DNA from: Pseudomonas sp. L5B5
GTDB lineage: Bacteria; Pseudomonadota; Gammaproteobacteria; Pseudomonadales; Pseudomonadaceae
Direction of reading: 5' to 3'
Assembly (NCBI RefSeq): GCF_020520285.1
Contig: NZ_CP084742.1
Coordinates: 2,604,001 to 2,668,000 of the forward strand
DNA length: 64,000 nucleotides
Shown one piece after another: positions 1-64,000 of this stretch (its first letter is position 1; the number at the start of each line of letters is the position of its first letter). A program made the position numbers and the translations under genes. The notes below the pieces were generated by a model. That model was not told where the DNA came from and searched no databases. It saw only the letters and a program-made list of their open reading frames with translations.

Positions 1-36
1 GAAGGAGTGTTTGCAGGTGTAAGCATCGCGCGGCCA

Positions 37-64
37 GGCGCCTGACCATGGCTGGGCAGGCGCC
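37..64 (-). terminator. hairpin downstream of the DUF4142 gene
   Basis: Two perfect 8-bp arms (GGCGCCTG and CAGGCGCC) enclose a 12-nt loop, starting 7 bp past the stop of the minus-strand gene. No T-run follows on either strand, so it is a weak or Rho-assisted terminator at best. Bases 1-36 show nothing else. Confidence 0.3.
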
Positions 65-70
65 GTCCAA

Positions 71-595
71 TCAGCCTTCCAGGTAGCCAGGCAGGCGCCC
101 CGCCTGCAACGCCTTGGCCAGTTGCAGGTGGTTTTCCAGCTTGGGCAGGGTTTCCTCGGCAAACGCCTTGAGCTGAGGTACGTCGCTGGCCTCGGCCTGC
201 TGGCGGATCTGCCGGATCGCTTGCTCGGTGCTGCGGATCTGGTTCGCGGCATAGGCACGGTCGAAGTCTTCGCCTTCGGCAACAGCCGGTATCAGGGTCT
301 TGGCCTGGCTCATCACTTGCTCGCGGGGGGCGACCGGCAGGTCCAGCTGCCGGGCGATCCTGGCCAGGTGCTGGTTGGCCGTGGTGCGGTCGTTGATCAC
401 CTGGATGGTGTATTCCTTGACCGCCCTGGAAGAGGTTTGCTGATGTGCCTGGCGGCTGGCCTCGATGTCGGCCATGCCCTTGGCCGAGGCTTCATCGATG
501 AAGGCGGCGGGAGACTGGGCCAGGGCACTGGTCGCTCCCAGGCCCAGAAGCAGCGCCAGGCCGGCGCTGCGCATGACAGTGGCGATGGCGTTCAT
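71..595 (-). CDS. DUF4142 family exported protein
   Basis: A 174-aa protein beginning MNAIATVMRSAG, with a clear Sec signal peptide (hydrophobic AGLALLLGLGATSALA, cleavage after residue ~25). The rest is a helical bundle in which Q, E, H and R recur, as in the DUF4142 (ferritin-like, formerly DUF305-type) family. Such proteins are periplasmic or outer-membrane associated and of unknown biochemical role. The reading frame stays open upstream, but the start at 595 follows a good purine-rich site (rc of tctcctgttg) and puts the signal peptide at the N-terminus. It stands alone, tail-to-head with the diguanylate cyclase behind it. Confidence 0.85.
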   Translation of the reverse strand: MNAIATVMRSAGLALLLGLGATSALAQSPAAFIDEASAKGMADIEASRQAHQQTSSRAVKEYTIQVINDRTTANQHLARIARQLDLPVAPREQVMSQAKTLIPAVAEGEDFDRAYAANQIRSTEQAIRQIRQQAEASDVPQLKAFAEETLPKLENHLQLAKALQAGRLPGYLEG

Positions 596-707
596 GGTGT
601 GGCTCTCCTGTTGCAGTGAATCGGTCGGGAGCAGCGACTCCCGCCTGCATAGGGAAACCCACAGGCCCTGAAGGTTTAGCCGGAACGACGAACGGCGTCG
701 CACGCCA

Positions 708-2057
708 TCAAGCGTTGGAGTGGCTCTTGTGGGCTCGCTTGGCCGCGTACATGGCCTCGTCGGCATGCTTGAACAACTGCTTTTCCTCCTGGCCATGCTC
801 GGGGTACAAGCCGATGCCGATGCTCGGCAGGATGCTCAAGGAATGGCCGTCAAGGCGCAGCGGCTCGTCCAGGGCCCGCCGGATCTTCTCCGCCACCCGC
901 TGGGCATCGTCGCTGTGCTGCACGTTCTCCAGGAGGATCACGAACTCGTCGCCGCCAATCCGCGCCACGGTGTCGCTTTCCCGGATACAGGCCTTGAGCC
1001 GGTTGGCCACCGCCTGCAACAGCATGTCGCCCACTGCATGCCCGCAGGTATCGTTGACCTCCTTGAACTTGTCCAGGTCGACATACAACAGAGCCATGCG
1101 CCCCGATTCGCGTCGGGCACGGGCCAGGGCCAGGCGCAGGCGCTCGCGCAGCAACTCGCGGTTGGGCAGGTGGGTCAACTGGTCATACTCGGCCATGTAG
1201 TGCAGCCGGGCATGCAACTGCTTGCGCTCGATGGCCGTGGCCAATTGCGCACTGACGTATTGCAGCAGCTCCTGGTCCTGCTCGGCGTAACCCTGGGTCG
1301 CGGGCGCACTCTTGACCATCAGCACGCCGATGGTGCCCTTCTGCGCATTGAGCGGCACACCGAGCCAGCCCCGCGGGCCCTGGAGGGCGGCAAATTCCTG
1401 CCACAGGTCCCGGGTCAAGGGGCACTCCGCGGTCAGCAGCAAGGGCTGGCCGCGCTGCAGGACTTCGCTGCAGAACCGGCCAATCAGCGTCCCCGGCAGT
1501 TCCGGGCTGCCTTCGCAGTCATCCACGTGATAGGGAAAGCTCAGGCTCCCGGAGCGCTCGTCATACAGGGCCAGGGCACAGTTCACCGCCGGCAACCACT
1601 CACCGATGATCCGGTGTACATGCCTGAACAGCACCAGCAGGTCTTCAGTGGCATGGGCGGCTTCGGAAATCGCGTACAACGCGGCCTGCCTGGACTCCGC
1701 CTGCTTGCGCTCGGTGATGTCCCGGGCTACGGCGATGCGCAACTGGTCGACCTCCGACCAGCGCGCCGACCAGAGAATGTGCGCCACGCGCCCGTCCTTG
1801 CGCAGGTAACGGTTCTCGAAATTGGGCTTGGGTACCCCGCCCATGATTTCCCGGGCGGCCTGCAGGGTGCGCTCGCGGTCGTCCGGATGCACCAGTTCGA
1901 TCATCCGCCGACCGATCAGCTCATCGGCGGTGTAGCCGAAGACCCGTTCGCAGGCAGCGCTGACGAACACGAAGCGACCCTCGGCATCCACCGCACACAC
2001 GGCGTCCAGGAGCAGGTCGATGAAACTGGCCAGAGGCGCGGAGTTCTTGGTTGCCAT
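708..2057 (-). CDS. PAS-GAF-GGDEF diguanylate cyclase
   Basis: A 449-aa soluble sensor enzyme. Residues ~10-120 form a PAS domain with its PAC tail (ERVFGYTADELIGR, ending AVARDITERK). Residues ~130-275 look like a GAF domain. Residues ~285-445 are a GGDEF domain. The active-site signature RIGGDEF (~366-372) is intact, and an RESD inhibitory I-site sits exactly five residues before it, so feedback-controlled synthesis of cyclic-di-GMP from two GTP is expected. No EAL domain and no membrane segment are seen. The ligands of the PAS and GAF domains cannot be read from sequence. It is a single-gene unit. Confidence 0.93.
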   Translation of the reverse strand: MATKNSAPLASFIDLLLDAVCAVDAEGRFVFVSAACERVFGYTADELIGRRMIELVHPDDRERTLQAAREIMGGVPKPNFENRYLRKDGRVAHILWSARWSEVDQLRIAVARDITERKQAESRQAALYAISEAAHATEDLLVLFRHVHRIIGEWLPAVNCALALYDERSGSLSFPYHVDDCEGSPELPGTLIGRFCSEVLQRGQPLLLTAECPLTRDLWQEFAALQGPRGWLGVPLNAQKGTIGVLMVKSAPATQGYAEQDQELLQYVSAQLATAIERKQLHARLHYMAEYDQLTHLPNRELLRERLRLALARARRESGRMALLYVDLDKFKEVNDTCGHAVGDMLLQAVANRLKACIRESDTVARIGGDEFVILLENVQHSDDAQRVAEKIRRALDEPLRLDGHSLSILPSIGIGLYPEHGQEEKQLFKHADEAMYAAKRAHKSHSNA

Positions 2058-2166
2058 CAGAGAAAGCTACTACCCATGAAAAATGCACTGAGTACCCATC
2101 CCTTGAGCCCGACCAGCCGGCGCATGGCACCGGCTGCGTACCGTCGCAACCTGCGAACGGCCTTGC

Positions 2167-2805
2167 TTACGACTTGTTGCCAACCAGCCCGGGCACCGCA
2201 TGCACCAGGGCATTGACCGCAAAACCGATGAACATCACCCCGCAGACCCGGGTGATCGCCAGCTCATGGCGCTGGTACCAGCCGCGTACCTGGCGCGCCC
2301 CCACGATGCCAATGAGAATAGCGTATGCCGCCAGGCCGCCGAGGAAACTCAGGGCGATCAGGCCGGGCAGCATCGACCAGCTGAGCATTTCGGCGCGGCT
2401 GGAAAGCAGCGCGGTGAAGGTCGCGACCGCCACCGGATAGGCCTTGGGATTGGTCAGGCCGAACAGTATCCCGTGCCAGAACGGGTTGCGTGCCGCGCCC
2501 TGGGGATCATCGGCATTGCCACCCTTGCTGCGGATCGCCCGCAGGCCGAGCCAGAACAGATACAGGCCACTGAGAAACCCCAGGATGTTGAACGCTTCGC
2601 TGCCGATTTCCCGGGCGCCGACGATAGCCACCAGCGCAGTGCTGCACCACACCACGTCCCCGACCATGTGCCCGCAGAGAAACCCTGCCCCGGCCTGCCG
2701 CCCACGAGCCGCACCGATACCGAACACCGCCAGCACCCCTGGCCCGGGGGTGATCGCATAGATGAATCCCGAGGTGATAACAGCCAGCAGCAGCGATGAG
2801 GTCAT
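2167..2805 (-). CDS. LysE/RhtB family amino-acid exporter
   Basis: A 212-aa inner-membrane protein with about six hydrophobic segments and the family N-terminus (ITSGFIYAITPGPGVLAVFGIG, broken by the PGP motif). LysE/RhtB proteins export amino acids such as lysine, threonine, homoserine or leucine by proton antiport. The actual substrate is not deducible. I chose ATG at 2805 over an in-frame TTG at 2811 because GGAGTC lies 8 bp before it. It is flanked by unrelated genes and is probably monocistronic. Confidence 0.9.
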   Translation of the reverse strand: MTSSLLLAVITSGFIYAITPGPGVLAVFGIGAARGRQAGAGFLCGHMVGDVVWCSTALVAIVGAREIGSEAFNILGFLSGLYLFWLGLRAIRSKGGNADDPQGAARNPFWHGILFGLTNPKAYPVAVATFTALLSSRAEMLSWSMLPGLIALSFLGGLAAYAILIGIVGARQVRGWYQRHELAITRVCGVMFIGFAVNALVHAVPGLVGNKS

Positions 2806-2930
2806 CGGCAAGACTCCAAGTCAGCGCACCTTGCAGGAGCGCCAGGCACAGGATGAATGCGCAGGATTTTGCACGATCCGGGGGCCTGACCACCAGCAGC
2901 ATTGTTCAACGGTCGAACCAGCCCGGGCCA

Positions 2931-3347
2931 TCAATCGACCGGGTAGAAGCGCATGCCGGCATACGGGCGCTCACGGCAGGCCTGCAACCGCGAGGCCAGG
3001 TCGCCGACATGGGCTTCGAGCTGATGCCCATCCGGGTCGAGAAAATAGAACGAAGCGCCTTCACTGCGGTTGTCGCGCCACTCCTCCACCCCGGCCTCGC
3101 GCAGGCGCTGGACGAAGGGCTGGAAGTCGGCAGCGTCCAGGCCAAAGGCGTAATGGGTGTAGTCGGCCACGGCAGGCACCTGGCGGTGAGGGTCCAGCGA
3201 CAGGCACAACCACAGGCCCGGCAGCGACAGGTAGGCGCCGCCATCCCAACTGGCCTCCAGGCGCAGTTGCAGCAGCGCATGGTAGAAGCCCAGGCTGCGG
3301 GGCAGGTCGCTGACCGCCAGGGTCAAGTGATTGAGGCCGGTCAGCAT
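2931..3347 (-). CDS. fosA: FosA-type fosfomycin glutathione transferase
   Basis: A 138-aa vicinal-oxygen-chelate protein that matches P. aeruginosa FosA nearly end to end by eye ([12 protein letters not shown]..., [22 protein letters not shown]). FosA opens the fosfomycin epoxide by adding glutathione and needs Mn2+ and K+. The metal ligands are present as His7, His65 and Glu111, and Thr9, Trp46 and Arg120 of the phosphonate pocket are also there. The residue matching Lys90 of the P. aeruginosa enzyme appears to be Arg91. Chromosomal fosA is typical of pseudomonads, so this is an intrinsic determinant and not obviously a recent acquisition. Confidence 0.93.
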
Positions 3348-3350
3348 GGG

Positions 3351-4076
3351 TCAAGGTCCTTTCAAGGAGCCGGGGATCGGATAACGCGAACCATCGTAGT
3401 GCAGGGTCACCGTGCTAGTGCTGGCGGGCAGGTCGCGACTGCCGCAGCCATCGCGCCCCTTGAAATGCTCGGTCTTGAGTTCGCGGCTCCGCACGATCAG
3501 GTCGGCGTAACCATGATGCTGGCCAGGTCCTGTTGCCAGGGTCCGGTGCAGAATCCGGGAATGTCCCGAGCATTCACCGCCCCAACCGAATTCGCCAGCG
3601 CTTTCATCCACCACCAGTCCCTCCAGCAACGGCAGGATTTGCTTGTCGTCACGCCGGTAGAGGGTCAGCACGGTTTTCTCGTAGGGCGCAGCGCTGGAGC
3701 CGTGGCTGTAAAGAACGCGCAGGCCAAAGGCCCGCTCCGCCTGGTTCAAGCGGTAGCGCGCCGTGTCGATCTGCAGCCCCTGCAAGGCCACGGCATCGGA
3801 GAACAGCGCCGAGTCCTTGTAGTTGCTGGCCACGGCCCAGCTCGAGTCGTCCAACAGCAGCGCCACATCCAGGCTGTAGCTGCGCGTGCCGTCGTCCCGC
3901 TGCCCCGGCATCGGGGTCGCCCGAGCAGTGATGCTCATCCCCGGCTCCGCAGGCCAGGCTTTGCACACATGAAGTTCGCCTGGGACATCGACCCGGCTAT
4001 CACACTCGGCCTGCGCCGCCGTGACGACCAGTAGCCCCCACAACAGCAGCGCGCAGCCATATCCAGACTGTTTCAT
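3351..4076 (-). CDS. secreted hypothetical protein, paralogue of its upstream neighbour
   Basis: A 241-aa protein with a Sec signal peptide (MKQSGYGCALLLWGLL..., cleavage near AQA-EC). No named family recognised. It shares order and motifs with the gene directly upstream: CKDWP/CKAWP near the mature N-terminus, a middle LDVALLLD/LQLAVLDR strand, YADLIVRS, and a C-terminal TLHYDG.RY.-P. Paired cysteines (Cys in CDSRV, HVCKAW, GGECSGH, DGCGSR) suggest disulphides in the periplasm. The start at 4076 lies 10 bp after the stop of the upstream paralogue, which supports co-transcription. The longer frame reaching 4118 would overlap that gene. Confidence 0.75.
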   Translation of the reverse strand: MKQSGYGCALLLWGLLVVTAAQAECDSRVDVPGELHVCKAWPAEPGMSITARATPMPGQRDDGTRSYSLDVALLLDDSSWAVASNYKDSALFSDAVALQGLQIDTARYRLNQAERAFGLRVLYSHGSSAAPYEKTVLTLYRRDDKQILPLLEGLVVDESAGEFGWGGECSGHSRILHRTLATGPGQHHGYADLIVRSRELKTEHFKGRDGCGSRDLPASTSTVTLHYDGSRYPIPGSLKGP

Positions 4077-4086
4077 CGCAACGCCT

Positions 4087-4827
4087 TCAAAGACCGCTGA
4101 ACTCACTGGGCAGGACATAACGCTGACCGTCGTAATGCAGGGTGGTCAACACCGGCTGGGTGGTGACGGAACGGGACTGGCACTGCTCGCCCTGCCCCTC
4201 GCCCAGGGTGGTGACACTCACCGACCGCACGATCAGGTCGGCGTAACCCTGGCTACGGGTCCTGGCGATATCCAGGGTACGAGTGGTCTCCACCCGTTGC
4301 CCGGTGCATTGCCCGTCCCACTCACCGCTGTAGGAATAGGCCAGGAACTTCTCCATCACCGGGCGCAGCGTGTTGCCTTCGCGCACGTAGAGATTGAGCC
4401 AGACCTGGTCGAATGGATTGACCCGCGAGGAGCCCGAGAACGCCGCCCTGACACCGAAGGCACGCACCTGCGGCGCCAGTTGGAAGCGTCCGGTATCGAG
4501 CTTCAGGCTATCCAGGCGTATGGCATCGGAGACGAAGGCCGCCGGCTGGCGGTAGCTGGCCAGCACCTGGCCGCCCTTGCGGTCCAGCACCGCCAGTTGC
4601 AGGTCGTAGGTGCCGTCCTCGGTCGCATCGACAACCCCTGGCTCGGCGGTCAATTCCGAGAGCAGGCTGATGCTCTGGTCAGCGAAGGCTGGCCAATCCT
4701 TGCACAGGGAAAACCCCGGCACCTGGGCATTGCGCGGCGGCGGCAGGCACTGGGCAGCAACTGCAACGCTGCCCAGCAGCGCGCCGATGCAACCCAGCGC
4801 GGGGATCAGGAAGGATGGGCGGATCAT
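4087..4827 (-). CDS. secreted hypothetical protein, first of a tandem paralogous pair
   Basis: A 246-aa exported protein with a signal peptide ending AVA-AQ. The start at 4827 is fixed by an excellent ribosome site (AAGGAGCC, 5 bp away). The body is beta-rich, has no membrane span, and carries Cys pairs like those of the downstream paralogue. The shared motifs (LCKDWP, YADLIVRS, TLHYDGQRYVLP) run in the same order in both, so the pair arose by tandem duplication followed by strong divergence. I do not recognise a family and propose no function. Confidence 0.78.
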   Translation of the reverse strand: MIRPSFLIPALGCIGALLGSVAVAAQCLPPPRNAQVPGFSLCKDWPAFADQSISLLSELTAEPGVVDATEDGTYDLQLAVLDRKGGQVLASYRQPAAFVSDAIRLDSLKLDTGRFQLAPQVRAFGVRAAFSGSSRVNPFDQVWLNLYVREGNTLRPVMEKFLAYSYSGEWDGQCTGQRVETTRTLDIARTRSQGYADLIVRSVSVTTLGEGQGEQCQSRSVTTQPVLTTLHYDGQRYVLPSEFSGL

Positions 4828-4913
4828 TCACGGCTCCTTGTGATGAGGCGGGGGCAAAGGCCGCACTATCCTCTCTGGAGCCTGGGCTTTCAATCCGCCC
4901 TTTTTGCCTTTTA

Positions 4914-6062
4914 TCAGAACGCGTTGCGGAAAATTTCCTCGATCTGCCGCTGCTCCGCTGGACGCGGGTTGGTCAGACCGCATGCATCGTTCAGCGCGTT
5001 GGCGGCCAGTACCGGGATGTCCTGCAACTTGGCGCCCAGTTCGCGCAGGCCAGCCGGGATGTCCACCTCGCGAGCCAGGGTTCGGATCGCCGCAATCGCT
5101 GCCTGGGCGCCCTCCTCCGGACTGAAACCGCGGATATCCGCGCCCATGGCATGGGCCACGTCGGTCAGGCGCTCGGCGCAGACCGTCGCATTGAAGCTCT
5201 GCACATGGGGCAGCAGCACTGCGTTGCACACACCATGGGGCAAGTCGTAGAAACCACCCAGCTGGTGGGCCATGGCATGCACAAACCCCAGGGATGCGTT
5301 GTTGAAGGCCATCCCGGCCAGGAACTGGGCATAGGCCATGTTCTCCCGCGCCTCCAGGTTGCTGCCGTCATGGACTGCCTGGCGCAGGTTCTGGCTGATC
5401 ATGGTGATGGCTTTCAAGGCACAGGCATCGGTGATCGGATTGGCTGCGGTGGAGACATAGGCCTCCACGGCGTGAGTCAGGGCATCCATGCCGGTGGCGG
5501 CGGTCAGGCCCTTGGGCATGGCCACCATCAGCGCCGGATCATTGACCGACAGCAATGGGGTGACGTTGCGATCGACGATGGCCATTTTCACATGGCGTGA
5601 TTCGTCGGTGATGATGCAGAAACGGGTCATCTCGCTGGCGGTGCCAGCAGTGGTGTTGATGGCGATCAGCGGCAACTGCGGCTTGGCCGAGCGATCGACC
5701 CCTTCGTAGTCACTGATATGCCCGCCGTTGGTGGCGCACAGGGCGATACCCTTGGCGCAGTCATGGGGCGAACCGCCCCCCAGGGAAATCACGCAATCGC
5801 ACTTTTCCTGCTGCAGCCGAGCCAGGCCCTGCTCGACGTTGGCGATGCTCGGGTTGGGCTTGGCGCCGTCGTAGATCACCGAGTCGATGTCCTGCATGGC
5901 CAGCTTCTCGGCGATCATCCCGGCGACGCCGGCCTTGGCCAGCCCGGCATCGGTGACGATCAGCGCCTTGCGAAAGCCGTAGTTGCGGATGGCGTCCATG
6001 GCTTCGTCGAGGCAGTCGATGCCCATGATGTTGACGGCTGGAATGAAGAAGGTGCTGCTCAT
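4914..6062 (-). CDS. iron-containing (group III) alcohol dehydrogenase
   Basis: A 382-aa NAD(P)-dependent alcohol dehydrogenase of the YiaY/FucO/ErcA type. The dinucleotide loop GGGSPHD is at 95-101. The Fe2+ ligands are visible as Asp193, His197, His262 and His276 within [23 protein letters not shown] and DLPHGVCNA. Full length for the family. It would interconvert a short-chain alcohol or aldehyde in the cytoplasm, but the substrate is not evident. In some pseudomonads such genes belong to the ethanol-oxidation regulon, and nothing next to this one (no ercS-like kinase, no PQQ genes) confirms that here. Confidence 0.92.
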
Positions 6063-6123
6063 CAGGAAATCTCCAGGCGGGGGCCCATTCAGGGTCTCGA
6101 TTCAATGTCTGTGGAACAGAATC

Positions 6124-6135
6124 GACCGATCGGTC
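6124..6135. promoter_or_regulatory. 12-bp palindrome between divergent genes
   Basis: GACCGATCGGTC is a perfect palindrome 61 bp upstream of the alcohol dehydrogenase start, and the related GGTCGGTCG follows about 30 bp later. It lies where an operator for the dehydrogenase promoter would be expected. No regulator gene is adjacent. Confidence 0.25.
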
Positions 6136-6209
6136 ACCGGCGTTGTTGATCTGGCTCAAGGGTCGGTCGTGATAAAGTCGCCGCCCTGCCCCCTACAGCT
6201 TTGAGACCG

Positions 6210-7238
6210 ATGACCGCGATGATGGATTTCCAGGAGTTTGATGCCGAGCTTGAAGACTTCACTGCCCTGCGTGCCGGCACTGCATTCACTGGCCTGCTGA
6301 TCGGCAACGGAGCCAGTCGCGCGGTGTGGGAAGACTTCGCGTACGATTCGCTGTTCGAAAATGCCCGCAGCGTCGAAGAAAAACCCCTGGGCCAGTCCGA
6401 GCTCAGCGTATTCGACGCCCTGCAGACCCACAGCTTCGAGCAGGTCCTGGGTGCGCTGAAAACCACCAGCCGGGTCAACAAGGCCCTGGCGGTCAGCTCG
6501 GCGGCGCCGCGCAATCGCTACTACGCCATCAAGGAAGCGCTGATCAACACCGTGCACGCCTTGCACATCCCCTGGCGCCTGGTCCGGCCACAAGATCTTG
6601 CGGCGATCAACCGCGAACTGCGGCAATATCCAACGGTATTCACCAGCAACTACGACCTGCTCGCCTACTGGGCCGTACAGCATGAACCCCAGGGGCTCAG
6701 CGACCTGTTCGAGGGGGACGACCCGGCCTTCAGCCTGGACAGTGCCAGCACTCAGGCAACCCGCATCCTGTACCTGCACGGCGGCCTGCACCTGATACGC
6801 AACCGGGATGGCAGCGCCCGCAAGCTGACGTCCACCGAAGGCACCCTGCTGGGCAACTTCGCCATCAACAACACCCTCAAGACCTTGGACGATGTACCGC
6901 TGTTCGTCAGCGAAGGTCCCTTGGCGGACAAGCTCAAGACCATCCGCAGCAGCGACTACCTGTCGTTCTGCTACCAGCAACTGCTGGACCACCAGGGTGC
7001 GCTGTGCCTCTTCGGCCACAACCTCGGCCCCCAGGACGCCCACCTGGTCCAGGCGATCCGCCAGTGCGGCGCTGGCACCCTGGCCATTTCCATCTATCCG
7101 CGCAGCCCGGCATTCGTCCAGCACCAGAAGCGGCATTACGCCAAGCTGTTCGACGGCCTGGAGATGAGCCTGCGGTTCTTCGACTCCAGGACTCACGCCC
7201 TGGGCGACCCGGCACTTTCCGTCCCGGTAGAACGCTGA
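6210..7238 (+). CDS. DUF4917 family protein with SIR2-like NAD-binding fold
   Basis: A 342-aa soluble protein. It carries the marks of bacterial SIR2-like domains in the right order: LIGNGAS (30-36) for the nucleotide loop, TSNYD with Asn147, LHGG with His190, and a late LFGHNLGPQD. In SIR2-type NADases the Asn and His equivalents are catalytic. The protein is usually annotated only as DUF4917, and no partner effector gene adjoins it. ATG at 6210 or 6219 are both possible, and the upstream in-frame TTG at 6201 is less likely. NAD hydrolysis, deacylation or a purely structural role are all open. Family membership is confident, activity is not. Confidence 0.8.
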   Translation: MTAMMDFQEFDAELEDFTALRAGTAFTGLLIGNGASRAVWEDFAYDSLFENARSVEEKPLGQSELSVFDALQTHSFEQVLGALKTTSRVNKALAVSSAAPRNRYYAIKEALINTVHALHIPWRLVRPQDLAAINRELRQYPTVFTSNYDLLAYWAVQHEPQGLSDLFEGDDPAFSLDSASTQATRILYLHGGLHLIRNRDGSARKLTSTEGTLLGNFAINNTLKTLDDVPLFVSEGPLADKLKTIRSSDYLSFCYQQLLDHQGALCLFGHNLGPQDAHLVQAIRQCGAGTLAISIYPRSPAFVQHQKRHYAKLFDGLEMSLRFFDSRTHALGDPALSVPVER

Positions 7239-7270
7239 GCCAACGATTCCTTTAACGGCCGCAAGAGGCT

Positions 7271-7323
7271 CGGAAGGCCCTGCGGGCCTTGGCGCAGCTT
7301 CGCACGCTCAGCAGCGGCTACAC
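7271..7323. repeat. REP-type extragenic palindrome
   Basis: It contains the perfect hairpin AAGGCCC-TGC-GGGCCTT (7274-7290) followed by a REP half ending AGCAGCGGCTACA. The same words recur near 25.4, 47.3 and 56.2 kb. It sits between two convergent genes, as REPs usually do. Confidence 0.75.
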
Positions 7324-7360
7324 GCGTGCGCCAGGTGTAACGACCACAACGATCTCGGTA

Positions 7361-7903
7361 TCACTCCTCGATGCCATGCACCACCACCAGCACCTGCGCT
7401 GGCTCGTCCCCCAGGGAGCGGATGCGGTGGGGTTTCTGCGCGTTGAAATGCAGCGCATCGCCACGCTCGAGAATCACCCGCTCGTTCATGAAGTCCACCT
7501 CCACCTGCCCTTCGTGGACGAACAGGAACTCCTCCCCCAGGTGCTCCTTGAAGGTCTTGTCGCTGAACTCCCGGGCCGGATAGATGATGAATGGCAGCAG
7601 GTTGCGCTCGCTGACCTGATGGGCCAGCACCGCATAACCCGGGGCCTGGTCGTTGGCTGCCAGCGACTGGCGCTCATGGCTGCGCACCAGGCTGTAGCCG
7701 TCCAGGCTGATCGCGTCCTCGGCGAACAGCTCCTCGACCTTGACGTTCAACGCCTTGGCCAGCTTCAGCGCCGCAGAGATCGACGGCGTGTTCAGCCCAC
7801 GTTCGACCTTCGACAGATAGCTCTTGGTCATGCCGGACTTCTCGGCCAGGGCCTCCAGGGTCACGCCAAGTTTTTTTCTCAGTAATTTCAAACGGATAGA
7901 CAT
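7361..7903 (-). CDS. XRE-cupin transcriptional regulator
   Basis: A 180-aa regulator. Residues ~4-60 are a classic HTH_3 domain (LEALAEKSGMTKSYLSKVERG, with the recognition helix around TKSYLSKVER). Residues ~105-178 are a C-terminal cupin_2 barrel (GEEFLFVHEGQVEVDF, ERGDALHFNA..PH) that probably binds a small effector. Regulators of this build (PuuR/SutR-like) usually control the adjacent catabolic operon. Here the neighbour is the divergent aldolase/DapA-like pair, and a perfect inverted repeat lies between them (7950-7964). Autoregulation plus control of the pair is the likely arrangement. Confidence 0.92.
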   Translation of the reverse strand: MSIRLKLLRKKLGVTLEALAEKSGMTKSYLSKVERGLNTPSISAALKLAKALNVKVEELFAEDAISLDGYSLVRSHERQSLAANDQAPGYAVLAHQVSERNLLPFIIYPAREFSDKTFKEHLGEEFLFVHEGQVEVDFMNERVILERGDALHFNAQKPHRIRSLGDEPAQVLVVVHGIEE

Positions 7904-7949
7904 GTAGAGCGATTAATCCATCTAGAAAGCAACGATTGGCGCTTGCCAA

Positions 7950-7984
7950 TGACACAAAGTGTCATATAGCCTCTTTAGTGTCAT
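7950..7984. promoter_or_regulatory. probable operator of the XRE-cupin regulator
   Basis: TGACACAAAGTGTCA (7950-7964) is a perfect 15-bp inverted repeat, and AGTGTCAT is repeated directly 19 bp further on (7977-7984), about two helical turns away. The sites lie 47-81 bp upstream of the regulator and 79-113 bp upstream of the aldolase, so a dimer here could control both promoters. Confidence 0.55.
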
Positions 7985-8062
7985 TTGCCTTCACCCACGA
8001 CCTCGCAAGCAGCGGGTGAGCGGCAGACCCGACGTCCATCGCACCGATCAAAGGACCCCGAA

Positions 8063-8845
8063 ATGGCCAAGACATTAGCATTGCCCAAGGAGCAACTGGT
8101 CAAGCAAGCCCTGACCCAGATGCAAAATACCCTGGCGGATAATACGTGGACCGACCGGCAAAAGCTGGCCCTGACCTGCCGCATCCTGTTCGAGAATGGC
8201 CACGACTCCGGCCTGGCCGGACAGATCACCGCCCGAGGCCCGCAGCCAGGCACCTACTACACCCAGCAACTGGGTCTGGGTTTCGACGAAATCAGCGCCA
8301 GCAACCTGCTGCTGGTCAACGAAGACCTGGAAGTCCTGGAAGGCCACGGCATGCCCAACCCGGCCAACCGCTTCCACAGCTGGGTATACCGCGCCCGGCC
8401 GGACGTGAACTGCATCATTCACACCCACCCGACCCACGTTGCCGCGCTGTCGATGCTCGAAGTTCCACTTGAGGTGTCGCACATGGACCTCTGCCCGCTC
8501 TACGAGGACTGCGCTTTTCTCGAGGCCTGGCCAGGCGTCCCGGTGGGCAACGAAGAGGGTGAAATCATCTCGGCCGCCCTGGGGGACAAGCGGGCCATCC
8601 TGCTCTCGCACCACGGCCAGCTGTCCACTGGCGCCAGCATCGAGGAAGCCTGCGTCATCGCCCAACTGATCGAGCGCGCGGCCAAGTTGCAACTGCTGGC
8701 CATGGCTGCCGGCACCATCAAGCCGATCCTCCCTGAGCTGGGTCGTGAAGCCCACGACTGGATTTCCAAGCCCAAGCGCCACGGCGCCGCCTTCAACTAC
8801 TACGCCCGGCAAAACCTAAAACGACACGCCGACTGCCTGAACTGA
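8063..8845 (+). CDS. class II aldolase/adducin family protein
   Basis: A 260-aa cytosolic protein of the class II aldolase/adducin fold. The zinc-site motif HTHPTH (in IIHTHPTHVAAL) is present, with a third candidate ligand in SHHGQLSTG. ATG at 8063 has AAGGA 8 bp before it, and the longer frame starting at 7985 would run into the operator region. Relatives cleave or decarboxylate hydroxylated keto acids or phosphosugars. It is 30 bp from the DapA-like gene and under the XRE-cupin regulator, so the two enzymes probably act on one small carboxylate. Confidence 0.88.
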   Translation: MAKTLALPKEQLVKQALTQMQNTLADNTWTDRQKLALTCRILFENGHDSGLAGQITARGPQPGTYYTQQLGLGFDEISASNLLLVNEDLEVLEGHGMPNPANRFHSWVYRARPDVNCIIHTHPTHVAALSMLEVPLEVSHMDLCPLYEDCAFLEAWPGVPVGNEEGEIISAALGDKRAILLSHHGQLSTGASIEEACVIAQLIERAAKLQLLAMAAGTIKPILPELGREAHDWISKPKRHGAAFNYYARQNLKRHADCLN

Positions 8846-8875
8846 TCCACCCCTTTGCCTTGCAGGAGCTTCACC

Positions 8876-9763
8876 ATGTCCACCCCGAACATTCACGGCA
8901 TCATCGGCTACACCGTCACCCCCTTCGCCCCCCACGGCGAGGGCCTGGACCTGGACGCCCTCGGGCGCTCCATCGACCGCATGATCGACGCCGGCGTCCA
9001 TGCCATCGCGCCCCTGGGCAGCACCGGCGAAGGCGCCTACCTCAGCGATGCGGAATGGGACCAGGTCGCGGAATTCAGCATTCGCCACGTGGCCAAACGC
9101 GTACCGACCATCGTCAGCGTTTCCGACCTGACCACCGCCAAGGCCGTCCGCCGTGCGCGTTTTGCCGAAGCCAAGGGCGCTGATGTGGTGATGGTGCTGC
9201 CGGCCTCCTACTGGAAGCTCAGCGAAGCCGAGATCCTCGCCCACTACCAGGCCATCGGCGACAGCATCGGCGTGCCGATCATGCTCTACAACAACCCGGC
9301 CACCAGCGGCACCGACATGTCGGTGGAACTGATCCTGAAGATCTTCCACACCGTGGAGAATGTCACCCTGGTCAAGGAAAGCACCGGCGATATCCAGCGC
9401 ATGCACAAGCTGCAGTTGCTCGGTGAAGGCCAGGTGCCCTTCTACAACGGCTGCAACCCCCTGGCCCTGGAAGCCTTCGCCGCCGGCGCTCGTGGCTGGT
9501 GCACCGCCGCAGCGAACCTGATCCCGCAGCTCAACCTCGACCTGTACCAGGCGATGCAGGCCAACGACCTGGACCGTGCCCGGGAACTGTTCTACCGGCA
9601 ATTGCCGCTGCTGGACTTCATCCTCAAGGGCGGACTGCCAGCCACGGTCAAGGCTGGCCTGGAACTGGCGGGGCTGGACGCCGGCGACCCGCGCCGGCCG
9701 GTGTTTCCGCTGAACGAGGCCGGGCGCAGCCAACTGCAGGCCCTGCTGCACATCCTGGGGTGA
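8876..9763 (+). CDS. DapA-like (dihydrodipicolinate synthase family) lyase
   Basis: A 295-aa TIM-barrel aldolase of the DHDPS/N-acetylneuraminate lyase family. Visible landmarks are GSTGEG near residue 45 (pyruvate/keto-acid loop), the MLYNNPATSG tyrosine, and the Schiff-base lysine in LVKESTGDI. The start at 8876 follows AGGAGC at 6 bp. It is unlikely to be the lysine-pathway enzyme, because it is paired with a class II aldolase under a cupin regulator. A catabolic keto-acid lyase or dehydratase role is more plausible. Confidence 0.9.
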   Translation: MSTPNIHGIIGYTVTPFAPHGEGLDLDALGRSIDRMIDAGVHAIAPLGSTGEGAYLSDAEWDQVAEFSIRHVAKRVPTIVSVSDLTTAKAVRRARFAEAKGADVVMVLPASYWKLSEAEILAHYQAIGDSIGVPIMLYNNPATSGTDMSVELILKIFHTVENVTLVKESTGDIQRMHKLQLLGEGQVPFYNGCNPLALEAFAAGARGWCTAAANLIPQLNLDLYQAMQANDLDRARELFYRQLPLLDFILKGGLPATVKAGLELAGLDAGDPRRPVFPLNEAGRSQLQALLHILG

Positions 9764-9777
9764 ATCCACCACGAAAA

Positions 9778-9805
9778 AGCCCGGGCGGATCACTCCGCCC
9801 GGGCT
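9778..9805 (-). terminator. intrinsic terminator, strongest on the minus strand
   Basis: A perfect 12-bp GC-rich stem (AGCCCGGGCGGA with its complement) closes a 4-nt loop. On the minus strand it runs straight into TTTTT, so it is a good Rho-independent terminator for the lipoprotein pair ending at 9833. It also lies just past the plus-strand lyase and may serve both. Confidence 0.85.
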
Positions 9806-9832
9806 CTGGCCGAGGCCCTGTCCCACCGTCGC

Positions 9833-10366
9833 TCAGTGGCCGCTGTGTGCCACCGCTGGCTTGGCCTTGAACAGAGGATCCTGGAGCATCTGCGCGATAA
9901 AGTCGTCGGTGATGCGCTGAACATGCTGGTATTGCCCCCCATCGAGGTTGGCCCAACCGCGCCAGGAACGGGTCTGATTGCTGACCCGGTACTTGGCCAG
10001 CGGCTGGTCACCACGACTGACATGAAACAGCACCTGACTGTCCCAGGTGGCCCGGGCCGGCACGATAAACAAGGTCAGCGCGCTGAGCAGGCCCAGGGGA
10101 ATGTTCTGCCAGCCGAAGTAATCACTGTTTGCCATCACGATCACGTTGTAGCCATCGGCACTGAACCCCTGCTGTACCTGCTCGAAGGTGCCGCGACGGC
10201 GCAGCTCGTCACGGATCAGGCCGCCAGGGATCGGCCCGACCACACTGACGCTGATCGCCGGTAACGTCTGCCGATAATCCACCTCGGCCGGTTTGAGACT
10301 ATGGCTGGTCTGGCAACCGCCAAGCCCCAGCATCAGCACCATCAACCACCACGACCGACTGCGCAT
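9833..10366 (-). CDS. hypothetical lipoprotein
   Basis: A 177-aa protein with a lipobox (LMLGLGGCQTS, lipidation at Cys18). Gln follows the Cys, so Lol sorting to the outer membrane is expected. A hydrophobic stretch at ~92-104 (LGLLSALTLFIVPA) looks like an embedded segment. The rest is typical of small uncharacterised Pseudomonas lipoproteins. Its ATG shares a base with the TAA of the upstream gene, so the two lipoproteins are translationally coupled. No family name recognised. Confidence 0.8.
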   Translation of the reverse strand: MRSRSWWLMVLMLGLGGCQTSHSLKPAEVDYRQTLPAISVSVVGPIPGGLIRDELRRRGTFEQVQQGFSADGYNVIVMANSDYFGWQNIPLGLLSALTLFIVPARATWDSQVLFHVSRGDQPLAKYRVSNQTRSWRGWANLDGGQYQHVQRITDDFIAQMLQDPLFKAKPAVAHSGH

Positions 10367-11010
10367 TACAGATCCCCCGACAGCATGGCCTTGAGCATCG
10401 ACGCCTTGGGCCCCTGCTCCTTGACGATCAGCGACGTGACCTCCTCCATCTTCTCCAGGTCAACCCGTTGCAGGGCCGGCACCTGCGGATACTTGGCACG
10501 TACCAGGGCGGCGTCGCGCTCCAGGTGGTCGCTGTGTAGAAACAAGCACTTGGCCCCCGCTGCCGACAGGCAGCCGGCGCGGAAATCACCGACGTAGTAG
10601 GCCTTGCCGGCTTCCAGTTCCAAGGGGATGGAAAAATCTTCGCGGCTCCAGGACGTGGCGCTGCCCCGGTCGAAATGCAGGTTGTAGATCTCGTAGCGCC
10701 CGGGTTTGAGCGGCATCACGAAAAGACTGCCGATGCCGTGCCAGGTCTCGCGCACGTCGCGTGGAGTGCGGCCGTAGATCTGGTTGTACAAGCGCGCCGA
10801 GGCAAACCCGTCACCACCCCGTGGGCGAATCAGCAGCATCTGCTCGTTGGCGGTGTGCACCGCCTTGGGCCAGATACCGACCACCCCCACGACATAGGCC
10901 ACCCCCGACTGCGAGTCGGGACTCATGCTCTCGGCAATTTTCGTGGAAGACAGGCTGTAGCAACCGCTCAGCGCCAGCAGCGTGGCAAGTAATGCGAGAG
11001 GGCGAATCAT
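10366..11010 (-). CDS. hypothetical lipoprotein
   Basis: A 214-aa lipoprotein beginning MIRPLALLATLLALSGCYSL, with lipidation expected at Cys17. The start at 11010 is chosen because it places the lipobox correctly. The in-frame extension to 11112 would bury it. The body has a jelly-roll-like pattern (PLKPGRYEIYNLHF, LEAGKAYYVGDF) seen in DUF2846-like surface lipoproteins, but that match is tentative. First gene of a two-gene unit with the next lipoprotein. Confidence 0.8.
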   Translation of the reverse strand: MIRPLALLATLLALSGCYSLSSTKIAESMSPDSQSGVAYVVGVVGIWPKAVHTANEQMLLIRPRGGDGFASARLYNQIYGRTPRDVRETWHGIGSLFVMPLKPGRYEIYNLHFDRGSATSWSREDFSIPLELEAGKAYYVGDFRAGCLSAAGAKCLFLHSDHLERDAALVRAKYPQVPALQRVDLEKMEEVTSLIVKEQGPKASMLKAMLSGDL

Positions 11011-11247
11011 GAGGCCGCAGATCCCTTGGACAATGATCGATAACGTCAACCAGAACGCCAGGCATGCCGACCGCCCTGTGACGGTCGCGGAGGATAAGAC
11101 AAGCGATGGCATTTCGCCACAATCCAGTCATCCAACGGCGTATTCCCGCAGGTGGATCGGACCCTGGCTCGCCGTCATCGCAGGCTGCTCGCTCCGCCAT
11201 CACACGGTGCCTGGGACAAGTGCCTGGCGCTTGCGCAACGATCGCTG

Positions 11248-11293
11248 ACAGCACATGGCCCGAACGCTGCGTGCCGTTCGGGCCTTGTGCTGT
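11248..11293 (-). terminator. long hairpin downstream of yegP
   Basis: Two 19-bp arms with one mismatch (from ACAGCACATGG to CTTGTGCTGT) surround an 8-nt loop, starting 22 bp after the yegP stop. No T-run is present. It is the only structure I see in the 304-bp gene-free stretch 11011-11314. Confidence 0.5.
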
Positions 11294-11314
11294 CGAGGGT
11301 GTGCCGAGCCGGTC

Positions 11315-11653
11315 CTAGACGGATGTCTGGTCCTTGATGTTGTGGCTGGGGCCGTTGGCCTTGACGCTGGCGATGCCCTTGTCCCGCGCCGCCTCCGTGG
11401 CATACAGCTCGCTGCTGCCGATGACCTGGTGATTGGCTGCCTTGAGGTTGAAATAGGGTTTGCCATCCTTGGCGCTCTTGCGCTCGTAGCGCTCGTCCAC
11501 TGGGCTGTTGGCCTGGACCGAGGCAATGCCGTTTTCCGCTGCCGCGCGAGTGGCGTACAGCTCGCTGGTGAGAATCACCTCGGCATTGGCGGCCTTGAGC
11601 ACGAAACGAAACTGACCGTTGCTGCTTTTCTTCAACTCATACCATCCAGACAT
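11315..11653 (-). CDS. yegP: YegP family (DUF1508) protein
   Basis: A 112-aa protein made of two ~50-residue DUF1508 repeats, each with the pattern Y/FELK.S.-G.F.F.LKAAN...I..SELY-.ATE.A...GI.SV..N. Residues ~1-50 and ~55-103 align to each other by eye. YegP-type proteins are small cytosolic proteins of unknown function, sometimes stress-induced. Full length for the family. Flanked by a hairpin on the 3' side. Confidence 0.93.
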   Translation of the reverse strand: MSGWYELKKSSNGQFRFVLKAANAEVILTSELYATRAAAENGIASVQANSPVDERYERKSAKDGKPYFNLKAANHQVIGSSELYATEAARDKGIASVKANGPSHNIKDQTSV

Positions 11654-11715
11654 GCTGTCGCTCCTTGGCTGATCAATGGGCGTTACGCTGGTTCAGTAAA
11701 GCCGCTGCTGGCGAT

Positions 11716-13068
11716 TCAGCCATCCCGGCCCGGGCTGAAAAAGCGGTTTTCCACCCGCGCCAGCCCCAGATGCTCGCGTAAGGTGCGCCCCGTATAGCGC
11801 TGGCGAAACAGGCCACGCCGCTGCAATTGCGGGGTGATCAACTGGACAAAGTCGTCGATGGCCCCCGGCAAATGGGTGAACAGCACATTGAAACCATCGG
11901 CGGCGTATTCCTGGTACCAGGTAACCAGTTCATCGACGATCTGCCCTGGCGTGCCCACCAGCACCTTGTGCCCGCTGGCAGAGAGGCTGCGCAGCAACTG
12001 CGCCAGGGTCGGCCGCTCCCGGCGGATCAGCTCCACCACCAGCTGCCGCCGACTCTGGTGGCGTTCGGTGGGCGCCGCATCGTCCTGCAAGGGCACCTGG
12101 GCATGCAGCGCCAGGCTCGACAGGTCGATGCCCAGGTCCAGCAGATAGGACAAGGCCTTGAGCTGCGCCTGGGGGTCCTGCAACTCCTGCAACTGCTGGT
12201 ACTTCTCTTCGGCTTCGTTGAGGCTGCGCCCCACCGTGGGGGCGATCCCCGGGAAGATCTTCAACTGCCCGGCATGCCGCCCGTAATGGGGTAGCCGTTC
12301 CTTGAGCCCGGCATAAAACGCCTTGGCCTGGGCCAGGTCGGTCTGGGCGGTGAACACCAGCTCGGCGCAGCGTGCAGCCAACTCGCAACCCGGCCCCGAG
12401 GAGCCGGCCTGGGCGATCACCGGCCAGCCCTGCACCGGCCTTGGCGCATTCAACGGGCCCTGGACCTGGAAGTGCCGGCCACGATGCTGCAGCAGGTGCA
12501 TACGGTGCGGGTGCAGCCATATGCCGCTGGCCTTGTCCCGGGGAAAGGCATCATCGGCCCAGCTGTCCCACAGGCCGCTGGCCACATCGAAGAACTCTTC
12601 GGCCCGTTCATAACGCAGGTCATGGCGGGGTGGCTCGGGGTGGTTGAAGTTTTCGCCGCCGATCAGCCCGGTCACCAGGTTCCAGCCAGCCCGTCCGCCG
12701 CTCAGGTGATCCAGGGAGGCGAACTTGCGCGCCAGGTTGTACGGCTCGTTGTAGGAGGTGCTGGCGGTGGCGATCAGCCCGATGTGCCTTGTCACCACCG
12801 CCAGGGCCGGCAGCAGGGTCAAGGGGTCCCAGCGCAGGCTGTAGGCGCTGTGGGCCAGCACCCGCGGATCGAGATCGCCCACCGCCACATTGTCATTGAG
12901 GAACAGGGCATCGAAGCAGCCGCGCTCCAGGGTCTGCGCATAGTGGCGGTAACGCTCGAAGTTCAACGAGGCGTCGGCATCCGCCTGGGGATGGCGCCAG
13001 CTGCCGCCATGGGCGCCAGAGCCCGAAAGAAAGGCCCCCAGCCCCATCTGCCCGCCGCGTTCAGCCAC
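11716..13068 (-). CDS. FMN-dependent luciferase-like monooxygenase (NtaA/SnaA/DmoA type)
   Basis: A 450-aa bacterial-luciferase-fold flavin monooxygenase. Typical segments are DALFLNDNVA, ASTSYNEPYNLARKFASLDHLS and GRAGWNLVTG (~130-140). These enzymes use reduced FMN from a separate reductase to oxidise amines, thioethers or chelators. The GTG start at 13068 overlaps the MFS stop by 8 bp and has GGAGG 8 bp upstream, while the first ATG is seven codons in. Last gene of the cyclodipeptide cluster. It could tailor the product, or it could be an independent scavenging enzyme that merely shares the transcript. Confidence 0.88.
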   Translation of the reverse strand: MAERGGQMGLGAFLSGSGAHGGSWRHPQADADASLNFERYRHYAQTLERGCFDALFLNDNVAVGDLDPRVLAHSAYSLRWDPLTLLPALAVVTRHIGLIATASTSYNEPYNLARKFASLDHLSGGRAGWNLVTGLIGGENFNHPEPPRHDLRYERAEEFFDVASGLWDSWADDAFPRDKASGIWLHPHRMHLLQHRGRHFQVQGPLNAPRPVQGWPVIAQAGSSGPGCELAARCAELVFTAQTDLAQAKAFYAGLKERLPHYGRHAGQLKIFPGIAPTVGRSLNEAEEKYQQLQELQDPQAQLKALSYLLDLGIDLSSLALHAQVPLQDDAAPTERHQSRRQLVVELIRRERPTLAQLLRSLSASGHKVLVGTPGQIVDELVTWYQEYAADGFNVLFTHLPGAIDDFVQLITPQLQRRGLFRQRYTGRTLREHLGLARVENRFFSPGRDG

Positions 13069-14488
13069 GGCTGGCCTCCTCCCGTGCCGCCTGCGCCGGG
13101 GCTGCGACAGTGCGCAGCAACACGCTCACCGATGCCCAGGCCAGCAGGCTGGCCAGGGCCAGGAACCCCATCACCACTTGATAACCGTTGAGGAAAGCCG
13201 CCTGGACATCGCTCGCCGGCGCAGCGGAAAACTGATGGAACAGTCCCACCCCCACGGCCAGGCCAATGCCGCCGCCAACATTGTGCAAGGTCATCAACGA
13301 GCCCATGGCCACCGAACCCACCTCCTGGGGCACCGAGGAAATGCCCAGCACCGTCGACGGCCCGAGGATGCTCGCCCAGCCCAGCCCCATGATCACGAAG
13401 GCGCCCAGCAAGTAAGGCAGGGAGGTCTGGCGCTCGAACCCGGCTTGCAACAGCGCGGACAGGACGAACAGCAGCAGCCCGGTCTTGATCAGCAGCGCCG
13501 GGCCCTTGCGGTCTACCAGTCGTCCCACCAGCGGCGACAGCAGCGCCACGCCCAGGGTGGTGGGCAGCAGCAACAGACCGCTGGCCTGCACCGAGGCACC
13601 GCGAATCTGCGCCAGGTACAGCGGCATGACAAAAAACGCCACGCAATAGAACACCGCCAGGCTGAAGCTCGCCACCACTGCCCCGACGAAACGCCGATTG
13701 GCGAACAGCGTCAGGTCGATGATCGGCGCCTCGACCCGTCGCTCCACCACCAGGAACGCCCCCAGGGCCAGCAGCGCCAGCAGGATCAATCCCAGGACCG
13801 GCGGCGAACCCCAGCCCCAGGCCGCCCCCTGGACAATCACCAGCACCAGGCTCGGCAGGCCGATCAGCAACAGCAGCGCGCCCCAGCCATCGAGCCGGGC
13901 CCCGGCCTCGGCCGAGCGCGACTCCCTGACACTGAAACTGCAGATCCCCAGGCTCAGCAGCACGAACGGCACGTTGATCAGGAAGATCCACTGCCAGCCG
14001 AAGCTGCTGGTGATCAGCCCGCCCAGCACCGGCCCGGCGGCCAGGCCCACTCCGTTGACCCCGAACAGCACACCGAAGGCCCGGCCCTGCTCGGCGCTGT
14101 CGAAGGTGCTGGAGACAATGGCCCCCGAAGCGGTATAGAGCACCGCGCACGCCAGGCCCTGGAGGACCCGGGCCGCGACCAGGGTGTCGATCTGCCCCGC
14201 CAGGCCCGCGGCCAGTGAGGCCAGGCCGAACACACTCAGGCCGATGAACAGCACGCGCTTGCGTCCATGCAAGTCGGCCAGGCGTCCCACCAGCACCATG
14301 AAGCTCGACAGCGCCAGGATGAAACCGTTGATCACCCATTGCAGGCTGTCCACCGAAGCGCCCAGGTCAGCCTGCAAGGCCGGTAGCGCCGTGTTGACGA
14401 TGGTGAAGTCCACACAACCGAGAAAACTGGCGATGCTCACGCCGAGCAATGCCCACCATTTGCGTTGCTGTTGCGCAAAAACGCCCAT
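13061..14488 (-). CDS. DHA2-type MFS drug/metabolite exporter
   Basis: A 475-aa inner-membrane transporter with about 14 predicted spans and family motifs: motif A-like GRLADLHGRKRV, and the DHA2 start FLGCVDFTIVNTALPALQ. It probably expels a product by proton antiport. ATG at 14488 has AAGGAG 6 bp before it, and the 15-codon upstream extension lacks a site. It lies 75 bp after the cyclodipeptide synthase and overlaps the monooxygenase, so it is the natural candidate for export or self-resistance in that pathway. Confidence 0.9.
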   Translation of the reverse strand: MGVFAQQQRKWWALLGVSIASFLGCVDFTIVNTALPALQADLGASVDSLQWVINGFILALSSFMVLVGRLADLHGRKRVLFIGLSVFGLASLAAGLAGQIDTLVAARVLQGLACAVLYTASGAIVSSTFDSAEQGRAFGVLFGVNGVGLAAGPVLGGLITSSFGWQWIFLINVPFVLLSLGICSFSVRESRSAEAGARLDGWGALLLLIGLPSLVLVIVQGAAWGWGSPPVLGLILLALLALGAFLVVERRVEAPIIDLTLFANRRFVGAVVASFSLAVFYCVAFFVMPLYLAQIRGASVQASGLLLLPTTLGVALLSPLVGRLVDRKGPALLIKTGLLLFVLSALLQAGFERQTSLPYLLGAFVIMGLGWASILGPSTVLGISSVPQEVGSVAMGSLMTLHNVGGGIGLAVGVGLFHQFSAAPASDVQAAFLNGYQVVMGFLALASLLAWASVSVLLRTVAAPAQAAREEASRG

Positions 14489-14563
14489 GGAAACTCCTTG
14501 ATTCACAAACCCGGCGACCGTGCTCAATGGCAACGGCCCCAGGCAGACGGAAAGACAAAAGAC

Positions 14564-15313
14564 TCAGATGGCGATGGCGCCGCTGGTCCAGTTGGGGTGG
14601 ATGGCGCCGGGCAAGGTGAACGGAATCGGAATGCCGCGCTTCTTGAACTTCAATGGCAGCCAGCGCACCCGATCCGGGCTGTGGGGCTCGATCAACAACT
14701 CGCGGCTGGTGGCCATGGCCGTGGTCATCTGCTGCGGGTAGAGCACGTAGTGATACCCCTCATCGGCCCACAGCGGCAGGATGATGGGGATCTCCTCGAG
14801 GATGTATTCGCGGCACTGGTCCGCCGCGCGTTCGATATCGGCATGCTCGTCACGCAGGCGCAAACGCTCGGTGAACACGCCAATGGTGCTGTCGATGGCT
14901 TCGCGCAGCTCCGAGCGCTGCTGGTAGACCTGATTGAGCTGCTGGCGCAGTTCGGCATATCGATCGCTGGCCAGTTCCTGGTTCCAGCGAGTGATGTGAT
15001 AAGGCACCCGCAGGCCATCGAGGATGTCCTGGTTGCGCGCCAGCCAGGCATCGCCGTCGCGGATCGACGCCGACAGCGCCTCCCCGGGAGATTTGCCGTG
15101 CTTGTTGTGGCGCTGCAGGGTGTCGGCCACCACCACCTTGACGTGGCTGAAGCCGGACTGGTTGATCAGGTGGATGGTGGAACGCAGCTTCTGGTCCTCG
15201 TGGTATTCCTGGCCGACGCTGACCGCCAGGACCACGCGCTTGCCCTCGAATTCATGCTCCTCGCCCCCCTTGTTGAAGTAGGCCTTGAGGTTGATTTCCT
15301 GCACCTTGCTCAT
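14564..15313 (-). CDS. tRNA-dependent cyclodipeptide synthase (XYP subfamily)
   Basis: A 249-aa protein with the cyclodipeptide synthase layout. The catalytic serine is Ser32 in VLAVSVGQ. Tyr170 and Glu174 appear in REYILEE, and Tyr192-Pro193 in LYPQQ. Pro193 and the Gln (Gln35) in place of Asn put it in the XYP class. The Gly normally two residues before the Ser is Ala30 here. An ITRWNQEL segment and the helix YAELRQQLNQVY also match the family. CDPSs take two aminoacyl-tRNAs and release a cyclic dipeptide. The amino acids used cannot be read by eye. It starts 4 bp after the dioxygenase, so the two are co-expressed. Confidence 0.85.
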   Translation of the reverse strand: MSKVQEINLKAYFNKGGEEHEFEGKRVVLAVSVGQEYHEDQKLRSTIHLINQSGFSHVKVVVADTLQRHNKHGKSPGEALSASIRDGDAWLARNQDILDGLRVPYHITRWNQELASDRYAELRQQLNQVYQQRSELREAIDSTIGVFTERLRLRDEHADIERAADQCREYILEEIPIILPLWADEGYHYVLYPQQMTTAMATSRELLIEPHSPDRVRWLPLKFKKRGIPIPFTLPGAIHPNWTSGAIAI

Positions 15314-15317
15314 GAGT

Positions 15318-16094
15318 TCAGCTCCAGTAGGCCAAAGGCTGTTGTTCGCCGTAGTAACCGATAAAGACGCCGAGGGTGACCCGGGTGCTGGTGGCCGAAG
15401 GGCGCACCGCGTGGATCAACCGCGGATTGAGCAGGATCAGGTCGCCGGGTTCGGGCTTGACCACGAAATCCGGCGGCGGCAGCAGGTGGCGTTCGATGCC
15501 ATAGGCCCGTTCCCCGCGCAGGCGCTCGTATTCCTGTTCGTCGGGCTCGATGCCCCAGATCTCCAGCTCGCCGCCATCCTCGGGAATCTCCAGGTAGATG
15601 TTGGTCGACAGCTGGGTCAGCAACGGTGGGCTGTGGCCTTCGGGGGCATTGCGCTCGAGCTTGTCGGTATGGGGCGTGAGATCGACCCCCGAGCCCTGGA
15701 ATCGGGCGATGCCGACAAAACACTTCTGCCCGCCCACCTGCAGCAGGTGCGCGCCCTGGGGCCAGACCTCGTCCAGCAGCAGGCGCAGCTCGTCGATGGG
15801 CGAGGCCAACGGGCGGAACAGATTGCGGATCTTGCGAATGTTGGGCAGCGCCAACGCGTGGTATTCGGCCCGGCTCTGCTCATCCTGGATCTCGATGTAG
15901 GCCTTGCCGATACGCACGAATTCCTGTTGCTGGCCGAAGGCACTGCGCAGGTCCTGCTGGTACAGGTGGTCGCGGGCCACCTGCAAGGTGTCCGGCGGGC
16001 AGAACCCTTTGAGCTGGACGCCATAGGAGCGTTTTTCCACCACATCGATAATGTGCCGCGCTTCAAGTTTGTCGGCAGTAGTGACTGTAAACAT
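15318..16094 (-). CDS. Fe(II)/2-oxoglutarate-dependent dioxygenase
   Basis: A 258-aa prolyl-hydroxylase-like oxygenase. The facial triad is His142-x-Asp144 (LTPHTDK) and His228 (PRLIHAV), and Arg238 (STRVTLGVF) would bind 2-oxoglutarate. It has no signal peptide, so it acts in the cytoplasm. First gene of the unit and 4 bp from the cyclodipeptide synthase. 2OG oxygenases are the tailoring enzymes in bicyclomycin synthesis, so hydroxylation of the cyclic dipeptide is the reasonable inference. It could also pre-hydroxylate a free amino acid. Confidence 0.88.
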   Translation of the reverse strand: MFTVTTADKLEARHIIDVVEKRSYGVQLKGFCPPDTLQVARDHLYQQDLRSAFGQQQEFVRIGKAYIEIQDEQSRAEYHALALPNIRKIRNLFRPLASPIDELRLLLDEVWPQGAHLLQVGGQKCFVGIARFQGSGVDLTPHTDKLERNAPEGHSPPLLTQLSTNIYLEIPEDGGELEIWGIEPDEQEYERLRGERAYGIERHLLPPPDFVVKPEPGDLILLNPRLIHAVRPSATSTRVTLGVFIGYYGEQQPLAYWS

Positions 16095-16384
16095 GCAAGC
16101 TCCCTTATTCCCTGGAAGTAGCGATGAAGTGCATCTGGGTTGAACGTAATAATTTGTTTCAAGGCCACCTTAGGCATTGGCCAAAGGCTTGTGAAATACC
16201 CTTTGCATCTAATATCCAAACTTAAAAACGTATAGAAAATCAGGCAAATAGCGGCCTTCACAGACACTTTAAAAGCGCTGCGAGAAGATCATGAAATTTA
16301 CTGATAGTTAACTTGAACGAAGAACATTGCTGCTCTTTATATGTTTAAAACCTCCCGAGCTTGATTAATAAAACTGCCATGTAC
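16095..16384. promoter_or_regulatory. AT-rich leader of the cyclodipeptide cluster
   Basis: This 290-bp gap is strikingly AT-rich compared with the genes around it and must hold the minus-strand promoter of the cluster. A 20-bp imperfect inverted repeat (CCTTAGGC-ATTG-GCCAAAGG) lies about 75-95 bp before the dioxygenase start. No regulator gene is adjacent. The low GC also fits acquired DNA or a silenced promoter. Confidence 0.4.
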
Positions 16385-17383
16385 TCATTCAACTTCATTG
16401 AATTGTCCCTCCATGTAAGCCGACGCTTCGAAAGACTTCTGGATAATGCCCTCCTCACGGTAAAGATCGGCGGTGTGCTGGACGTCCTCCACCACCGCCG
16501 GGCCCACGGCGATGCGCCGGGGCTCGGAGTAACGGTTGGAGCGCAGGTGGATTTCCACCGGCAGGCCGCTGTAGCCAGCCTGGATTCTTGAGAACTCCTC
16601 CTGATGCTGGTTGGCCCAGGCATACGCACGGCCCAGGCGCCGCAGAAAATCGGCGATCTGCGCCGGCTTGTCGGCAATCGCCCGGTCGTTGGCTACCAAC
16701 AGCATGTGCCCGGCGAACAGGCCTTCGCCACTCACCAGCACCCGGCTGCCGCCCTCCATCTGCACCATGCTGGTGTAGGGGTCCCAGGTCGACCAGGCAT
16801 CGGCCTGGCCGTTACTCAGCAGGCTGCGGGATTCGGCGGGCTGGAGAAAGATGAACTGCGCATCCGTGCCATGCAGCCCCGCCGAACGCAAGGCCGCCAG
16901 GGCCAGGAAGTGGCCGATGGAACCGCGGGTGGTGGTGATGCGTCGGCCCTTGAGGCTGGCGGCATCCTTGAGCGGCGAATCGTCCCTGACCACGATCGCC
17001 ACGGCGGTGGGCGTGACCTTGAGCTTGATCACCCCCACGGTCTTGAGCGGTGCCCCCGCGGCGGCGGCAAACACGAACGGCGCATCCCCCAGGCTGCCGA
17101 TGTCCACTGCTCCGGCGGCCAGCGCCTCGGCAGTGGGGGCAGCGGCAGCGAACGAGGCGAATTCGATGGGATACGGCACCTGCTCCAGTTCGCCGGCCGC
17201 TTGCAGCAGGATCTTCAGCGACTGCTTCTGGCTGGACACCCGCAGCGTCGGCTGCGCCAGCACCTGGCTGCTGAACAGCAGCAGCGCCAGGAACGCCAGT
17301 TGCCGTCTGTTGCGCCGCCGATCGCAGCCTGCGGCAGCGACTACAGAGTGCATGCCCGTCTGTTGCCGCTCGCGCTTGATCAT
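16385..17383 (-). CDS. SsuA/TauA-like ABC substrate-binding protein
   Basis: A 332-aa aliphatic-sulfonate-type periplasmic binding protein. After a basic leader and a hydrophobic core (LAFLALLLFSSQVLA, cleavage near AQP) come RVSSQKQSLKILLQAAG, the anion-loop region GAVDIGSLGDAPFVFA, and DAWSTWDPYTS. ATG at 17383 nearly abuts the receptor stop (17387). A start at the later Met (17353) would also keep the signal. No permease or ATPase is beside it, so it must use a distant one. The SsuBC-like pair at 27.6-29.3 kb is the obvious candidate. Confidence 0.88.
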   Translation of the reverse strand: MIKRERQQTGMHSVVAAAGCDRRRNRRQLAFLALLLFSSQVLAQPTLRVSSQKQSLKILLQAAGELEQVPYPIEFASFAAAAPTAEALAAGAVDIGSLGDAPFVFAAAAGAPLKTVGVIKLKVTPTAVAIVVRDDSPLKDAASLKGRRITTTRGSIGHFLALAALRSAGLHGTDAQFIFLQPAESRSLLSNGQADAWSTWDPYTSMVQMEGGSRVLVSGEGLFAGHMLLVANDRAIADKPAQIADFLRRLGRAYAWANQHQEEFSRIQAGYSGLPVEIHLRSNRYSEPRRIAVGPAVVEDVQHTADLYREEGIIQKSFEASAYMEGQFNEVE

Positions 17384-17386
17384 CAA

Positions 17387-19855
<2,469 letters not shown>

Positions 19856-19880
19856 GGCTTCAGATCCTTTTGAAGAGTGC

Positions 19881-20378
19881 TCAGCGCGCTCGGGCGGCAA
19901 CGGTTTCGACTTCGATCAAGGCGCCGGGCAGGACCAATCCCGCCACTTGCACCGTGGTCCGGGCCGGCTTGAGCGGCTGCTTCTCGGTACCGAAGAACTC
20001 GCGGAAGGCGGTTTGCAGGCCATCGAAGTCCAGCTTGCCGCCCAGGGCCGGGTCGCCCACCAGGTAGATACGCAGTTGCACCACATCCCCCAGGCCCAGG
20101 CCCTGGCTGGCAAGGATCGTCTGCACCTTGCCCAACACCACTCGCGCCTGGGCCTCGGTATTGCCCACCGCGTGGATGTGTTCCCTGGCAGCCTTGGGGT
20201 CCACCGGGTCCGGCAGCAGGCCGGACAGGTAGGTCACCTCGCTGTTGGCCGGCAGGGTCACGGCCTGCAGGATCGGCGAGTTGGGATAGGTGGACGGTAT
20301 GCGCTGGATTCCTGCGGCCCAGCTATTGGCGGCAGCGAACAGCAGCCCCAGCCCTACGACGGTTTTTTTCAAAGACAT
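19881..20378 (-). CDS. exported RidA/YjgF/UK114 family protein
   Basis: A 165-aa RidA-fold protein that, unusually, begins with a Sec signal peptide (KKTVVGLGLLFAAANSWA, cleavage after ~22). The family's conserved Arg is present as Arg140 in PARTTVQVAGL, with Glu156 in LIEVETVA. Cytosolic RidA hydrolyses reactive enamines and imines to ketones and ammonia. An exported copy beside a Tat-exported amine oxidase could do the same in the periplasm. It lies 25 bp upstream of the receptor gene and is part of the same transcript. Confidence 0.88.
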   Translation of the reverse strand: MSLKKTVVGLGLLFAAANSWAAGIQRIPSTYPNSPILQAVTLPANSEVTYLSGLLPDPVDPKAAREHIHAVGNTEAQARVVLGKVQTILASQGLGLGDVVQLRIYLVGDPALGGKLDFDGLQTAFREFFGTEKQPLKPARTTVQVAGLVLPGALIEVETVAARAR

Positions 20379-20467
20379 GCAAAGACGCTCCCAAGGTTGT
20401 GTGTGCCAGCCTCGGAGGTCCGCTACCCGGCATGGGTTACTGCTGTTTTTATGAATGCTCGGCCACT

Positions 20468-22045
20468 TCAGGCGGTTTGCTGTAGCGCCGCGCCCTGCGC
20501 CCGCTGGAACAGTTGCCGCACCACCCGCCGTGCAGCGCCGGCGGCAGCCTCCTGCCAGATGCCCACGCCGCTGTGGGCCAGGCCGTCGCTGGTCAGGTAG
20601 ACCCGGCCCTGGGGCTGGTTGAGCAGGCTGTAGTCCGGCTCGACCACTTCATGGCTGATCCAGGGCCCGAAGTTGTAGGGAATCCGGCTCCAGGCGATCA
20701 CCAGCGGGTTGCGCAGCTCATGGCTGTGGCCCGGGTGCAGCAACTCCACCGCCTCACGGGAAATCTCGATCTGTTGGGCCAGGGTTCTCTCGCCGAATTT
20801 GCGGGCGGTCTCACCGTTGTTGTAGGCCGCCACCAGCACCCCTTCGGCCTGGTTGAAACCGCCGCTGGGGTACCACAGCCCGGAAGCTTCCTGGTTGATG
20901 AAGGACAGCCCGCCGTAGATCTGGTACTGGCTTTCCCAGAAGCGCCGCGACTGCCAGGCCACCTTGTTGGCGTAGCCAAACTGCACGGCGGCGATGGCCT
21001 GGCGCACCGGCGCACTGAAGTTGTTCTGCACCTTGGCCAGCAGCGGCAAGGGCAAGCTGCTGATCACGTAGTCGGCCTCGAGGCGCTGGGTGCGATTGCT
21101 GCGTCGATCCAGGTAAGTCACCTCGACGCCGTCATGGCGATTGCTGATGGAGCGCACCTCGCTGTGCAGCCGCAACTGGCCCTTCAGATGCCGGGCAAAA
21201 GCCTGGGGAATACGGTCCATGCCACCCACCGGCTGGAACATGGTGGGCGAGAATTCCGGGTACTCATCGATCATCAGCGCGGTGGTCAGCGCCGGGTTGA
21301 GCAAGGTCTGCAAGGGCAGCGGATCGTTCTTCTGCGCCAGCTGATCACCCGCCCCGGGCCAGACCTTGTAGCCGGAACGAGCCGAGCCCAGGTATTCGAG
21401 CTTGTCGGACAAATCGCCCCAGGTCTTGAGGAAACTCAGCAGGTTGCCACGATCCGCCACGCTCAGTTCCTGATCCAGGGCGTGGCGGTTGACCGCCTTG
21501 GCCAGCAGTTCGGAGAAGTGCCCGCGACTGTCGTTGACCGCCTGGCGAATCTGCAGCGCCGGCTGGTTCAGGTCCGGACGCACCAGGGCGTTGCGACTGG
21601 TATTGACCAGGACTTCCAGCTCCACCCCCAGTTCACGGCAGTAACCGAGCATCAGCTGGTGGTGGCTTGGCAAGCGACCGGCACCGGCATTGAGATAGAA
21701 ACCCTGGTCGAAGCGCGCCACCTGCACACTGCCGTCGCTGTACTCCACCCGGTCGCCGCCACGCACCGTCCAGTTGCGCCCGCCGACCCGGTCCCGGGCC
21801 TCCAGGAGCGTGACCTTGAACCCGGCCTTGTGCAGCTCGTAGGCACTGACCAGGCCACCGATGCCGGCACCGATCACCACCACCCTGGCGCCCATGCCCA
21901 CCGGCGCGGCCGGCAACGAGGCGTAATTCTCCTCGACCGCCTCGGCATTGCCCGCCATCCCGAACAACCCCATGACCGCGCTCGCCGCCTGGACCCCACC
22001 GACAGCGGCGACACGGGCGATCAATTGTCTTCTGGTCAGCGGCAT
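20468..22045 (-). CDS. Tat-exported FAD-dependent amine oxidase
   Basis: A 525-aa flavin monoamine-oxidase family enzyme. The N-terminus has a twin-arginine signal (LTRRQLIAR followed by a hydrophobic Ala/Gly stretch). The FAD fold starts with VVVIGAGIGGLVSAYE (~54-69) and RVGGRNW. The C-terminal FAD motif is VYLTSDGLAHSGVGIWQEAA. It oxidises a primary or secondary amine or an L-amino acid to the imine with H2O2 or quinone reduction. Export folded with FAD explains the Tat signal. It sits 89 bp upstream of the exported RidA, which could process its imine product. Confidence 0.9.
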   Translation of the reverse strand: MPLTRRQLIARVAAVGGVQAASAVMGLFGMAGNAEAVEENYASLPAAPVGMGARVVVIGAGIGGLVSAYELHKAGFKVTLLEARDRVGGRNWTVRGGDRVEYSDGSVQVARFDQGFYLNAGAGRLPSHHQLMLGYCRELGVELEVLVNTSRNALVRPDLNQPALQIRQAVNDSRGHFSELLAKAVNRHALDQELSVADRGNLLSFLKTWGDLSDKLEYLGSARSGYKVWPGAGDQLAQKNDPLPLQTLLNPALTTALMIDEYPEFSPTMFQPVGGMDRIPQAFARHLKGQLRLHSEVRSISNRHDGVEVTYLDRRSNRTQRLEADYVISSLPLPLLAKVQNNFSAPVRQAIAAVQFGYANKVAWQSRRFWESQYQIYGGLSFINQEASGLWYPSGGFNQAEGVLVAAYNNGETARKFGERTLAQQIEISREAVELLHPGHSHELRNPLVIAWSRIPYNFGPWISHEVVEPDYSLLNQPQGRVYLTSDGLAHSGVGIWQEAAAGAARRVVRQLFQRAQGAALQQTA

Positions 22046-22251
22046 GCCGGCGCTCCCTGCTACGGATGGTTAGTGCGTTCGGTTATAGCCCGTCGACTTA
22101 TGCAGTCACTTGGGTCTATGTGAAGCCATCCTAGGGGCGCTGATTTGATAAGAGAAATACATTTTAAGCATATGCAAATATTACTTTGTTTCATATTCAA
22201 GGCGAGAGATTCTGCGCATCACGCATAGCCGAAGACGACTCAATTCTGCCA
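22046..22251. promoter_or_regulatory. AT-rich gap upstream of the amine oxidase
   Basis: About 130 bp of this gap are AT-rich (around 22140-22250), in sharp contrast to the flanks. It is the likely promoter region for the amine oxidase-RidA-receptor-binding protein unit. I cannot pick out a definite -35/-10 or regulator site. Confidence 0.3.
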
Positions 22252-23472
22252 CTAGTCGCGAGTCTCAGAGCTTGAGCGTTGGAGATTCATCGCGGCAGCC
22301 TGCGCCGCAGCCAGCACTCTCAGCACATTCGCGCCCCAGATCTTCGCCAGGTCGTCTTCGCTGTAGCCCGCCGCCAGCAGGCGTTCGGTGATGCGTGGCA
22401 GTTGCGCCACATCTTCCAGCCCCTCGACCCCACCGCCGCCGTCCCAATCGGCGCCGATGCCCACATGCTCCGGCCCCACCACCTCAAGGATGTGCAGCAG
22501 GTGCTTCATGTAGTCGTCGAGGGTCGCCCGGGGTTGCGGATAACGGGCCTCCACCTGGCGAATGCGCTCGGCCAGGTCCGCCACCTGCCCGGGACTGAGG
22601 CTGGCGGCCAGGCGAAACTCGCGATACAGCGGCCCCAGGGCCTTGGCGCGCTCGGGATTGGGCACGACGTTGATCAGGTCGCTGGGGAAGCTGTTGACCT
22701 GCACTACCCCGCCCTTGGCCGCCAGGGCTCGCAAGCGCTGGTCATCCAGGTTGCGCGGATGAGGGGTAATGGCCCGGCTGCTGGAATGAGAGGCGATGAT
22801 CGGTGCCGTGGACAGCGCCAGCACCTGGTCGAACACCTGGTCCGAGGCATGGGATACATCCAGCAGGATGCCCAGGCGATTGGCTGCGGCAACCAGCTCG
22901 CGGCCCGCCGGGCTCAGGCCGCGCCACTGGGGCAAGGCAGTGGCCGAGTCGGCGAAATGGTTGTTGGCCGAATGCACCAGGCCCAACATGCGCAGGCCCT
23001 GGCGATGGTAGGTGAGCAAGCGCCCGGGATCAGCGGCCAGGGGCTCGGCATTCTCCATGCTGATGAACACCACCTTCTGGCCACGGGCAACGATGGCCGG
23101 TACATCCTCGGCGCGCAGGGCCAAGGCGAAGTCCTCGGGATAGGCGGCCACCAGGTCGCGGATTCGGGTCAACACCGCCAGGCCGTGTTCGCTGGCCTGG
23201 GTCCGGCCTTCGGCGTCGAGCGGTCCCTGGGGAGTGAAGATCGCCCAGAAGCCACCGTCCAGCCCGCCCTCCTTCATCCGCGGCAGATCGACCTGGGACA
23301 GGTCGTCCTGGTAACGATGGCGCTGGCGGATATCCCAACCCGGCCGGGCCAGTTGCATCGGGGTGTCGAGATGGCTGTCGAGTACGGTCAGGCGTTGATG
23401 CACGGCAGCAGGGTCCTGGGCCAGGGCCCAGGGGCTGGCCAGCGCCAGGGTCAGCAGGGATTGACGCAGCAT
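22252..23472 (-). CDS. exported M19 (renal-type) dipeptidase
   Basis: A 406-aa zinc dipeptidase. It has a short signal peptide (MLRQSLLTLALASPWALA-QD) followed by the metal motif DSHLDTP near residue 32. The bridging and second-site ligands appear around SMENAEP, and further ones in ILLDVSHASD and IIASHSSSRA. The conserved HVGIGADWDGGGG lies near the end. M19 enzymes cleave L,D- or D-containing dipeptides and related amides. Start chosen at 23472 because the signal peptide then lies at the N-terminus; the frame extends upstream into the binding-protein gene without a start. 38 bp after that gene. Confidence 0.9.
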   Translation of the reverse strand: MLRQSLLTLALASPWALAQDPAAVHQRLTVLDSHLDTPMQLARPGWDIRQRHRYQDDLSQVDLPRMKEGGLDGGFWAIFTPQGPLDAEGRTQASEHGLAVLTRIRDLVAAYPEDFALALRAEDVPAIVARGQKVVFISMENAEPLAADPGRLLTYHRQGLRMLGLVHSANNHFADSATALPQWRGLSPAGRELVAAANRLGILLDVSHASDQVFDQVLALSTAPIIASHSSSRAITPHPRNLDDQRLRALAAKGGVVQVNSFPSDLINVVPNPERAKALGPLYREFRLAASLSPGQVADLAERIRQVEARYPQPRATLDDYMKHLLHILEVVGPEHVGIGADWDGGGGVEGLEDVAQLPRITERLLAAGYSEDDLAKIWGANVLRVLAAAQAAAMNLQRSSSETRD

Positions 23473-23510
23473 GGGGCCTCCATCGCCGGTTGGAAGAACA
23501 CGCCAGGCCC

Positions 23511-24473
23511 TCAGCCCCAATGGAAGCTGCGGTCCCAGAGGCCCGAGACGTCGAGTTGCTGGGGCAGCACCCCGGCCTCGTAAAACAGATCGGCCACGTC
23601 CTGCTGGGACTTCACCGCCGCATCGTCCACCGGTTGCAGCAAGCGCGGGCCGCTCTGGGCGCGGTACTGGGCCAGGAATACCTCCCGGGGCATGCCCAGG
23701 ATCTGCGCACTCTTGCTCGCCCACTCCTCGGGGTGGCTGGCGATCCATTGCCAGGAGCGGTACTCGCGCAGGATGTAGTCGGTGATCGCCGCGTGCTTGC
23801 GCGGGTCGGCGATGCTCTGCTGGTTGGCGGCGATCACGTAGTTGCCCGACAGGTAGCCTTGCCCTGTCTTCAGTACCCGGGCCCCGGCCCGCAGTTCGGC
23901 CAGCTGGATGAAGTAGCCGAAGCTGACCCAGGCATCCAGGGCGCCGTTCTGGAACGCGGCGAAACCATCCTGCGGGGTCAGCGCCATGGGCACGATGTCG
24001 GCGAACCCCAACCCCTGCTCCTTCAGGGCCTTGAGCAAGAAATAATGGGAACTGGTGGAGCGGATGTAACCGACGCGCAGGCCCTTGAGCTCGGCCACCG
24101 ACTGCACCGCGGAGCCCTTGGGCACGATGAAGGCCTGGTTGTTGACGTCGCCGGTGAGCACGGCGATCAGCTTCACCGGGGCATGGTTCTTGATGCCGAA
24201 GATGGGTGGGATCTCGCTCATCGGCGAGATGTCCAGGGTGCCGCTGACCAGGGCCTCGAAGCTCAGGTTGCCACCGGTGAACTCAGCGTACTTGACCTGG
24301 TAGGGCGGCGGCTCGACGCCCGCTTCGACAAAGAAGCTCGGCGCCGCCCCCTTGTAGGTGGCCACGTTCAAGGTGACCCCGGACCAATCGGTGGAGGCTC
24401 CCAGGCCCAGGCGGGGCAAGGTGCCCGCGAGGCCAGCAAGGGCCGAGAGTTGCAGGAAACGACGACGCTGCAT
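23511..24473 (-). CDS. Tat-exported SsuA/NMT1-like substrate-binding protein
   Basis: A 320-aa periplasmic binding protein with a twin-arginine type leader (MQRRRFLQLSALAGLAGTL). The fold is that of the nitrate/sulfonate/taurine group (GNLSFEALVSGTLDISPMSEIPPIFG, GYIRSTSSHYFLLKAL, GALDAWVSFGYF). It belongs to the operon that starts with the SsuC-like permease at 29266 and is the most likely primary binding protein for that importer. It differs clearly from the second binding protein at 16.4 kb. Confidence 0.9.
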   Translation of the reverse strand: MQRRRFLQLSALAGLAGTLPRLGLGASTDWSGVTLNVATYKGAAPSFFVEAGVEPPPYQVKYAEFTGGNLSFEALVSGTLDISPMSEIPPIFGIKNHAPVKLIAVLTGDVNNQAFIVPKGSAVQSVAELKGLRVGYIRSTSSHYFLLKALKEQGLGFADIVPMALTPQDGFAAFQNGALDAWVSFGYFIQLAELRAGARVLKTGQGYLSGNYVIAANQQSIADPRKHAAITDYILREYRSWQWIASHPEEWASKSAQILGMPREVFLAQYRAQSGPRLLQPVDDAAVKSQQDVADLFYEAGVLPQQLDVSGLWDRSFHWG

Positions 24474-24485
24474 GATGGCTTGTCC

Positions 24486-25295
24486 TTAATCGAGAAAGTC
24501 CGGTTCTTCGCGCTGGATGCGCTCGCGATAGGGCTGGAAGCTGAACCAGCCACCGAACTCGGTGCCCACCTGGCGCGCCGTGTGGCGAGCGATCTCATGG
24601 GGAATCGGGCGGGGCGTACCGGCTGCTTCCGCCAGCAACTGGGCCTGGGCGGCGTTGTCCATGGCGATGAAACGCCAGACCGCCGCCTCGACGGTTTCGC
24701 CCACGGTCAGCAGGCCGTGGTTCTGCAGGATCAACGCCTTGTGGCCGTGCAAGGCAGCGGCAATCCGCGCCCCTTCGCTGGCCTCCAGCACCACCCCGGA
24801 GAAGTTGTCGAACAGTGCGTGCCGCTCATAGAAGGCACAGGCGTCCTGGGTCAGTGGATCGAGCAAGCGGCCCAGGCTCGACCAGGCCTTGCCGTACAGC
24901 GAATGGGCATGGGCCGCCGCAACCACCTGTGGCTGGGCTTCATGCAGCGCCGCGTGGATGGCGAACGCCGCCAGGTTCAGTGCGCCCTCGCCCTCGACGA
25001 TGGCGCCGTCGGGGTCCACCAGCAGCAAGTCGCGGACCCGTACATGGCCGAAATACACCCCTACCGGGTTGACCCAGAAATGGTCCGGGCGCCCCGGATC
25101 GCGCACGGTGATGTGGCCGGCGCCACCCATGTCGAACCCCAGCCGGGCGAATACCCGGAACGCCGCCGCCAGGCTCTGCTTGCGTTGCAGCCGCTCAAGC
25201 TCGACGGTGGCCTGCTGGGGCGGATGTTCCCAGCGAAACACCGTATGGCCATCGCGGGGCAGGTCATACACGGCGGGGCGAAACTGTGCGGTCAT
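24486..25295 (-). CDS. class II aldolase/adducin family protein
   Basis: A 269-aa cytosolic class II aldolase-like protein. The zinc motif is AAHAHSLYG, and a later HHL-type position is QNHGLLTVGE. ATG at 25295 is set by AAGGAGAG 7 bp upstream. The fold is shared with the 8.1-kb aldolase, but the two are not close in sequence. Its position after a hydroxyacid dehydrogenase and before the binding protein suggests it trims the carbon skeleton of the imported compound. Substrate unknown. Confidence 0.88.
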   Translation of the reverse strand: MTAQFRPAVYDLPRDGHTVFRWEHPPQQATVELERLQRKQSLAAAFRVFARLGFDMGGAGHITVRDPGRPDHFWVNPVGVYFGHVRVRDLLLVDPDGAIVEGEGALNLAAFAIHAALHEAQPQVVAAAHAHSLYGKAWSSLGRLLDPLTQDACAFYERHALFDNFSGVVLEASEGARIAAALHGHKALILQNHGLLTVGETVEAAVWRFIAMDNAAQAQLLAEAAGTPRPIPHEIARHTARQVGTEFGGWFSFQPYRERIQREEPDFLD

Positions 25296-25363
25296 ATCCA
25301 CTCTCCTTGAAATGGTCATCAATACCCTGCTCCCATCGGCCCTTCTGCGGTCTCAAGATCCCT

Positions 25364-25490
25364 GCGCCTGCTACGCAGCCTTCGGCAGCGGCTACACAAA
25401 CCGGCATTGGCCCTGTTGCCGCTGCCGAGCCCGCGAGACTGCGAAAAGGCCCGCAGGGCCTTGCCTGGCGATCGCCGGAAGACCTGCGCC
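25364..25490. repeat. REPIN-like pair of extragenic palindromes
   Basis: Two REP halves in inverted orientation: one ends GGCAGCGGCTACA (to ~25396), the next begins TGCCGCTGCCGAGCC (from ~25425). The perfect hairpin AAGGCCC-GCA-GGGCCTT follows (25446-25462). It interrupts the operon between the hydroxyacid dehydrogenase and the aldolase, where it may stabilise or attenuate the transcript. Confidence 0.8.
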
Positions 25491-25515
25491 AACCAGCCAA
25501 CGCAAGCACCGCACG

Positions 25516-26454
25516 CTAGTAGCCACGCTGGATCTCCACCGGATTCTCCAGGGGCAGACCATCGCCCCAGCGCTGGAGATTGCGCTCCAGCAGCCGGGCG
25601 ATGTTCAGGTAGACCCCAGGCGAGTTGGCCGAGGTGTGGGGCGACAGATGGATGCGCGGGTGACGGTAGAACGGATGCCCCTCGGGCAGCGGCTCAGGGT
25701 CGGTCACGTCCAGGCTGGCCAGGCCCACACGCCCGCTATCCAGGGCCTGCAACAGCGCCGGCTGATCGATCAGCGCGCCACGGGCGATGTTGATCAGGTG
25801 CAGCCCCGGCTTGGCGGCCGCCAGCACCTGGGCGTCGATGACCTGCCGGGTCTGCTCGGTCAGCGGTGCCGCCAGCAGCAGGTGGTCGGCGCGGGCAAAC
25901 AGTTGATGCAGGTCGGCCACCGCGTCCACCCCGGGAATCTCGAAAGGTTGCGCCGAACGCCGTAGCGCCAGCACTTGCATGCCCAGTGCCAAGGCCTTGG
26001 GTGCCAGCTCCCGGGCGATGCTGCCGAAGCCGTACAGCCCCAGGGTGCTGCCCGCCACTGCGGCCAGCGGTCGTTGCTGCCAGTCTGCGGCGCGCTCGAT
26101 CCAGACCTGGGGCAGTTGCTTGGCGGCGGCGAAGATCGCCGCCAGCGCGAACTCGGCAATGCTTTGTGCGGTGCTGCCGCGGGCGCTGGCCACCGGCAGG
26201 CGCTCGAACAGCCAGGGTGGGAAGTAATCCAGGCCCGAGGTCACCAGTTGCACAAACTGCAAGCCAAAGGGCCAGCCCGCAGGCGGCTGCGGCGCATCGC
26301 GAAAGTCGGCATGGGGTGCGGCCAGCAGCACCTGGATAGTCGGCGGCAGGCCAACGGGCACGCCCCGGGGCAGGTCCAGGACCTCGACCCCGGGCAGCCA
26401 CTGGCGCAGTTGCTGGTTGAAGGCCGCATCGAGCTGGCTGGCGATGTGCTTCAC
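25516..26454 (-). CDS. D-2-hydroxyacid dehydrogenase (GhrA/SerA-like)
   Basis: A 312-aa NAD(P)-dependent dehydrogenase. It has the Rossmann loop GLYGFGSIARELA, catalytic Arg in NIARGALID, Glu in DVTDPEPLPEG, and His in HLSPHTSA. It reduces a 2-keto acid or oxidises a D-2-hydroxyacid. The start is GTG at 26454, which overlaps the upstream dehydrogenase stop by four bases (GTGA). No ATG gives a sensible N-terminus. Translationally coupled within the sulfur-scavenging operon. Confidence 0.9.
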   Translation of the reverse strand: MKHIASQLDAAFNQQLRQWLPGVEVLDLPRGVPVGLPPTIQVLLAAPHADFRDAPQPPAGWPFGLQFVQLVTSGLDYFPPWLFERLPVASARGSTAQSIAEFALAAIFAAAKQLPQVWIERAADWQQRPLAAVAGSTLGLYGFGSIARELAPKALALGMQVLALRRSAQPFEIPGVDAVADLHQLFARADHLLLAAPLTEQTRQVIDAQVLAAAKPGLHLINIARGALIDQPALLQALDSGRVGLASLDVTDPEPLPEGHPFYRHPRIHLSPHTSANSPGVYLNIARLLERNLQRWGDGLPLENPVEIQRGY

Positions 26455-27650
26455 ACCTGGGCTCCGCGGCTGGGCAAAGCAAAGGCGGCGCGCCCGACAG
26501 CCCCCAGGATCGCGTCGTTCTGCGGTGTATGGATGCGACTGCACAGCACATCGCGGTAGTGCCGTTCGATGGGATTGCCCCGGGCCAGCCCCGGGTTGCC
26601 GATGGCCTCGATACCCAGTTCCACCGCGCTGATGGCATTGCTGGTGACCAGGTACTTGATCTGGGTGGCTTCGCTGGCGGCAATCCGTCCTTCGGCGGCG
26701 GCGTCGAGCAACACCCGGTTGTTGAGCAGCAAGGCATCGATGCGGCCGAGCAGTTCCTGGAAACGCGGCAGGCTCGACAATGGCGCGCCGAGGTTGGCCG
26801 GCGTCCGCTGGGCCAGCCAGCCCAGCAGCCAGTCACGGGCGGCGCGGGCCACCCCGTCGTAGATCGCCGACAGCAGCACCGCCAACCAGAGCACGCCCTT
26901 GCTGTCCAGTTCCGAAGGCCGGGGGACATTGGCCGGCTGGATGTCCACCGCCTGCTCCAGGGGCACGAACACCTCGTCGAAGATCACGTCATGGCTGCCG
27001 GTGGCCCGCATGCCCAGGTGATCCCAGGTTTCCTCGACGCTGATCCCGGGGCTGTCGCGGTGCACCAGCCAGGTCCCCACTTGCGGCTCGGCTTCGTCGC
27101 TGCGAGCCCACACCGACAGCCAGGTCAGCCCCGGAATGCCGGTGGAGTAGATCTTGCGCCCGCTGAGCAGCCAGCCGCCCTCGACCCGCCGCGCCAGGGT
27201 CGCCGGCAAACCACCGCGGGCCGGTGTACCCAGGTCCGGCTCGACCCGCAGGGCATTGATCAGGGCTCCGTCACGCACGGCCTCGCGCGCCACCTGCTGG
27301 CGCAGGTGCAGGGGCCAGGCGGTGTTCTGTTGCAGGCGCGTGTGCTGCAAGTACTGCATCACCAGCACCAGGGCGGTGGAAGGCTCGCCCCGGGCCACGG
27401 CGCCCACCACCCGCCGCGCCTGGGCCAGGCTCGCTTCGCTGCCGCCCAGAGCCCGTGGCACGGTCAGGGCCAGCAGGCCATGCTGGTGCAGGCGCCGCAG
27501 GTTGGCATGGGGGAATTCGCTGTGACGATCATAGTGGGCCGCGGTCGCGGCGAACTCCTCGCTCAACTGCTGCAGCAGGTCGGCAAATGCCACGCAATCC
27601 AGGTCAAGCGGGAGCGCAGGGGCGACGGATGGTTCGGTGCAAAGGCTCAT
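26451..27650 (-). CDS. acyl-CoA-dehydrogenase-fold flavin enzyme (SfnB/DszC-like)
   Basis: A 399-aa enzyme of the acyl-CoA dehydrogenase superfamily: helical N-domain, beta-domain with GGWLLSGRKIYSTGIPGLTWLSV, and C-terminal helical domain. I see no clear catalytic Glu of true acyl-CoA dehydrogenases. In this sulfur context it resembles the SfnB/DszC-type flavin monooxygenases that attack organosulfur compounds using reduced flavin. The ATG overlaps the ATPase stop by four bases. Substrate undetermined. Confidence 0.88.
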   Translation of the reverse strand: MSLCTEPSVAPALPLDLDCVAFADLLQQLSEEFAATAAHYDRHSEFPHANLRRLHQHGLLALTVPRALGGSEASLAQARRVVGAVARGEPSTALVLVMQYLQHTRLQQNTAWPLHLRQQVAREAVRDGALINALRVEPDLGTPARGGLPATLARRVEGGWLLSGRKIYSTGIPGLTWLSVWARSDEAEPQVGTWLVHRDSPGISVEETWDHLGMRATGSHDVIFDEVFVPLEQAVDIQPANVPRPSELDSKGVLWLAVLLSAIYDGVARAARDWLLGWLAQRTPANLGAPLSSLPRFQELLGRIDALLLNNRVLLDAAAEGRIAASEATQIKYLVTSNAISAVELGIEAIGNPGLARGNPIERHYRDVLCSRIHTPQNDAILGAVGRAAFALPSRGAQV

Positions 27651-28441
27651 CGGCTGGCAATCCTGCTCAGGGGTGGGGCAACAAGGGTGGCCGGCTCGGC
27701 CTCGGATTCGACGCCCAGTAATTGCAGCAGCCGCCCACGCAGTTGCTGGAACCCGGGAAGGCCGGCCTGGCGCGGGCGCGGCAGGTGGATCGGCAATTGT
27801 TCGGCAATTCGGCCGTTGGCCAGCACCAGCACCCGGTCGGCCAACAGCAGGGCTTCATCGACATCATGGGTCACCAGCAGCACCGCCGGAGCATGGGTGC
27901 GCCACAGACGGATGATCAGCCGGTGCATGCGCATCCGTGTCAGGGCGTCGAGGGCGGCAAAGGGCTCGTCCAGCAGCAACAGTTGCGGCTCGCGCACCAG
28001 GGCCCGGGCCAGGGCCACGCGCTGGGCCTCACCGCCGGACAGGGTGCCGGGCCAGGCTTGCAGTCGATGGGCCAGCCCCACTTCCTCCAGCGCCGCCAGG
28101 GCCCGCTGGCGTACCTGCTCACCACGGACACCGAGGGCGACGTTGCGCCATACACGCTTCCAGGGCATCAACCGTGGCTCCTGGAACACCGCGGCCATGG
28201 CGGCCGGCACCTGCAAACGTCCTTCGTCGATGGGTTCCAGGCCAGCCAGGGCGCGGAGCAAGGTGGTCTTGCCCGAGCCGCTGCTGCCCAGCAGGGCGAC
28301 GAATTCCCCCGGGGCGATGTCCAGGTCCAGGCCATCGAGTACCGCCTGCCCGGCGAAGCGCCGGGTGATGCCACGGCCCTGGACAGCGGTGGACGAACGA
28401 CCCGTCGCAATCGGGCCCAGTGGCGAGGGTGATACGTTCAT
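27647..28441 (-). CDS. SsuB/TauB-like ABC transporter ATPase
   Basis: A 264-aa ATP-binding subunit with every core motif: Walker A GSSGSGKTT (52-60), Q-loop Gln87, signature LSGGEAQR (134-141), Walker B LLLLDEP (154-160) and the switch His in THDVDEA. It energises import of a sulfonate-type substrate at the inner membrane. It lies 3 bp after the permease and overlaps the flavin enzyme. Confidence 0.95.
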   Translation of the reverse strand: MNVSPSPLGPIATGRSSTAVQGRGITRRFAGQAVLDGLDLDIAPGEFVALLGSSGSGKTTLLRALAGLEPIDEGRLQVPAAMAAVFQEPRLMPWKRVWRNVALGVRGEQVRQRALAALEEVGLAHRLQAWPGTLSGGEAQRVALARALVREPQLLLLDEPFAALDALTRMRMHRLIIRLWRTHAPAVLLVTHDVDEALLLADRVLVLANGRIAEQLPIHLPRPRQAGLPGFQQLRGRLLQLLGVESEAEPATLVAPPLSRIASR

Positions 28442-28444
28442 GGC

Positions 28445-29266
28445 TCAGTTCCTGATGAAGGTCGGCCGCCAGGCCAGGGCAAAACGTTCGAGGCCGCGTA
28501 CCAGGGCATCGATGCCCAGGCCGAGCACGCTGTAGACCAGCAGGCAGATGACGATCACGTCGGTGCGCATGAAATCCCGCGCGTCGTTGACCAGGTAGCC
28601 GATACCGGCACTGGCGTTGATCTGCTCCACCACCACCAGGCCCAGCCAGCTGATGCCGAAGGCGTAGCGCAGGCCGACGAAGAATGCCGGCAGGGCCCCG
28701 GGCAGGATCACGTGGACGATCAGCTCCCAGCGCTTGAGCCCCAGCAGGGTCGCGGCCTCCACCAGCTTGGGGTCGAGGCTGCGGATGCCGGAGAACAGCG
28801 TGAGGTAGATGGGAAAGGTGGTGCCCAGGGCGATCAGGGCGATCTTCGGCGTCTCGCCGACCCCGAACCAGAGAATGAACAAGGGCACGATGGCCAGGAA
28901 CGGCAAGGTGCGCAGCATCTGCATCGGCGAGTCGATGGCCAGCTCGCCACGCCGGGACAGGCCGGCCAGCAACGCCAGGACGGTGCCGAGACTGGCGCCG
29001 ATGGCCAGGCCGCCCAACGCCCGCTTGAGGGACACCCACAGGTGAACGCCCAGTTCGCCACTGCTCAGCATGTGCCACAGGGTGCCGCCAATGGTGCTCG
29101 GTGCCGCGATCACCCGCGCTGGCAGCACACCGGTCCGTGAGGCCAGCTCCCACAGCAGCAGGAGCAGCACGGGGCTGGCCAGGCGCAACAGCAACTGGAC
29201 CAGGAACGGGTAGCCGGAGCTGACGGTCCAGCGGGTGGAGCCTTGGAGCGGGGCTTGCGCAGGCAT
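28445..29266 (-). CDS. SsuC/TauC-like ABC transporter permease
   Basis: A 273-aa inner-membrane permease with about six spans and the EAA loop (EAATLLGLKRWELIVHVILPGALP) that contacts the ATPase. First gene of the operon. The 155 bp in front of it (29267-29421) are AT-rich and should carry the promoter. Family: aliphatic sulfonate, taurine or nitrate importers. The surrounding enzymes favour an organosulfur compound. Confidence 0.95.
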   Translation of the reverse strand: MPAQAPLQGSTRWTVSSGYPFLVQLLLRLASPVLLLLLWELASRTGVLPARVIAAPSTIGGTLWHMLSSGELGVHLWVSLKRALGGLAIGASLGTVLALLAGLSRRGELAIDSPMQMLRTLPFLAIVPLFILWFGVGETPKIALIALGTTFPIYLTLFSGIRSLDPKLVEAATLLGLKRWELIVHVILPGALPAFFVGLRYAFGISWLGLVVVEQINASAGIGYLVNDARDFMRTDVIVICLLVYSVLGLGIDALVRGLERFALAWRPTFIRN

Positions 29267-29421
29267 TTCAACGTCCCTATTTCAGCGCGTTCGAAGCCCA
29301 TGCTAACTACATAAAAAACGTCCGTGAAATTCGTTTTGGTTCTAAATTAATATACAAAAATTGCATTCAACCAAGCACAAGATATGCAAACAGAGCAAGA
29401 CAAGCCTGCCAGGTCTGCCCT

Positions 29422-30321
29422 TCAGGACGAAGCCTGGCCCACCCGCGCAGCCACCATCTCGCCGAACATGCTCACCGGTTCCTGCAAGTTGCCGAGAAAA
29501 CGCGGATGGATCAGCCACAGGTCGATCACTGGCTTGAAATCGCTGACCGGCACGATCTCCAGCTTGTCCCGGTGGCTGCTGTTTTCCAGCAACGGCAACG
29601 GCACCAGGCCATAACCCAGGCCATTGGCGATCAGGCCCAACTGCAGCTCGGTGCCGAAGGTTTCCAGGTTGATCTGCAGCGTCAGGCCCTGGGCACTCAA
29701 GGCCCGTTGCAAGCCGGCGCGGAAACCGCAGCCATCGGGGTTGAGCACCCAGCCGCGCTGGTAACAGTCGGCCAGCTTGCAGGAGCGCTTGCGCACTTCG
29801 CCCCGAGCCGCCACGACCACCAGGTTCATGCTGCCCAGGGAACGCCCGACCACGGCTTCGGGAAATACCTTGCCGGCGGGAAACAGCGCCGCCACCACGT
29901 CCAGTTCGCCGTTCTCGACCTTGCCCAGCAAATGGCTGCCCCAGCCGGTGGCCACCGAGGTCTGCAATTGCGGATAGAGGGTCTTGAGCTGGCTCAGGGC
30001 ATCGAGCAGCACCACATCGCCGATGGTCTGCGGCACGCCGATGCGCAAGGCGCCGCTGGGGGCACCGTCGTTGGCCACCAGCGCGTTCAGCGCGTCGATG
30101 CTGCGCAATACTTCCAGGCACTGGCCGTAGACCCGCAGGCCCATGCTGGTGGGCTTGAGCGGCTTGGTGTTGCGGTCGAGCAGCTCGACACCAAGGGCCT
30201 CCTCGAAATTCTGTACCCGGCGAGTGATGGCCGGCTGGGTCAGTTGCAGGGCATCGGCGGCCTGGCTGATGGTCTGGCAGCGGATCACCGCCACGAACGC
30301 GTTCAGATCATCTATCTTCAT
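29422..30321 (-). CDS. LysR-type transcriptional regulator
   Basis: A 299-aa LTTR: N-terminal winged HTH (MKIDDLNAFVAVIRC, AADALQLTQPAITRRVQNFEEALG, ELLDRNTKPL), then the effector-binding fold (LRIGVPQTIGDV...). ATG at 30321 is the canonical LTTR start; the open frame to 30429 would cross the shared promoter. It reads away from the thiol dioxygenase (106-bp gap) and towards the ABC operon behind it, so it may control either or both. In P. aeruginosa a LysR gene occupies the same position beside the mercaptopropionate dioxygenase, as I recall it. Confidence 0.93.
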   Translation of the reverse strand: MKIDDLNAFVAVIRCQTISQAADALQLTQPAITRRVQNFEEALGVELLDRNTKPLKPTSMGLRVYGQCLEVLRSIDALNALVANDGAPSGALRIGVPQTIGDVVLLDALSQLKTLYPQLQTSVATGWGSHLLGKVENGELDVVAALFPAGKVFPEAVVGRSLGSMNLVVVAARGEVRKRSCKLADCYQRGWVLNPDGCGFRAGLQRALSAQGLTLQINLETFGTELQLGLIANGLGYGLVPLPLLENSSHRDKLEIVPVSDFKPVIDLWLIHPRFLGNLQEPVSMFGEMVAARVGQASS

Positions 30322-30427
30322 TCTTTTTTCGCATAATAAATGACTGGAAAAATGTTCGATAAGAATAATACCTTTTAGCTCGACCGTGTAGTTCGTGTCG
30401 TTCGTCCAGTGTCCACGGAGGGAATCC

Positions 30428-31057
30428 ATGCCTCATCACACCTCGACCGTCTCCATCGCCTCACCCGACTTTGCCCGCCTGCGGGACTTCATCGACGCCC
30501 TGGCCGAGCTGCTCGACAGCCACCCGGACGAAGCCCGCGTACTGGACCAGGGCGCCACCCTGCTGCAACGCCTGGTAAGCCAGGACGACTGGCTGCCCGA
30601 TGCATTCGCCCAGCCCGACCCGCAGCGCTACCAGCAGTTTTTGCTGCACGCCGACTCGCGGCAGCGTTTTTCCATCGTCAGCTTCGTCTGGGGTCCGGGC
30701 CAGCGCACCCCCATCCACGATCACCGGGTCTGGGGCCTGATCGGCATGCTGCGCGGCGCCGAGGACTCCCAGGGCTTCGAACGCCTGGCCGATGGCCGCC
30801 TGCGAGCGGCCGGGGCACCGGTACGCCTGCTGCCGGGCCAGGTGGAAGCGGTGTCGCCACGCGTGGGTGACATTCACCAGGTGACCAACGCCCACCCCGA
30901 TCGCGTGTCCATCAGCATCCACGTGTACGGTGCCAACATCGGTGCCGTGAGCCGTGGGGTGTATGACCTGGACGGTCACGAGAAACGCTTCGTCTCCGGT
31001 TACTCCAATACCCTGTTGCCCAACCTCTGGGACCTGTCGAAGGAGCCCCTGCAATGA
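30428..31057 (+). CDS. thiol dioxygenase, probably 3-mercaptopropionate dioxygenase
   Basis: A 209-aa cupin of the cysteine dioxygenase family. The iron ligands are His97 and His99 (PIHDHRVWG) and His150 (GDIHQV). The Ser163-x-His165-x-Tyr167 relay (SIHVY) is the one described in bacterial mercaptopropionate dioxygenases. The order thiol dioxygenase-rhodanese matches P. aeruginosa PA2602-PA2603. It converts a thiol to its sulfinate with O2. Cysteine remains a possible second substrate. Its stop overlaps the rhodanese start by 4 bp (ATGA). Confidence 0.9.
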   Translation: MPHHTSTVSIASPDFARLRDFIDALAELLDSHPDEARVLDQGATLLQRLVSQDDWLPDAFAQPDPQRYQQFLLHADSRQRFSIVSFVWGPGQRTPIHDHRVWGLIGMLRGAEDSQGFERLADGRLRAAGAPVRLLPGQVEAVSPRVGDIHQVTNAHPDRVSISIHVYGANIGAVSRGVYDLDGHEKRFVSGYSNTLLPNLWDLSKEPLQ

Positions 31058-32637
31058 CCGATTTTCCAAGCCGCAGCCCGGCACGGATCCGCCAGGCCCT
31101 GCTCGATCGCCAGGAACTGGCCCTGGTAGACGTGCGTGAAGAAGCACCCTTTGCCGAGGCCCATCCGCTGTTCGCCGCCAATATCCCGCTGTCGAAACTG
31201 GAACTGGAGGTGTATGCGCGCATCCCCCGACGCGATACCGCGATCACCTTGTACGACCAGGGCGAAGGGCTGGCCGAGCAGGCCGCAGCCCGCCTGCGAC
31301 AGCTGGGCTACAGCGACGTCGCGCTGCTCGAAGGCGGGCTCGATGGCTGGCGCAAGGCCGGCGGTGAGCTGTTCAAGGACGTCAACGTGCCGAGCAAGGC
31401 CTTCGGCGAACTGGTCGAGGCGGAGCGCCATACCCCATCGCTGGCCGCCGAGGAGCTGCAGGCCCTGCTCGAGCAACACGCCGACCTGGTGGTGCTCGAT
31501 GCCCGGCGCTTCGACGAATACCAGACCATGAGCATTCCCGGCAGCACCAGCGTGCCCGGTGCCGAACTGGTGCTGCGAGTGCGCGAGCTGGCACCCGATC
31601 CGCGAACCCGGGTGGTGGTCAACTGTGCAGGGCGCACCCGCAGCATCATCGGCACCCAGTCGCTGGTGAACGCCGGCATTCCCAACCCGGTGGCGGCCCT
31701 GCGCAACGGCACCATCGGCTGGACCCTGGCCGGGCAAGCCCTGGAACACGGCCAGCAGCGGCGCTATGCCTCCCAAGCCGGGCACCACCGCGCCGAAGCC
31801 CAGGCTGCGGCCCGGGCGGTAGCGGACCGGGCCGATGTCGGCCGCATCGACCTGGCCCAGTGGCGCCGCTGGCAGGCCGAACCCAGGCGTACCAGCTACC
31901 TGTTCGATGTGCGCAGCCCAGAGGAATTCGCCGCCGGTCACCTGCCCGGTGCCCGCTCCACTCCCGGGGGCCAGCTGGTGCAGGAAACCGATCATTTCGC
32001 CAGTGTGCGCGGCGCGCGCCTGGTCCTGGTGGACGACGACGGCGTGCGAGCCAACATGAGCGCTTCCTGGCTGGCACAGATGGGCTGGCAGGTCGCCGTG
32101 CTCGACGGCTTGCGGGCCAGCGACTTCAGTGTGCGCGGCCCCTGGCAGGCCCCCTTGCCGGACAGCCCGGCGATCGAGCAGATCAGCCCGCGAACGCTCG
32201 CCGACTGGCTGCGCGAGCCCGGCACCCTGGTGCTGGACGTCACCGCCAGCGCCAACCATGTGCAACGCCATATCCCCGGCGCCTGGTGGGTGCTGCCCAG
32301 CCAGCTGGCACAGGCCCTGGAACACCTCGCACCGCCTGAACGCTTTGTCCTGACCTGTGGCAGCAGCCTGCTGGCGCGCTTCGTGGCGCCACGCCTGCAG
32401 GCCCTGACCCAGCGCCCGGTGTTCGTCCTGGGCGGCGGCACCAGTGCCTGGATCGAAGCCGGCCTGCCCGTGGAAGAAGGTTCACAGCGCCTGGCCTCGC
32501 CCCGGATCGATCGTTACCGCAGGCCCTATGAAGGCACCGACAGCCCCCGGGAAGCCATGCAAGGGTACCTGGACTGGGAGTTCGGTCTGGTGGCGCAGCT
32601 GGGACGCGATGGCACCCATGGGTTCTTCGTGATCTGA
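31054..32637 (+). CDS. four-domain rhodanese-like sulfurtransferase
   Basis: A 527-aa protein of four rhodanese repeats (roughly 1-110, 120-245, 265-360 and 370-475). The second has an active-site Cys loop (VVVNCAGRTRS) and the fourth a Cys (FVLTCGSSLLA). In the first and third the Cys position is Asp (LYDQGEG, LVDDDGV), so they are probably structural. It moves sulfane sulfur, plausibly taking up sulfur released from the sulfinate made by the neighbour. Translationally coupled to that dioxygenase. Confidence 0.92.
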   Translation: MTDFPSRSPARIRQALLDRQELALVDVREEAPFAEAHPLFAANIPLSKLELEVYARIPRRDTAITLYDQGEGLAEQAAARLRQLGYSDVALLEGGLDGWRKAGGELFKDVNVPSKAFGELVEAERHTPSLAAEELQALLEQHADLVVLDARRFDEYQTMSIPGSTSVPGAELVLRVRELAPDPRTRVVVNCAGRTRSIIGTQSLVNAGIPNPVAALRNGTIGWTLAGQALEHGQQRRYASQAGHHRAEAQAAARAVADRADVGRIDLAQWRRWQAEPRRTSYLFDVRSPEEFAAGHLPGARSTPGGQLVQETDHFASVRGARLVLVDDDGVRANMSASWLAQMGWQVAVLDGLRASDFSVRGPWQAPLPDSPAIEQISPRTLADWLREPGTLVLDVTASANHVQRHIPGAWWVLPSQLAQALEHLAPPERFVLTCGSSLLARFVAPRLQALTQRPVFVLGGGTSAWIEAGLPVEEGSQRLASPRIDRYRRPYEGTDSPREAMQGYLDWEFGLVAQLGRDGTHGFFVI

Positions 32638-32646
32638 AACCAGGGC

Positions 32647-32677
32647 GTGGCTTGCCGACATCACTCGGCAACGCCAC
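32647..32677 (+). terminator. hairpin after the rhodanese gene
   Basis: GTGGC-TTGCCGA pairs with TCGGCAA-C-GCCAC (one bulged base, 6-nt loop), 9 bp past the stop. No T-run follows. Probable terminator of the dioxygenase-rhodanese transcript. Confidence 0.5.
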
Positions 32678-32731
32678 ACCCGGCGGCGGGCAGGCGGCTT
32701 TAAAGTGCCATCAATTGGCCAAGTGACAAAT

Positions 32732-32750
32732 AGCAATAATTCTCGATATC
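32732..32750. promoter_or_regulatory. Fur-box-like site before the ECF sigma gene
   Basis: AGCAATAATTCTCGATATC, read on the minus strand, matches about 12 of 19 positions of the Fur consensus. It lies 43 bp upstream of the sigma gene, where Fur would block its promoter in iron-replete cells. Confidence 0.5.
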
Positions 32751-32792
32751 ATTCGCGACCCTTTGCCCACCGTGTCGCCAAGAAGGATATCC

Positions 32793-33341
32793 ATGTCTCG
32801 CTCCAAGCCCGACTCACCGTCGGCGGACTCAGTTCGCGGGTTCTATGCGGACATCCTGCATTTCCTGCGCAAGCGCACGGACAACGCCAGCGACGCGGCC
32901 GACATGACGCAGGACGTATTCACCCAGTGGCTCGACTACCGTGACCGGGCCCAGGTGGAGCAGCCCCGGGCCTTCCTGTTCCAGATGGCCCGCAACCTGT
33001 TGCGTGATCACTGGCGTCGCCAGCAGGTGCGCTCCAGGGTGCACCAGGAGGCTCACCTAGAAGAAAGCGTCGACAGCGAACCCCTGGCCGACGAGCAACA
33101 CGAGCCGCTACCTGCCGCCCAGCGCCTGCAACGGCTGGAACAATTGAAGGAAGTCCTCTCGCAACTCTCGCCGCGCCGCCGCGAAGCCCTTATGCTGCAC
33201 CGCTTCGAAGGGCTGAGCCAGGCGCAGATTGCCGAGCACATGGGGATTTCCATCAGCATGGTGGAAAAACACATTGCCTTTGCCCTGCTGCACTGCAAGC
33301 AGCACCTACAACGAGAAAACGGCAAGGAGCTGCCTGAATGA
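32793..33341 (+). CDS. FecI/HasI-type ECF sigma factor
   Basis: A 182-aa ECF sigma. Region 2 spans ~10-75 (DAADMTQDVFTQWLDY, QPRAFLFQMARNLLRDHWRRQ). Region 4 spans ~115-170 (LSPRRREALMLHRFEGLSQAQIAEHMGISISMVEKHI). ATG at 32793 has AGAAGGA 7 bp before it. It overlaps the anti-sigma gene by four bases and precedes a signalling receptor, so it should switch on that receptor when its ligand docks outside the cell. Confidence 0.93.
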   Translation: MSRSKPDSPSADSVRGFYADILHFLRKRTDNASDAADMTQDVFTQWLDYRDRAQVEQPRAFLFQMARNLLRDHWRRQQVRSRVHQEAHLEESVDSEPLADEQHEPLPAAQRLQRLEQLKEVLSQLSPRRREALMLHRFEGLSQAQIAEHMGISISMVEKHIAFALLHCKQHLQRENGKELPE

Positions 33342-34300
33342 CCCGCTTTCCCGGCCGCCACGACGACGTCGACAGCGAACAGATCGATGCCGAGGCCGCC
33401 AGTTGGTTCGCCCGCAATCGCAACGACCCGGACCGCGCCAGCCGCAAGGCCTTCGACGCCTGGCTCGCGCACCCGGCCCACGCACGGGCCTATGCCGAGT
33501 TCGAAGAACTGTGGGTCGACCTGGCGCAGTTGCAGCAACTGAGCCGACCCGTTCCCCTGCCACAACGCAAGACACCCTCCTGGCGTCCGGCCCTGGCGGT
33601 AGCTGCCGCCGTGCTGTGCGCGGTGCTGGCGGTCAACCTGGGAACGTCCCAGGCGCCCCATGTCCAGCAGATCGCGGCCCAGGAACAGGGGGCACGCGCC
33701 TTCAAGCTGCCTGACGGCAGCACCTTGTACGTCAACGCCAACACCCAGGTGAAGGTCGACTTCAGCGCGCAGCAGCGCGATATCTACCTGCAACAGGGCC
33801 AGTTGTACCTGGACGTCGCCGCCGACAAGGAGCGGCCGTTGTGGGTGCATAGCGGCGTGGCCAAGGTACGCGTGGTGGGCACCGCCTTCGACGTACGCCG
33901 TGGCCAGCGCCAGCTGGTGGTCAGCGTGGCCCACGGCCAGGTGGCCTTCAGCCCGGATGGCCGGCCCGGTGATCTGGTCTTGCTGGGCGCCCGGCAACGG
34001 GCCATCTATGACCTGCAAAATGGCTCCCTGCAGCAACAGACCCTGGACAGCGATGACGTGGCCGACTGGCGTACCGGACGCCTGGCCTTTCGCAACCGCG
34101 ACCTGGCCAGCCTGGTGGACGAGCTGAACCTGTACCGCCGCCATCCGGTGCAATTGGCCAGCGGCTCCCTGGGCGCCTACAAGGTCTCGGGCAACCTGGA
34201 CGTCAATGATCCGGATGCACTGGTCAAGGCCCTGCCCGCCCTGATCCCGGTGAAAACCGTGCCTCTGGCCAACGGTCAACTGAAGATCGAAGCCCGCTGA
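33338..34300 (+). CDS. FecR/HasS-type anti-sigma regulator
   Basis: A 320-aa inner-membrane signal relay. A cytoplasmic DUF4880 segment binding the sigma (EAASWFARNRNDPDRASRKAFDAWL, ~17-42) is followed by one membrane span (LAVAAAVLCAVLAVNL, ~86-101). The periplasmic FecR domain (ARAFKLPDGSTLYVNANTQV..., VVGTAFDV) reads the receptor's N-terminal domain. ATGA overlap with the sigma gene. Full length for the family. Confidence 0.93.
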   Translation: MTRFPGRHDDVDSEQIDAEAASWFARNRNDPDRASRKAFDAWLAHPAHARAYAEFEELWVDLAQLQQLSRPVPLPQRKTPSWRPALAVAAAVLCAVLAVNLGTSQAPHVQQIAAQEQGARAFKLPDGSTLYVNANTQVKVDFSAQQRDIYLQQGQLYLDVAADKERPLWVHSGVAKVRVVGTAFDVRRGQRQLVVSVAHGQVAFSPDGRPGDLVLLGARQRAIYDLQNGSLQQQTLDSDDVADWRTGRLAFRNRDLASLVDELNLYRRHPVQLASGSLGAYKVSGNLDVNDPDALVKALPALIPVKTVPLANGQLKIEAR

Positions 34301-34310
34301 AACCTTACAT

Positions 34311-34329
34311 GAGAATATTTTTCATTTGC
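34311..34329. promoter_or_regulatory. Fur-box-like site before the receptor
   Basis: GAGAATATTTTTCATTTGC matches about 12 of 19 Fur consensus positions. The following 90 bp hold a T-run and CGCGTCTTCC/CCGTCT, resembling the promoters used by iron-starvation ECF sigmas. So both Fur and the cognate sigma may act between the anti-sigma and receptor genes. Confidence 0.45.
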
Positions 34330-34420
34330 ATATGAGGTTTTTTTTCACTGCCGCGTCTTCCTCCCGTCTGCATTCTGTTCGCAGCGCTTTTCCGGCCTTT
34401 AAGCCGCTCTGGGGGAAGTC

Positions 34421-36982
34421 ATGTTTCGCGCGCTCTTGCCTGTTCCGTTAGTCCGTACCCGCCCGACCCTGCTCGCGGCCTGCCTGGCATTCAGCCTGCA
34501 GGCCCATGCCGGTCCGATCCACTTCCAGTTGCCAGCACAGCCCCTGGCCGCGTCCCTGAGCCAGGTGGCCCAGCAGGCGAAGATCCAGTTGCTGTTCGAC
34601 GAACAACTGCTGCGTAACGCCAAGGCTCCAGCCCTGCAAGGCGACTTCAGCCCGGAAGAGGCGATCCGCCAGCTGTTGCAGAACGGCCAGTTCAACCTGG
34701 TCAAGGTCGACAATACCTACATCGTGCGTCCAGCAGAAACCAGCCAGAGCAGCGGCTCGGCCTTGCAGCTGGGGGCCATGAGCGTGATCGGCAACGGTTC
34801 GGTGGTGGATTCCTCCAGCGTTGGCCGCTCGACCCTGAACCAGGCGGAAATCGACCGCCACCAGGCGACCAACGTCGTCAGCCTGATCGATACCCTGCCC
34901 GGCGTGACCTTGGGCGGTTCACTCAAGCCGGGTGGCCAGACCATCAACATCTGGGGCATGGGGGATGCCGAAGACGTACCGATGAGCGTCGATGGCGCCA
35001 CCAAGAGCGGCTTCGAACGCTACCAGCAGGGTTCGATCTTCATCGAGCCTGAAATGGTCAAGCGCATAGAGGTGGAAAAAGGCCCGCATTCTCCCGAGAC
35101 CGGCAATGGCGGCTTCGGCGGTACCGTGCACATGGAGACCAAGGATGCCCCGGACCTGTTGCAGGACGGTCGCAACACCGGCGCCATGGTCAAATACGGC
35201 TACAGCAGCAACAGCCATGAGCAGGCCTACACTTCGGCGGTCTACGGCCGTACCGACGATGGCCGCTTCGATGCGCTGGCCTACTGGACCAAGCGCGACG
35301 GCGATGACATGAAGCTGGCCAGCGCCCAGCCTGACCCGGACAACGCCTACCCGATCAACCCCAAGCGCCTGCCCAATACCGCCCAGGACATGGAAGGCCA
35401 GTTGTTCAAGCTCAACATGCAGCTGACCGACGAACATCGCCTGGGTTTTACCTACATGCGCTCGGACAGCGACATCTGGGCCCCCTTCTCGGCCAAGAGC
35501 TACCCGACGCCGCCCAAGAAAAGCGACATCGACCGACTCGGCTATGACGATGCCACCCGACGCTACCTGGCCCGGCGCAACACCATCGACACCACCTGGA
35601 TCACCAAGTACCAGTACACCCCGGTGGACAATCCGTGGATCGATTTCGAAGCCAAGTACTCCTACTCCGACACCGAGCAGACCGATGAGCGCGGGCCGAA
35701 CGCCTTCATCCAGCCATCCTCGGGCGGACGCAAGATCACCGTGGGCTACGAGGACAGGATCCTCGCGCTGAAAAACACCAGCCGCTTCAGCACCGGGCCG
35801 CTGGAGCACGCCCTGACCAACGGCATCCAGATCCGCAAGCACACCCGCGAGGTGGACATGTGGATGCCGGGCAAGACCTACGGCATACCCAAGTTCAACA
35901 ACGGCTACTACCAACCGGGTTTCATGCCCCACGGCAAGGTCGACAACAACGCGTTCTACATCCAGGACGCCATCTCCCTGGGCGACTTCACCCTGACCCC
36001 GTCGCTGCGCTACGACTATGTACGCAACCGCGGGCAGAAGAACGACGCGCCGGTCTACAACAGCCCCGATCCGGTGGTCGGCCACGACTACAGCGCCAAG
36101 ACCTACACCGGCTGGTCGCCACGCCTGTCGGCGTTCTGGACGGTGAACCCGCAACTGGCGCTGTTCGCCGACTACAGCAAGACCTGGCGCGCCCCGGTGA
36201 TCGACGAGCAGTACGAAGTCCAGGCCGCCGGTAGCACTCGCTCCTCCACCAGCCGCAACCTGGACCCGGAGCGCGTCACCGCGCTGCGCGGTGGCAGCAT
36301 TCACAGCTTCTCCGATGTGCTGGCCAAGGACGACCGGGTGCAAGTGCGCACCACGGTGTTCCAGAACAAGTTCAAGGACGAGATCATGAAGAACCTCGGG
36401 ATCGGCTGTCCCGAGCAATTGAGCACCGGCAAGAGCATCTCAGATGTGTGCAACCAGCCGACCATCGGGGTCTACCGCAACATTGGCGACCTGACCATCA
36501 AGGGCTTCGAGGTGGAAAGTTTCTACGACTCGACCTACCTGTTCGGCTCGCTGTCCTACTCGTGGATCACCGGCAAGCATGAAGGTGCCTACACCAACCC
36601 CTGGGGCCCGAACGTCTGGGCCCGGGATATCCCGCCACGCAAGTGGGTGGCAACCCTGGGAGTGAAGATCCCGCAGTGGGATGCGCAAGTGGGCTGGCAA
36701 GGCCAATGGGTGCGCCAGACCGACCGCGTCCCCAGCGACATCTACCCGGGCGGCCCGGCCAGTGCCCTGGGCGACTCCTACTGGAACCAGTACAAGAACG
36801 ACCGTTACAACGTGCACGGCCTGTTCGCCAACTGGAAGCCCCAGCAGGCCTACCTCAAGGGCACCGAAGTCAACTTCACCCTGGACAACATGTTCAACCG
36901 TGACTATCGCCCACCGCTGAGTGGCGAGAACGCCTCTAGCCTGGGGCGCAACGCCAAGATCAGCGTGACCCGCTTCTTCTGA
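34421..36982 (+). CDS. hasR: HasR-like TonB-dependent signalling receptor
   Basis: An 853-aa outer-membrane receptor. Signal peptide (~1-30, ending QAHA), then an STN signalling domain (~34-105, LPAQPLAASLSQVAQQAKIQ), then a plug with GVTLGGSLKPGGQTINIWG and RIEVEKGPHSPETGNGGFGG, and a barrel ending KISVTRFF. The plug wording is that of the TonB-dependent hemoglobin/heme (HasR) family, and the upstream sigma/anti-sigma pair fits hasI-hasS. No hemophore gene (hasA) or secretion genes follow within the window, so the substrate could be free heme, a foreign hemophore or another iron source. Confidence 0.85.
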   Translation: MFRALLPVPLVRTRPTLLAACLAFSLQAHAGPIHFQLPAQPLAASLSQVAQQAKIQLLFDEQLLRNAKAPALQGDFSPEEAIRQLLQNGQFNLVKVDNTYIVRPAETSQSSGSALQLGAMSVIGNGSVVDSSSVGRSTLNQAEIDRHQATNVVSLIDTLPGVTLGGSLKPGGQTINIWGMGDAEDVPMSVDGATKSGFERYQQGSIFIEPEMVKRIEVEKGPHSPETGNGGFGGTVHMETKDAPDLLQDGRNTGAMVKYGYSSNSHEQAYTSAVYGRTDDGRFDALAYWTKRDGDDMKLASAQPDPDNAYPINPKRLPNTAQDMEGQLFKLNMQLTDEHRLGFTYMRSDSDIWAPFSAKSYPTPPKKSDIDRLGYDDATRRYLARRNTIDTTWITKYQYTPVDNPWIDFEAKYSYSDTEQTDERGPNAFIQPSSGGRKITVGYEDRILALKNTSRFSTGPLEHALTNGIQIRKHTREVDMWMPGKTYGIPKFNNGYYQPGFMPHGKVDNNAFYIQDAISLGDFTLTPSLRYDYVRNRGQKNDAPVYNSPDPVVGHDYSAKTYTGWSPRLSAFWTVNPQLALFADYSKTWRAPVIDEQYEVQAAGSTRSSTSRNLDPERVTALRGGSIHSFSDVLAKDDRVQVRTTVFQNKFKDEIMKNLGIGCPEQLSTGKSISDVCNQPTIGVYRNIGDLTIKGFEVESFYDSTYLFGSLSYSWITGKHEGAYTNPWGPNVWARDIPPRKWVATLGVKIPQWDAQVGWQGQWVRQTDRVPSDIYPGGPASALGDSYWNQYKNDRYNVHGLFANWKPQQAYLKGTEVNFTLDNMFNRDYRPPLSGENASSLGRNAKISVTRFF

Positions 36983-36991
36983 CGGCACCTG

Positions 36992-37018
36992 GCTGCGGTG
37001 CATCGGACGCACCGCAGC
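36992..37018 (+). terminator. hairpin after the receptor gene
   Basis: GCTGCGGTGC and GCACCGCAGC form a perfect 10-bp stem with a 7-nt loop, 10 bp past the receptor stop. No T-run. Probable end of the sigma-receptor transcript. Confidence 0.5.
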
Positions 37019-37159
37019 AGGCCAGCCGTTGGCCATCACCGATGTATTGCAAGCCTTTAACCCAGCCCTCCCGCCCGCGCCTGCCGGGCTAAGATCGACT
37101 CCCCCCTGAAAGCCGCTGAAATGCCTTTGGGCGCTTTCAGTCGACTTCCCATTGATCTA

Positions 37160-37177
37160 GTACGACAGATGTCGTAC
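37160..37177. promoter_or_regulatory. palindrome likely acting as toxin-antitoxin operator
   Basis: GTACGAC-AGAT-GTCGTAC is a perfect inverted repeat 16 bp before ATG 37193. An earlier in-frame ATG (37169) lies inside it, which argues that 37193 is the real start and the palindrome is an operator. A second inverted repeat (TGAAAGC ... GCTTTCA, 37107-37139) lies just upstream. Confidence 0.5.
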
Positions 37178-37192
37178 AAACAGGCAAGCATC

Positions 37193-37483
37193 ATGGACAG
37201 AGGCTTCAGGAAGGTCAGGCGGGACCTGATCAATGCACTGCAGAACGGCAACTATCTGCATGCTGCACGCGGCTCGATCGAACTCAAGAACCTGCTGGCC
37301 ACTGGCGAGGTGTCGGCCGGCCAATTGATCGAGGTCATCGTCGCCTGCAAGGGCACCGACCACCAGTGCAGTGCCCACCACAGCGCCCCGGACCTTGCCG
37401 TCCATGTGCTGAAGAAGGCGGGCTGGTACATCAAGTTCTATTTTATCGAGCCAGATGCGTGGTTCATCAGCGTTCATCGATGA
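37193..37483 (+). CDS. small MqsR-like putative toxin
   Basis: A 96-aa basic protein (MDRGFRKVRRDL...). The end WYIKFYFIEPDAWFISVHR resembles the last two strands of MqsR/RelE-fold ribonucleases, and the size and gene order (toxin first, Zn-finger partner second, 9-bp gap) are those of mqsRA and higBA. The match is faint; I cannot assign catalytic residues, though a central His/Cys cluster (DHQCSAHHS) stands out. It might also be a DUF4258-like protein. Regulation is expected through the palindrome just upstream. Confidence 0.55.
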   Translation: MDRGFRKVRRDLINALQNGNYLHAARGSIELKNLLATGEVSAGQLIEVIVACKGTDHQCSAHHSAPDLAVHVLKKAGWYIKFYFIEPDAWFISVHR

Positions 37484-37492
37484 GGGCAACCC

Positions 37493-38113
37493 ATGAAACT
37501 TTATCTGCAGGGTGACCGGGGCAAGGCGCTCTGCGAGCATTGCCAGCAGGTCGTCGGCATTACCTACACCCGTCGCGACGTGCCGTTCAGCGACGGCAAC
37601 GGCCAGGCCCGGGAGATCCTGGTGGGGGTCTGCGACCTCTGCGCCACGGTGGTGGCCATCCCGCCCCAGTCGACGCCGGCGATCAAGGAAGCGCGCCGCC
37701 AGCAACTGACCTCCATCGAAGCGCGGCTGCCTGCGGTCTACCTCGATGTGCTGGATGCCGCGATGCACTCGGTGGCCGAGGACGCCGGCGTGCAGATGCG
37801 CAAACTGTTCTTCAGCTACTACTTCAGCGCCCCTGCCGTACCTTACCTGGAGCAGGTGCACAACGGTTTCGCCGCGTACCTGGCGGAACAGGCCGAGGCT
37901 CGCCAGTTGCCGGCCGTGCATGCGATGAAACGCCTGTCGCTGAAGGTCAACCACTATGTGGCCGAGGACCTCGCGCGCCTTTTGCAGACGACTCGGATGA
38001 CCCAGACCGAACTGCTGAAATCGCTGATCGCGCAGATGCGCCTGGACGTGCTCGAAGGCGGCAACCCGGCGGTGATCGCCGACCTGCGCCAACTGGCGCG
38101 CCTGGGGCTCTGA
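37493..38113 (+). CDS. Cys4 zinc-domain protein, putative MqsA-like antitoxin
   Basis: A 206-aa protein in two parts. Residues 1-75 have paired CxxC motifs (Cys14/Cys17 in CEHC, Cys47/Cys50 in CDLC) around a small beta-domain with RDVPF, as in the MqsA/YgiT zinc domain. Residues ~145-184 (MKRLSLKVNHYVAEDLARLL...) look like a ribbon-helix-helix DNA-binding unit, not the XRE helix-turn-helix that MqsA carries. Helices of unknown role lie between. It follows the small gene by 9 bp. Likely an autoregulating antitoxin, but a stand-alone regulator is possible. Confidence 0.6.
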   Translation: MKLYLQGDRGKALCEHCQQVVGITYTRRDVPFSDGNGQAREILVGVCDLCATVVAIPPQSTPAIKEARRQQLTSIEARLPAVYLDVLDAAMHSVAEDAGVQMRKLFFSYYFSAPAVPYLEQVHNGFAAYLAEQAEARQLPAVHAMKRLSLKVNHYVAEDLARLLQTTRMTQTELLKSLIAQMRLDVLEGGNPAVIADLRQLARLGL

Positions 38114-38116
38114 CCC

Positions 38117-39325
38117 TCAGCCTTTGCCCCGGCCCGCGACCCGCCCCGCCCGCAGGAAATCCCCCCAGCGCCGCACCAGGTAGTTGTGCTCGTCCATCAC
38201 CGAGTTCCACACGGCGATATGCCCCATGCGCTGCGCGTAGGAACCACCGTCGCGGGTCTCGCCGATGTCGATCAGCGGTTCGCCGTCGCTGCCCGGCAAC
38301 TCTTCCCGGGCCGGTTTGCCGGCGTACCAGTAATCCCATTCGGCGCTGCTCAGGTGATCGCGGGTACGCGCCGGGTTGCCGATGTAGTAGCCCTGGCGTG
38401 CCATCACCGCACCTGGCCAGCCCGACAACCACCAGTTGAGATAGGCGTAGGCCGCATCCAGCACCGCGCCCTTGGCATGGCGCGACAACGACAGGCCGCC
38501 GAACCAGGCTCGGTAGCCTTCCTTCGGCACTGCCAGGCGGTATTTGACCCCGGCCCGGTGCAGGCGCATCAGCGTCGGCGACCACAAGCTCTGGATATCG
38601 ATGCGCGGGCTGAGCATCAGTTGCGCGGCCTCTTCATCGTCCGACCAGAACGCCGCAAAGTGCCCTTCACGCTGCTTGCGCACCAGGATCGCTGCCAGCC
38701 GGTCGATCTCCTCGATGCTCAGGTTGCCGATGTCCTTGAAGGATTCCAGGCCACAGCCCTGCACCGCCAGGGCGGCGTCCAGGGCCCCGATCGCCGCATC
38801 GCTCTGCAAGGCAATGCGCCCGCTCCAGGCCGGTTCCAGCAGCCAGCCCCAGCTTTCGTTGGCGCTGGAAAAGCCCGCCGGCAGGCGCTCCGGACGGTAG
38901 GCGAAACTGTCGGCATTGTGGGTCAGCGGCAGCATGCTGATGCGGTCGCTGACCGTGCTGCCCAGGCTGCCGTCGTGCTGCACATAAAGGCGTTCGCTGG
39001 GCACGCTGCCGCTGCCCAGGCGGTCGTCCGGCGACAGTCGTCCACGCTTGGGCAAGTCGTTGATCTCGTGCCACAGGGCAATGCGTCGAGTGTCGATGGG
39101 CTGGATCGCCTGGGCCGGCCAGACGAAATCGACGTTGTGAAACCACTGGTCATAGAGGTCGTAGCTGTCCGGTTGCATCACCGCGATGCGCTGGGCCTGC
39201 TCCACGTCGTGCACCTGATACACCAGGCGGATGCCCAGGTCCTGCTCGGCGCGCACCCGCAGGGATTCGAGCAGGGTCACCGAGGTGCCCAGCACCCGCA
39301 GGGTGACCGCTTGCGTCGCCGCCAT
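38117..39325 (-). CDS. PotD-type solute-binding protein without signal peptide
   Basis: A 402-aa protein with the two-lobe extracellular solute-binding fold of polyamine-type importers (SYDLYDQWFHNVDFVWPAQ, ISMLPLTHNADSFAY, YLNWWLSGWPGAVMARQGYY). It starts directly at MAATQAVTLRVLG with no leader; ATG 39325 overlaps the CobW stop as TGATG. The frame continues upstream only as an artefact across the CobW gene. No permease or ATPase accompanies it. A cytosolic ligand-binding or metallo-carrier role, or an export route I cannot see, must be considered. Confidence 0.82.
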   Translation of the reverse strand: MAATQAVTLRVLGTSVTLLESLRVRAEQDLGIRLVYQVHDVEQAQRIAVMQPDSYDLYDQWFHNVDFVWPAQAIQPIDTRRIALWHEINDLPKRGRLSPDDRLGSGSVPSERLYVQHDGSLGSTVSDRISMLPLTHNADSFAYRPERLPAGFSSANESWGWLLEPAWSGRIALQSDAAIGALDAALAVQGCGLESFKDIGNLSIEEIDRLAAILVRKQREGHFAAFWSDDEEAAQLMLSPRIDIQSLWSPTLMRLHRAGVKYRLAVPKEGYRAWFGGLSLSRHAKGAVLDAAYAYLNWWLSGWPGAVMARQGYYIGNPARTRDHLSSAEWDYWYAGKPAREELPGSDGEPLIDIGETRDGGSYAQRMGHIAVWNSVMDEHNYLVRRWGDFLRAGRVAGRGKG

Positions 39326-40332
39326 CAGGCGCACTCCCCGGCGACCGGGGCGAAGCTGCGGGCGAACACTTCGAAGGAGCGACGTAGTTGTCCGGGCTCC
39401 AGCCCGCGCAGGATAAACACCAGCCGCGAGCGATGGTCGGCACAGGGCCAACGGGACAGATGCACGGGAGCGTGCAGGCAATGCTGCACGCCATGGATGA
39501 CGATGGGAGCCTGGCTGGCGTTGATATTGAGCAATCCTTTCACCCGCAGAATTCGTTCGCCGTGGCATCTTAGCAGCATCGACAACCAGACCCCGAAGCC
39601 CACCCAGTCCAGCGGTTGCTCGAACTCCAGGCTGCACACTTGCGCCGCGCCATGCTGCGGCGCAGCGGCTGCCAGTGGCCGCTGCAACTGCCAGCGCGCC
39701 ACTTCCCGCTCTGCCGTCGCGCCGCGCAGGCCCTCCCCCAGCAACAGCTGATCGCCGCTCTGGATCGCCTGGGCCAGCAACAGGGGCGCTCCGGGATTGA
39801 GCCGCTGCAGATGCTCGCGCAAGGCCGCCTGGCTCGCCTGGTCGACACAGTCGCTCTTGCTCAGCAGCAGGCGATCCGCGGCCGCCACCTGGGCCAGCCA
39901 CTCCGGATGCAGGCGCTCCTGCAACGCCGCGTGACTGGCGTCCACCAGAGTCACCAGCAGGCCGATGTGCACCCGTCCACGCAACTGCGGATCGTTGTTC
40001 ACCGTCGCCAGGATCGGCGCCGGGTCGGCCAGCCCGGTGGTCTCCAGCAGCACCCGGCGAAAGGCCGGGATCTCGCCTCGACTGCGTCGCGCCAGGAGCC
40101 CCAGCAGCGCCTCCTTCAGCTCGCCGCGAATCGAGCAGCAGACACAACCGCTGGGCAGCAGCACGGTGTCCGGCGCCACCTCCTGCACCAGCAAATGATC
40201 GATGCCGATATCGCCGAACTCGTTGATCAACAGCGCCGTGTCCCCCAGGCTCTGGTCCTGCAACAGGCGGTTGAGCAAGGTGGTCTTGCCACTGCCGAGG
40301 AACCCGGTGATGACGTTCAGGGGCATGCTCAT
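39325..40332 (-). CDS. CobW/COG0523 GTPase (putative metallochaperone)
   Basis: A 335-aa G3E-family GTPase: Walker A GFLGSGKTT near the N-terminus, the metal motif SGCVCCS (CxCC), Walker B-like LLETTGLADP, and the base-recognition SKSD. A C-terminal CobW_C domain follows. COG0523 proteins deliver Zn, Co or Fe to client enzymes. The clear client candidate here is the metal-dependent imide hydrolase in the same operon. ATG 40332 overlaps the upstream small gene by four bases (ATGA). Confidence 0.93.
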   Translation of the reverse strand: MSMPLNVITGFLGSGKTTLLNRLLQDQSLGDTALLINEFGDIGIDHLLVQEVAPDTVLLPSGCVCCSIRGELKEALLGLLARRSRGEIPAFRRVLLETTGLADPAPILATVNNDPQLRGRVHIGLLVTLVDASHAALQERLHPEWLAQVAAADRLLLSKSDCVDQASQAALREHLQRLNPGAPLLLAQAIQSGDQLLLGEGLRGATAEREVARWQLQRPLAAAAPQHGAAQVCSLEFEQPLDWVGFGVWLSMLLRCHGERILRVKGLLNINASQAPIVIHGVQHCLHAPVHLSRWPCADHRSRLVFILRGLEPGQLRRSFEVFARSFAPVAGECA

Positions 40333-40628
40333 GACTGTTGCTCCAGGTGCTTGAGGATCACAGGGTCGAGAGGATCGAGGGGCCGGCCGAGCATGGATTC
40401 GGCCAGGCTCCACAGCTGCTCCAGGCCGCTGGCCAATTCCTGGCGGCCGGTAGCCCCCAGCAACAGATAGGCCGAGCCCTGGAAGTCCTCGACCTTGAGC
40501 CGCAACGGCACCAGTACCCGGTTGATCGCGGCGATTCTGCGCAAGCGTTCGCGGCGCCGGGGCAGTTCATCCCCCAGCGGATCGCTCCAGTGCACGTCTT
40601 CGCCCAGCAGCCCGCATAACCCGCACAT
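40329..40628 (-). CDS. small Cys-rich hypothetical protein upstream of cobW
   Basis: A 99-aa protein starting MCGLCGLLGEDVHWSD. The N-terminal CxxC plus a downstream His could hold a metal. The rest is a short amphipathic helical region. I do not recognise a named family. ATG 40628 follows GAAGGAGGG and the protein overlaps the CobW gene, so it is likely a partner of that GTPase, perhaps a metal donor or acceptor. The longer frame to 40862 is antisense noise over the SDR gene. Confidence 0.75.
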   Translation of the reverse strand: MCGLCGLLGEDVHWSDPLGDELPRRRERLRRIAAINRVLVPLRLKVEDFQGSAYLLLGATGRQELASGLEQLWSLAESMLGRPLDPLDPVILKHLEQQS

Positions 40629-40641
40629 GCTCAGCCCTCCT

Positions 40642-41391
40642 TCATGGCATGACATCCCCGGAGTTCGGACCCAGGGTCTGGCCGACGAACAGGTTACCCC
40701 CCGGCTCGCTGGCCAGCAGCACCGCGGTGGGCGCCACTTCATCGGCCAGGCCGAAGCGCCCCAGGGGCAGCTCGGCGGCCTTGGCGGTTTTCCAGGCGCT
40801 GCTGATGCCAGACACCAGCGGCGTCTCGATCGGCCCCGGGGCGATGGCGTTGACCAGCACATTGTCCATGGCCACTTCCAGGGCCAGGGACTTGGTGAAG
40901 CCGATGACCCCGGCCTTGGCCGCGGCGTAGTGGGTCAGCTCGGCGCCGCCCTTGATCCCCAGTTGCGAGGCGACGTTGATGATCCGCCCCCAGCGCTGCG
41001 CCAACATGTGGGGCAAGGCCCGCTGGCAGGCGACGAAGACGCTGGTGAGATCGATCCGCAGCATGTCGTTCCACATCTCGATGGAGAGGTCGACGCAGCG
41101 CGCCTGGGTCAGCATGCCGGCATTGTTCACCAGGATATCGATGCCGCCGAAATACTCGACACAGGCATCGACTCCGGCCTGGGCCCCTTCGACGCTGCCG
41201 ACGTCGGCCACGCATTCGAAGACCTCGGCCCCCAGTTCGCGGCAGGCCTGGGCACTCTCGGCCAGGCGCTCCGGGTCACGGTCAGCCAGCAGCAGGCGTG
41301 CGCCGGCCGCTGCATAGGCGCGGGCGATTGCGGCGCCGATGCCGCTGCCGGCGCCGGTGATCACCGCGCGGCGGTTGTGCAAGTGTTGCAT
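40642..41391 (-). CDS. short-chain dehydrogenase/reductase
   Basis: A 249-aa classical SDR: TGAGSGIG at the NAD(P) loop, NNAG, catalytic Ser in INVASQLG and YAAAK. ATG at 41391 is preceded by AAGGAG. It lies 44 bp after the second SDR, to which it is related but far from identical. Oxidation of a hydroxyl on an imide-derived acid is one possibility; the substrate is unknown. Confidence 0.92.
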   Translation of the reverse strand: MQHLHNRRAVITGAGSGIGAAIARAYAAAGARLLLADRDPERLAESAQACRELGAEVFECVADVGSVEGAQAGVDACVEYFGGIDILVNNAGMLTQARCVDLSIEMWNDMLRIDLTSVFVACQRALPHMLAQRWGRIINVASQLGIKGGAELTHYAAAKAGVIGFTKSLALEVAMDNVLVNAIAPGPIETPLVSGISSAWKTAKAAELPLGRFGLADEVAPTAVLLASEPGGNLFVGQTLGPNSGDVMP

Positions 41392-41435
41392 GGGACTTTC
41401 TCCTTCAAGGGTGTGCGGTTCGCTGGCGACGGGAG

Positions 41436-42197
41436 TCAATCCGGCCAGCGCACCGTCAGGCCGCCATCGATGACGATGCTTTGCCCGGTCAGGTAGCTGG
41501 ACTCGTCACTGGTGAGAAAACGCACCAGGGACGCCACTTCATCGGCCCATCCGACCCGCCCGAGGGGAATGGCCCGGGCCGCCTTGGCCAAGCCTTCCGG
41601 GCCCAGGGAGTTCTGGCTGTCCAGCGACTGCGGGGTCTCGATCAACCCCGGGATCACCGCGTTGCAGCGAATGCCCCTGGCCGCCAGTTCCACCGCCAGC
41701 GAACGGCACAACCCCGGCACCCCGGCCTTGGCCGCGGCGTAGTGAGCGTGGTCCTGCCAGCCGTAGACGCCACCGGCAATCGAGGAAATCGCCACCAGCG
41801 CACCGCCCTCGCCCATGTGCCTCACTGCCGCGCGGAAGGTACGCATGACCCCGGTCAGGTCCACATCGAGCATGGCGTTCCAGGCCGCGTCGGTCATGTC
41901 CAGCAAGGGTGCGCGACGCAGCAGGCCGGCATTGGCCACGGCGTAGTCGAGGCGGCCAAAGTGCGCCACGGCCTGCTCGGCCAGGGCGTCCACCGAGGCG
42001 CTGTCGGTAACGTCCAGGGGCAGCATCATGCAGTGCCCGCCCGCCTCGGCCACGAGGTCGCGGGTGGCTTGCGGGTCATGGGGGTCGGCGGGGAAATACC
42101 CGCCCACCACCGCCACACCGCCCCGTGCATAGGCCACGGCCAGGGCCTGGCCGATGCCACTGGCGGCACCGGTGATCACGGCGACTTTTTGAGTCAT
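41436..42197 (-). CDS. short-chain dehydrogenase/reductase
   Basis: A 253-aa classical SDR with [11 protein letters not shown], Ser in VAISSIAGG and YAAAK, and the C-terminal [14 protein letters not shown] typical of family members active on small hydroxy compounds. It is 12 bp after the MFS gene. Together with the next SDR it may perform two successive redox steps in the catabolic pathway. Confidence 0.92.
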
Positions 42198-42209
42198 GGG
42201 TAGCTTTCC

Positions 42210-43550
42210 TTATTGAACGGATTCAGGACGCACATGGCGTGCGGCGAACATCAGCGCACCGGAGAGGAAACAAGGCAGCGCGCCGAAATACAGCGCCGAG
42301 GTCTGCCAGTCGCCACCGGCGGACAGCACCTGGGTGGCGCCGAAACCCGCCACCACCGCGCCGATCGGGCCCATGGCATGGATGATTGCGCCGCCAGTGG
42401 CACGGATGCTGGTGGGGAAGCTTTCACTGATGAAGAACAGCGCGGCCGAGTACGGGCCGATCAGGAAGAACAGCCCCAGACTGTAGAGGCCCACCACCAT
42501 CGGCATGTTGCTCGGGCCGTAGAGCATGCCGGCGAACGACAGGCCGCCAAGCATCCAGCCCAGGCCGATGACATTGCGCCGACCGATCTTGTCGCCCATC
42601 CAGCCGTGGCTCAGGTAGCCGCAATAACCCACTAGGTTGGACAGCACCAGGATGATCAGCGAGTTCTCGAAGGAGATGTGATGCACGCTGACGATCACCG
42701 ACGTACCGAGCACGCTGAACACCTGGATCGCCGCCCAGTTGAGCAGGATCGCCGCGCCGATCACCAGGGTCGCGCGCCGCGCCGGGCCACGGAAGGCCGC
42801 GGCCAGGCCGGCCTTGCTGTGCTCGTCGTAGTCCACCCCGTAGGTCAGCGCCACCGCCTGGGCCTCGCTCACCGAACCGCTCTTGCGCAGCTGGCTGATG
42901 CGCTGGTGGATCTGGAACTGCGGGCTCTCCTTGAGCTTGCGGGCCATCACCGCAATGACGATGGCCGGGATCGCGGCGAAGATGAAGCAGCCTTGCCAGC
43001 CGATGATCGGCAGCAGTACCGCGGTCAATCCGGCGGCGATCAGCGCCCCCACCGGCCAGCCGCCCTGCACCAGGCTGTAGATGAAGCCCCGGCGCTTGGC
43101 CAGTTGCGGATCATCGGAGGCCGCGTACAACTCGCTGAGGTAGGTGGCGTTCACGGTTTCCTCGGCATAGCCCAGGCCGCCCAGGGATCGGATCAGGATC
43201 AGCGGCGACTTGCCCCAGGCGCCGCCGATGGCGGTCAGCGCCGAGCAGATGGCCGAGCCGCTGACGGTGAAAATGATGCCCATGCGCCGGCCCAGCTTGT
43301 CCACCAGCGGCCCGATGGCCAGGGCCACCACGGCAGTGCCCACCGCCACCCAGGTGGCGATCTCGGCCTGCTCGACCTCACCCCAGCCGAAGTGCCGGCC
43401 GATCTCCGGCAACAGAGTGCCAAACAGAATGAAGTCATACACCGCGAAGACCCAGGCGAAGAAGGCGATCCAGGTGGCGAAGCGCACTTGGGCCGGGGTC
43501 AGCTGCTGGGGTTTCCAGCCAGTCAGGTCGAGCTTGTTATAGATAGACAT
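42210..43550 (-). CDS. MFS importer (aromatic/organic acid type)
   Basis: A 446-aa major-facilitator protein with about 12 spans. It has the start FDFILFGTLLPEIGRHFG-like segment (AVYDFILFGTLL), motif A-like GPLVDKLGRRMG and a sister loop HGWMGDKIGRRN. Such members import small organic acids by proton symport. Placed between the hydrolases and the dehydrogenases of an amide/imide operon, it is the probable uptake system. Confidence 0.9.
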   Translation of the reverse strand: MSIYNKLDLTGWKPQQLTPAQVRFATWIAFFAWVFAVYDFILFGTLLPEIGRHFGWGEVEQAEIATWVAVGTAVVALAIGPLVDKLGRRMGIIFTVSGSAICSALTAIGGAWGKSPLILIRSLGGLGYAEETVNATYLSELYAASDDPQLAKRRGFIYSLVQGGWPVGALIAAGLTAVLLPIIGWQGCFIFAAIPAIVIAVMARKLKESPQFQIHQRISQLRKSGSVSEAQAVALTYGVDYDEHSKAGLAAAFRGPARRATLVIGAAILLNWAAIQVFSVLGTSVIVSVHHISFENSLIILVLSNLVGYCGYLSHGWMGDKIGRRNVIGLGWMLGGLSFAGMLYGPSNMPMVVGLYSLGLFFLIGPYSAALFFISESFPTSIRATGGAIIHAMGPIGAVVAGFGATQVLSAGGDWQTSALYFGALPCFLSGALMFAARHVRPESVQ

Positions 43551-43578
43551 CAGTCACGCCTCGATGAAGTGGCCGGGG

Positions 43579-44460
43579 TCAGCGGTTGCGCGGGTGGCGG
43601 CGGATAAAGTCGTCGGCGATCTCGTCGAAGGTGACGAAGCGCACGCCGGCATGGCTCTGGATGTGTTCGATCAGGCGTTCGAGCATCAACAGCACTTGCG
43701 GCCGGCCGGAGACGTCGGGGTGGATAGTCATGGTGAACACCGCGTGCTCATGCTCGCGATAGACCCAGTCGAACTGGTCGCGCCACATTTCTTCCAGGTG
43801 CCGCGGATTGACGAAACCGTGGCTGTTGGGCGCCTTCTTGATGAACATCATCGGCGGCAGGTCGTCCAGGTACCAGTTGGCCGGGATCTCCACCAGGTCA
43901 GTTTCCTGGCCCCGTACCAGGGGTTTCATCCAGGTGTCGGGGTGCTGGCTGTAGTCGATCTTGGTCCAGCTGTCGCCGACCCGCACGTAGTAGGGATGAA
44001 AGTCGTTGTGCATCAGGCTGTGGTCGTACTTGATGCCCTTTTTCAGCAGCAGCTCGTTGGTCACCTTGCTGAACTCCCACCAGGGCGCCACGTAGCCGGT
44101 GGGGCGCTTGCCGGTGACCCGGGTAATCAGCTCGATGGATTTATCGAGGACGATCTCTTCCTGTTCCGGGGTCATGGCGATGGGGTTCTCGTGGCTGTAG
44201 CCGTGCACGCCGATCTCGTGGCCGGCCGCGGCAACCGCCTTCATCTGCTCGGGAAAGGTCTCCATGGAGTGCCCGGGAATGAACCAGGTGGTGCGCAGGC
44301 CATAGCGCTCGAACAACTTGAGCAGACGTGGCGCGCCGACCTCCCCGGCGAACAGGCCACGAGAGATGTCGTCCGGCGAGTCTTCACCGCCGTAGGAGCC
44401 GAGCCAGCCGGCCACCGCGTCCACATCGACACCAAATGCACAGAGAATTTCTTTAGCCAT
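43579..44460 (-). CDS. polysaccharide-deacetylase-fold cyclic imide hydrolase (putative)
   Basis: A 293-aa NodB-fold metalloenzyme. [21 protein letters not shown] and [15 protein letters not shown] supply Asp/His metal ligands. The length and N-terminal wording agree with the cyclic imide hydrolase of P. putida YZ-26 as I recall it; allantoinase PuuE is a more distant relative. Such enzymes open succinimide, maleimide or phthalimide to the half-amide. An amidase that could finish the job lies 47 bp upstream, and a CobW chaperone lies in the same operon. It has no signal peptide, unlike true cell-wall deacetylases. Confidence 0.82.
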
Positions 44461-44507
44461 GAGCGGCCTCCAGTGATTGCTTGTTGTTGGAAAATCGTCG
44501 TCGGGGC

Positions 44508-45866
44508 TTAGCGCGGCAGCGCCGCCTCCAGCGCCAGGGCAGCCTCCAGCAGTTGCCGGTCATGGCCCTGGGGCAGGCTCAGCAACAGCCCGGTGGGCAG
44601 GCCCTGGGCATCGCGGCCGCTGGGCAGGGCCACCCCAGGCATGTCGAGGAAGCTGCCGGGCATGGTCAGGCGCAGGGTCGCCAGGTTGGTCCGGGCAAAC
44701 AGCTCGTCGTCCTGTTCCAGGGGTGCCAGGGGCGGCGCCACATGGGCCACGGTGGGGGTGATCAGCACTGCGCCGTCCAGTTCGTCCTGCAGCTGGCGCT
44801 GCAGCTGGCGCCGCGCCTGGTACAGCCGCAGCAGCTGGCTGGCGGGCATCTGCCGGGCGCTTTCCAGGCGCCGGCGCACCCGCGGATCGAGCTGCTCGGC
44901 GTACTCGCTGTCGAGCAAGGGCTGGTGCAGGGCAAAGGCTTCGGCGGCGCCGAGCCAGCCCTGCTCCTGGATCAGCTGCAAGGTGGCTTGCAGACTGTGC
45001 AGCGGCCGTTGCTCCACCAGCGCCCCGGCCTGTTGCAGGCGTTCGATGACCACCAGCAGGTTGGCCCGCACCGCGACCTGGGTACGGCTGTCATCGAGCA
45101 CCTGCAGATCGACCCAGAAGCGTTGCCCGGCCAGGCTGCGGGGCAGCGGTAATTGCCGGGGGTCGCCACCGCGCAACAACCCGTCGATCAGCCAGGCATC
45201 GCGCACGCTGCGAGTCAGCGGCCCGAGGCTGTCGAGGGTTTCGGCCAGGGGAAACACGCCCTCGCGGTCATGGCGCCGGGACGAGGCGCGATAGCCCACC
45301 AGGCCATTGAAGGCGGCGGGAATGCGGATCGAACCGGCAGTGTCGGTGCCCATGGCGATCGGCACGACACCGGCCGCCACCGCCACCGCGGAACCGGCCG
45401 AGGAGCCACCGGGAATCCGTGGCTGGGCATCGCTGTGGGGATTGATCGGGGTGCCGAAGTGCGGGTTCAGGCCGAGCCCGGAGTAGGCGAACTCGCTGAG
45501 GTTGGTCTTGCCCAGGCTGACCAGCCCGGCCCGGCACAGCTGTCGCACGCTGGGCGCATCGACCTTGGCCGGTGCTGCATCGCGGCGTACCTGGGCGGCG
45601 GCGGTGGTGATGCTGCCGGCCACGTCGAACAGGTCCTTCCAGACCAGGGGCACGCCATCCAGCAGGCTCAGCGGCTGGCCATCCCGCCAGCGGGCGGCAG
45701 CTGCCTCGGCTTCGCGCCGGGCCCGGATCGGGCACAGAGAAATGAACACATGGGGCGTTGCCTCGGCCAGCGCCAGGGCTTGCTCCAGGACCTGGACCGG
45801 ATCGGTGCGGCCCGAGGCAAAGGCTTGTGCCATGGCCGTGGCGTCATTCAGCGAATCAGGGTGCAT
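44508..45866 (-). CDS. amidase (GatA/AtzF superfamily)
   Basis: A 452-aa amidase-signature enzyme. The Ser-cisSer-Lys triad is seen as Lys in [11 protein letters not shown], cis-Ser in the GGSSAGSA loop, and nucleophile Ser in [11 protein letters not shown]. First gene of the eight-gene operon and closest to the GntR operator. It would hydrolyse a linear amide; if the neighbouring hydrolase opens imides, this one could be the half-amidase. Confidence 0.9.
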
Positions 45867-46259
45867 GGTTCACTCCGCAAAACCTTAAAAATGTACTAAA
45901 TATTAAAATGTACATTTTATTCAGAGCAGATTCCGTGCCATCTCAAGGCGACGAGAGCACCGGCAGCTAGCCGACAATCTGCAGATTGGCCTGGAATATC
46001 GAGCCAGACTGGGTTGCTGGGAAAAACCGACCGGCGACCGGCGGAGAAAATCCTCGGTAAAGGTTCCTGGATTGAAATAATGTATCTTTTAATAAAAAGT
46101 ACATTTTAGTGCAGAAAGGTAACAACCCACCCAGGGCGGCCCCAGGACGGGGCAACCAAACGTGGTACTCAGTGACACTTGGCAACTGTGAGAGAATCCC
46201 CGGCCACCGCGGCCCGGCAACGGGCTCGTCAGCCAACGGCAACAGCCCCAGAGGAACCG
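45867..46259. promoter_or_regulatory. divergent AT-rich control region with repeated TGTAC sites
   Basis: The 393-bp spacer between the amidase and GntR genes is AT-rich with three related sites: AAAATGTACTAAA near 45887-45900, the perfect palindrome AAAATGTACATTTT at 45905-45918, and AAAAAGTACATTTT at 46094-46107. The first two sit 21-52 bp before the amidase start. The spacing fits operators for the FadR/GntR-type regulator. A degenerate fourth site (AATGTATCTTTT) lies near 46079. Confidence 0.6.
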
Positions 46260-47261
46260 ATGAAAGCAGTGTCAGCAGAGGACCCGCGCACCGCATCGCG
46301 CTACGCCATGATCCGCCAGGTCTTGCGCGACGCTATCCTCCAGGGCACCGCCCTGCAGGGCCTGGTGCTGCTGGAAGCACCGCTGGCGGAACTGTTCGGC
46401 ACCAGCCGAGTGCCGGTGCGCAAGGCCCTCGACCTGCTGCATGGCGAAGGCCTGATCAGCCGTTTTGACGGCCGCGGCTACCTGATCAACCCCCAGGGCC
46501 GGGAGATCGAACCGCTGCGCCTGCCCCTGAGCCATGCCCACCTGGGGCTGGCCAGCGACGAAGAACTGGTGGACACCCGGCCCCTGGGGGAACGGATCTA
46601 CGAAGAACTGGGTAGCGCCCTCTCCACCTGCATCGCCTTCGGTCATTTTCGCCTCGACGAACAGGCCGCCGCCGAGCACTACGGCGTCAGCCGCGCGGTA
46701 GTCCGCGAGGCGCTGATGCGCCTGCGCGATCGCGGCCTGGTGGAAAAGGAGCCCTACTCCCAATGGCTGGCCGGGCCACTGACCGCCCGGGAAGTCACCG
46801 AGGACTACGAACTACGTGCCTGCCTGGAACCCGAGGCCCTGCGCCAGAGCGCCCCCGGCCTGGGTCGCGAACGGCTGGAACAGATGCTGGAACGGGTGAC
46901 CCTGGCGCAGCAGGCCGAGCACTGTGGCCTGGAGGCCCTGGAACGCCTGGAGGAAGACCTGCACCAGCACTGCCTGGGCGGCTTGCAGAACCGCAAGATG
47001 GCGGCGCTGATCCGCCAGGCCCAGAGCCCGATGATCATCAATCGGATCTTCTACCGCCTGCTGGGCATCGGCGCCGACCCGGCGATGCTCGCCGAGCACC
47101 GGCTGATTCTCGAACTGCTGCTGCACGGCGCCTACGACGCTGCGGCCCTGAACCTTCGAGAACACCTGCAGCGCGCCCGCCAGCGCATGCTGCAACGCCT
47201 CAAGGTGCTGTCGGTGCTCCCGGAACCGGAGCTGCCGGGTTTCCTCAGCAAAATCAGCTGA
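46260..47261 (+). CDS. GntR/FadR regulator with two winged helices
   Basis: A 333-aa regulator with two GntR DNA-binding domains: residues ~14-78 (PLAELFGTSRVPVRKALDLLHGEGLI) and ~115-180 (EQAAAEHYGVSRAVVREALMRLRDRGLV). These are followed by an FCD-type helical effector domain (~190-320). ATG 46260 has GAGGA 5 bp before it, and the upstream in-frame extension is weak. It faces the amide/imide operon and should control it through the TGTAC sites between them. Doubling of the HTH is uncommon in the family. Confidence 0.85.
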   Translation: MKAVSAEDPRTASRYAMIRQVLRDAILQGTALQGLVLLEAPLAELFGTSRVPVRKALDLLHGEGLISRFDGRGYLINPQGREIEPLRLPLSHAHLGLASDEELVDTRPLGERIYEELGSALSTCIAFGHFRLDEQAAAEHYGVSRAVVREALMRLRDRGLVEKEPYSQWLAGPLTAREVTEDYELRACLEPEALRQSAPGLGRERLEQMLERVTLAQQAEHCGLEALERLEEDLHQHCLGGLQNRKMAALIRQAQSPMIINRIFYRLLGIGADPAMLAEHRLILELLLHGAYDAAALNLREHLQRARQRMLQRLKVLSVLPEPELPGFLSKIS

Positions 47262-47265
47262 GCCC

Positions 47266-47404
47266 TGTAGCCGCTGCCGAGCCCGCGAGGCTGCGCAAAG
47301 GTCCGCAGGACCTTGCTTGGCGATCTACCGCCGGACCTTTCGCAGCCCCGGAACCTTGCGCCCCTTCGGGGCGTGCGCAGCTTCGCAAGCTCAGCAGCGG
47401 CTAC
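47266..47404. repeat. REPIN-like inverted REP doublet
   Basis: It begins TGTAGCCGCTGCCGAGCC and ends CTCAGCAGCGGCTAC, an inverted pair about 140 bp apart. AAGGTCC-GCA-GGACCTT and a central CCCCTTCGGGG hairpin lie between them. It occupies the gap between two convergent genes. Confidence 0.85.
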
Positions 47405-47407
47405 GGG

Positions 47408-47710
47408 TCACCGGTTCAGGCGAACCAGACTGAGGTCTGGAGCGGCATTGCGCCGCTGGCTCAGGTAGCGGGTGCAGCTGACCCGCAGGAAGGAGGCGAA
47501 ATTCACCACTTCGCCGCGGTAGTCCATGACTTCTTCATACAGTTTGGCAATCAGCTGGTTGGTGGTCATGCCGTCCACTTCGGCGATCTCGCTGAGGATG
47601 TCCCAGAACTGGTTTTCCAGGCGCAAGGTGGTGACCACGCCACAGATGCGCAGCGAGCGGGAACGGGATTCGTAGAGAATCGGGTCGGCTTTGACGTACA
47701 GCTCGCACAT
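47408..47710 (-). CDS. ribbon-helix-helix domain protein
   Basis: A 100-aa protein with a likely RHH_4 domain (VVTTLRLENQFWDILSEIAEVDGMTTNQLIAKLYEE at ~25-60). Such small proteins act as transcription repressors or as arylsulfotransferase-associated DUFs. The start at 47710 is 14 bp past the DJ-1 gene, so both form one transcript. Target unknown. The longer frame to 47953 is antisense noise. Confidence 0.85.
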   Translation of the reverse strand: MCELYVKADPILYESRSRSLRICGVVTTLRLENQFWDILSEIAEVDGMTTNQLIAKLYEEVMDYRGEVVNFASFLRVSCTRYLSQRRNAAPDLSLVRLNR

Positions 47711-47724
47711 GGCATGGCCCTCGC

Positions 47725-48306
47725 CTATAGGGTGATCTTGGTGCCCAGCAGGCCCAGGAAACCGGCCAGCCAGCTGGGGTGCGCCGGCCAGGCCGGGGCG
47801 GTGGCCAGGTTGCCTTGGACGTGGCCTTGGGTCACCGGGATATCGATATAGGTGCCTCCCGCCAACCGCACTTCCGGGGCGCAGGCCGGGTAGGCGCTGC
47901 ATTCGCGGCCTTCGAGGATGCCCGCCGCCGCCAGCAGTTGCGCGCCGTGGCACACCGCGGCAATCGGCTTGCCGGCCTGGTCGAATTGCTTGACCAGTTG
48001 CAGCACTTTTTCGTTCAGGCGCAGGTATTCCGGAGCACGGCCACCGGGGATCAGCAGGGCGTCGTAATCGCTGGACTTCACCTGGGCAAAATCGAAGTTC
48101 AGGGCAAACAGATGGCCCGGCTTTTCGCTATAGGTCTGGTCGCCCTCGAAGTCGTGGATCGCCGTACGCACGGTCTGCCCGGCGCTCTTGTCGGGGCACA
48201 CCGCATGCACGTGGTGACCGACCATCAGCAGGGCCTGGAACGGCACCATCACTTCGTAGTCTTCGACGTAGTCGCCAACCAGCATCAGGATCTTTTTCGC
48301 GGCCAT
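47725..48306 (-). CDS. DJ-1/PfpI family protein
   Basis: A 193-aa protein of the class-I glutamine amidotransferase-like/PfpI group with the nucleophile elbow [10 protein letters not shown]. Glu (EDYEV) and His near it complete the usual site. Relatives act as glyoxalases, deglycases or proteases, and which applies is not visible. ATG 48306 has GGAGTCC upstream. First of a two-gene unit with the RHH gene. Confidence 0.9.
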
Positions 48307-48393
48307 GGAGTGGACTCCTTTCAGGGAAAGACGTAGGCAGAAGGAGTGTTCAAGGTAGTCCCAATCCGCCGACCCGGGTAATAACGGGGTACT

Positions 48394-48480
48394 ACAGCGG
48401 CAAGCTGCAGGCGGCAAGCGGCAAGCGGATGCCCTGATTCTTGCAGCTTGTGGCTAGTGGCTTGCCGCTTGCCTCTGCTG
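48394..48480. repeat. inverted repeat of GCAAGC words
   Basis: Exact 14-bp arms GGCAAGCGGCAAGC (48413-48426) and GCTTGCCGCTTGCC (48460-48473) enclose a loop that itself contains CTTGCAGCTTG. Tandem 'caagc' repeats of this kind are widespread in Pseudomonas intergenic DNA. It is the main content of the 281-bp gap 48307-48587. Confidence 0.7.
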
Positions 48481-48587
48481 TTCTCCAACTGTACGGACAA
48501 CTCTGCACCCAGCTGTAGCAGCGGGGTCACGCGGCTTTATGGCTAGATGCAGGCACCTGTGTCCCTGTGCGAATTCTGGTAGCCATC

Positions 48588-49502
48588 ATGTCCTCACGCG
48601 AAAACACCGGCATGGCCCTCGGCCTGCTGGGTGTCATCATTTTCAGCCTGACCTTGCCCTTCACCCGGATCGTGGTGGAGCAACTGCACCCGTTGCTCAA
48701 CGGCCTGGGACGGGCGCTGTTCGCGGCCATCCCGGCAGCCTTGCTGCTGCTCTGGCGCCGGGAGAAATGGCCAACCTGGAAACAGGTCAAGGGCCTGAGC
48801 GTGGTGATTCTCGGGGTGATCCTGGGCTTTCCGGTGCTGTCGGCCTGGGCCATGCAGACCCTGCCCGCGTCCCATGGCGCCCTGGTCAATGGCCTGCAGC
48901 CGCTGTGCGTGGCGCTGTATGCGGCGTGGCTGTCCCACGAGCGGCCGTCGAAGGCCTTCTGGGGCTGCGCGGCCCTGGGCAGTGCACTGGTGCTGGGTTA
49001 TGCGTTGCTCAGCGGCGCGGGCAGCATCCAGGCCGGTGATTTGCTGATGCTCGGGGCGATTGCCGTAGGAGGCCTGGGTTATGCCGAAGGGGGCCGGCTG
49101 GCGCGGGAAATGGGCGGCTGGCAGGTGATCTGCTGGGCACTGGTGCTGTCCACGCCGCTGCTGATCGGCCCGGTGTGGTACCTGGCGGCGCAGCATCAGG
49201 GGGCGATTTCCATGAGGACCTGGTGGGCCTTCGGCTACGTTGCGCTGTTTTCCCAGTTCCTGGGATTTTTTGCCTGGTATGCCGGGCTGGCCATGGGCGG
49301 AATTGCCCGGGTGAGCCAGATCCAGCTGTTGCAGATCTTCTTCACCATCGCCTTTTCCGCCCTGTTCTTCGGTGAGCAGGTGCAGCCCATTACCTGGGTG
49401 TTCGCGGTGGGCGTGATCCTCACCGTGGTCCTGGGGCGCAACACCGCGGTGCGCCCCGCTGCACCGCTCCCCACTCCGCCGGCCAGCCCTCAGCCGAGGT
49501 AA
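48588..49502 (+). CDS. EamA (DMT) family transporter
   Basis: A 304-aa membrane protein with about ten spans in two EamA repeats (first ~8-135, second ~150-290, ending TWVFAVGVILTVVLG). Drug/metabolite transporters of this type export amino acids or small metabolites. Start ATG 48588 chosen over the in-frame 48567 because the hydrophobic segments then begin at the usual distance. Its last 13 bp overlap the end of the methyltransferase gene on the other strand. Confidence 0.88.
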   Translation: MSSRENTGMALGLLGVIIFSLTLPFTRIVVEQLHPLLNGLGRALFAAIPAALLLLWRREKWPTWKQVKGLSVVILGVILGFPVLSAWAMQTLPASHGALVNGLQPLCVALYAAWLSHERPSKAFWGCAALGSALVLGYALLSGAGSIQAGDLLMLGAIAVGGLGYAEGGRLAREMGGWQVICWALVLSTPLLIGPVWYLAAQHQGAISMRTWWAFGYVALFSQFLGFFAWYAGLAMGGIARVSQIQLLQIFFTIAFSALFFGEQVQPITWVFAVGVILTVVLGRNTAVRPAAPLPTPPASPQPR

Positions 49503-50707
49503 CCGTCGGCCTTGAGCAGGGTTTCCAGGCAGTGCTCGCTGATCTGGTAGAAGGCCTTGAGCTCTTCGATCCTGGCCAGCAGTTGGCTGGGGTCCACCGG
49601 ATCGGCGCGCTTGACCGCCAGAATCATCTTGTTCTTGTTGGTGTGCTCCAGGGAAATGAACTCGAAGACCTTGGTTTCATAACCGCAGGCTTCCAGGAAC
49701 AGCGCCCGCAGGCTGTCGGTGACCATTTCCGCCTGCTGCCCCAGGTGCAAGCCGTATTGCAGCATCGGCTTGAGCAGCAGCGGGCTCTGGATCTGCTGGC
49801 GGATCTGCTTGTGGCAGCACGGCGAGCACATGATGATCGCCGCGCCGGAGCGGATGCCGGTGTGGATCGCGTAGTCGGTGGCGATGTCGCAGGCATGCAG
49901 GGCGATCATCACTTCCAGCTGGCTGGGGGCCACGCTACGCACGTCACCGCACTTGAACACCAGGCCCGGGTGCGCAAGGCGCTGCGCGGCGGCGTTGCAC
50001 AGGGTCACCATGTCTTCGCGCAATTCGACGCCGGTGACGTCGCCCTCGACCTTGAGGGTGTTGCGCAGGTAGTCGTGGATGGCGAAGGTCAGGTAGCCCT
50101 TGCCGGAGCCGAAATCCGCCACCCGCACCGGCTGTTCCAGGCTAATTGGCGAACTGCCCAGGGCGTGGCTGAAGACCTCGATGAACTTGTTGATCTGCTT
50201 CCACTTGCGCGACATCGCCGGAATCAGCTCATGCTGCTTGTTGGTCACCCCCAGGTCGGCGAGGAACGGCCGGCTGAGGTCGAGGAAGCGATTCTTCTCC
50301 CGGTTGTGCTCGGCGGACGGTACATCGCGCTGGGTTGGCGGCTTGCCCTTGAACAGCGAGCTCTTGCCCTTCTTGCTGTATTCCAGCTGCACCTCATCGG
50401 TCAGGGTCAGCAGGTGGGCGTTCTTGAACGACGCAGGCAGCAGCTCGGCGATAGCGGCAATGCCTTCGTCCAGGGAGAAGTTCTTGATGATGTCGCGAGT
50501 CTTGTAGCGGTAGACGAAGGACAGGCACGGCTGCTCCTTGACCGTCAGCTGCTTGATGATCAGCCGTTGCAGGTCCGCCTCGGCCCCCACGTGCTTGGCC
50601 AGCACCAGCTTGATGAAGGCGTTTTGCACCAGGCTGGTCTCCAGCCATTGCAGGAACTGGGCATGGTGATCCGGCGCGGGCCGGGCGGAAGGGGCAGTAA
50701 CGGACAT
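49490..50707 (-). CDS. SAM-dependent methyltransferase (Methyltransf_32-type)
   Basis: A 405-aa class I methyltransferase. The SAM loop ADFGSGKGYLTFAIHDYL is at ~190-210, then VTGVELRE, FKCGDV and LHACDIATDYA. The CSPCCHK motif further on is characteristic of this group of tRNA/rRNA- or protein-directed enzymes and could hold zinc. The N-terminal ~130 residues look like a substrate-recruiting domain. Target unknown. Tail-to-tail overlap with the EamA gene. Confidence 0.85.
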   Translation of the reverse strand: MSVTAPSARPAPDHHAQFLQWLETSLVQNAFIKLVLAKHVGAEADLQRLIIKQLTVKEQPCLSFVYRYKTRDIIKNFSLDEGIAAIAELLPASFKNAHLLTLTDEVQLEYSKKGKSSLFKGKPPTQRDVPSAEHNREKNRFLDLSRPFLADLGVTNKQHELIPAMSRKWKQINKFIEVFSHALGSSPISLEQPVRVADFGSGKGYLTFAIHDYLRNTLKVEGDVTGVELREDMVTLCNAAAQRLAHPGLVFKCGDVRSVAPSQLEVMIALHACDIATDYAIHTGIRSGAAIIMCSPCCHKQIRQQIQSPLLLKPMLQYGLHLGQQAEMVTDSLRALFLEACGYETKVFEFISLEHTNKNKMILAVKRADPVDPSQLLARIEELKAFYQISEHCLETLLKADGYLG

Positions 50708-50822
50708 GGGGGCAGGTGCCTCGGGCGGTGCGGGGTGCGAATCGGGAAATGGCAGGTATTTTAGGGGGGATGGCCCGTCGGGGCACGGAGTTATTGACCC
50801 GACGGCGCAGATTCTTCAGCAG

Positions 50823-50842
50823 GAGGCGCCAGGGGGCGCCTC
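50823..50842 (-). terminator. hairpin after the TPM operon
   Basis: GAGGCGCC-AGGG-GGCGCCTC is a perfect 8-bp stem with a 4-nt loop 7 bp past the last TPM stop. A second arm pair (CCGTCGGG / CCCGACGG, 50775-50805) follows. No long T-run. Confidence 0.5.
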
Positions 50843-50849
50843 TCGGGAT

Positions 50850-51467
50850 TCAGTTGAGCACCACCAGGCGATTGGGCAACTCGTTGCGCGACTGGGTCAG
50901 GGGCACGTGCTCCTTGAGCAGTTCGCCGCTGGCCTCGATGCAATCGAGAAAGCCCTGCAGCGTCTGGCCTTGTCTCACCTGCCGGGTGAAGGCGCGGACT
51001 ATCACGTCCCAGCGCTGGTCGTCCAGGCGCCGGGAAATGCCTTCGTCCACCAGGATCTCCACGTAGCGCTCGGCCTCGCTGACGAAGATCAGCACCCCGG
51101 TACCGCCCACGGTGTGGTGCAGGTTCTGCTCGAGGAACTGCCGTCGGGCGAGGTTCGAGGCCCGCCAGTGGCGTACCGAACGCGGGATCAGCCGGGTGGT
51201 GATCCACGGCAGGCGAAACACCAGGCACAGCACGATGAAGGTCGCCCACTGCGCCAGCAGCAACAGGTGCATGTTCAGCCAGCCGGTGATGTAGTGCACC
51301 AGGCCCGGCACCACCAGTGCCAGCAAGCTGGCCCAGAGCAGCGGGATATAGGCGTAGTCGTCAGCCCGGGCGGCCAGCACCGTCACCAGCTCGGCATCGG
51401 TCTGCTGTTCCACCCGGGCAATGGCTTCGGCCACTTGCCGTTGTTCATATTCATTCAGTAATGCCAT
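50850..51467 (-). CDS. TPM-domain membrane protein
   Basis: A 205-aa protein: two adjacent spans (~42-85, LLALVVPGLVHYITGWL...LLLLAQWATFIVLCLVF) and a C-terminal TPM phosphatase-like fold (TGVLIFVSEAERYVEILVDEGISRRL). TPM proteins accompany LemA and are linked to membrane or photosystem/envelope maintenance; the Pseudomonas function is unknown. Last gene of the LemA operon. Confidence 0.88.
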   Translation of the reverse strand: MALLNEYEQRQVAEAIARVEQQTDAELVTVLAARADDYAYIPLLWASLLALVVPGLVHYITGWLNMHLLLLAQWATFIVLCLVFRLPWITTRLIPRSVRHWRASNLARRQFLEQNLHHTVGGTGVLIFVSEAERYVEILVDEGISRRLDDQRWDVIVRAFTRQVRQGQTLQGFLDCIEASGELLKEHVPLTQSRNELPNRLVVLN

Positions 51468-51497
51468 GTCGTTGGATATCCGCTTTTTTATTTTGAG

Positions 51498-52256
51498 TTA
51501 CCAGCCACCGGACGAACCACCGCCGCCGAAGCTGCCACCGCCACCGCTGAAACCACCGCCGCCCCCGGACCCGCCACCAAAACCGCCGCCCCCGAAGCCA
51601 CCGCCACCGCCGCCGCGCCCGCTGGTGGTCGTGATGAAACCGAGGGCCTGCGCCACCATGACTCCCAGGATGAACAGCAGCACCAGGAAGATGAACAGCA
51701 ACGGGTGGCGCTGGACAAAGTCATCCCGGTCACTGCCTTGACCCGTGTCATAGGCGGTGGCCGGTTCATCCAGAGGCGTCCCGCCCAGCACCAGGAGCAT
51801 GGCCGCGACACCGTCGCCGATCCCCTTGCTGAACTGCCCGTTCTTGAACGCCGGGGCGATCACCTGGTTGATGATCACCGAGGCCTGGGCGTCGGTCAGG
51901 CGATCTTCCAGGCCATAACCCACTTCGATGCGCAGCTTGCGCTCATCCCGGGCGATGATCAGCAGCGCCCCGTTGTTCTTGTCCTTCTGGCCGATGCCCC
52001 AGTGGCGCCCGAGCTGATAGCCGAAGTCCTCGATGCTGGTCCCTTGCAGGTCCGTGAGGGTCACCACCACCAGCTGTTCGCCGGTGGCCTTCTCGTGGGC
52101 CGCCAGTTGCTGGGTCAACTGGGCGCGCACGGTCGGCTCGATCAGTTGTGCATCATCCACCACCCGCCCGCTCAGGGCCGGGAACTTCAGTTCGGCCTGG
52201 GCCGAAACCGCGAAGACCCAGAGCAACAGCACCAGGCCGATTTTATAGAGTCGCAT
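51498..52256 (-). CDS. TPM-domain protein with Gly-rich C-terminus
   Basis: A 252-aa exported protein. Signal peptide (~1-21, ending AQA-EL), then a TPM domain (~27-145, GRVVDDAQLIEPTVRAQL..., GYGLEDRLTDAQASVIIN), one span (~175-200, LLFIFLVLLFILGVMVAQ), and a Gly/Ser/Phe tail ending GGGSSGGW. ATG 52256 is preferred to GTG 52262: it overlaps the stop of the restored upstream frame as TGATG. Second TPM protein of the operon, with membrane-anchored TPM domain facing the periplasm. Confidence 0.88.
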   Translation of the reverse strand: MRLYKIGLVLLLWVFAVSAQAELKFPALSGRVVDDAQLIEPTVRAQLTQQLAAHEKATGEQLVVVTLTDLQGTSIEDFGYQLGRHWGIGQKDKNNGALLIIARDERKLRIEVGYGLEDRLTDAQASVIINQVIAPAFKNGQFSKGIGDGVAAMLLVLGGTPLDEPATAYDTGQGSDRDDFVQRHPLLFIFLVLLFILGVMVAQALGFITTTSGRGGGGGGFGGGGFGGGSGGGGGFSGGGGSFGGGGSSGGW

Positions 52257-52789
52257 CAGCACCTCGTCCTTAATGATTGTCCGCTTGTGCTACCAACTGC
52301 CGGAGGCCCGCCAACGCCAAAACTGCCACCGCCCCCCCCGTGAAGCTGCCCGAATCGGAACTTGAGCTGGAACTCGAACTGCCGGAGTCGAACCAGTCGA
52401 ATGAGCTGCTGGACCCCGAATCGCGCTCGGCCCTGGGTTCGCGTGTGGATGGATCATCGTTGGCACGGCTTGGCTCAACCTCGCTGCTGCGCCACGAAAC
52501 CAGGATCGCGCCCGGGGGCAAAACGGCGAACACCAGGAAGAACAACACCTTGAACCACCACATCCATTCGATTGCCTGGTACCAGCTTTTCTCTTCCGAG
52601 CGATACACCAGCATCCGCCGCTCGTTGGACGCCAGTATGCTCACTATGGAGGTGGTCCCGGCAATGATCCCGGACGAGTACAGGTCGTCCTTGAAATACG
52701 GAAGGATCGACCTCTCGATATTGTTGCGCCAGGACGGCGCCGCTCACCAGCCATAGCCACGGCAGCGCGCATTGCAGTGCGCTGCCCAT
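52256..52789 (-). pseudogene. membrane protein gene with two compensating frameshifts
   Basis: A Shine-Dalgarno (GAGGAA) and ATG at 52789 open a frame (MGSALQCALPWLWLVSG...) that fails at 52475. The sensible continuation (WRNNIERSILPYFKDDLYS..., two spans, SSSDSGSFTGG) lies in the +1 frame, then shifts back at a run of eight C (52332-52339) to GGGGSFGVGGPPAVG and a TGA that overlaps the next ATG (52256). First and last frames agree, so one extra base near 52732 and one missing in the C-run would account for everything. Either sequencing error, a decayed gene, or a phase-variable C-tract. A start at GTG 52644 is the alternative. Confidence 0.65.
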
Positions 52790-52795
52790 GGTTCC

Positions 52796-53404
52796 TCAGA
52801 ACTTGACTTGCGGGGCTTTGTCAGCGTCGGGGCTGGTGGCCTCGAACGACTCGCGCACCGGCAAATCGCTGTACATCAGGCTGTGCCACAGGCGACCGGG
52901 AAAGGTGCGGATCTCGGTGTTGTACTTCTGCACCGCGAGGATGAAGTCACGACGGGCCACGGCAATGCGGTTCTCGGTGCCTTCAAGCTGGGATTGCAGG
53001 GCCAGGAAGTTCTGGTTGGCCTTGAGGTCCGGATAGCGCTCGGACACCACCATCAGGCGGCTGAGGGCACCACTGAGCTGGTCCTGGGCCTGCTGGAACT
53101 GCTTGAGTTTTTCAGGATTGTCCAGCGTGCTGGCGTCCACCTGGATCGAGGTGGCCTTGGCCCGTGCCTCGATCACCGCGGTCAGGGTCTCCTGCTCGTG
53201 CTTGGCGTAGCCCTTGACGGTCTCAACCAGGTTGGGGATCAGGTCGGCACGCCGCTGATACTGGTTCTGCACCTGGCCCCAGTCGGCCTTGACCTGCTCG
53301 TCCAGGGTGGGAATGTTGTTGATGCCACAGCCGCTGAGCAGGCTGGTGAGCAGCAACAGGGCCGCGACGGGCCAGCTCGAGCGCAGGCTTTGGGTGATGT
53401 TCAT
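52796..53404 (-). CDS. lemA: LemA family lipoprotein
   Basis: A 202-aa protein with a lipobox (LTSLLSGCGIN, Cys25). It has the LemA-family helical rod: QYQRRADLIPNLVETVKGYAKHEQETL (~45-70), a coil of Q/A-rich helices, NRIAVARRDFILAVQKYNTEIR and FPGRLW. First gene of the operon. It sits 6 bp before the frameshifted gene and is followed by the TPM proteins, the usual LemA-TPM linkage. ATG 53404 is chosen because it puts the lipobox at the right distance. Confidence 0.92.
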   Translation of the reverse strand: MNITQSLRSSWPVAALLLLTSLLSGCGINNIPTLDEQVKADWGQVQNQYQRRADLIPNLVETVKGYAKHEQETLTAVIEARAKATSIQVDASTLDNPEKLKQFQQAQDQLSGALSRLMVVSERYPDLKANQNFLALQSQLEGTENRIAVARRDFILAVQKYNTEIRTFPGRLWHSLMYSDLPVRESFEATSPDADKAPQVKF

Positions 53405-53548
53405 GGGTGGGGCTCCTTGCACAACCTGGTTGAAGAGAATCTTTTGCCCGTTCTTGCAGCGCTGGCAGGGCAAAATCTACCGGCGCTACTGGAATGCATC
53501 GGGCTGATGGGCTAAAAGATGCCCAGCGCGAAAAAGAGTTCAGAAATA

Positions 53549-53685
53549 AGGCGGTGTGAAAACGTCGCGAGTGAAGGCAAGACAAGGCAAAAACAGGAGA
53601 GGAAGCGGAGTGTAGGAGCCTACATGAGCATTCCGAGCCTGTTTTTAACGCCGTATTGTCGAACGCAGCAGTTTTCACACGGCCT
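53549..53685. mobile_element. MITE-like 137-bp palindromic element
   Basis: The 15-bp ends AGGCGGTGTGAAAAC and GTTTTCACACGGCCT are inverted with one mismatch. The interior is also near-palindromic (AAAAACAGG ... CCTGTTTTT, GGAAGCGGAG / GAGCATTCC, TGTAGG-AG-CCTACA). It has no coding capacity. I recall similar sequences repeated in pseudomonad genomes. It lies in the 383-bp gap between lemA and bglX (53405-53787). No target-site duplication is clear. Confidence 0.6.
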
Positions 53686-53787
53686 GAAGTGTGCGGGAAT
53701 TATCTGAACAACAATAGTCGCTCCCTAAATTTTGGCTGCTCGACGCGTCACTCATGCGTCGGTCCTGAGCCCTTGAGAACAATATTC

Positions 53788-56079
53788 ATGAAGAAGCTGT
53801 GTTTGCTGGGGCTGCTGGTCAGCCTGGCCAGTCACCCTGTATTGGCCGAGTCTGCCCCGGTCCCCTTGGAAAACAAGGAAGCCTTTATCACCGATCTGCT
53901 CAAGCGCATGACCCTGGAAGAAAAGATCGGCCAGTTGCGGCTGATCAGCATCGGCCCGGAAATGCCCCGGGAGCTGATTCGCAAGGAGATCGCCGCCGGC
54001 AACATCGGCGCCACGTTCAACTCCATCTCCCGCCCGGAAAACCGGCCGATGCAGGACGCGGCCATGCGCAGCCGGCTGAAGATCCCGATGTTCTTCGCCT
54101 ATGACGTGATCCACGGCCACCGGACCATCTTCCCCATCAGCCTGGCCCTGGCCTCCAGCTGGGACATGGACGCCATCGGCCGCTCCGGACGCATCGCCGC
54201 CCAGGAAGCCAGCGCCGACAGCCTGGACATCACCTTCGCACCGATGGTCGACATCTCCCGCGACGCACGCTGGGGTCGAACCTCCGAGGGCTTCGGCGAA
54301 GACACCTACCTGGTCTCGCGCATCGCCAAGGTCATGGTCAAGGCCTACCAGGGCCAGAGCCCGGCTGCGCCCGACAGCATCATGGCCAGCGTCAAGCACT
54401 TCGCCCTGTACGGCGCCGTGGAGGGCGGTCGCGACTACAACATCGTCGACATGAGCCCGGTGAAGATGTACCAGGACTACCTGCCGCCCTATCGCGCGGC
54501 GATCGACGCCGGTGCCGGCGGGGTAATGGTGGCGCTGAACTCGATCAACGGCGTGCCCGCCACCTCCAACACCTGGCTGATGAACGACCTGTTGCGCAAG
54601 GACTGGGGCTTCAAGGGCCTGGCCGTCAGTGACCATGGCGCAATCATCGAGCTGATCCGCCACGGTGTCGCCAAGGACGGGCGCGAAGCCGCCAAGCTGG
54701 CGATCAAGGCCGGCATCGACATGAGCATGAACGACTCGCTGTACGGCAAGGAGCTGCCGGGGCTGCTCAAGTCCGGCGAGATCGAGCAGAAGGACATCGA
54801 CAACGCCGTGCGTGAAGTGCTGGGCGCCAAGTACGACATGGGCCTGTTCAAGGACCCGTACCTGCGCATCGGCAAGGCCGAGGACGATCCGGCCGACACC
54901 AACGCCGAAAGCCGGCTGCACCGCAGCGATGCCCGGGATATCGCGCGGCGCAGCCTGGTCCTGCTGAAGAACCACAACGACACCCTGCCGCTGAAGAAGA
55001 CCGCGAAGATTGCCGTGGTCGGCCCGCTGGCCAAGGCGCCGATCGACATGATGGGCAGCTGGGCCGCCGCTGGCGTGCCGGCGCAATCGGTGACCCTCTA
55101 CGACGGCATGCGCAATGTGCTGGGAGACAAGGCCCAACTGGTGTACGCCCGGGGTTCCAACATCACCGCCGACAAGAAGGTGGTGGATTACCTGAACTTC
55201 CTCAACTTCGATGCCCCGGAAGTGGTGGACGACCCGCGTCCGGCCCAGCAGATGATCGACGAGGCCGTGAAGGCCGCCCAGGCCTCGGACGTGATCGTTG
55301 CCGCCGTGGGTGAATCGCGGGGCATGTCCCACGAGTCCTCGAGCCGTACCGAGCTGAACATCCCTGCCAGCCAGCGCGACCTGATCAAGGCCCTCAAGGC
55401 CACCGGCAAGCCCCTGGTACTGGTACTGATGAATGGCCGGCCACTGACCCTGCTGGAGGAAAACCAGCAGGCCGACGCGATCCTGGAAACCTGGTTCAGC
55501 GGTACCGAGGGTGGCAACGCCATCGCCGACGTGCTGTTCGGCGACTACAACCCTTCGGGCAAGTTGCCGATCACCTTCCCCCGCTCGGTGGGCCAGATCC
55601 CGACCTACTACAACCACCTGACCATCGGCCGGCCGTTCACCCCGGGCAAGCCGGGCAACTACACCTCGCAGTACTTCGACGACACCACAGGACCGCTGTT
55701 CCCGTTCGGCTACGGCCTGAGCTACACCAGCTTCAGCCTGTCGGGCATGGCCCTGTCCTCCACTACCCTGCACAAGGGCGGCAAGCTGCAAGCCAGCGTG
55801 ACGTTGAAGAACACCGGCAAGCGCGACGGCGAGACCGTGGTGCAGTTGTACATCCAGGACGTGGCCGGCTCGATGATCCGCCCGATCAAGGAGCTGAAGA
55901 ACTTCCAGAAGGTCATGCTCAAGGCCGGTGAAGAGAAAGCCATTCACTTCACCATCACCGAGGACGACCTGAAGTTCTACAACGCCCAGCTCAAGTACGC
56001 CGCCGAACCCGGCGACTTCAACGTGCAGATCGGCCTGGACTCCCAGGACGTCGAGCAACAGAGCTTCGAACTGCTCTGA
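53788..56079 (+). CDS. bglX: periplasmic beta-glucosidase (GH3), BglX
   Basis: A 763-aa GH3 enzyme, length as in E. coli BglX. Signal peptide (~1-21, VLAESA). N-domain TIM barrel with the nucleophile Asp in GLAVSDHGAI, then VKHFALYG. The C-domain ends with a fibronectin-III-like domain (LQASVTLKNTGKRDGETVVQLYIQD). It hydrolyses beta-glucosides, including those of cell-wall or plant origin, in the periplasm. ATG 53788 gives the signal peptide; the longer frame from 53656 crosses the MITE. Confidence 0.95.
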   Translation: MKKLCLLGLLVSLASHPVLAESAPVPLENKEAFITDLLKRMTLEEKIGQLRLISIGPEMPRELIRKEIAAGNIGATFNSISRPENRPMQDAAMRSRLKIPMFFAYDVIHGHRTIFPISLALASSWDMDAIGRSGRIAAQEASADSLDITFAPMVDISRDARWGRTSEGFGEDTYLVSRIAKVMVKAYQGQSPAAPDSIMASVKHFALYGAVEGGRDYNIVDMSPVKMYQDYLPPYRAAIDAGAGGVMVALNSINGVPATSNTWLMNDLLRKDWGFKGLAVSDHGAIIELIRHGVAKDGREAAKLAIKAGIDMSMNDSLYGKELPGLLKSGEIEQKDIDNAVREVLGAKYDMGLFKDPYLRIGKAEDDPADTNAESRLHRSDARDIARRSLVLLKNHNDTLPLKKTAKIAVVGPLAKAPIDMMGSWAAAGVPAQSVTLYDGMRNVLGDKAQLVYARGSNITADKKVVDYLNFLNFDAPEVVDDPRPAQQMIDEAVKAAQASDVIVAAVGESRGMSHESSSRTELNIPASQRDLIKALKATGKPLVLVLMNGRPLTLLEENQQADAILETWFSGTEGGNAIADVLFGDYNPSGKLPITFPRSVGQIPTYYNHLTIGRPFTPGKPGNYTSQYFDDTTGPLFPFGYGLSYTSFSLSGMALSSTTLHKGGKLQASVTLKNTGKRDGETVVQLYIQDVAGSMIRPIKELKNFQKVMLKAGEEKAIHFTITEDDLKFYNAQLKYAAEPGDFNVQIGLDSQDVEQQSFELL

Positions 56080-56090
56080 TCCCCCGCACC

Positions 56091-56115
56091 GGCTGGCGCA
56101 TGACCTGCGCCGGCC
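56091..56115 (+). terminator. hairpin after bglX
   Basis: GGCTGGCGCA and TGCGCCGGCC form a 10-bp stem with one G-U pair and a 5-nt loop, 12 bp past the stop. No T-run. The adjoining REP doublet may add to termination. Confidence 0.45.
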
Positions 56116-56168
56116 GGCTGCCTCTGCAATGTCTAGAATCTCTGCACGTCCACAACCCCTGCAATTTC

Positions 56169-56304
56169 TGTAGCCGCTCCCGAGCCTGCGAGGCTGCGCA
56201 AAGGTCCGCAGGTCCTTGCTTGTCGATCTCCCGCCAAACCTCCATCGGACTCACGACCGCCGCGACCGCTTCGCGCTCGTGCGCAGCCTGCGGCAGCGGT
56301 TACA
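56169..56304. repeat. REPIN-like inverted REP doublet
   Basis: Starts TGTAGCCGCTCCCGAGCC and ends GGCAGCGGTTACA with inverted REP cores. It is near-homologous to the 47.3-kb element in its left half (GAGGCTGCGCAAAGGTCCGCAGG) but diverged in the middle. Between two convergent genes. Confidence 0.85.
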
Positions 56305-56327
56305 GCCAGCCGTATCAGGCGTGACGG

Positions 56328-57485
56328 TCAGCCACGCCGATCCAGCAGGTTGACCACCAGGCGATCGACCCATCCCCAGATCCGCTGCTTGATCCGGCGC
56401 CACAAGGGCCGGTTGCGCCACACCGCCAGGCTGACCTCCTCGCTCTGGGCGAAGTCCGCCTCGAAGCTCGCCGTCACCGCGGCGGTCAGCGCCGGGTCCA
56501 GGGCCTCCAGGTTGGCTTCCAGGTTGAAGCGCAGGTTCCAGTGGTCGAAATTGCACGAGCCGACGCTCACCCAATCGTCCACCAACACCATCTTCAGGTG
56601 CAGGAAACACGGCTGGTACTCGAAGATCCGTACCCCGGCCTTGAGCAGGCGCGGGTAGTAACGGTGCCCGGCGTAACGCACCGCCGGGTGATCGGTACGC
56701 GGTCCGGTCAGCAGCAGGCGCACGTCCAGGCCCCGGGCTGCGGCCTTGCGCAGCGAGCGACGCACCGACCAGGTGGGCAGAAAGTATGGCGTGGCCAGCC
56801 AGACACGTCGCTGGCCACTGTGCAGTGCCCGGATCAGCGAATGCAGGATGTCACGGTGCTGGCGAGCATCGGCATAGGCCACCCGGCCCATGCCCTCGCC
56901 GGTGTCAGGCAGGCGCGGCACCCGTTGCAGGCCAAAGTCGGCGCTGGGTTTCCAGGCGCCGCGATAGAGGTTGGCGTCCCACTGGCGATCGAACAGTACC
57001 TGCCAGTCAGCCACCATCGGGCCGCTGATCTGCACCATGACCTCGTGCCAGTCGCAACTGTTGCGTTCCGGCAGCCAGAATTCGTCGGTGACCCCGGTAC
57101 CGCCCACTACCGCCAGGGAATGGTCCACCAGCAGCAGCTTGCGATGGTCGCGATACAGGTTGAGAAAGCCCTGGCGCCATCGAAGGCGGTTGTAGAAGCG
57201 CAGCTCGACGCCGGCCTCGGTCAGGCTGCGGCGCAGGGCCTGGGTGAAGGCCAGGCTGCCGTAGTCGTCGAACAGGCAGCGCACCCGCACGCCACGCTCG
57301 GCAGCCTGGACGAGGGCCTGGACCATGGCTTGCGCGCAGGATCCGGCTTCCACCAGGTACAGCTCCAGTTCTACCTGCTGCTGGGCGCGGGCGATGGCCA
57401 CCAGCATGCGTGGGAAGAACGCCGGGCCGTCGATCAGCAGTTCGAAGCGGTTGCCTTCGCGCCAGGGGAAAACCGCTCCGCGCAT
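56328..57485 (-). CDS. clsB: phospholipase-D family cardiolipin synthase (ClsB-like)
   Basis: A 385-aa protein with two HKD motifs: HRKLLLVDHSLAVVGGTGVTDEFW (His-x-Lys-x4-Asp, ~115-140) and HLKMVLVDDWVSVGSCNFDHW (~300-320). ClsB-type enzymes make cardiolipin or phosphatidylglycerol at the inner membrane; a PLD-like nuclease is excluded by length and motif spacing. Its ATG is one base past the stop of the YceI gene, so both are co-translated. Confidence 0.85.
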   Translation of the reverse strand: MRGAVFPWREGNRFELLIDGPAFFPRMLVAIARAQQQVELELYLVEAGSCAQAMVQALVQAAERGVRVRCLFDDYGSLAFTQALRRSLTEAGVELRFYNRLRWRQGFLNLYRDHRKLLLVDHSLAVVGGTGVTDEFWLPERNSCDWHEVMVQISGPMVADWQVLFDRQWDANLYRGAWKPSADFGLQRVPRLPDTGEGMGRVAYADARQHRDILHSLIRALHSGQRRVWLATPYFLPTWSVRRSLRKAAARGLDVRLLLTGPRTDHPAVRYAGHRYYPRLLKAGVRIFEYQPCFLHLKMVLVDDWVSVGSCNFDHWNLRFNLEANLEALDPALTAAVTASFEADFAQSEEVSLAVWRNRPLWRRIKQRIWGWVDRLVVNLLDRRG

Positions 57486-57486
57486 T

Positions 57487-58068
57487 TCAACGCGCCGTGA
57501 AGATCAGCACCGCACCCACCGGCACCGAAAAACTGATGGCCGAAAGCCCAGCGGCCTTGCGCAGGCTGTCGAGGCCAGGCGCCAGGTTGAAGTCTTCGGC
57601 ATTGAGGACCAGGGGTTCGAGGGTCACTACCTGGAAACGTCGCTCGTCCAGGCGCGTAGCCAGCAACTCGGCGTTATAGGTGTGCTCCTGGCCATGCAGG
57701 TTCACCGTGACCGGCAGCAATAGCTCGATCTGCGCACCATTGGCCAGGTCGTTGATCGGTCGCAGATTGATCTGCGCGCTGATCTGGGCCTCGGCAAACT
57801 GCTGGACCTGGAACAGGTCCTGGCGCATGCGTTCATCGCGCAGGGGAATGCCGCTGCTGACCGAGTCGAGTTCGATCTGCAACTGAGCCAGGCCCTTGCC
57901 ATCGACCTTGCCGTGCAGCACCAGAAAACGCTGGACCTCGGCAATGCTGGCATTCTTGGTGGTCACGAAGGACACGCGGGAGGATTCGTTGTCCAGGTAC
58001 CAGTTGGCCTGGGCCGGCAAGGCCAGCGCTGACAACAGGCCGAGAAGAAGGCGGATCGGAGTACGCAT
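57487..58068 (-). CDS. YceI family periplasmic protein
   Basis: A 193-aa lipocalin-like protein with a signal peptide (MRTPIRLLLGLLSALALPAQA-NW) and YceI signatures (WYLDNESSRVSFVTTKNASIAEVQRF..., HGKVDGKG, EHTYNAELL). YceI proteins bind isoprenoid lipids or alkanes in the periplasm. ATG 58068 has GGGAG 8 bp upstream; the long frame to 58623 crosses a non-coding gap. First of a pair with the PLD-type synthase. Confidence 0.9.
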   Translation of the reverse strand: MRTPIRLLLGLLSALALPAQANWYLDNESSRVSFVTTKNASIAEVQRFLVLHGKVDGKGLAQLQIELDSVSSGIPLRDERMRQDLFQVQQFAEAQISAQINLRPINDLANGAQIELLLPVTVNLHGQEHTYNAELLATRLDERRFQVVTLEPLVLNAEDFNLAPGLDSLRKAAGLSAISFSVPVGAVLIFTAR

Positions 58069-58324
58069 GCAAGCTCCCGTGAACAGAAGGCGCCACCTTA
58101 ACCGGCTGCCCGAAGGCTGGCAAACCCCCAAGCCACCGGTTACCGGGGCCAGAAGCCATAGGTGTAGCCCAGATGGAACCGTTCGGAACGATGGCTGATG
58201 ATCCCAGCCGGCTCTTGGGAGCAGCCCCCACCGGGCTCGCCCCACGGTGGCCAAGCTCTGCTGTCCCAGCTGCCAGGGTTGCGGGTCTATGGTCGAAGCT
58301 GCATGGCAAAGGGCAATCGCTTCC

Positions 58325-58341
58325 CCTGGGTGGAACCCAGG
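58325..58341 (-). terminator. short hairpin after the IclR gene
   Basis: CCTGGGT-GGA-ACCCAGG, a perfect 7-bp stem with a 3-nt loop, 14 bp past the IclR stop on the minus strand. It contains GTGGAAC, one half of the palindrome at 63358. The rest of 58069-58324 shows no gene. Confidence 0.35.
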
Positions 58342-58355
58342 CGCAGGGGGTGGGC

Positions 58356-59129
58356 TCAGGCGAGGTTTTTCTGCAACTGGACAACGGTCTCGGCGAGCAA
58401 CCCCAGGTACTGGTGGCGCACCTGCTCGACACAGGACACGTCCTGGGGCCAATGCAGGGCGATGCTGCCGATCACCCGGCCGTCCACCAGCAACGGCAAG
58501 GCCACGGCGCGGATCAGGAACGGCAGGCGCATCGGGTATTCCCAGTAGCCTTCGGTGCGCTGGCCGCACCCCAGGTGCTGGAACTGCACGCACGGCAGCT
58601 GCCAGGCATCGATCGGCACGCACTCGCGCGCAGCCAGGCGCTGGACTTCTGCCCAGGGCAAGGCGCCAAGGCAGGCCTTGCCCATGGCCGAATGAAACAG
58701 GCTGGCATGCTGGCCGACCACCCGGCTGCTACTGCTCGGATAGCGCTTGCGCAACACCTCGGGCACCACGCTTTCCAGCACCTCCAGATGTTCGCCATCG
58801 AAACTCGACAGATCGCTCACCAGCCCAGTGCGGGCGCTCAGTTCCAGCAGCCAGGGGCCGGCACGCTCCGCCAGCTGGCGCTTGAAGCGTTGCCGGCTGT
58901 CACCGAACAGGCTGCGGGCACTCAGGCAGTAGCGCCGGTCGCTCAGACTGCGGTAGATCCAACCCTGCTCCAGCAAGGTCAGCAGCAGGCGCGATACCGT
59001 GGCCTTGGGCAGGCCGGTCAGGTAGTGCAATTCCTCCAGGCCCAGGGCCTGGTGCTGGCCCAGCAACTCGACAATGGCCAGGGCCCGCTCCACTGAACGC
59101 ACACTGCCGCCTTCTACCTTGCTGGCCAT
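58356..59129 (-). CDS. IclR-type transcriptional regulator
   Basis: A 257-aa regulator: N-terminal winged HTH (VERALAIVELLGQHQALGLEELHYLTGLPKATVSRLLLTL, ~12-52) and an effector GAF-like domain (~95-250, SVVPEVLRKRYPSSSSRVVGQHASLFHSAMGKACLGAL). Start ATG 59129. Last gene of a minus-strand set with amidase, MFS and amidohydrolase, which it probably controls. It lies 85 bp after the amidase stop, so it may have its own promoter. Confidence 0.92.
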   Translation of the reverse strand: MASKVEGGSVRSVERALAIVELLGQHQALGLEELHYLTGLPKATVSRLLLTLLEQGWIYRSLSDRRYCLSARSLFGDSRQRFKRQLAERAGPWLLELSARTGLVSDLSSFDGEHLEVLESVVPEVLRKRYPSSSSRVVGQHASLFHSAMGKACLGALPWAEVQRLAARECVPIDAWQLPCVQFQHLGCGQRTEGYWEYPMRLPFLIRAVALPLLVDGRVIGSIALHWPQDVSCVEQVRHQYLGLLAETVVQLQKNLA

Positions 59130-59214
59130 GGTCCGAACTCCCTGCCTCGAGGATGGGTGAGGTTTTTCCCAGCAAGATGCGGGCCCCTGGACCTTGTCTG
59201 TGACGCTTGCCTGA

Positions 59215-60678
59215 TTACCGGATATTGCCAGGAGGCCGCCGGCGAACCCACTGCGTGAGCTGTTCATGGGCATGGGCCAGTTGCAGCACGGCGTGGTCGG
59301 CCTGGGGCGGGCCGATGATCTGCATCCCCATGGGCAACCCCGCCAGGTTGAAACCCACCGGGATGCTGATGCTGGGCAGGCCAGCCAGGGTCGGACCGAT
59401 GACCACTTCCATCCAGCGATGGTAAGTGTCCATTTCCTGCCCACCGATCTGGCGTGGCCAGGCCTGCCGTGCATCGAAAGGGAACACCTGGGCGGTGGGC
59501 AGCAGCAGGAAATCGTAACGTTCGAACAGGCGCAGCAGGGCCCGGTACCAATCACTGCGACTCTGGCAGGCGCGATACACATCGTCGGCGCTGAGATGGG
59601 CCGCCCCCTCCACTTCCCAGCGGGCCTCGGGCTTGAGCCAGCGGCGCGTATCCGGATCGTTGTACAGCGATCCCAGGGAGCCCTGGATCAACCAGTGCCG
59701 GTGCACGAGCCAGCAATCCCAGAGCTGCGCCAGGGAGAACTCCGGCTGGCAACTGTCCACCTCGCAACCCAGGTCGAGGAAATCCGCCAGGGCCTTCTCG
59801 CACAGCGCCAGCACCCCGGGCTCCATGGCCAGGTAGCCGTTGTAGTCCCCCAGCCAGCCCAGGCGCAGCCCTCGCACATCGCGCTGCAACGGCGCGCCCA
59901 GCTGCGCCGGGTCCTCCTTGAGCGACAGGGGAACCCGGGGGTCATAGCCCGATTGGGTCGCCAGCAGTTGGGCGACGTCGGCCACGGTGCGCCCCATCGG
60001 TCCCTCGGTAGCCAGTTGCTGGACGAACAGTTCCGGCGCCGGGCCATGGGGCACCCGGCCCAGGGAGGGCCGCATGCCGAACACGTTGTTGAACGCCGCC
60101 GGGTTGCGCAGCGAGCCCATCATGTCGCTGCCATCGGCCACCGGCAGCATGCGCAGCGCCAGGGCCACCGCCGCCCCGCCGCTGCTGCCACCGGCGCTCA
60201 GGTTGTTGTCGTAGGCATTGCCGGTGGTGCCGAACAGCTGGTTGTAGGTGTGCGAGCCCAGGCCGAACTCCGGGACATTGCTCTTGCCAACGATCAGCGC
60301 CCCGCTGGCGCGTACTCGCGCCACGCTGATGGCGTCCTCCTGCGGCACCTGCGCGGCGAACAGTGGCGAGCCCAGGCTGGTGGCCAAGCCGGCGGTGGCG
60401 GCCAGGTCCTTGATCGCCTGGGGCATGCCGTGCATCCAGCCCAGGGATTGGCCCTGGGCCAGTTGCCGGTCACGCTCGTCGGCCTCCTCCAGCAGGCGTT
60501 CAGGCTCGCGCAGCGATACCAGGGCATTGGCCTGCGGATTCAAGCGCTCGATCTGCGCCAGGTAGGCCTGCATCACTTCCCGGCAGGACAGCTCGCGGTC
60601 ATGGATCGCGCGGGACAGCGCCAAGGCGTCGAGCTCGACGATCGAGTCTCCCGCCGAAGAATCATGGAGCTTGGTCAA
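59215..60678 (-). CDS. amidase (amidase-signature superfamily)
   Basis: A 487-aa amidase. The catalytic Lys is in MPQAIKDLAATAG, the cis-Ser/Ser region in SAGGSSGGAAVALAL and the nucleophile region in GSDMMGSLRNPAAF. The TTG at 60678 overlaps the MFS stop by four bases (TTGA) with GGGAGG 8 bp before it; no ATG lies nearby. Length is fuller than the amidase at 44.5 kb, and the two share only the family core. Substrate unknown, but linked to an importer and a carboxypeptidase-like M20 enzyme. Confidence 0.9.
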   Translation of the reverse strand: MTKLHDSSAGDSIVELDALALSRAIHDRELSCREVMQAYLAQIERLNPQANALVSLREPERLLEEADERDRQLAQGQSLGWMHGMPQAIKDLAATAGLATSLGSPLFAAQVPQEDAISVARVRASGALIVGKSNVPEFGLGSHTYNQLFGTTGNAYDNNLSAGGSSGGAAVALALRMLPVADGSDMMGSLRNPAAFNNVFGMRPSLGRVPHGPAPELFVQQLATEGPMGRTVADVAQLLATQSGYDPRVPLSLKEDPAQLGAPLQRDVRGLRLGWLGDYNGYLAMEPGVLALCEKALADFLDLGCEVDSCQPEFSLAQLWDCWLVHRHWLIQGSLGSLYNDPDTRRWLKPEARWEVEGAAHLSADDVYRACQSRSDWYRALLRLFERYDFLLLPTAQVFPFDARQAWPRQIGGQEMDTYHRWMEVVIGPTLAGLPSISIPVGFNLAGLPMGMQIIGPPQADHAVLQLAHAHEQLTQWVRRRPPGNIR

Positions 60679-61985
60679 GACGCACCTCCCAGGGGCAAGG
60701 GCGAAGGATTGTTCTGCTTGAGCGGATCGTGCAGGCAATAGATGGCCAGCAAGCTCAGCATCGATGTCGCCAGTACATAGAATGCGGGCGCCACGGGGGT
60801 GGCCAGGACCTTGCTCAGCCAGGTCACCACCAGCGGTGCGAAACCACCGAACAGCATCACGGCGACGTTATACGCCACCGACACGCCGGTCGAGCGCACC
60901 TCGATGGGAAACTGCTCGGCCAGGGCGGTGGGCGCGGGACCGAAGGAGCCGCCGATGGCACTGCACAGCAACAACTGCATCACCAGCAGGCGTTCGATGG
61001 ACGGCGCCGCCACCACCCAGGCATACAAGGGGTAGACCATGGCGAAGAACGCCAGGGTGAAGGCCATCAGCACCGGCCGTCGGCCATGACGATCCGACAG
61101 TGCCCCGGCCAGCGGGATGACCAGGGTCATCAGTGCCACCGCGAGCATCTGCACCAGCAGCACCTGGTCCAGGGGCAAGCCCAGGTTGTTGTGGGCGAAG
61201 GTCGGCATGTTCACCAGCAGCACATAGAACGATACGGTGCCGCCGCAGGCCAGGCCCATGGACACCAGGATCCCCCGGCGCTGATCGCGGACCACCTGCA
61301 GCAACCCCGGGCCGGCACCACGTATCTGCTTGCGAGCCTCGACGAAGGCTTGCGGCTCGTCCATGTACTTGCGGATCCACAAGCCCAGCGGACCGATCAG
61401 CAGGCCGATCACGAACGGCAGGCGCCACCCCCACTGTTCCAGGGCCTGGGGCGTGAAGAAGTGCGTCACCGCCGCGGCCATCGCCGCGCCGCTGAACACC
61501 GCCAGGCACTGCCCCACCAATTGCCAGGAACCATACAAGCCCTTGCGGTGGGGCGGTGCGCTCTCCACCAGGTAGGCCGTGGCGCTGGCATATTCCCCCC
61601 CGGTGGCGAAGCCCTGGAGCATGCGCGCCACCACGACCAGCAACGGCGCCCCGAGCCCGATGGCCGCGTAACCGGGGGTGAACACGATGATCGCAATGGC
61701 CAGGGTCATCAGCTGGATGATCAGCAGCATCGCCGCCTTGCGCCCCTTGCGGTCGGAATAGATGCCCAGCAGTACACCACCCACCGGACGCATGAAAAAA
61801 CCCACGCCAAAGGTGGCCAGGGCCATCAGCAACGAGGTGTATTCATCGCTGCCAGGGAAGAACTGGCGGGCGATGAAACTGGCGAGAAAGCCATAGATGA
61901 TGAAGTCATACCATTCCAGGGCATTGCCGATGACGGCGGCAACCACCTGCCGGGTCTTGGAAACAGCGGGCGTCGAGTCGCTCAT
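60675..61985 (-). CDS. MHS-type MFS importer
   Basis: A 436-aa transporter of the metabolite:proton symporter group, about 12 spans. The start region NALEWYDFIIYGFLA, motif A YSDRKGRKAAM and ARMLQGFATGGEYASA are characteristic. Members import organic acids such as alpha-ketoglutarate, shikimate or proline/betaine. ATG 61985. It lies 102 bp after the M20 gene and overlaps the amidase. Confidence 0.93.
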   Translation of the reverse strand: MSDSTPAVSKTRQVVAAVIGNALEWYDFIIYGFLASFIARQFFPGSDEYTSLLMALATFGVGFFMRPVGGVLLGIYSDRKGRKAAMLLIIQLMTLAIAIIVFTPGYAAIGLGAPLLVVVARMLQGFATGGEYASATAYLVESAPPHRKGLYGSWQLVGQCLAVFSGAAMAAAVTHFFTPQALEQWGWRLPFVIGLLIGPLGLWIRKYMDEPQAFVEARKQIRGAGPGLLQVVRDQRRGILVSMGLACGGTVSFYVLLVNMPTFAHNNLGLPLDQVLLVQMLAVALMTLVIPLAGALSDRHGRRPVLMAFTLAFFAMVYPLYAWVVAAPSIERLLVMQLLLCSAIGGSFGPAPTALAEQFPIEVRSTGVSVAYNVAVMLFGGFAPLVVTWLSKVLATPVAPAFYVLATSMLSLLAIYCLHDPLKQNNPSPLPLGGAS

Positions 61986-62087
61986 GAAAGGCTCCACACG
62001 GACTTTTGAGCCTTCTTGCGGGCTCGTTGAAGTGCCGGGCACAGGCAAGGGCGCCCGGGGAACTGGCAAATGCAGGAAGAACGACGG

Positions 62088-63263
62088 TCAGAGCGGCTTG
62101 AGCCAGCTTTCCACCAGGGCTCCCCAGTAGGCCGCGCCGGTGAGCAGGATGTCGTCGTTGAAGTCATAGGCCGGGTTATGCACCATCGGCTGCCCTATAC
62201 CGTTGCCAATGAACAGGTAGCTACCGGGGCAGCGTTGCAGCATCCAGCCGAAGTCCTCGCTGCCCATCAGCTTGGGCGTATTGCCGTCCACCGCGTCCGC
62301 GCCCACCAGTTCGACGGCCACCTGCCGGGCGAACTCGGTCTCGGCCGGGCTGTTGACCAGCACCGGATACGCCGGGCGATGGAGGATGCTGGCGGTGCAG
62401 CCGAAGCTTTCGGCCTGGGTCTGGATGATCGCCCTGACCCGCTCCAGTACCTGCGAGCGCACCGGAGCATCGAGGGCCCGCAGGCTCAGGCGCAACAGGG
62501 CCTGTTGGGGAATCACGTTGGCGGCCTCGCCCGCCTGCAGGGCGCCAACGGTGACCACGGCCGCCTGCTGGGCATCGATATTGCGCGCGACCACTGTCTG
62601 CAAGGCCATGACCATGCTCGCCGCGGCGACCAGCGGGTCCACTGCCAGGTGTGGCATGGAGCCGTGACCGCCAATGCCTTCGACCACCACTTCGAGCAGA
62701 TCCTGGGAGGCCATCATCGGCCCCTGGCGAAACCCCAGGTGCCCGGCCGGCAACCCTGGCATGTTGTGCAGGCCGAACAGGGCATCACAGGGAAAACGCT
62801 CCAGCAGGCCGTCGGCAAGCATGGCCTCGGCGCCACCTTGGCCCTCCTCCGCCGGCTGGAAGATCAGGTTCAGGGTGCCGTCGAACTGCCGGGTGGCCGC
62901 CAGGTAGCGGGCAGCACCCAGCAGGATGGTGGTGTGGCCATCATGGCCACAGGCGTGCATGCACCCGGGGTGGCGGCTGCTGTAGGGCGTCTCGCCGGTC
63001 TCGACGATCGGCAGGGCGTCCATGTCCGCCCGCAGGCCCAGGGTGCGCGGGCTGCCGCCATTGCGCAGGACGCCCACGACCCCGGTACAGCCGATGCCCC
63101 GGTGCACCTCGAACCCCCAGTCTTCGAGACAGTTGGCAACCAGTGCCGCCGTGCGATTTTCCTGGAATCCCAGTTCGGGATGGGCATGGATGTCCTGGCG
63201 AATCGCCCGCAAGTCGCCGGCGACGTCGTCGAGCCAGGCGAGGATGTGCTGGTGTCGAGTCAT
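62088..63263 (-). CDS. M20 amidohydrolase (hippurate/N-acyl amino acid hydrolase type)
   Basis: A 391-aa zinc amidohydrolase: HAHPELGFQE near the N-terminus, CMHACGHDGHTT (Cys/His metal site), QPAEEGQGGAEAM (Glu), GLHNMPGLPAG (His) and GSEDFGWM. This is the hippurate/IAA-amino-acid hydrolase subgroup, which cuts N-acyl amino acids. First gene of the operon; a strong palindrome lies 95 bp upstream (63358). Working with the amidase and MFS, it suggests use of an amide-linked nutrient. Confidence 0.92.
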   Translation of the reverse strand: MTRHQHILAWLDDVAGDLRAIRQDIHAHPELGFQENRTAALVANCLEDWGFEVHRGIGCTGVVGVLRNGGSPRTLGLRADMDALPIVETGETPYSSRHPGCMHACGHDGHTTILLGAARYLAATRQFDGTLNLIFQPAEEGQGGAEAMLADGLLERFPCDALFGLHNMPGLPAGHLGFRQGPMMASQDLLEVVVEGIGGHGSMPHLAVDPLVAAASMVMALQTVVARNIDAQQAAVVTVGALQAGEAANVIPQQALLRLSLRALDAPVRSQVLERVRAIIQTQAESFGCTASILHRPAYPVLVNSPAETEFARQVAVELVGADAVDGNTPKLMGSEDFGWMLQRCPGSYLFIGNGIGQPMVHNPAYDFNDDILLTGAAYWGALVESWLKPL

Positions 63264-63357
63264 GGTGTCTGTCCTCCGAGCCGGGTGGGTTCCCGTTCTT
63301 GTTGTGCACGGTTCGCAGGTAGCTAACCGCGAGCCGGCGCGGGGGACAATCGAATGT

Positions 63358-63374
63358 GGTTCCACTGGGTGGAA
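63358..63374. promoter_or_regulatory. palindromic operator candidate for the IclR regulator
   Basis: GTTCCAC-TGG-GTGGAAC is a perfect 17-bp inverted repeat in the 123-bp gap before the amidohydrolase operon. IclR-family sites are often inverted repeats of this size. The IclR gene is the last gene of the same operon. Confidence 0.45.
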
Positions 63375-63386
63375 CAGCTGGCGGAC

Positions 63387-63716
63387 TCAGGGATCCAGGC
63401 GACAGCCCTCGCGTGCTCCCTGCCAGGCGGCGCTGTGGGTGCGCCCCAGGGCACTGGCACTGACGCGTCGCAAAGCGGGCTCATCGACCAGGCTGCTGAT
63501 GGGCAGGTACTGGCGCACGTAGCCACGGCAGTAGTCGGCCGGTTGCTGCATCACGTAACGGCAGGAGCAGTATTCCTTGGCGGTGTAGGCACCGAGGATA
63601 TCCGGGAACGCCTGCAGCGCCTCGCGCTGCTGCCAGGCCCAGACCAGCAGCGCCAGCAGGCCGGCCAGCAGCAGGCAGAGCATGGGATGGCGCAGGACAA
63701 AGGCACGCCGGGTCAT
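63387..63716 (-). CDS. small inner-membrane hypothetical protein
   Basis: A 109-aa protein with one N-terminal membrane anchor (PMLCLLLAGLLALLVWAW) and a periplasmic part with several Cys (CSCRYVM, YCRGYV, EGCRLDP) that may form disulphides. Overlaps the hydrolase gene by four bases (ATGA), so it is coupled to it. No family recognised. Probably a helper of the adjacent serine hydrolase. Confidence 0.75.
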   Translation of the reverse strand: MTRRAFVLRHPMLCLLLAGLLALLVWAWQQREALQAFPDILGAYTAKEYCSCRYVMQQPADYCRGYVRQYLPISSLVDEPALRRVSASALGRTHSAAWQGAREGCRLDP

Positions 63717-64000
63717 GGCTGCTCCGGTGTCGGGAATGCCGCCAGCACCCGCTTGAGCAACTCGTTGTGCTGATAACTGCCGTCGCGATCATCGCCGTAA
63801 CGCACGATCACCAGGCGCTGCTGCGGCACGATATACAGCGCCTGGCCCCAGTGCCCCAGGGCGGCGTAGGTCTCCTGCGGCGCATCCGGCCAGGGCCTGG
63901 GTGCACCGTCCACGGCGCGGTTGAGCCACCAGTGCCCACCCGCCACCGCGACATCCTGGCCCGCCCGGTAGCCGGCGAACGGTGTGCGACAGAACTCGAC
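63713..64000 (-). CDS. beta-lactamase-like serine hydrolase, C-terminal fragment
   Basis: The frame is open through the right edge of the window, so only the last ~95 residues are seen. ALGHWGQALYIVPQQRLVIVRYG is the typical end of class-C beta-lactamase/esterase (6-aminohexanoate-dimer-hydrolase-like) proteins. The catalytic SxxK motif lies outside the window. GHWWLN and the cut N-terminus prevent a finer call. It is upstream of, and overlaps, the small membrane protein gene. Confidence 0.75.
   Translation of the reverse strand, partial: VEFCRTPFAGYRAGQDVAVAGGHWWLNRAVDGAPRPWPDAPQETYAALGHWGQALYIVPQQRLVIVRYGDDRDGSYQHNELLKRVLAAFPTPEQP

What the first reader, a model, noticed from the sequence alone, without database searches (positions are those of the whole stretch)
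11716..16094. Compact cyclodipeptide gene cluster: 2OG dioxygenase, CDPS, MFS exporter and FMN monooxygenase
Four minus-strand genes separated by 4, 75 and -8 bp encode a cyclodipeptide synthase between a 2-oxoglutarate dioxygenase and an exporter, with a flavin monooxygenase at the end. Bicyclomycin clusters use several 2OG oxygenases plus a P450; here there is one 2OG enzyme and no P450, so a different hydroxylated diketopiperazine is expected. An AT-rich leader stands in front. This is the strongest candidate in the window for an undescribed pathway.
Basis: partly seen in the sequence, partly recalled or inferred. Interest (0 to 1): 0.75.

Follow-up and report, generated by a model that had tools for sequence, protein, structure and literature searches.

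The report
Cyclic-dipeptide synthesis-and-export gene cassette
Three of the four reported genes form a small cassette, found in several bacterial groups, that should make, oxidise and export a glutamate-containing cyclic dipeptide; here it sits inside a nutrient-uptake gene run whose outer-membrane receptor was found, in the genomes searched, only where the cassette is.

Summary
The four genes and stated gaps are real. The conserved unit is three: 2OG oxygenase–CDPS–MFS exporter, in this order in 57 of 80 CDPS loci scanned (23 Pseudomonas; 34 from Streptomyces, Actinomadura, Nocardia, Gordonia and five other genera), among them a near-identical copy of the solved Nocardia brasiliensis cyclo(Ala-Glu) synthase. 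The FMN monooxygenase is accessory: missing from 4 of 20 close Pseudomonas loci and, at that place, from all other trios. The CDPS has Ala where cyclo(Ala-Glu) synthases have Leu; published data tie that exchange to cyclo(Leu-Glu). I predict hydroxylated cyclo(Leu-Glu), not a bicyclomycin relative. In Pseudomonas the trio sits between TonB receptor–SsuA and FMO genes of an organosulfur-type run. Receptors of 71% identity or more occur in exactly the 12 of 199 genomes with the CDPS, and one lineage seems to have exchanged the oxygenase under the same receptor and exporter. Elsewhere 11 of 34 trios have importer or receptor genes within about 2.5 kb; 23 do not. This suggests a secreted and recovered molecule; no convincing metal-regulator box was found, and recovery is inference. 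The 2OG–CDPS pairing was noted in 2010.

The parts
15318..16094 (-). 2OG-Fe(II) oxygenase, WelO5/HilA/SadA-like, HxD...H + R complete: predicted hydroxylase (not halogenase) of the cyclodipeptide
   Evidence: Pfam/NCBIfam; H142, D144, H228, R238 invariant in 27 of 27 rows; AlphaFold model pLDDT 88, best PDB matches WelO5
14564..15313 (-). XYP-type cyclodipeptide synthase; S32, Y170, E174, Y192-P193 kept; A30 at the P1 position that is L32 in Nbra-CDPS: predicted cyclo(Leu-Glu) synthase
   Evidence: model pLDDT 89.6, Nbra-CDPS rmsd 1.2 A, TMt 0.95, 44% identity
13061..14488 (-). MFS DHA2/EmrB-type exporter
   Evidence: TIGR00711 above cut-off; third member of the trio in 57 of 80 loci
11716..13068 (-). 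NtaA/DmoA-family FMNH2 monooxygenase; overlaps MFS by 8 bp; accessory, probably from the organosulfur-type operon
   Evidence: TIGR03860 529 bits; absent in 4 of 20 clade-A loci and at this place in the other 37 trios
16095..16384 (-). AT-rich (39% GC) SsuA-2OG intergenic region, likely a promoter/junction of the trio; no convincing Fur or IdeR match, no Rfam match at a gathering score
16385..17386 (-). SsuA-type periplasmic binding protein
   Evidence: TIGR01728 206.5 bits, cut-off 163.5
17387..19900 (-). TonB-dependent receptor; orthologues (71% or more) in the 12 CDPS-positive and none of 187 CDPS-negative Pseudomonas genomes searched
19881..20378 (-). RidA-family (enamine/imine deaminase-like) protein with a signal-peptide-like start
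   Evidence: PF01042; N-terminus read by eye
20468..22045 (-). FAD L-amino-acid-oxidase-like protein with a twin-arginine-like start (by eye)
   Evidence: PF01593; closest PDB 2jae L-amino acid oxidase E 1.3e-79
22252..23472 (-). M19 membrane-dipeptidase family protein (start at an internal ATG, chosen by me)
   Evidence: PF01244; upstream in most clade-A loci that reach so far, and beside the MFS in L056
23511..24473 (-). second NMT1/SsuA-like binding protein (SBP2); TIGR01728 150.7 bits, under its cut-off
24486..29266 (-). class II aldolase, 2-hydroxyacid dehydrogenase, acyl-CoA-dehydrogenase/SfnB-like flavoprotein (under the SfnB cut-off), ABC ATPase (27647-28441, typed by eye), ABC permease: organosulfur-type uptake genes of the same run
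29422..30429 (-). LysR-family regulator at the head of the run; divergent cysteine-dioxygenase-like (30395) and four-rhodanese (31054) genes follow

Best explanation
A biosynthesis-and-export cassette, 2OG-CDPS-MFS, set into an older TonB-SsuA organosulfur-type uptake operon. Shown by sequence and structure: an XYP cyclodipeptide synthase of the X-Glu clade with intact catalytic residues, a 2OG oxygenase with a complete HxD/H/R site, a DHA2 exporter, conserved as a trio across phyla. Inferred, in falling order of confidence: (a) the CDPS uses Glu-tRNA as second substrate; (b) Ala at the P1 position makes Leu (perhaps Met, Ile or Phe too) the first substrate, so cyclo(L-Leu-L-Glu); (c) the 2OG enzyme hydroxylates the cyclodipeptide, probably on the Glu half, because the same oxygenase family serves both the Ala-Glu and the Leu-Glu type; (d) the MFS protein exports it; (e) in Pseudomonas the TonB receptor and SsuA protein bring it, or a complex of it, back. 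The FMN monooxygenase is an accessory from the organosulfur operon, not a required tailoring enzyme.
For: Trio order in 20/20 clade-A and 3/3 clade-B Pseudomonas loci and 34 others; 5 Photorhabdus loci keep CDPS-MFS and carry a DIOX_N-type 2OG gene at the 2OG position; 18 remoter CDPS loci lack the trio. In 12 Streptomyces and 5 Xenorhabdus/Burkholderia-type loci only trio genes were shared with two or more others. L059 holds a copy of Nbra-CDPS, 215 of 217 residues identical. A30 in all clade-A rows, L in all other trio CDPS rows; Ala/Leu there goes with cLE/cAE in natural enzymes (PMC5816076 passage) and Nbra L32A/L32G makes cLE (PMC13062777 section). TonB receptor of 71% identity or more in 12 of 12 CDPS-positive and 0 of 187 CDPS-negative genomes; 15 such receptors form one clade, 100/100. 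The 2OG tree rejects clades A + B as one clade (p-AU 0.0034) while MFS supports them 100/99. Importer or receptor genes near the trio in 11 of 34 non-Pseudomonas loci; SBP_bac_5 background in the seven genomes with an adjacent Opp-type operon is 0.9-2.3 per Mb.
Against: No product has been seen. The residue after the catalytic Glu also differs (Nbra C177, here I175, numbering counted by me); whether it narrows P1 is untested. 23 of 34 non-Pseudomonas trios, all 12 Streptomyces among them, have no importer found nearby. No convincing metal-regulator box. SsuA and FMO kin point to organosulfur uptake, so re-import is not shown. The CDPS tree alone does not reject A + B (p-AU 0.18). M19, oxidase, RidA and FMO are not tied to the trio outside clade A, except M19 in L056.
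Confidence: 0.6

Rival explanations
1. Co-regulation only: the trio makes an antibiotic or signal under sulfur limitation, and the TonB/SsuA/FMO/oxidase genes simply import and use an unrelated organosulfur compound.
For: CDPS-negative Pseudomonas loci L194-L196 have much of the same set without the trio: TonB, SsuA, FMO and acyl-CoA-DH-like genes in 3 of 3, hydroxyacid DH in 2 of 3 (L196 ends before it), LysR-CDO in 2, rhodanese-type in 3, SBP2 in 2, oxidase-RidA in 1; TauD in the 2 tested. SsuA, SfnB-like and rhodanese families point to sulfur.
Against: Receptor orthologues only in CDPS-positive genomes; importers of other families near trios in other phyla.
Confidence: 0.3
2. One reading: the FMN monooxygenase is a dedicated second tailoring enzyme (for example N-hydroxylation) acting after the 2OG enzyme.
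For: 8 bp overlap with MFS; FMO orthologues of 70% or more in 9 of 12 CDPS-positive genomes against 1 of 187 others; at this place only behind A30-type CDPS.
Against: Absent in 4 of 20 clade-A loci and, at this place, in all 37 trios outside clade A; other FMOs of the family sit with TonB/SBP genes without CDPS.
Confidence: 0.15
3. A nutrient cycle: the run is mainly catabolic, and M19 dipeptidase, amino-acid oxidase and RidA break down the imported (cyclo)dipeptide in the periplasm.
For: M19, oxidase and RidA upstream in clade A, M19 beside the MFS in L056; an amidohydrolase inside the importer operon of Actinomadura.
Against: Oxidase and RidA were not found in the clade-B stretches and do occur in CDPS-negative L186 and L194.
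Confidence: 0.15

Closest known systems
Nbra-CDPS of Nocardia brasiliensis (PDB 5MLQ, 9I5M; cyclo(Ala-Glu) synthase)
   Same: 44% identity, rmsd 1.2 A, same XYP subfamily and catalytic residues; a copy 215/217 identical stands in the same 2OG-CDPS-MFS order (L059)
   Different: Ala instead of Leu at the P1 position, so cyclo(Leu-Glu) is expected; no TonB/SsuA genes beside it
cLE (XYP) specificity group of PMC5816076
   Same: Ala at the second P1 residue
   Different: I could not read its member list, so whether a Pseudomonas member was tested is unknown
WelO5 / SadA / HilA 2OG enzymes
   Same: best fold and sequence matches
   Different: 19-22% identity to WelO5 in the fold alignments; Asp present where WelO5 halogenases have Gly; a cyclodipeptide as expected substrate
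Bicyclomycin cluster
   Same: CDPS plus 2OG chemistry plus MFS exporter (exporter recalled)
   Different: one 2OG, no P450; X-Glu type CDPS instead of cyclo(Ile-Leu)
Opine-type metallophores (staphylopine, pseudopaline)
   Same: MFS exporter with Opp-type, FecCD-type or TonB importer beside the synthesis genes (PMC7438024 passages)
   Different: synthesis by CDPS + 2OG; no nicotianamine-synthase-like or opine-dehydrogenase gene among the genes typed; no convincing metal-regulator box

Membership tests
Cyclodipeptide synthase, XYP subfamily | catalytic Ser, Tyr, Glu, Tyr and Y-P motif | tested here: met
   S32, Y170, E174, Y192, P193 invariant in the 22 and 21 rows
Cyclodipeptide synthase, XYP subfamily | CDPS fold | tested here: met
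   Nbra-CDPS TMt 0.95
Cyclodipeptide synthase, XYP subfamily | makes a cyclodipeptide from aminoacyl-tRNAs | not testable with these tools
   needs expression
cLE specificity group | Ala at second P1 residue (Nbra L32) | tested here: met
   A30; rule from PMC5816076 and PMC13062777
cLE specificity group | whole P1/P2 consensus motif | not tested
   motifs are printed as logos, not held as text
2OG-Fe(II) hydroxylase, WelO5-like | HxD...H iron triad and Arg for 2OG | tested here: met
   H142, D144, H228, R238 invariant
WelO5-type halogenase | HxG/HxA in place of HxD | tested here: not met
   D144
Bicyclomycin pathway | several 2OG enzymes plus a P450 | tested here: not met
   one 2OG, no P450 among the typed genes of the run; cluster content from the start of the abstract of PMC5930311 (listing), the finding and recall
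Metallophore system | exporter and dedicated importer linked to synthesis genes | tested here: inconclusive
   linked in Pseudomonas and 11 of 34 other trios, not found in 23 of 34
Metallophore system | metal-responsive regulator site | tested here: inconclusive
   30 upstream regions, recalled consensus words: Fur and IdeR, with 60 shuffles each, nothing convincing except L034 Fur (6 mismatches of 19, 0 of 60 shuffles); Zur and Nur had no shuffle control, best 3 of 15 (L027) and 2 of 13 mismatches (AT-rich L068)
Metallophore system | product binds a metal | not testable with these tools
   needs the compound

The most novel reading that the evidence does not exclude
A class of tRNA-dependent metallophore-like shuttle: a CDPS and one 2OG oxygenase make a hydroxylated cyclo(X-Glu) whose hydroxy-glutamyl part binds a metal or other cargo; an MFS protein exports it and lineage-specific importers (TonB/SsuA, Opp/Nik-type ABC, FecCD) recover it. 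The first residue (Ala or Leu) acts as a changeable tag: in Pseudomonas the oxygenase, and perhaps the synthase, was exchanged under an unchanged receptor and exporter.
Probability: 0.22. Interest if true: 0.8.

Novelty: new variant of a known kind. Interest (0 to 1): 0.5.

Why it matters
Nbra-CDPS, the cyclo(Ala-Glu) synthase of this clade, has six PDB entries, yet the papers that my searches listed do not say what such products are for. A conserved 2OG-CDPS-MFS cassette, a one-residue prediction of cyclo(Leu-Glu) against cyclo(Ala-Glu), and a receptor that tracks the synthase make that question directly testable with three genes and one receptor knock-out. If recovery is right, cyclodipeptides gain a role besides antibiotics, pigments and signals.

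Tried and rejected
Bicyclomycin-like product: rejected on CDPS type and gene content. Halogenase: rejected, Asp present. Iron, zinc or nickel control: scans with recalled boxes upstream of 2OG genes found nothing convincing; Zur and Nur had no control, and regions before importer genes were not scanned. Riboswitch in the AT-rich leader: no Rfam match in 9800-31000 that reached a gathering score; three weak ones elsewhere. FMO as core gene: rejected by distribution. Simple insertion of the trio between SsuA and FMO: order agrees with L194-L196, but FMO there is only 41-43% identical and nearer kin (56-57%) lie beside other TonB genes (L185-L187), so an FMO exchange is not excluded. The pair L063-Opp importer is weak: that genome has 34 SBP_bac_5 matches, many of them fragments. 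Photorhabdus dpp genes may be core genes beside an island; not counted among the 11. Also not counted: the heme-like TonB gene with a Slam gene near L068, and a sugar-type ABC system on the other strand 1-4 kb from L067. First TonB tree is void in part: at least six paralogue rows (L165, L166, L171, L174, L175, L182) were read in a wrong frame; one search replaces it. Trees used 37 of the 80 loci plus the window; two 2OG rows (L037 too short, L041 none) fell out.
Full report
What is there. Four minus-strand genes stand as described. Reading order: 2OG oxygenase (15318-16094), CDPS (14564-15313), MFS exporter (13061-14488), NtaA/DmoA FMN monooxygenase (11716-13068); gaps 4, 75 and -8 bp. Family searches agree. 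The window lies in a 6.8 Mb single-contig genome; the nearest named CDPS genes are from Pseudomonas sp. PH1b and the P. protegens/P. piscis group, so I take it for a member of that group (inference).

The conserved unit is three genes. One scan of genome contigs confirmed 98 relatives of the CDPS, of which 80 loci were returned. I mapped eight window proteins on all 80, plus 11 stretches of unnamed Pseudomonas genomes, by tblastn. 20 loci are close Pseudomonas ones (clade A: L013-L031, L047; CDPS 74-98% identical), 3 are remoter Pseudomonas (clade B: L049, L056, L063; 41-43%), 34 are other genera with the trio, 5 are Photorhabdus with CDPS-MFS, and 18 remoter CDPS loci have no trio. Single trio genes look broken in L031 (CDPS), L051 (MFS) and L065 (2OG). 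In the Photorhabdus loci a DIOX_N/2OG-FeII_Oxy gene stands at the place of the 2OG gene (typed in L038; 95-98% copies in the other four). In all-against-all comparison of 12 Streptomyces loci and of 5 Xenorhabdus/(Para)Burkholderia loci only trio genes were shared with two or more other loci; among 10 Nocardia-type loci some neighbours are shared within subgroups. The FMN monooxygenase is present in 16 of 20 clade-A loci (missing in L022, L024, L047; only a short 52% fragment in L015), and at that place in none of the clade-B or other trio loci; L049 has a 46% relative elsewhere, on the other strand.

What the synthase should make. The CDPS keeps S32, Y170, E174, Y192 and P193, so it is of the XYP subfamily; the AlphaFold model (mean pLDDT 89.6) fits Nbra-CDPS with rmsd 1.2 A over 221 columns at 44% identity. 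Nbra-CDPS makes cyclo(Ala-Glu) and its L32A and L32G variants make cyclo(Leu-Glu) at the expense of cyclo(Ala-Glu) (PMC13062777, passages and sections 24 and 25 read). PMC5816076 (passages read) says that earlier analyses suggested that Ala or Leu at this position goes with cLE or cAE. The window has Ala (A30); every clade-A row has Ala, and every other trio CDPS in the table, clade B included, has Leu. Nbra S199 of the Glu cleft is T197 here. Hence cyclo(Leu-Glu) is the prediction. A caution: Nbra C177 (counted by me) is Ile here, and its effect on the pocket is untested. L059 contains a copy of Nbra-CDPS (215 of 217 residues), so the characterised enzyme sits in the same trio.

What the oxygenase should do. 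H142, D144, H228 and R238 are invariant in 27 aligned rows, so the iron and 2OG sites are complete and Asp stands where WelO5 halogenases have Gly. The model (pLDDT 88) matches WelO5-type entries (TMq 0.76-0.83, the first 17 rows) and then the N-substituted amino-acid dioxygenase 3w20. As the same family serves X = Ala and X = Leu trios, hydroxylation of the shared Glu half is the simplest reading, but this is inference.

The wider Pseudomonas locus. Upstream on the same strand stand SsuA, TonB receptor, RidA, L-amino-acid-oxidase-like, M19 dipeptidase, SBP2, class II aldolase, hydroxyacid dehydrogenase, SfnB-like flavoprotein, ABC ATPase (by eye) and permease, then LysR, with cysteine-dioxygenase-like and rhodanese genes divergent. 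Of 20 clade-A loci 19 reach so far: oxidase, RidA and TonB are in 19 of 19 (TonB cut short in L028); SsuA is in 19 of 20 (not found in L028, in two pieces in L023). In 199 Pseudomonas genomes the CDPS is in 12, and a receptor of 71% identity or more is in the same 12 (a partial one in G025) and in none of the other 187; the next is 59%. Only four candidates per genome were scored. In one search an FMO of 70% or more is in 9 of these 12 and in 1 of 187 (G102). The corrected receptor tree puts the 15 CDPS-linked receptors of clades A and B in one clade (100/100, stem 0.73), apart from 15 receptors of CDPS-negative genomes and from the Burkholderia L072 receptor.

Exchange of enzymes under one transport frame. 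The MFS tree holds clades A and B together (100/99), and so does the receptor tree, while the 2OG tree puts clade B with Burkholderia and Xenorhabdus (100/98) and rejects A + B (p-AU 0.0034). The CDPS tree also separates them but does not reject A + B (p-AU 0.18). I named the groups after seeing identities and trees, which weakens the p-value.

Origin of the frame. Three CDPS-negative loci with the sister receptor (L194-L196) carry TonB, SsuA, FMO and SfnB-like genes, hydroxyacid dehydrogenase in two, with TauD, LysR-CDO-rhodanese, SBP2 or oxidase-RidA in part of them; SsuA and FMO are neighbours there. So the trio seems to have entered an organosulfur-type operon between SsuA and FMO. FMO identity there is only 41-43%, against 56-57% for FMOs beside other TonB genes (L185-L187), so the picture may be a mosaic.

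Importers near trios elsewhere. Of 34 non-Pseudomonas trios, 7 have an Opp/Nik-type ABC operon within about 1.3 kb after the MFS gene (Actinomadura L032, L033; Gordonia L062, L066; Nocardia L064, L081; Mycolicibacterium L069), 3 have a FecCD-type system about 2.3 kb on, behind two other genes in L059 (L058-L060), 1 has TonB receptors on both sides (L072): 11 of 34; 23 have none within the held stretch, all 12 Streptomyces among them, and some of these contigs are short. The seven Opp cases may be one or two events. SBP_bac_5 matches number 4-17 per genome there, 0.9-2.3 per Mb, so one within 4 kb on one side is expected in under 1% of cases. MFS exporter plus Opp-type, FecCD-type or TonB importer is the layout described for opine-like zincophores (PMC7438024, passages). 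Against metal: in 30 upstream regions no convincing Fur or IdeR match, L034 alone standing out for Fur with 6 mismatches in 19 and 0 of 60 shuffles; Zur and Nur words were compared without a control.

What is known. PMC2922099 (passages) noted 2OG genes beside CDPS in P. fluorescens and Burkholderia sp. 383 in 2010. PMC8719888 (passages) used a P. protegens CDPS as a BLAST query and lists cyclodipeptides among clusters not found in its strains. Searches for a product, a metallophore or an export-import role of this cassette listed no paper whose title or abstract start claims one; subscription papers are mostly not in that library, and Jacques 2015, on which the cLE rule rests, I did not read.

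Verdict. Ordinary enzymes in a real, conserved and largely unexplored cassette; the four-gene reading is corrected to three plus an uptake frame; the recovery idea is the part worth testing.

Noticed in passing
G000:C1:6525282-6526040 (window's own genome) and 40 CDPS-negative Pseudomonas genomes: A 32-37% paralogue of the 2OG oxygenase stands in genomes or places without CDPS; the three copies aligned keep HxD/H/R, and two of them lie near HAD-hydrolase and EamA (L192) or LysE-type exporter (L189) genes: perhaps another small exported hydroxylated metabolite.
   Followed up: partly
L038, L039, L041-L043 (Photorhabdus): CDPS-MFS-OPT transporter behind dpp-type genes, with a DIOX_N-type 2OG gene in place of the WelO5-like one: a non-orthologous replacement of the oxygenase.
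   Followed up: partly
L062 and kin; family TIGR04028: The Opp-type binding protein behind the Gordonia trio scores best with TIGR04028 (KPN_01854), though under its cut-off; by its name a luciferase-like monooxygenase family TIGR04027 (KPN_01858) comes from the same region of a Klebsiella genome (my reading of the names), a possible sulfur link.
   Followed up: no
L032:10229-11419, L033:13584-14729, L040:741-1904: Amidohydrolase gene inside the importer operon of Actinomadura, and a 52% relative about 6 kb upstream of a Streptomyces trio: possible cyclic-dipeptide or dipeptide hydrolase.
   Followed up: partly
L028/L100, L023, L031, L015, L051, L065: Decay or frame breaks in single strains: TonB gene cut short with SsuA not found (P. 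parasichuanensis), SsuA (L023), CDPS (L031), MFS (L051) and 2OG (L065) in pieces, FMO reduced to a fragment (L015).
   Followed up: no
window 16185-16230: About 40 bases of the AT-rich leader are nearly identical in the P. protegens group and partly kept in TH43, MF4836 and Irchel 3E20 (A2); no known regulator site recognised. P. fuscovaginae and P. gingeri have a SsuA-2OG gap of under 50 bases.
   Followed up: partly
L186 (genome G067): CDPS-negative Pseudomonas run with oxidase, RidA, two FMOs, class II aldolase, SBP2, TonB and an Opp-type ABC importer: a related catabolic module of unknown substrate.
   Followed up: partly
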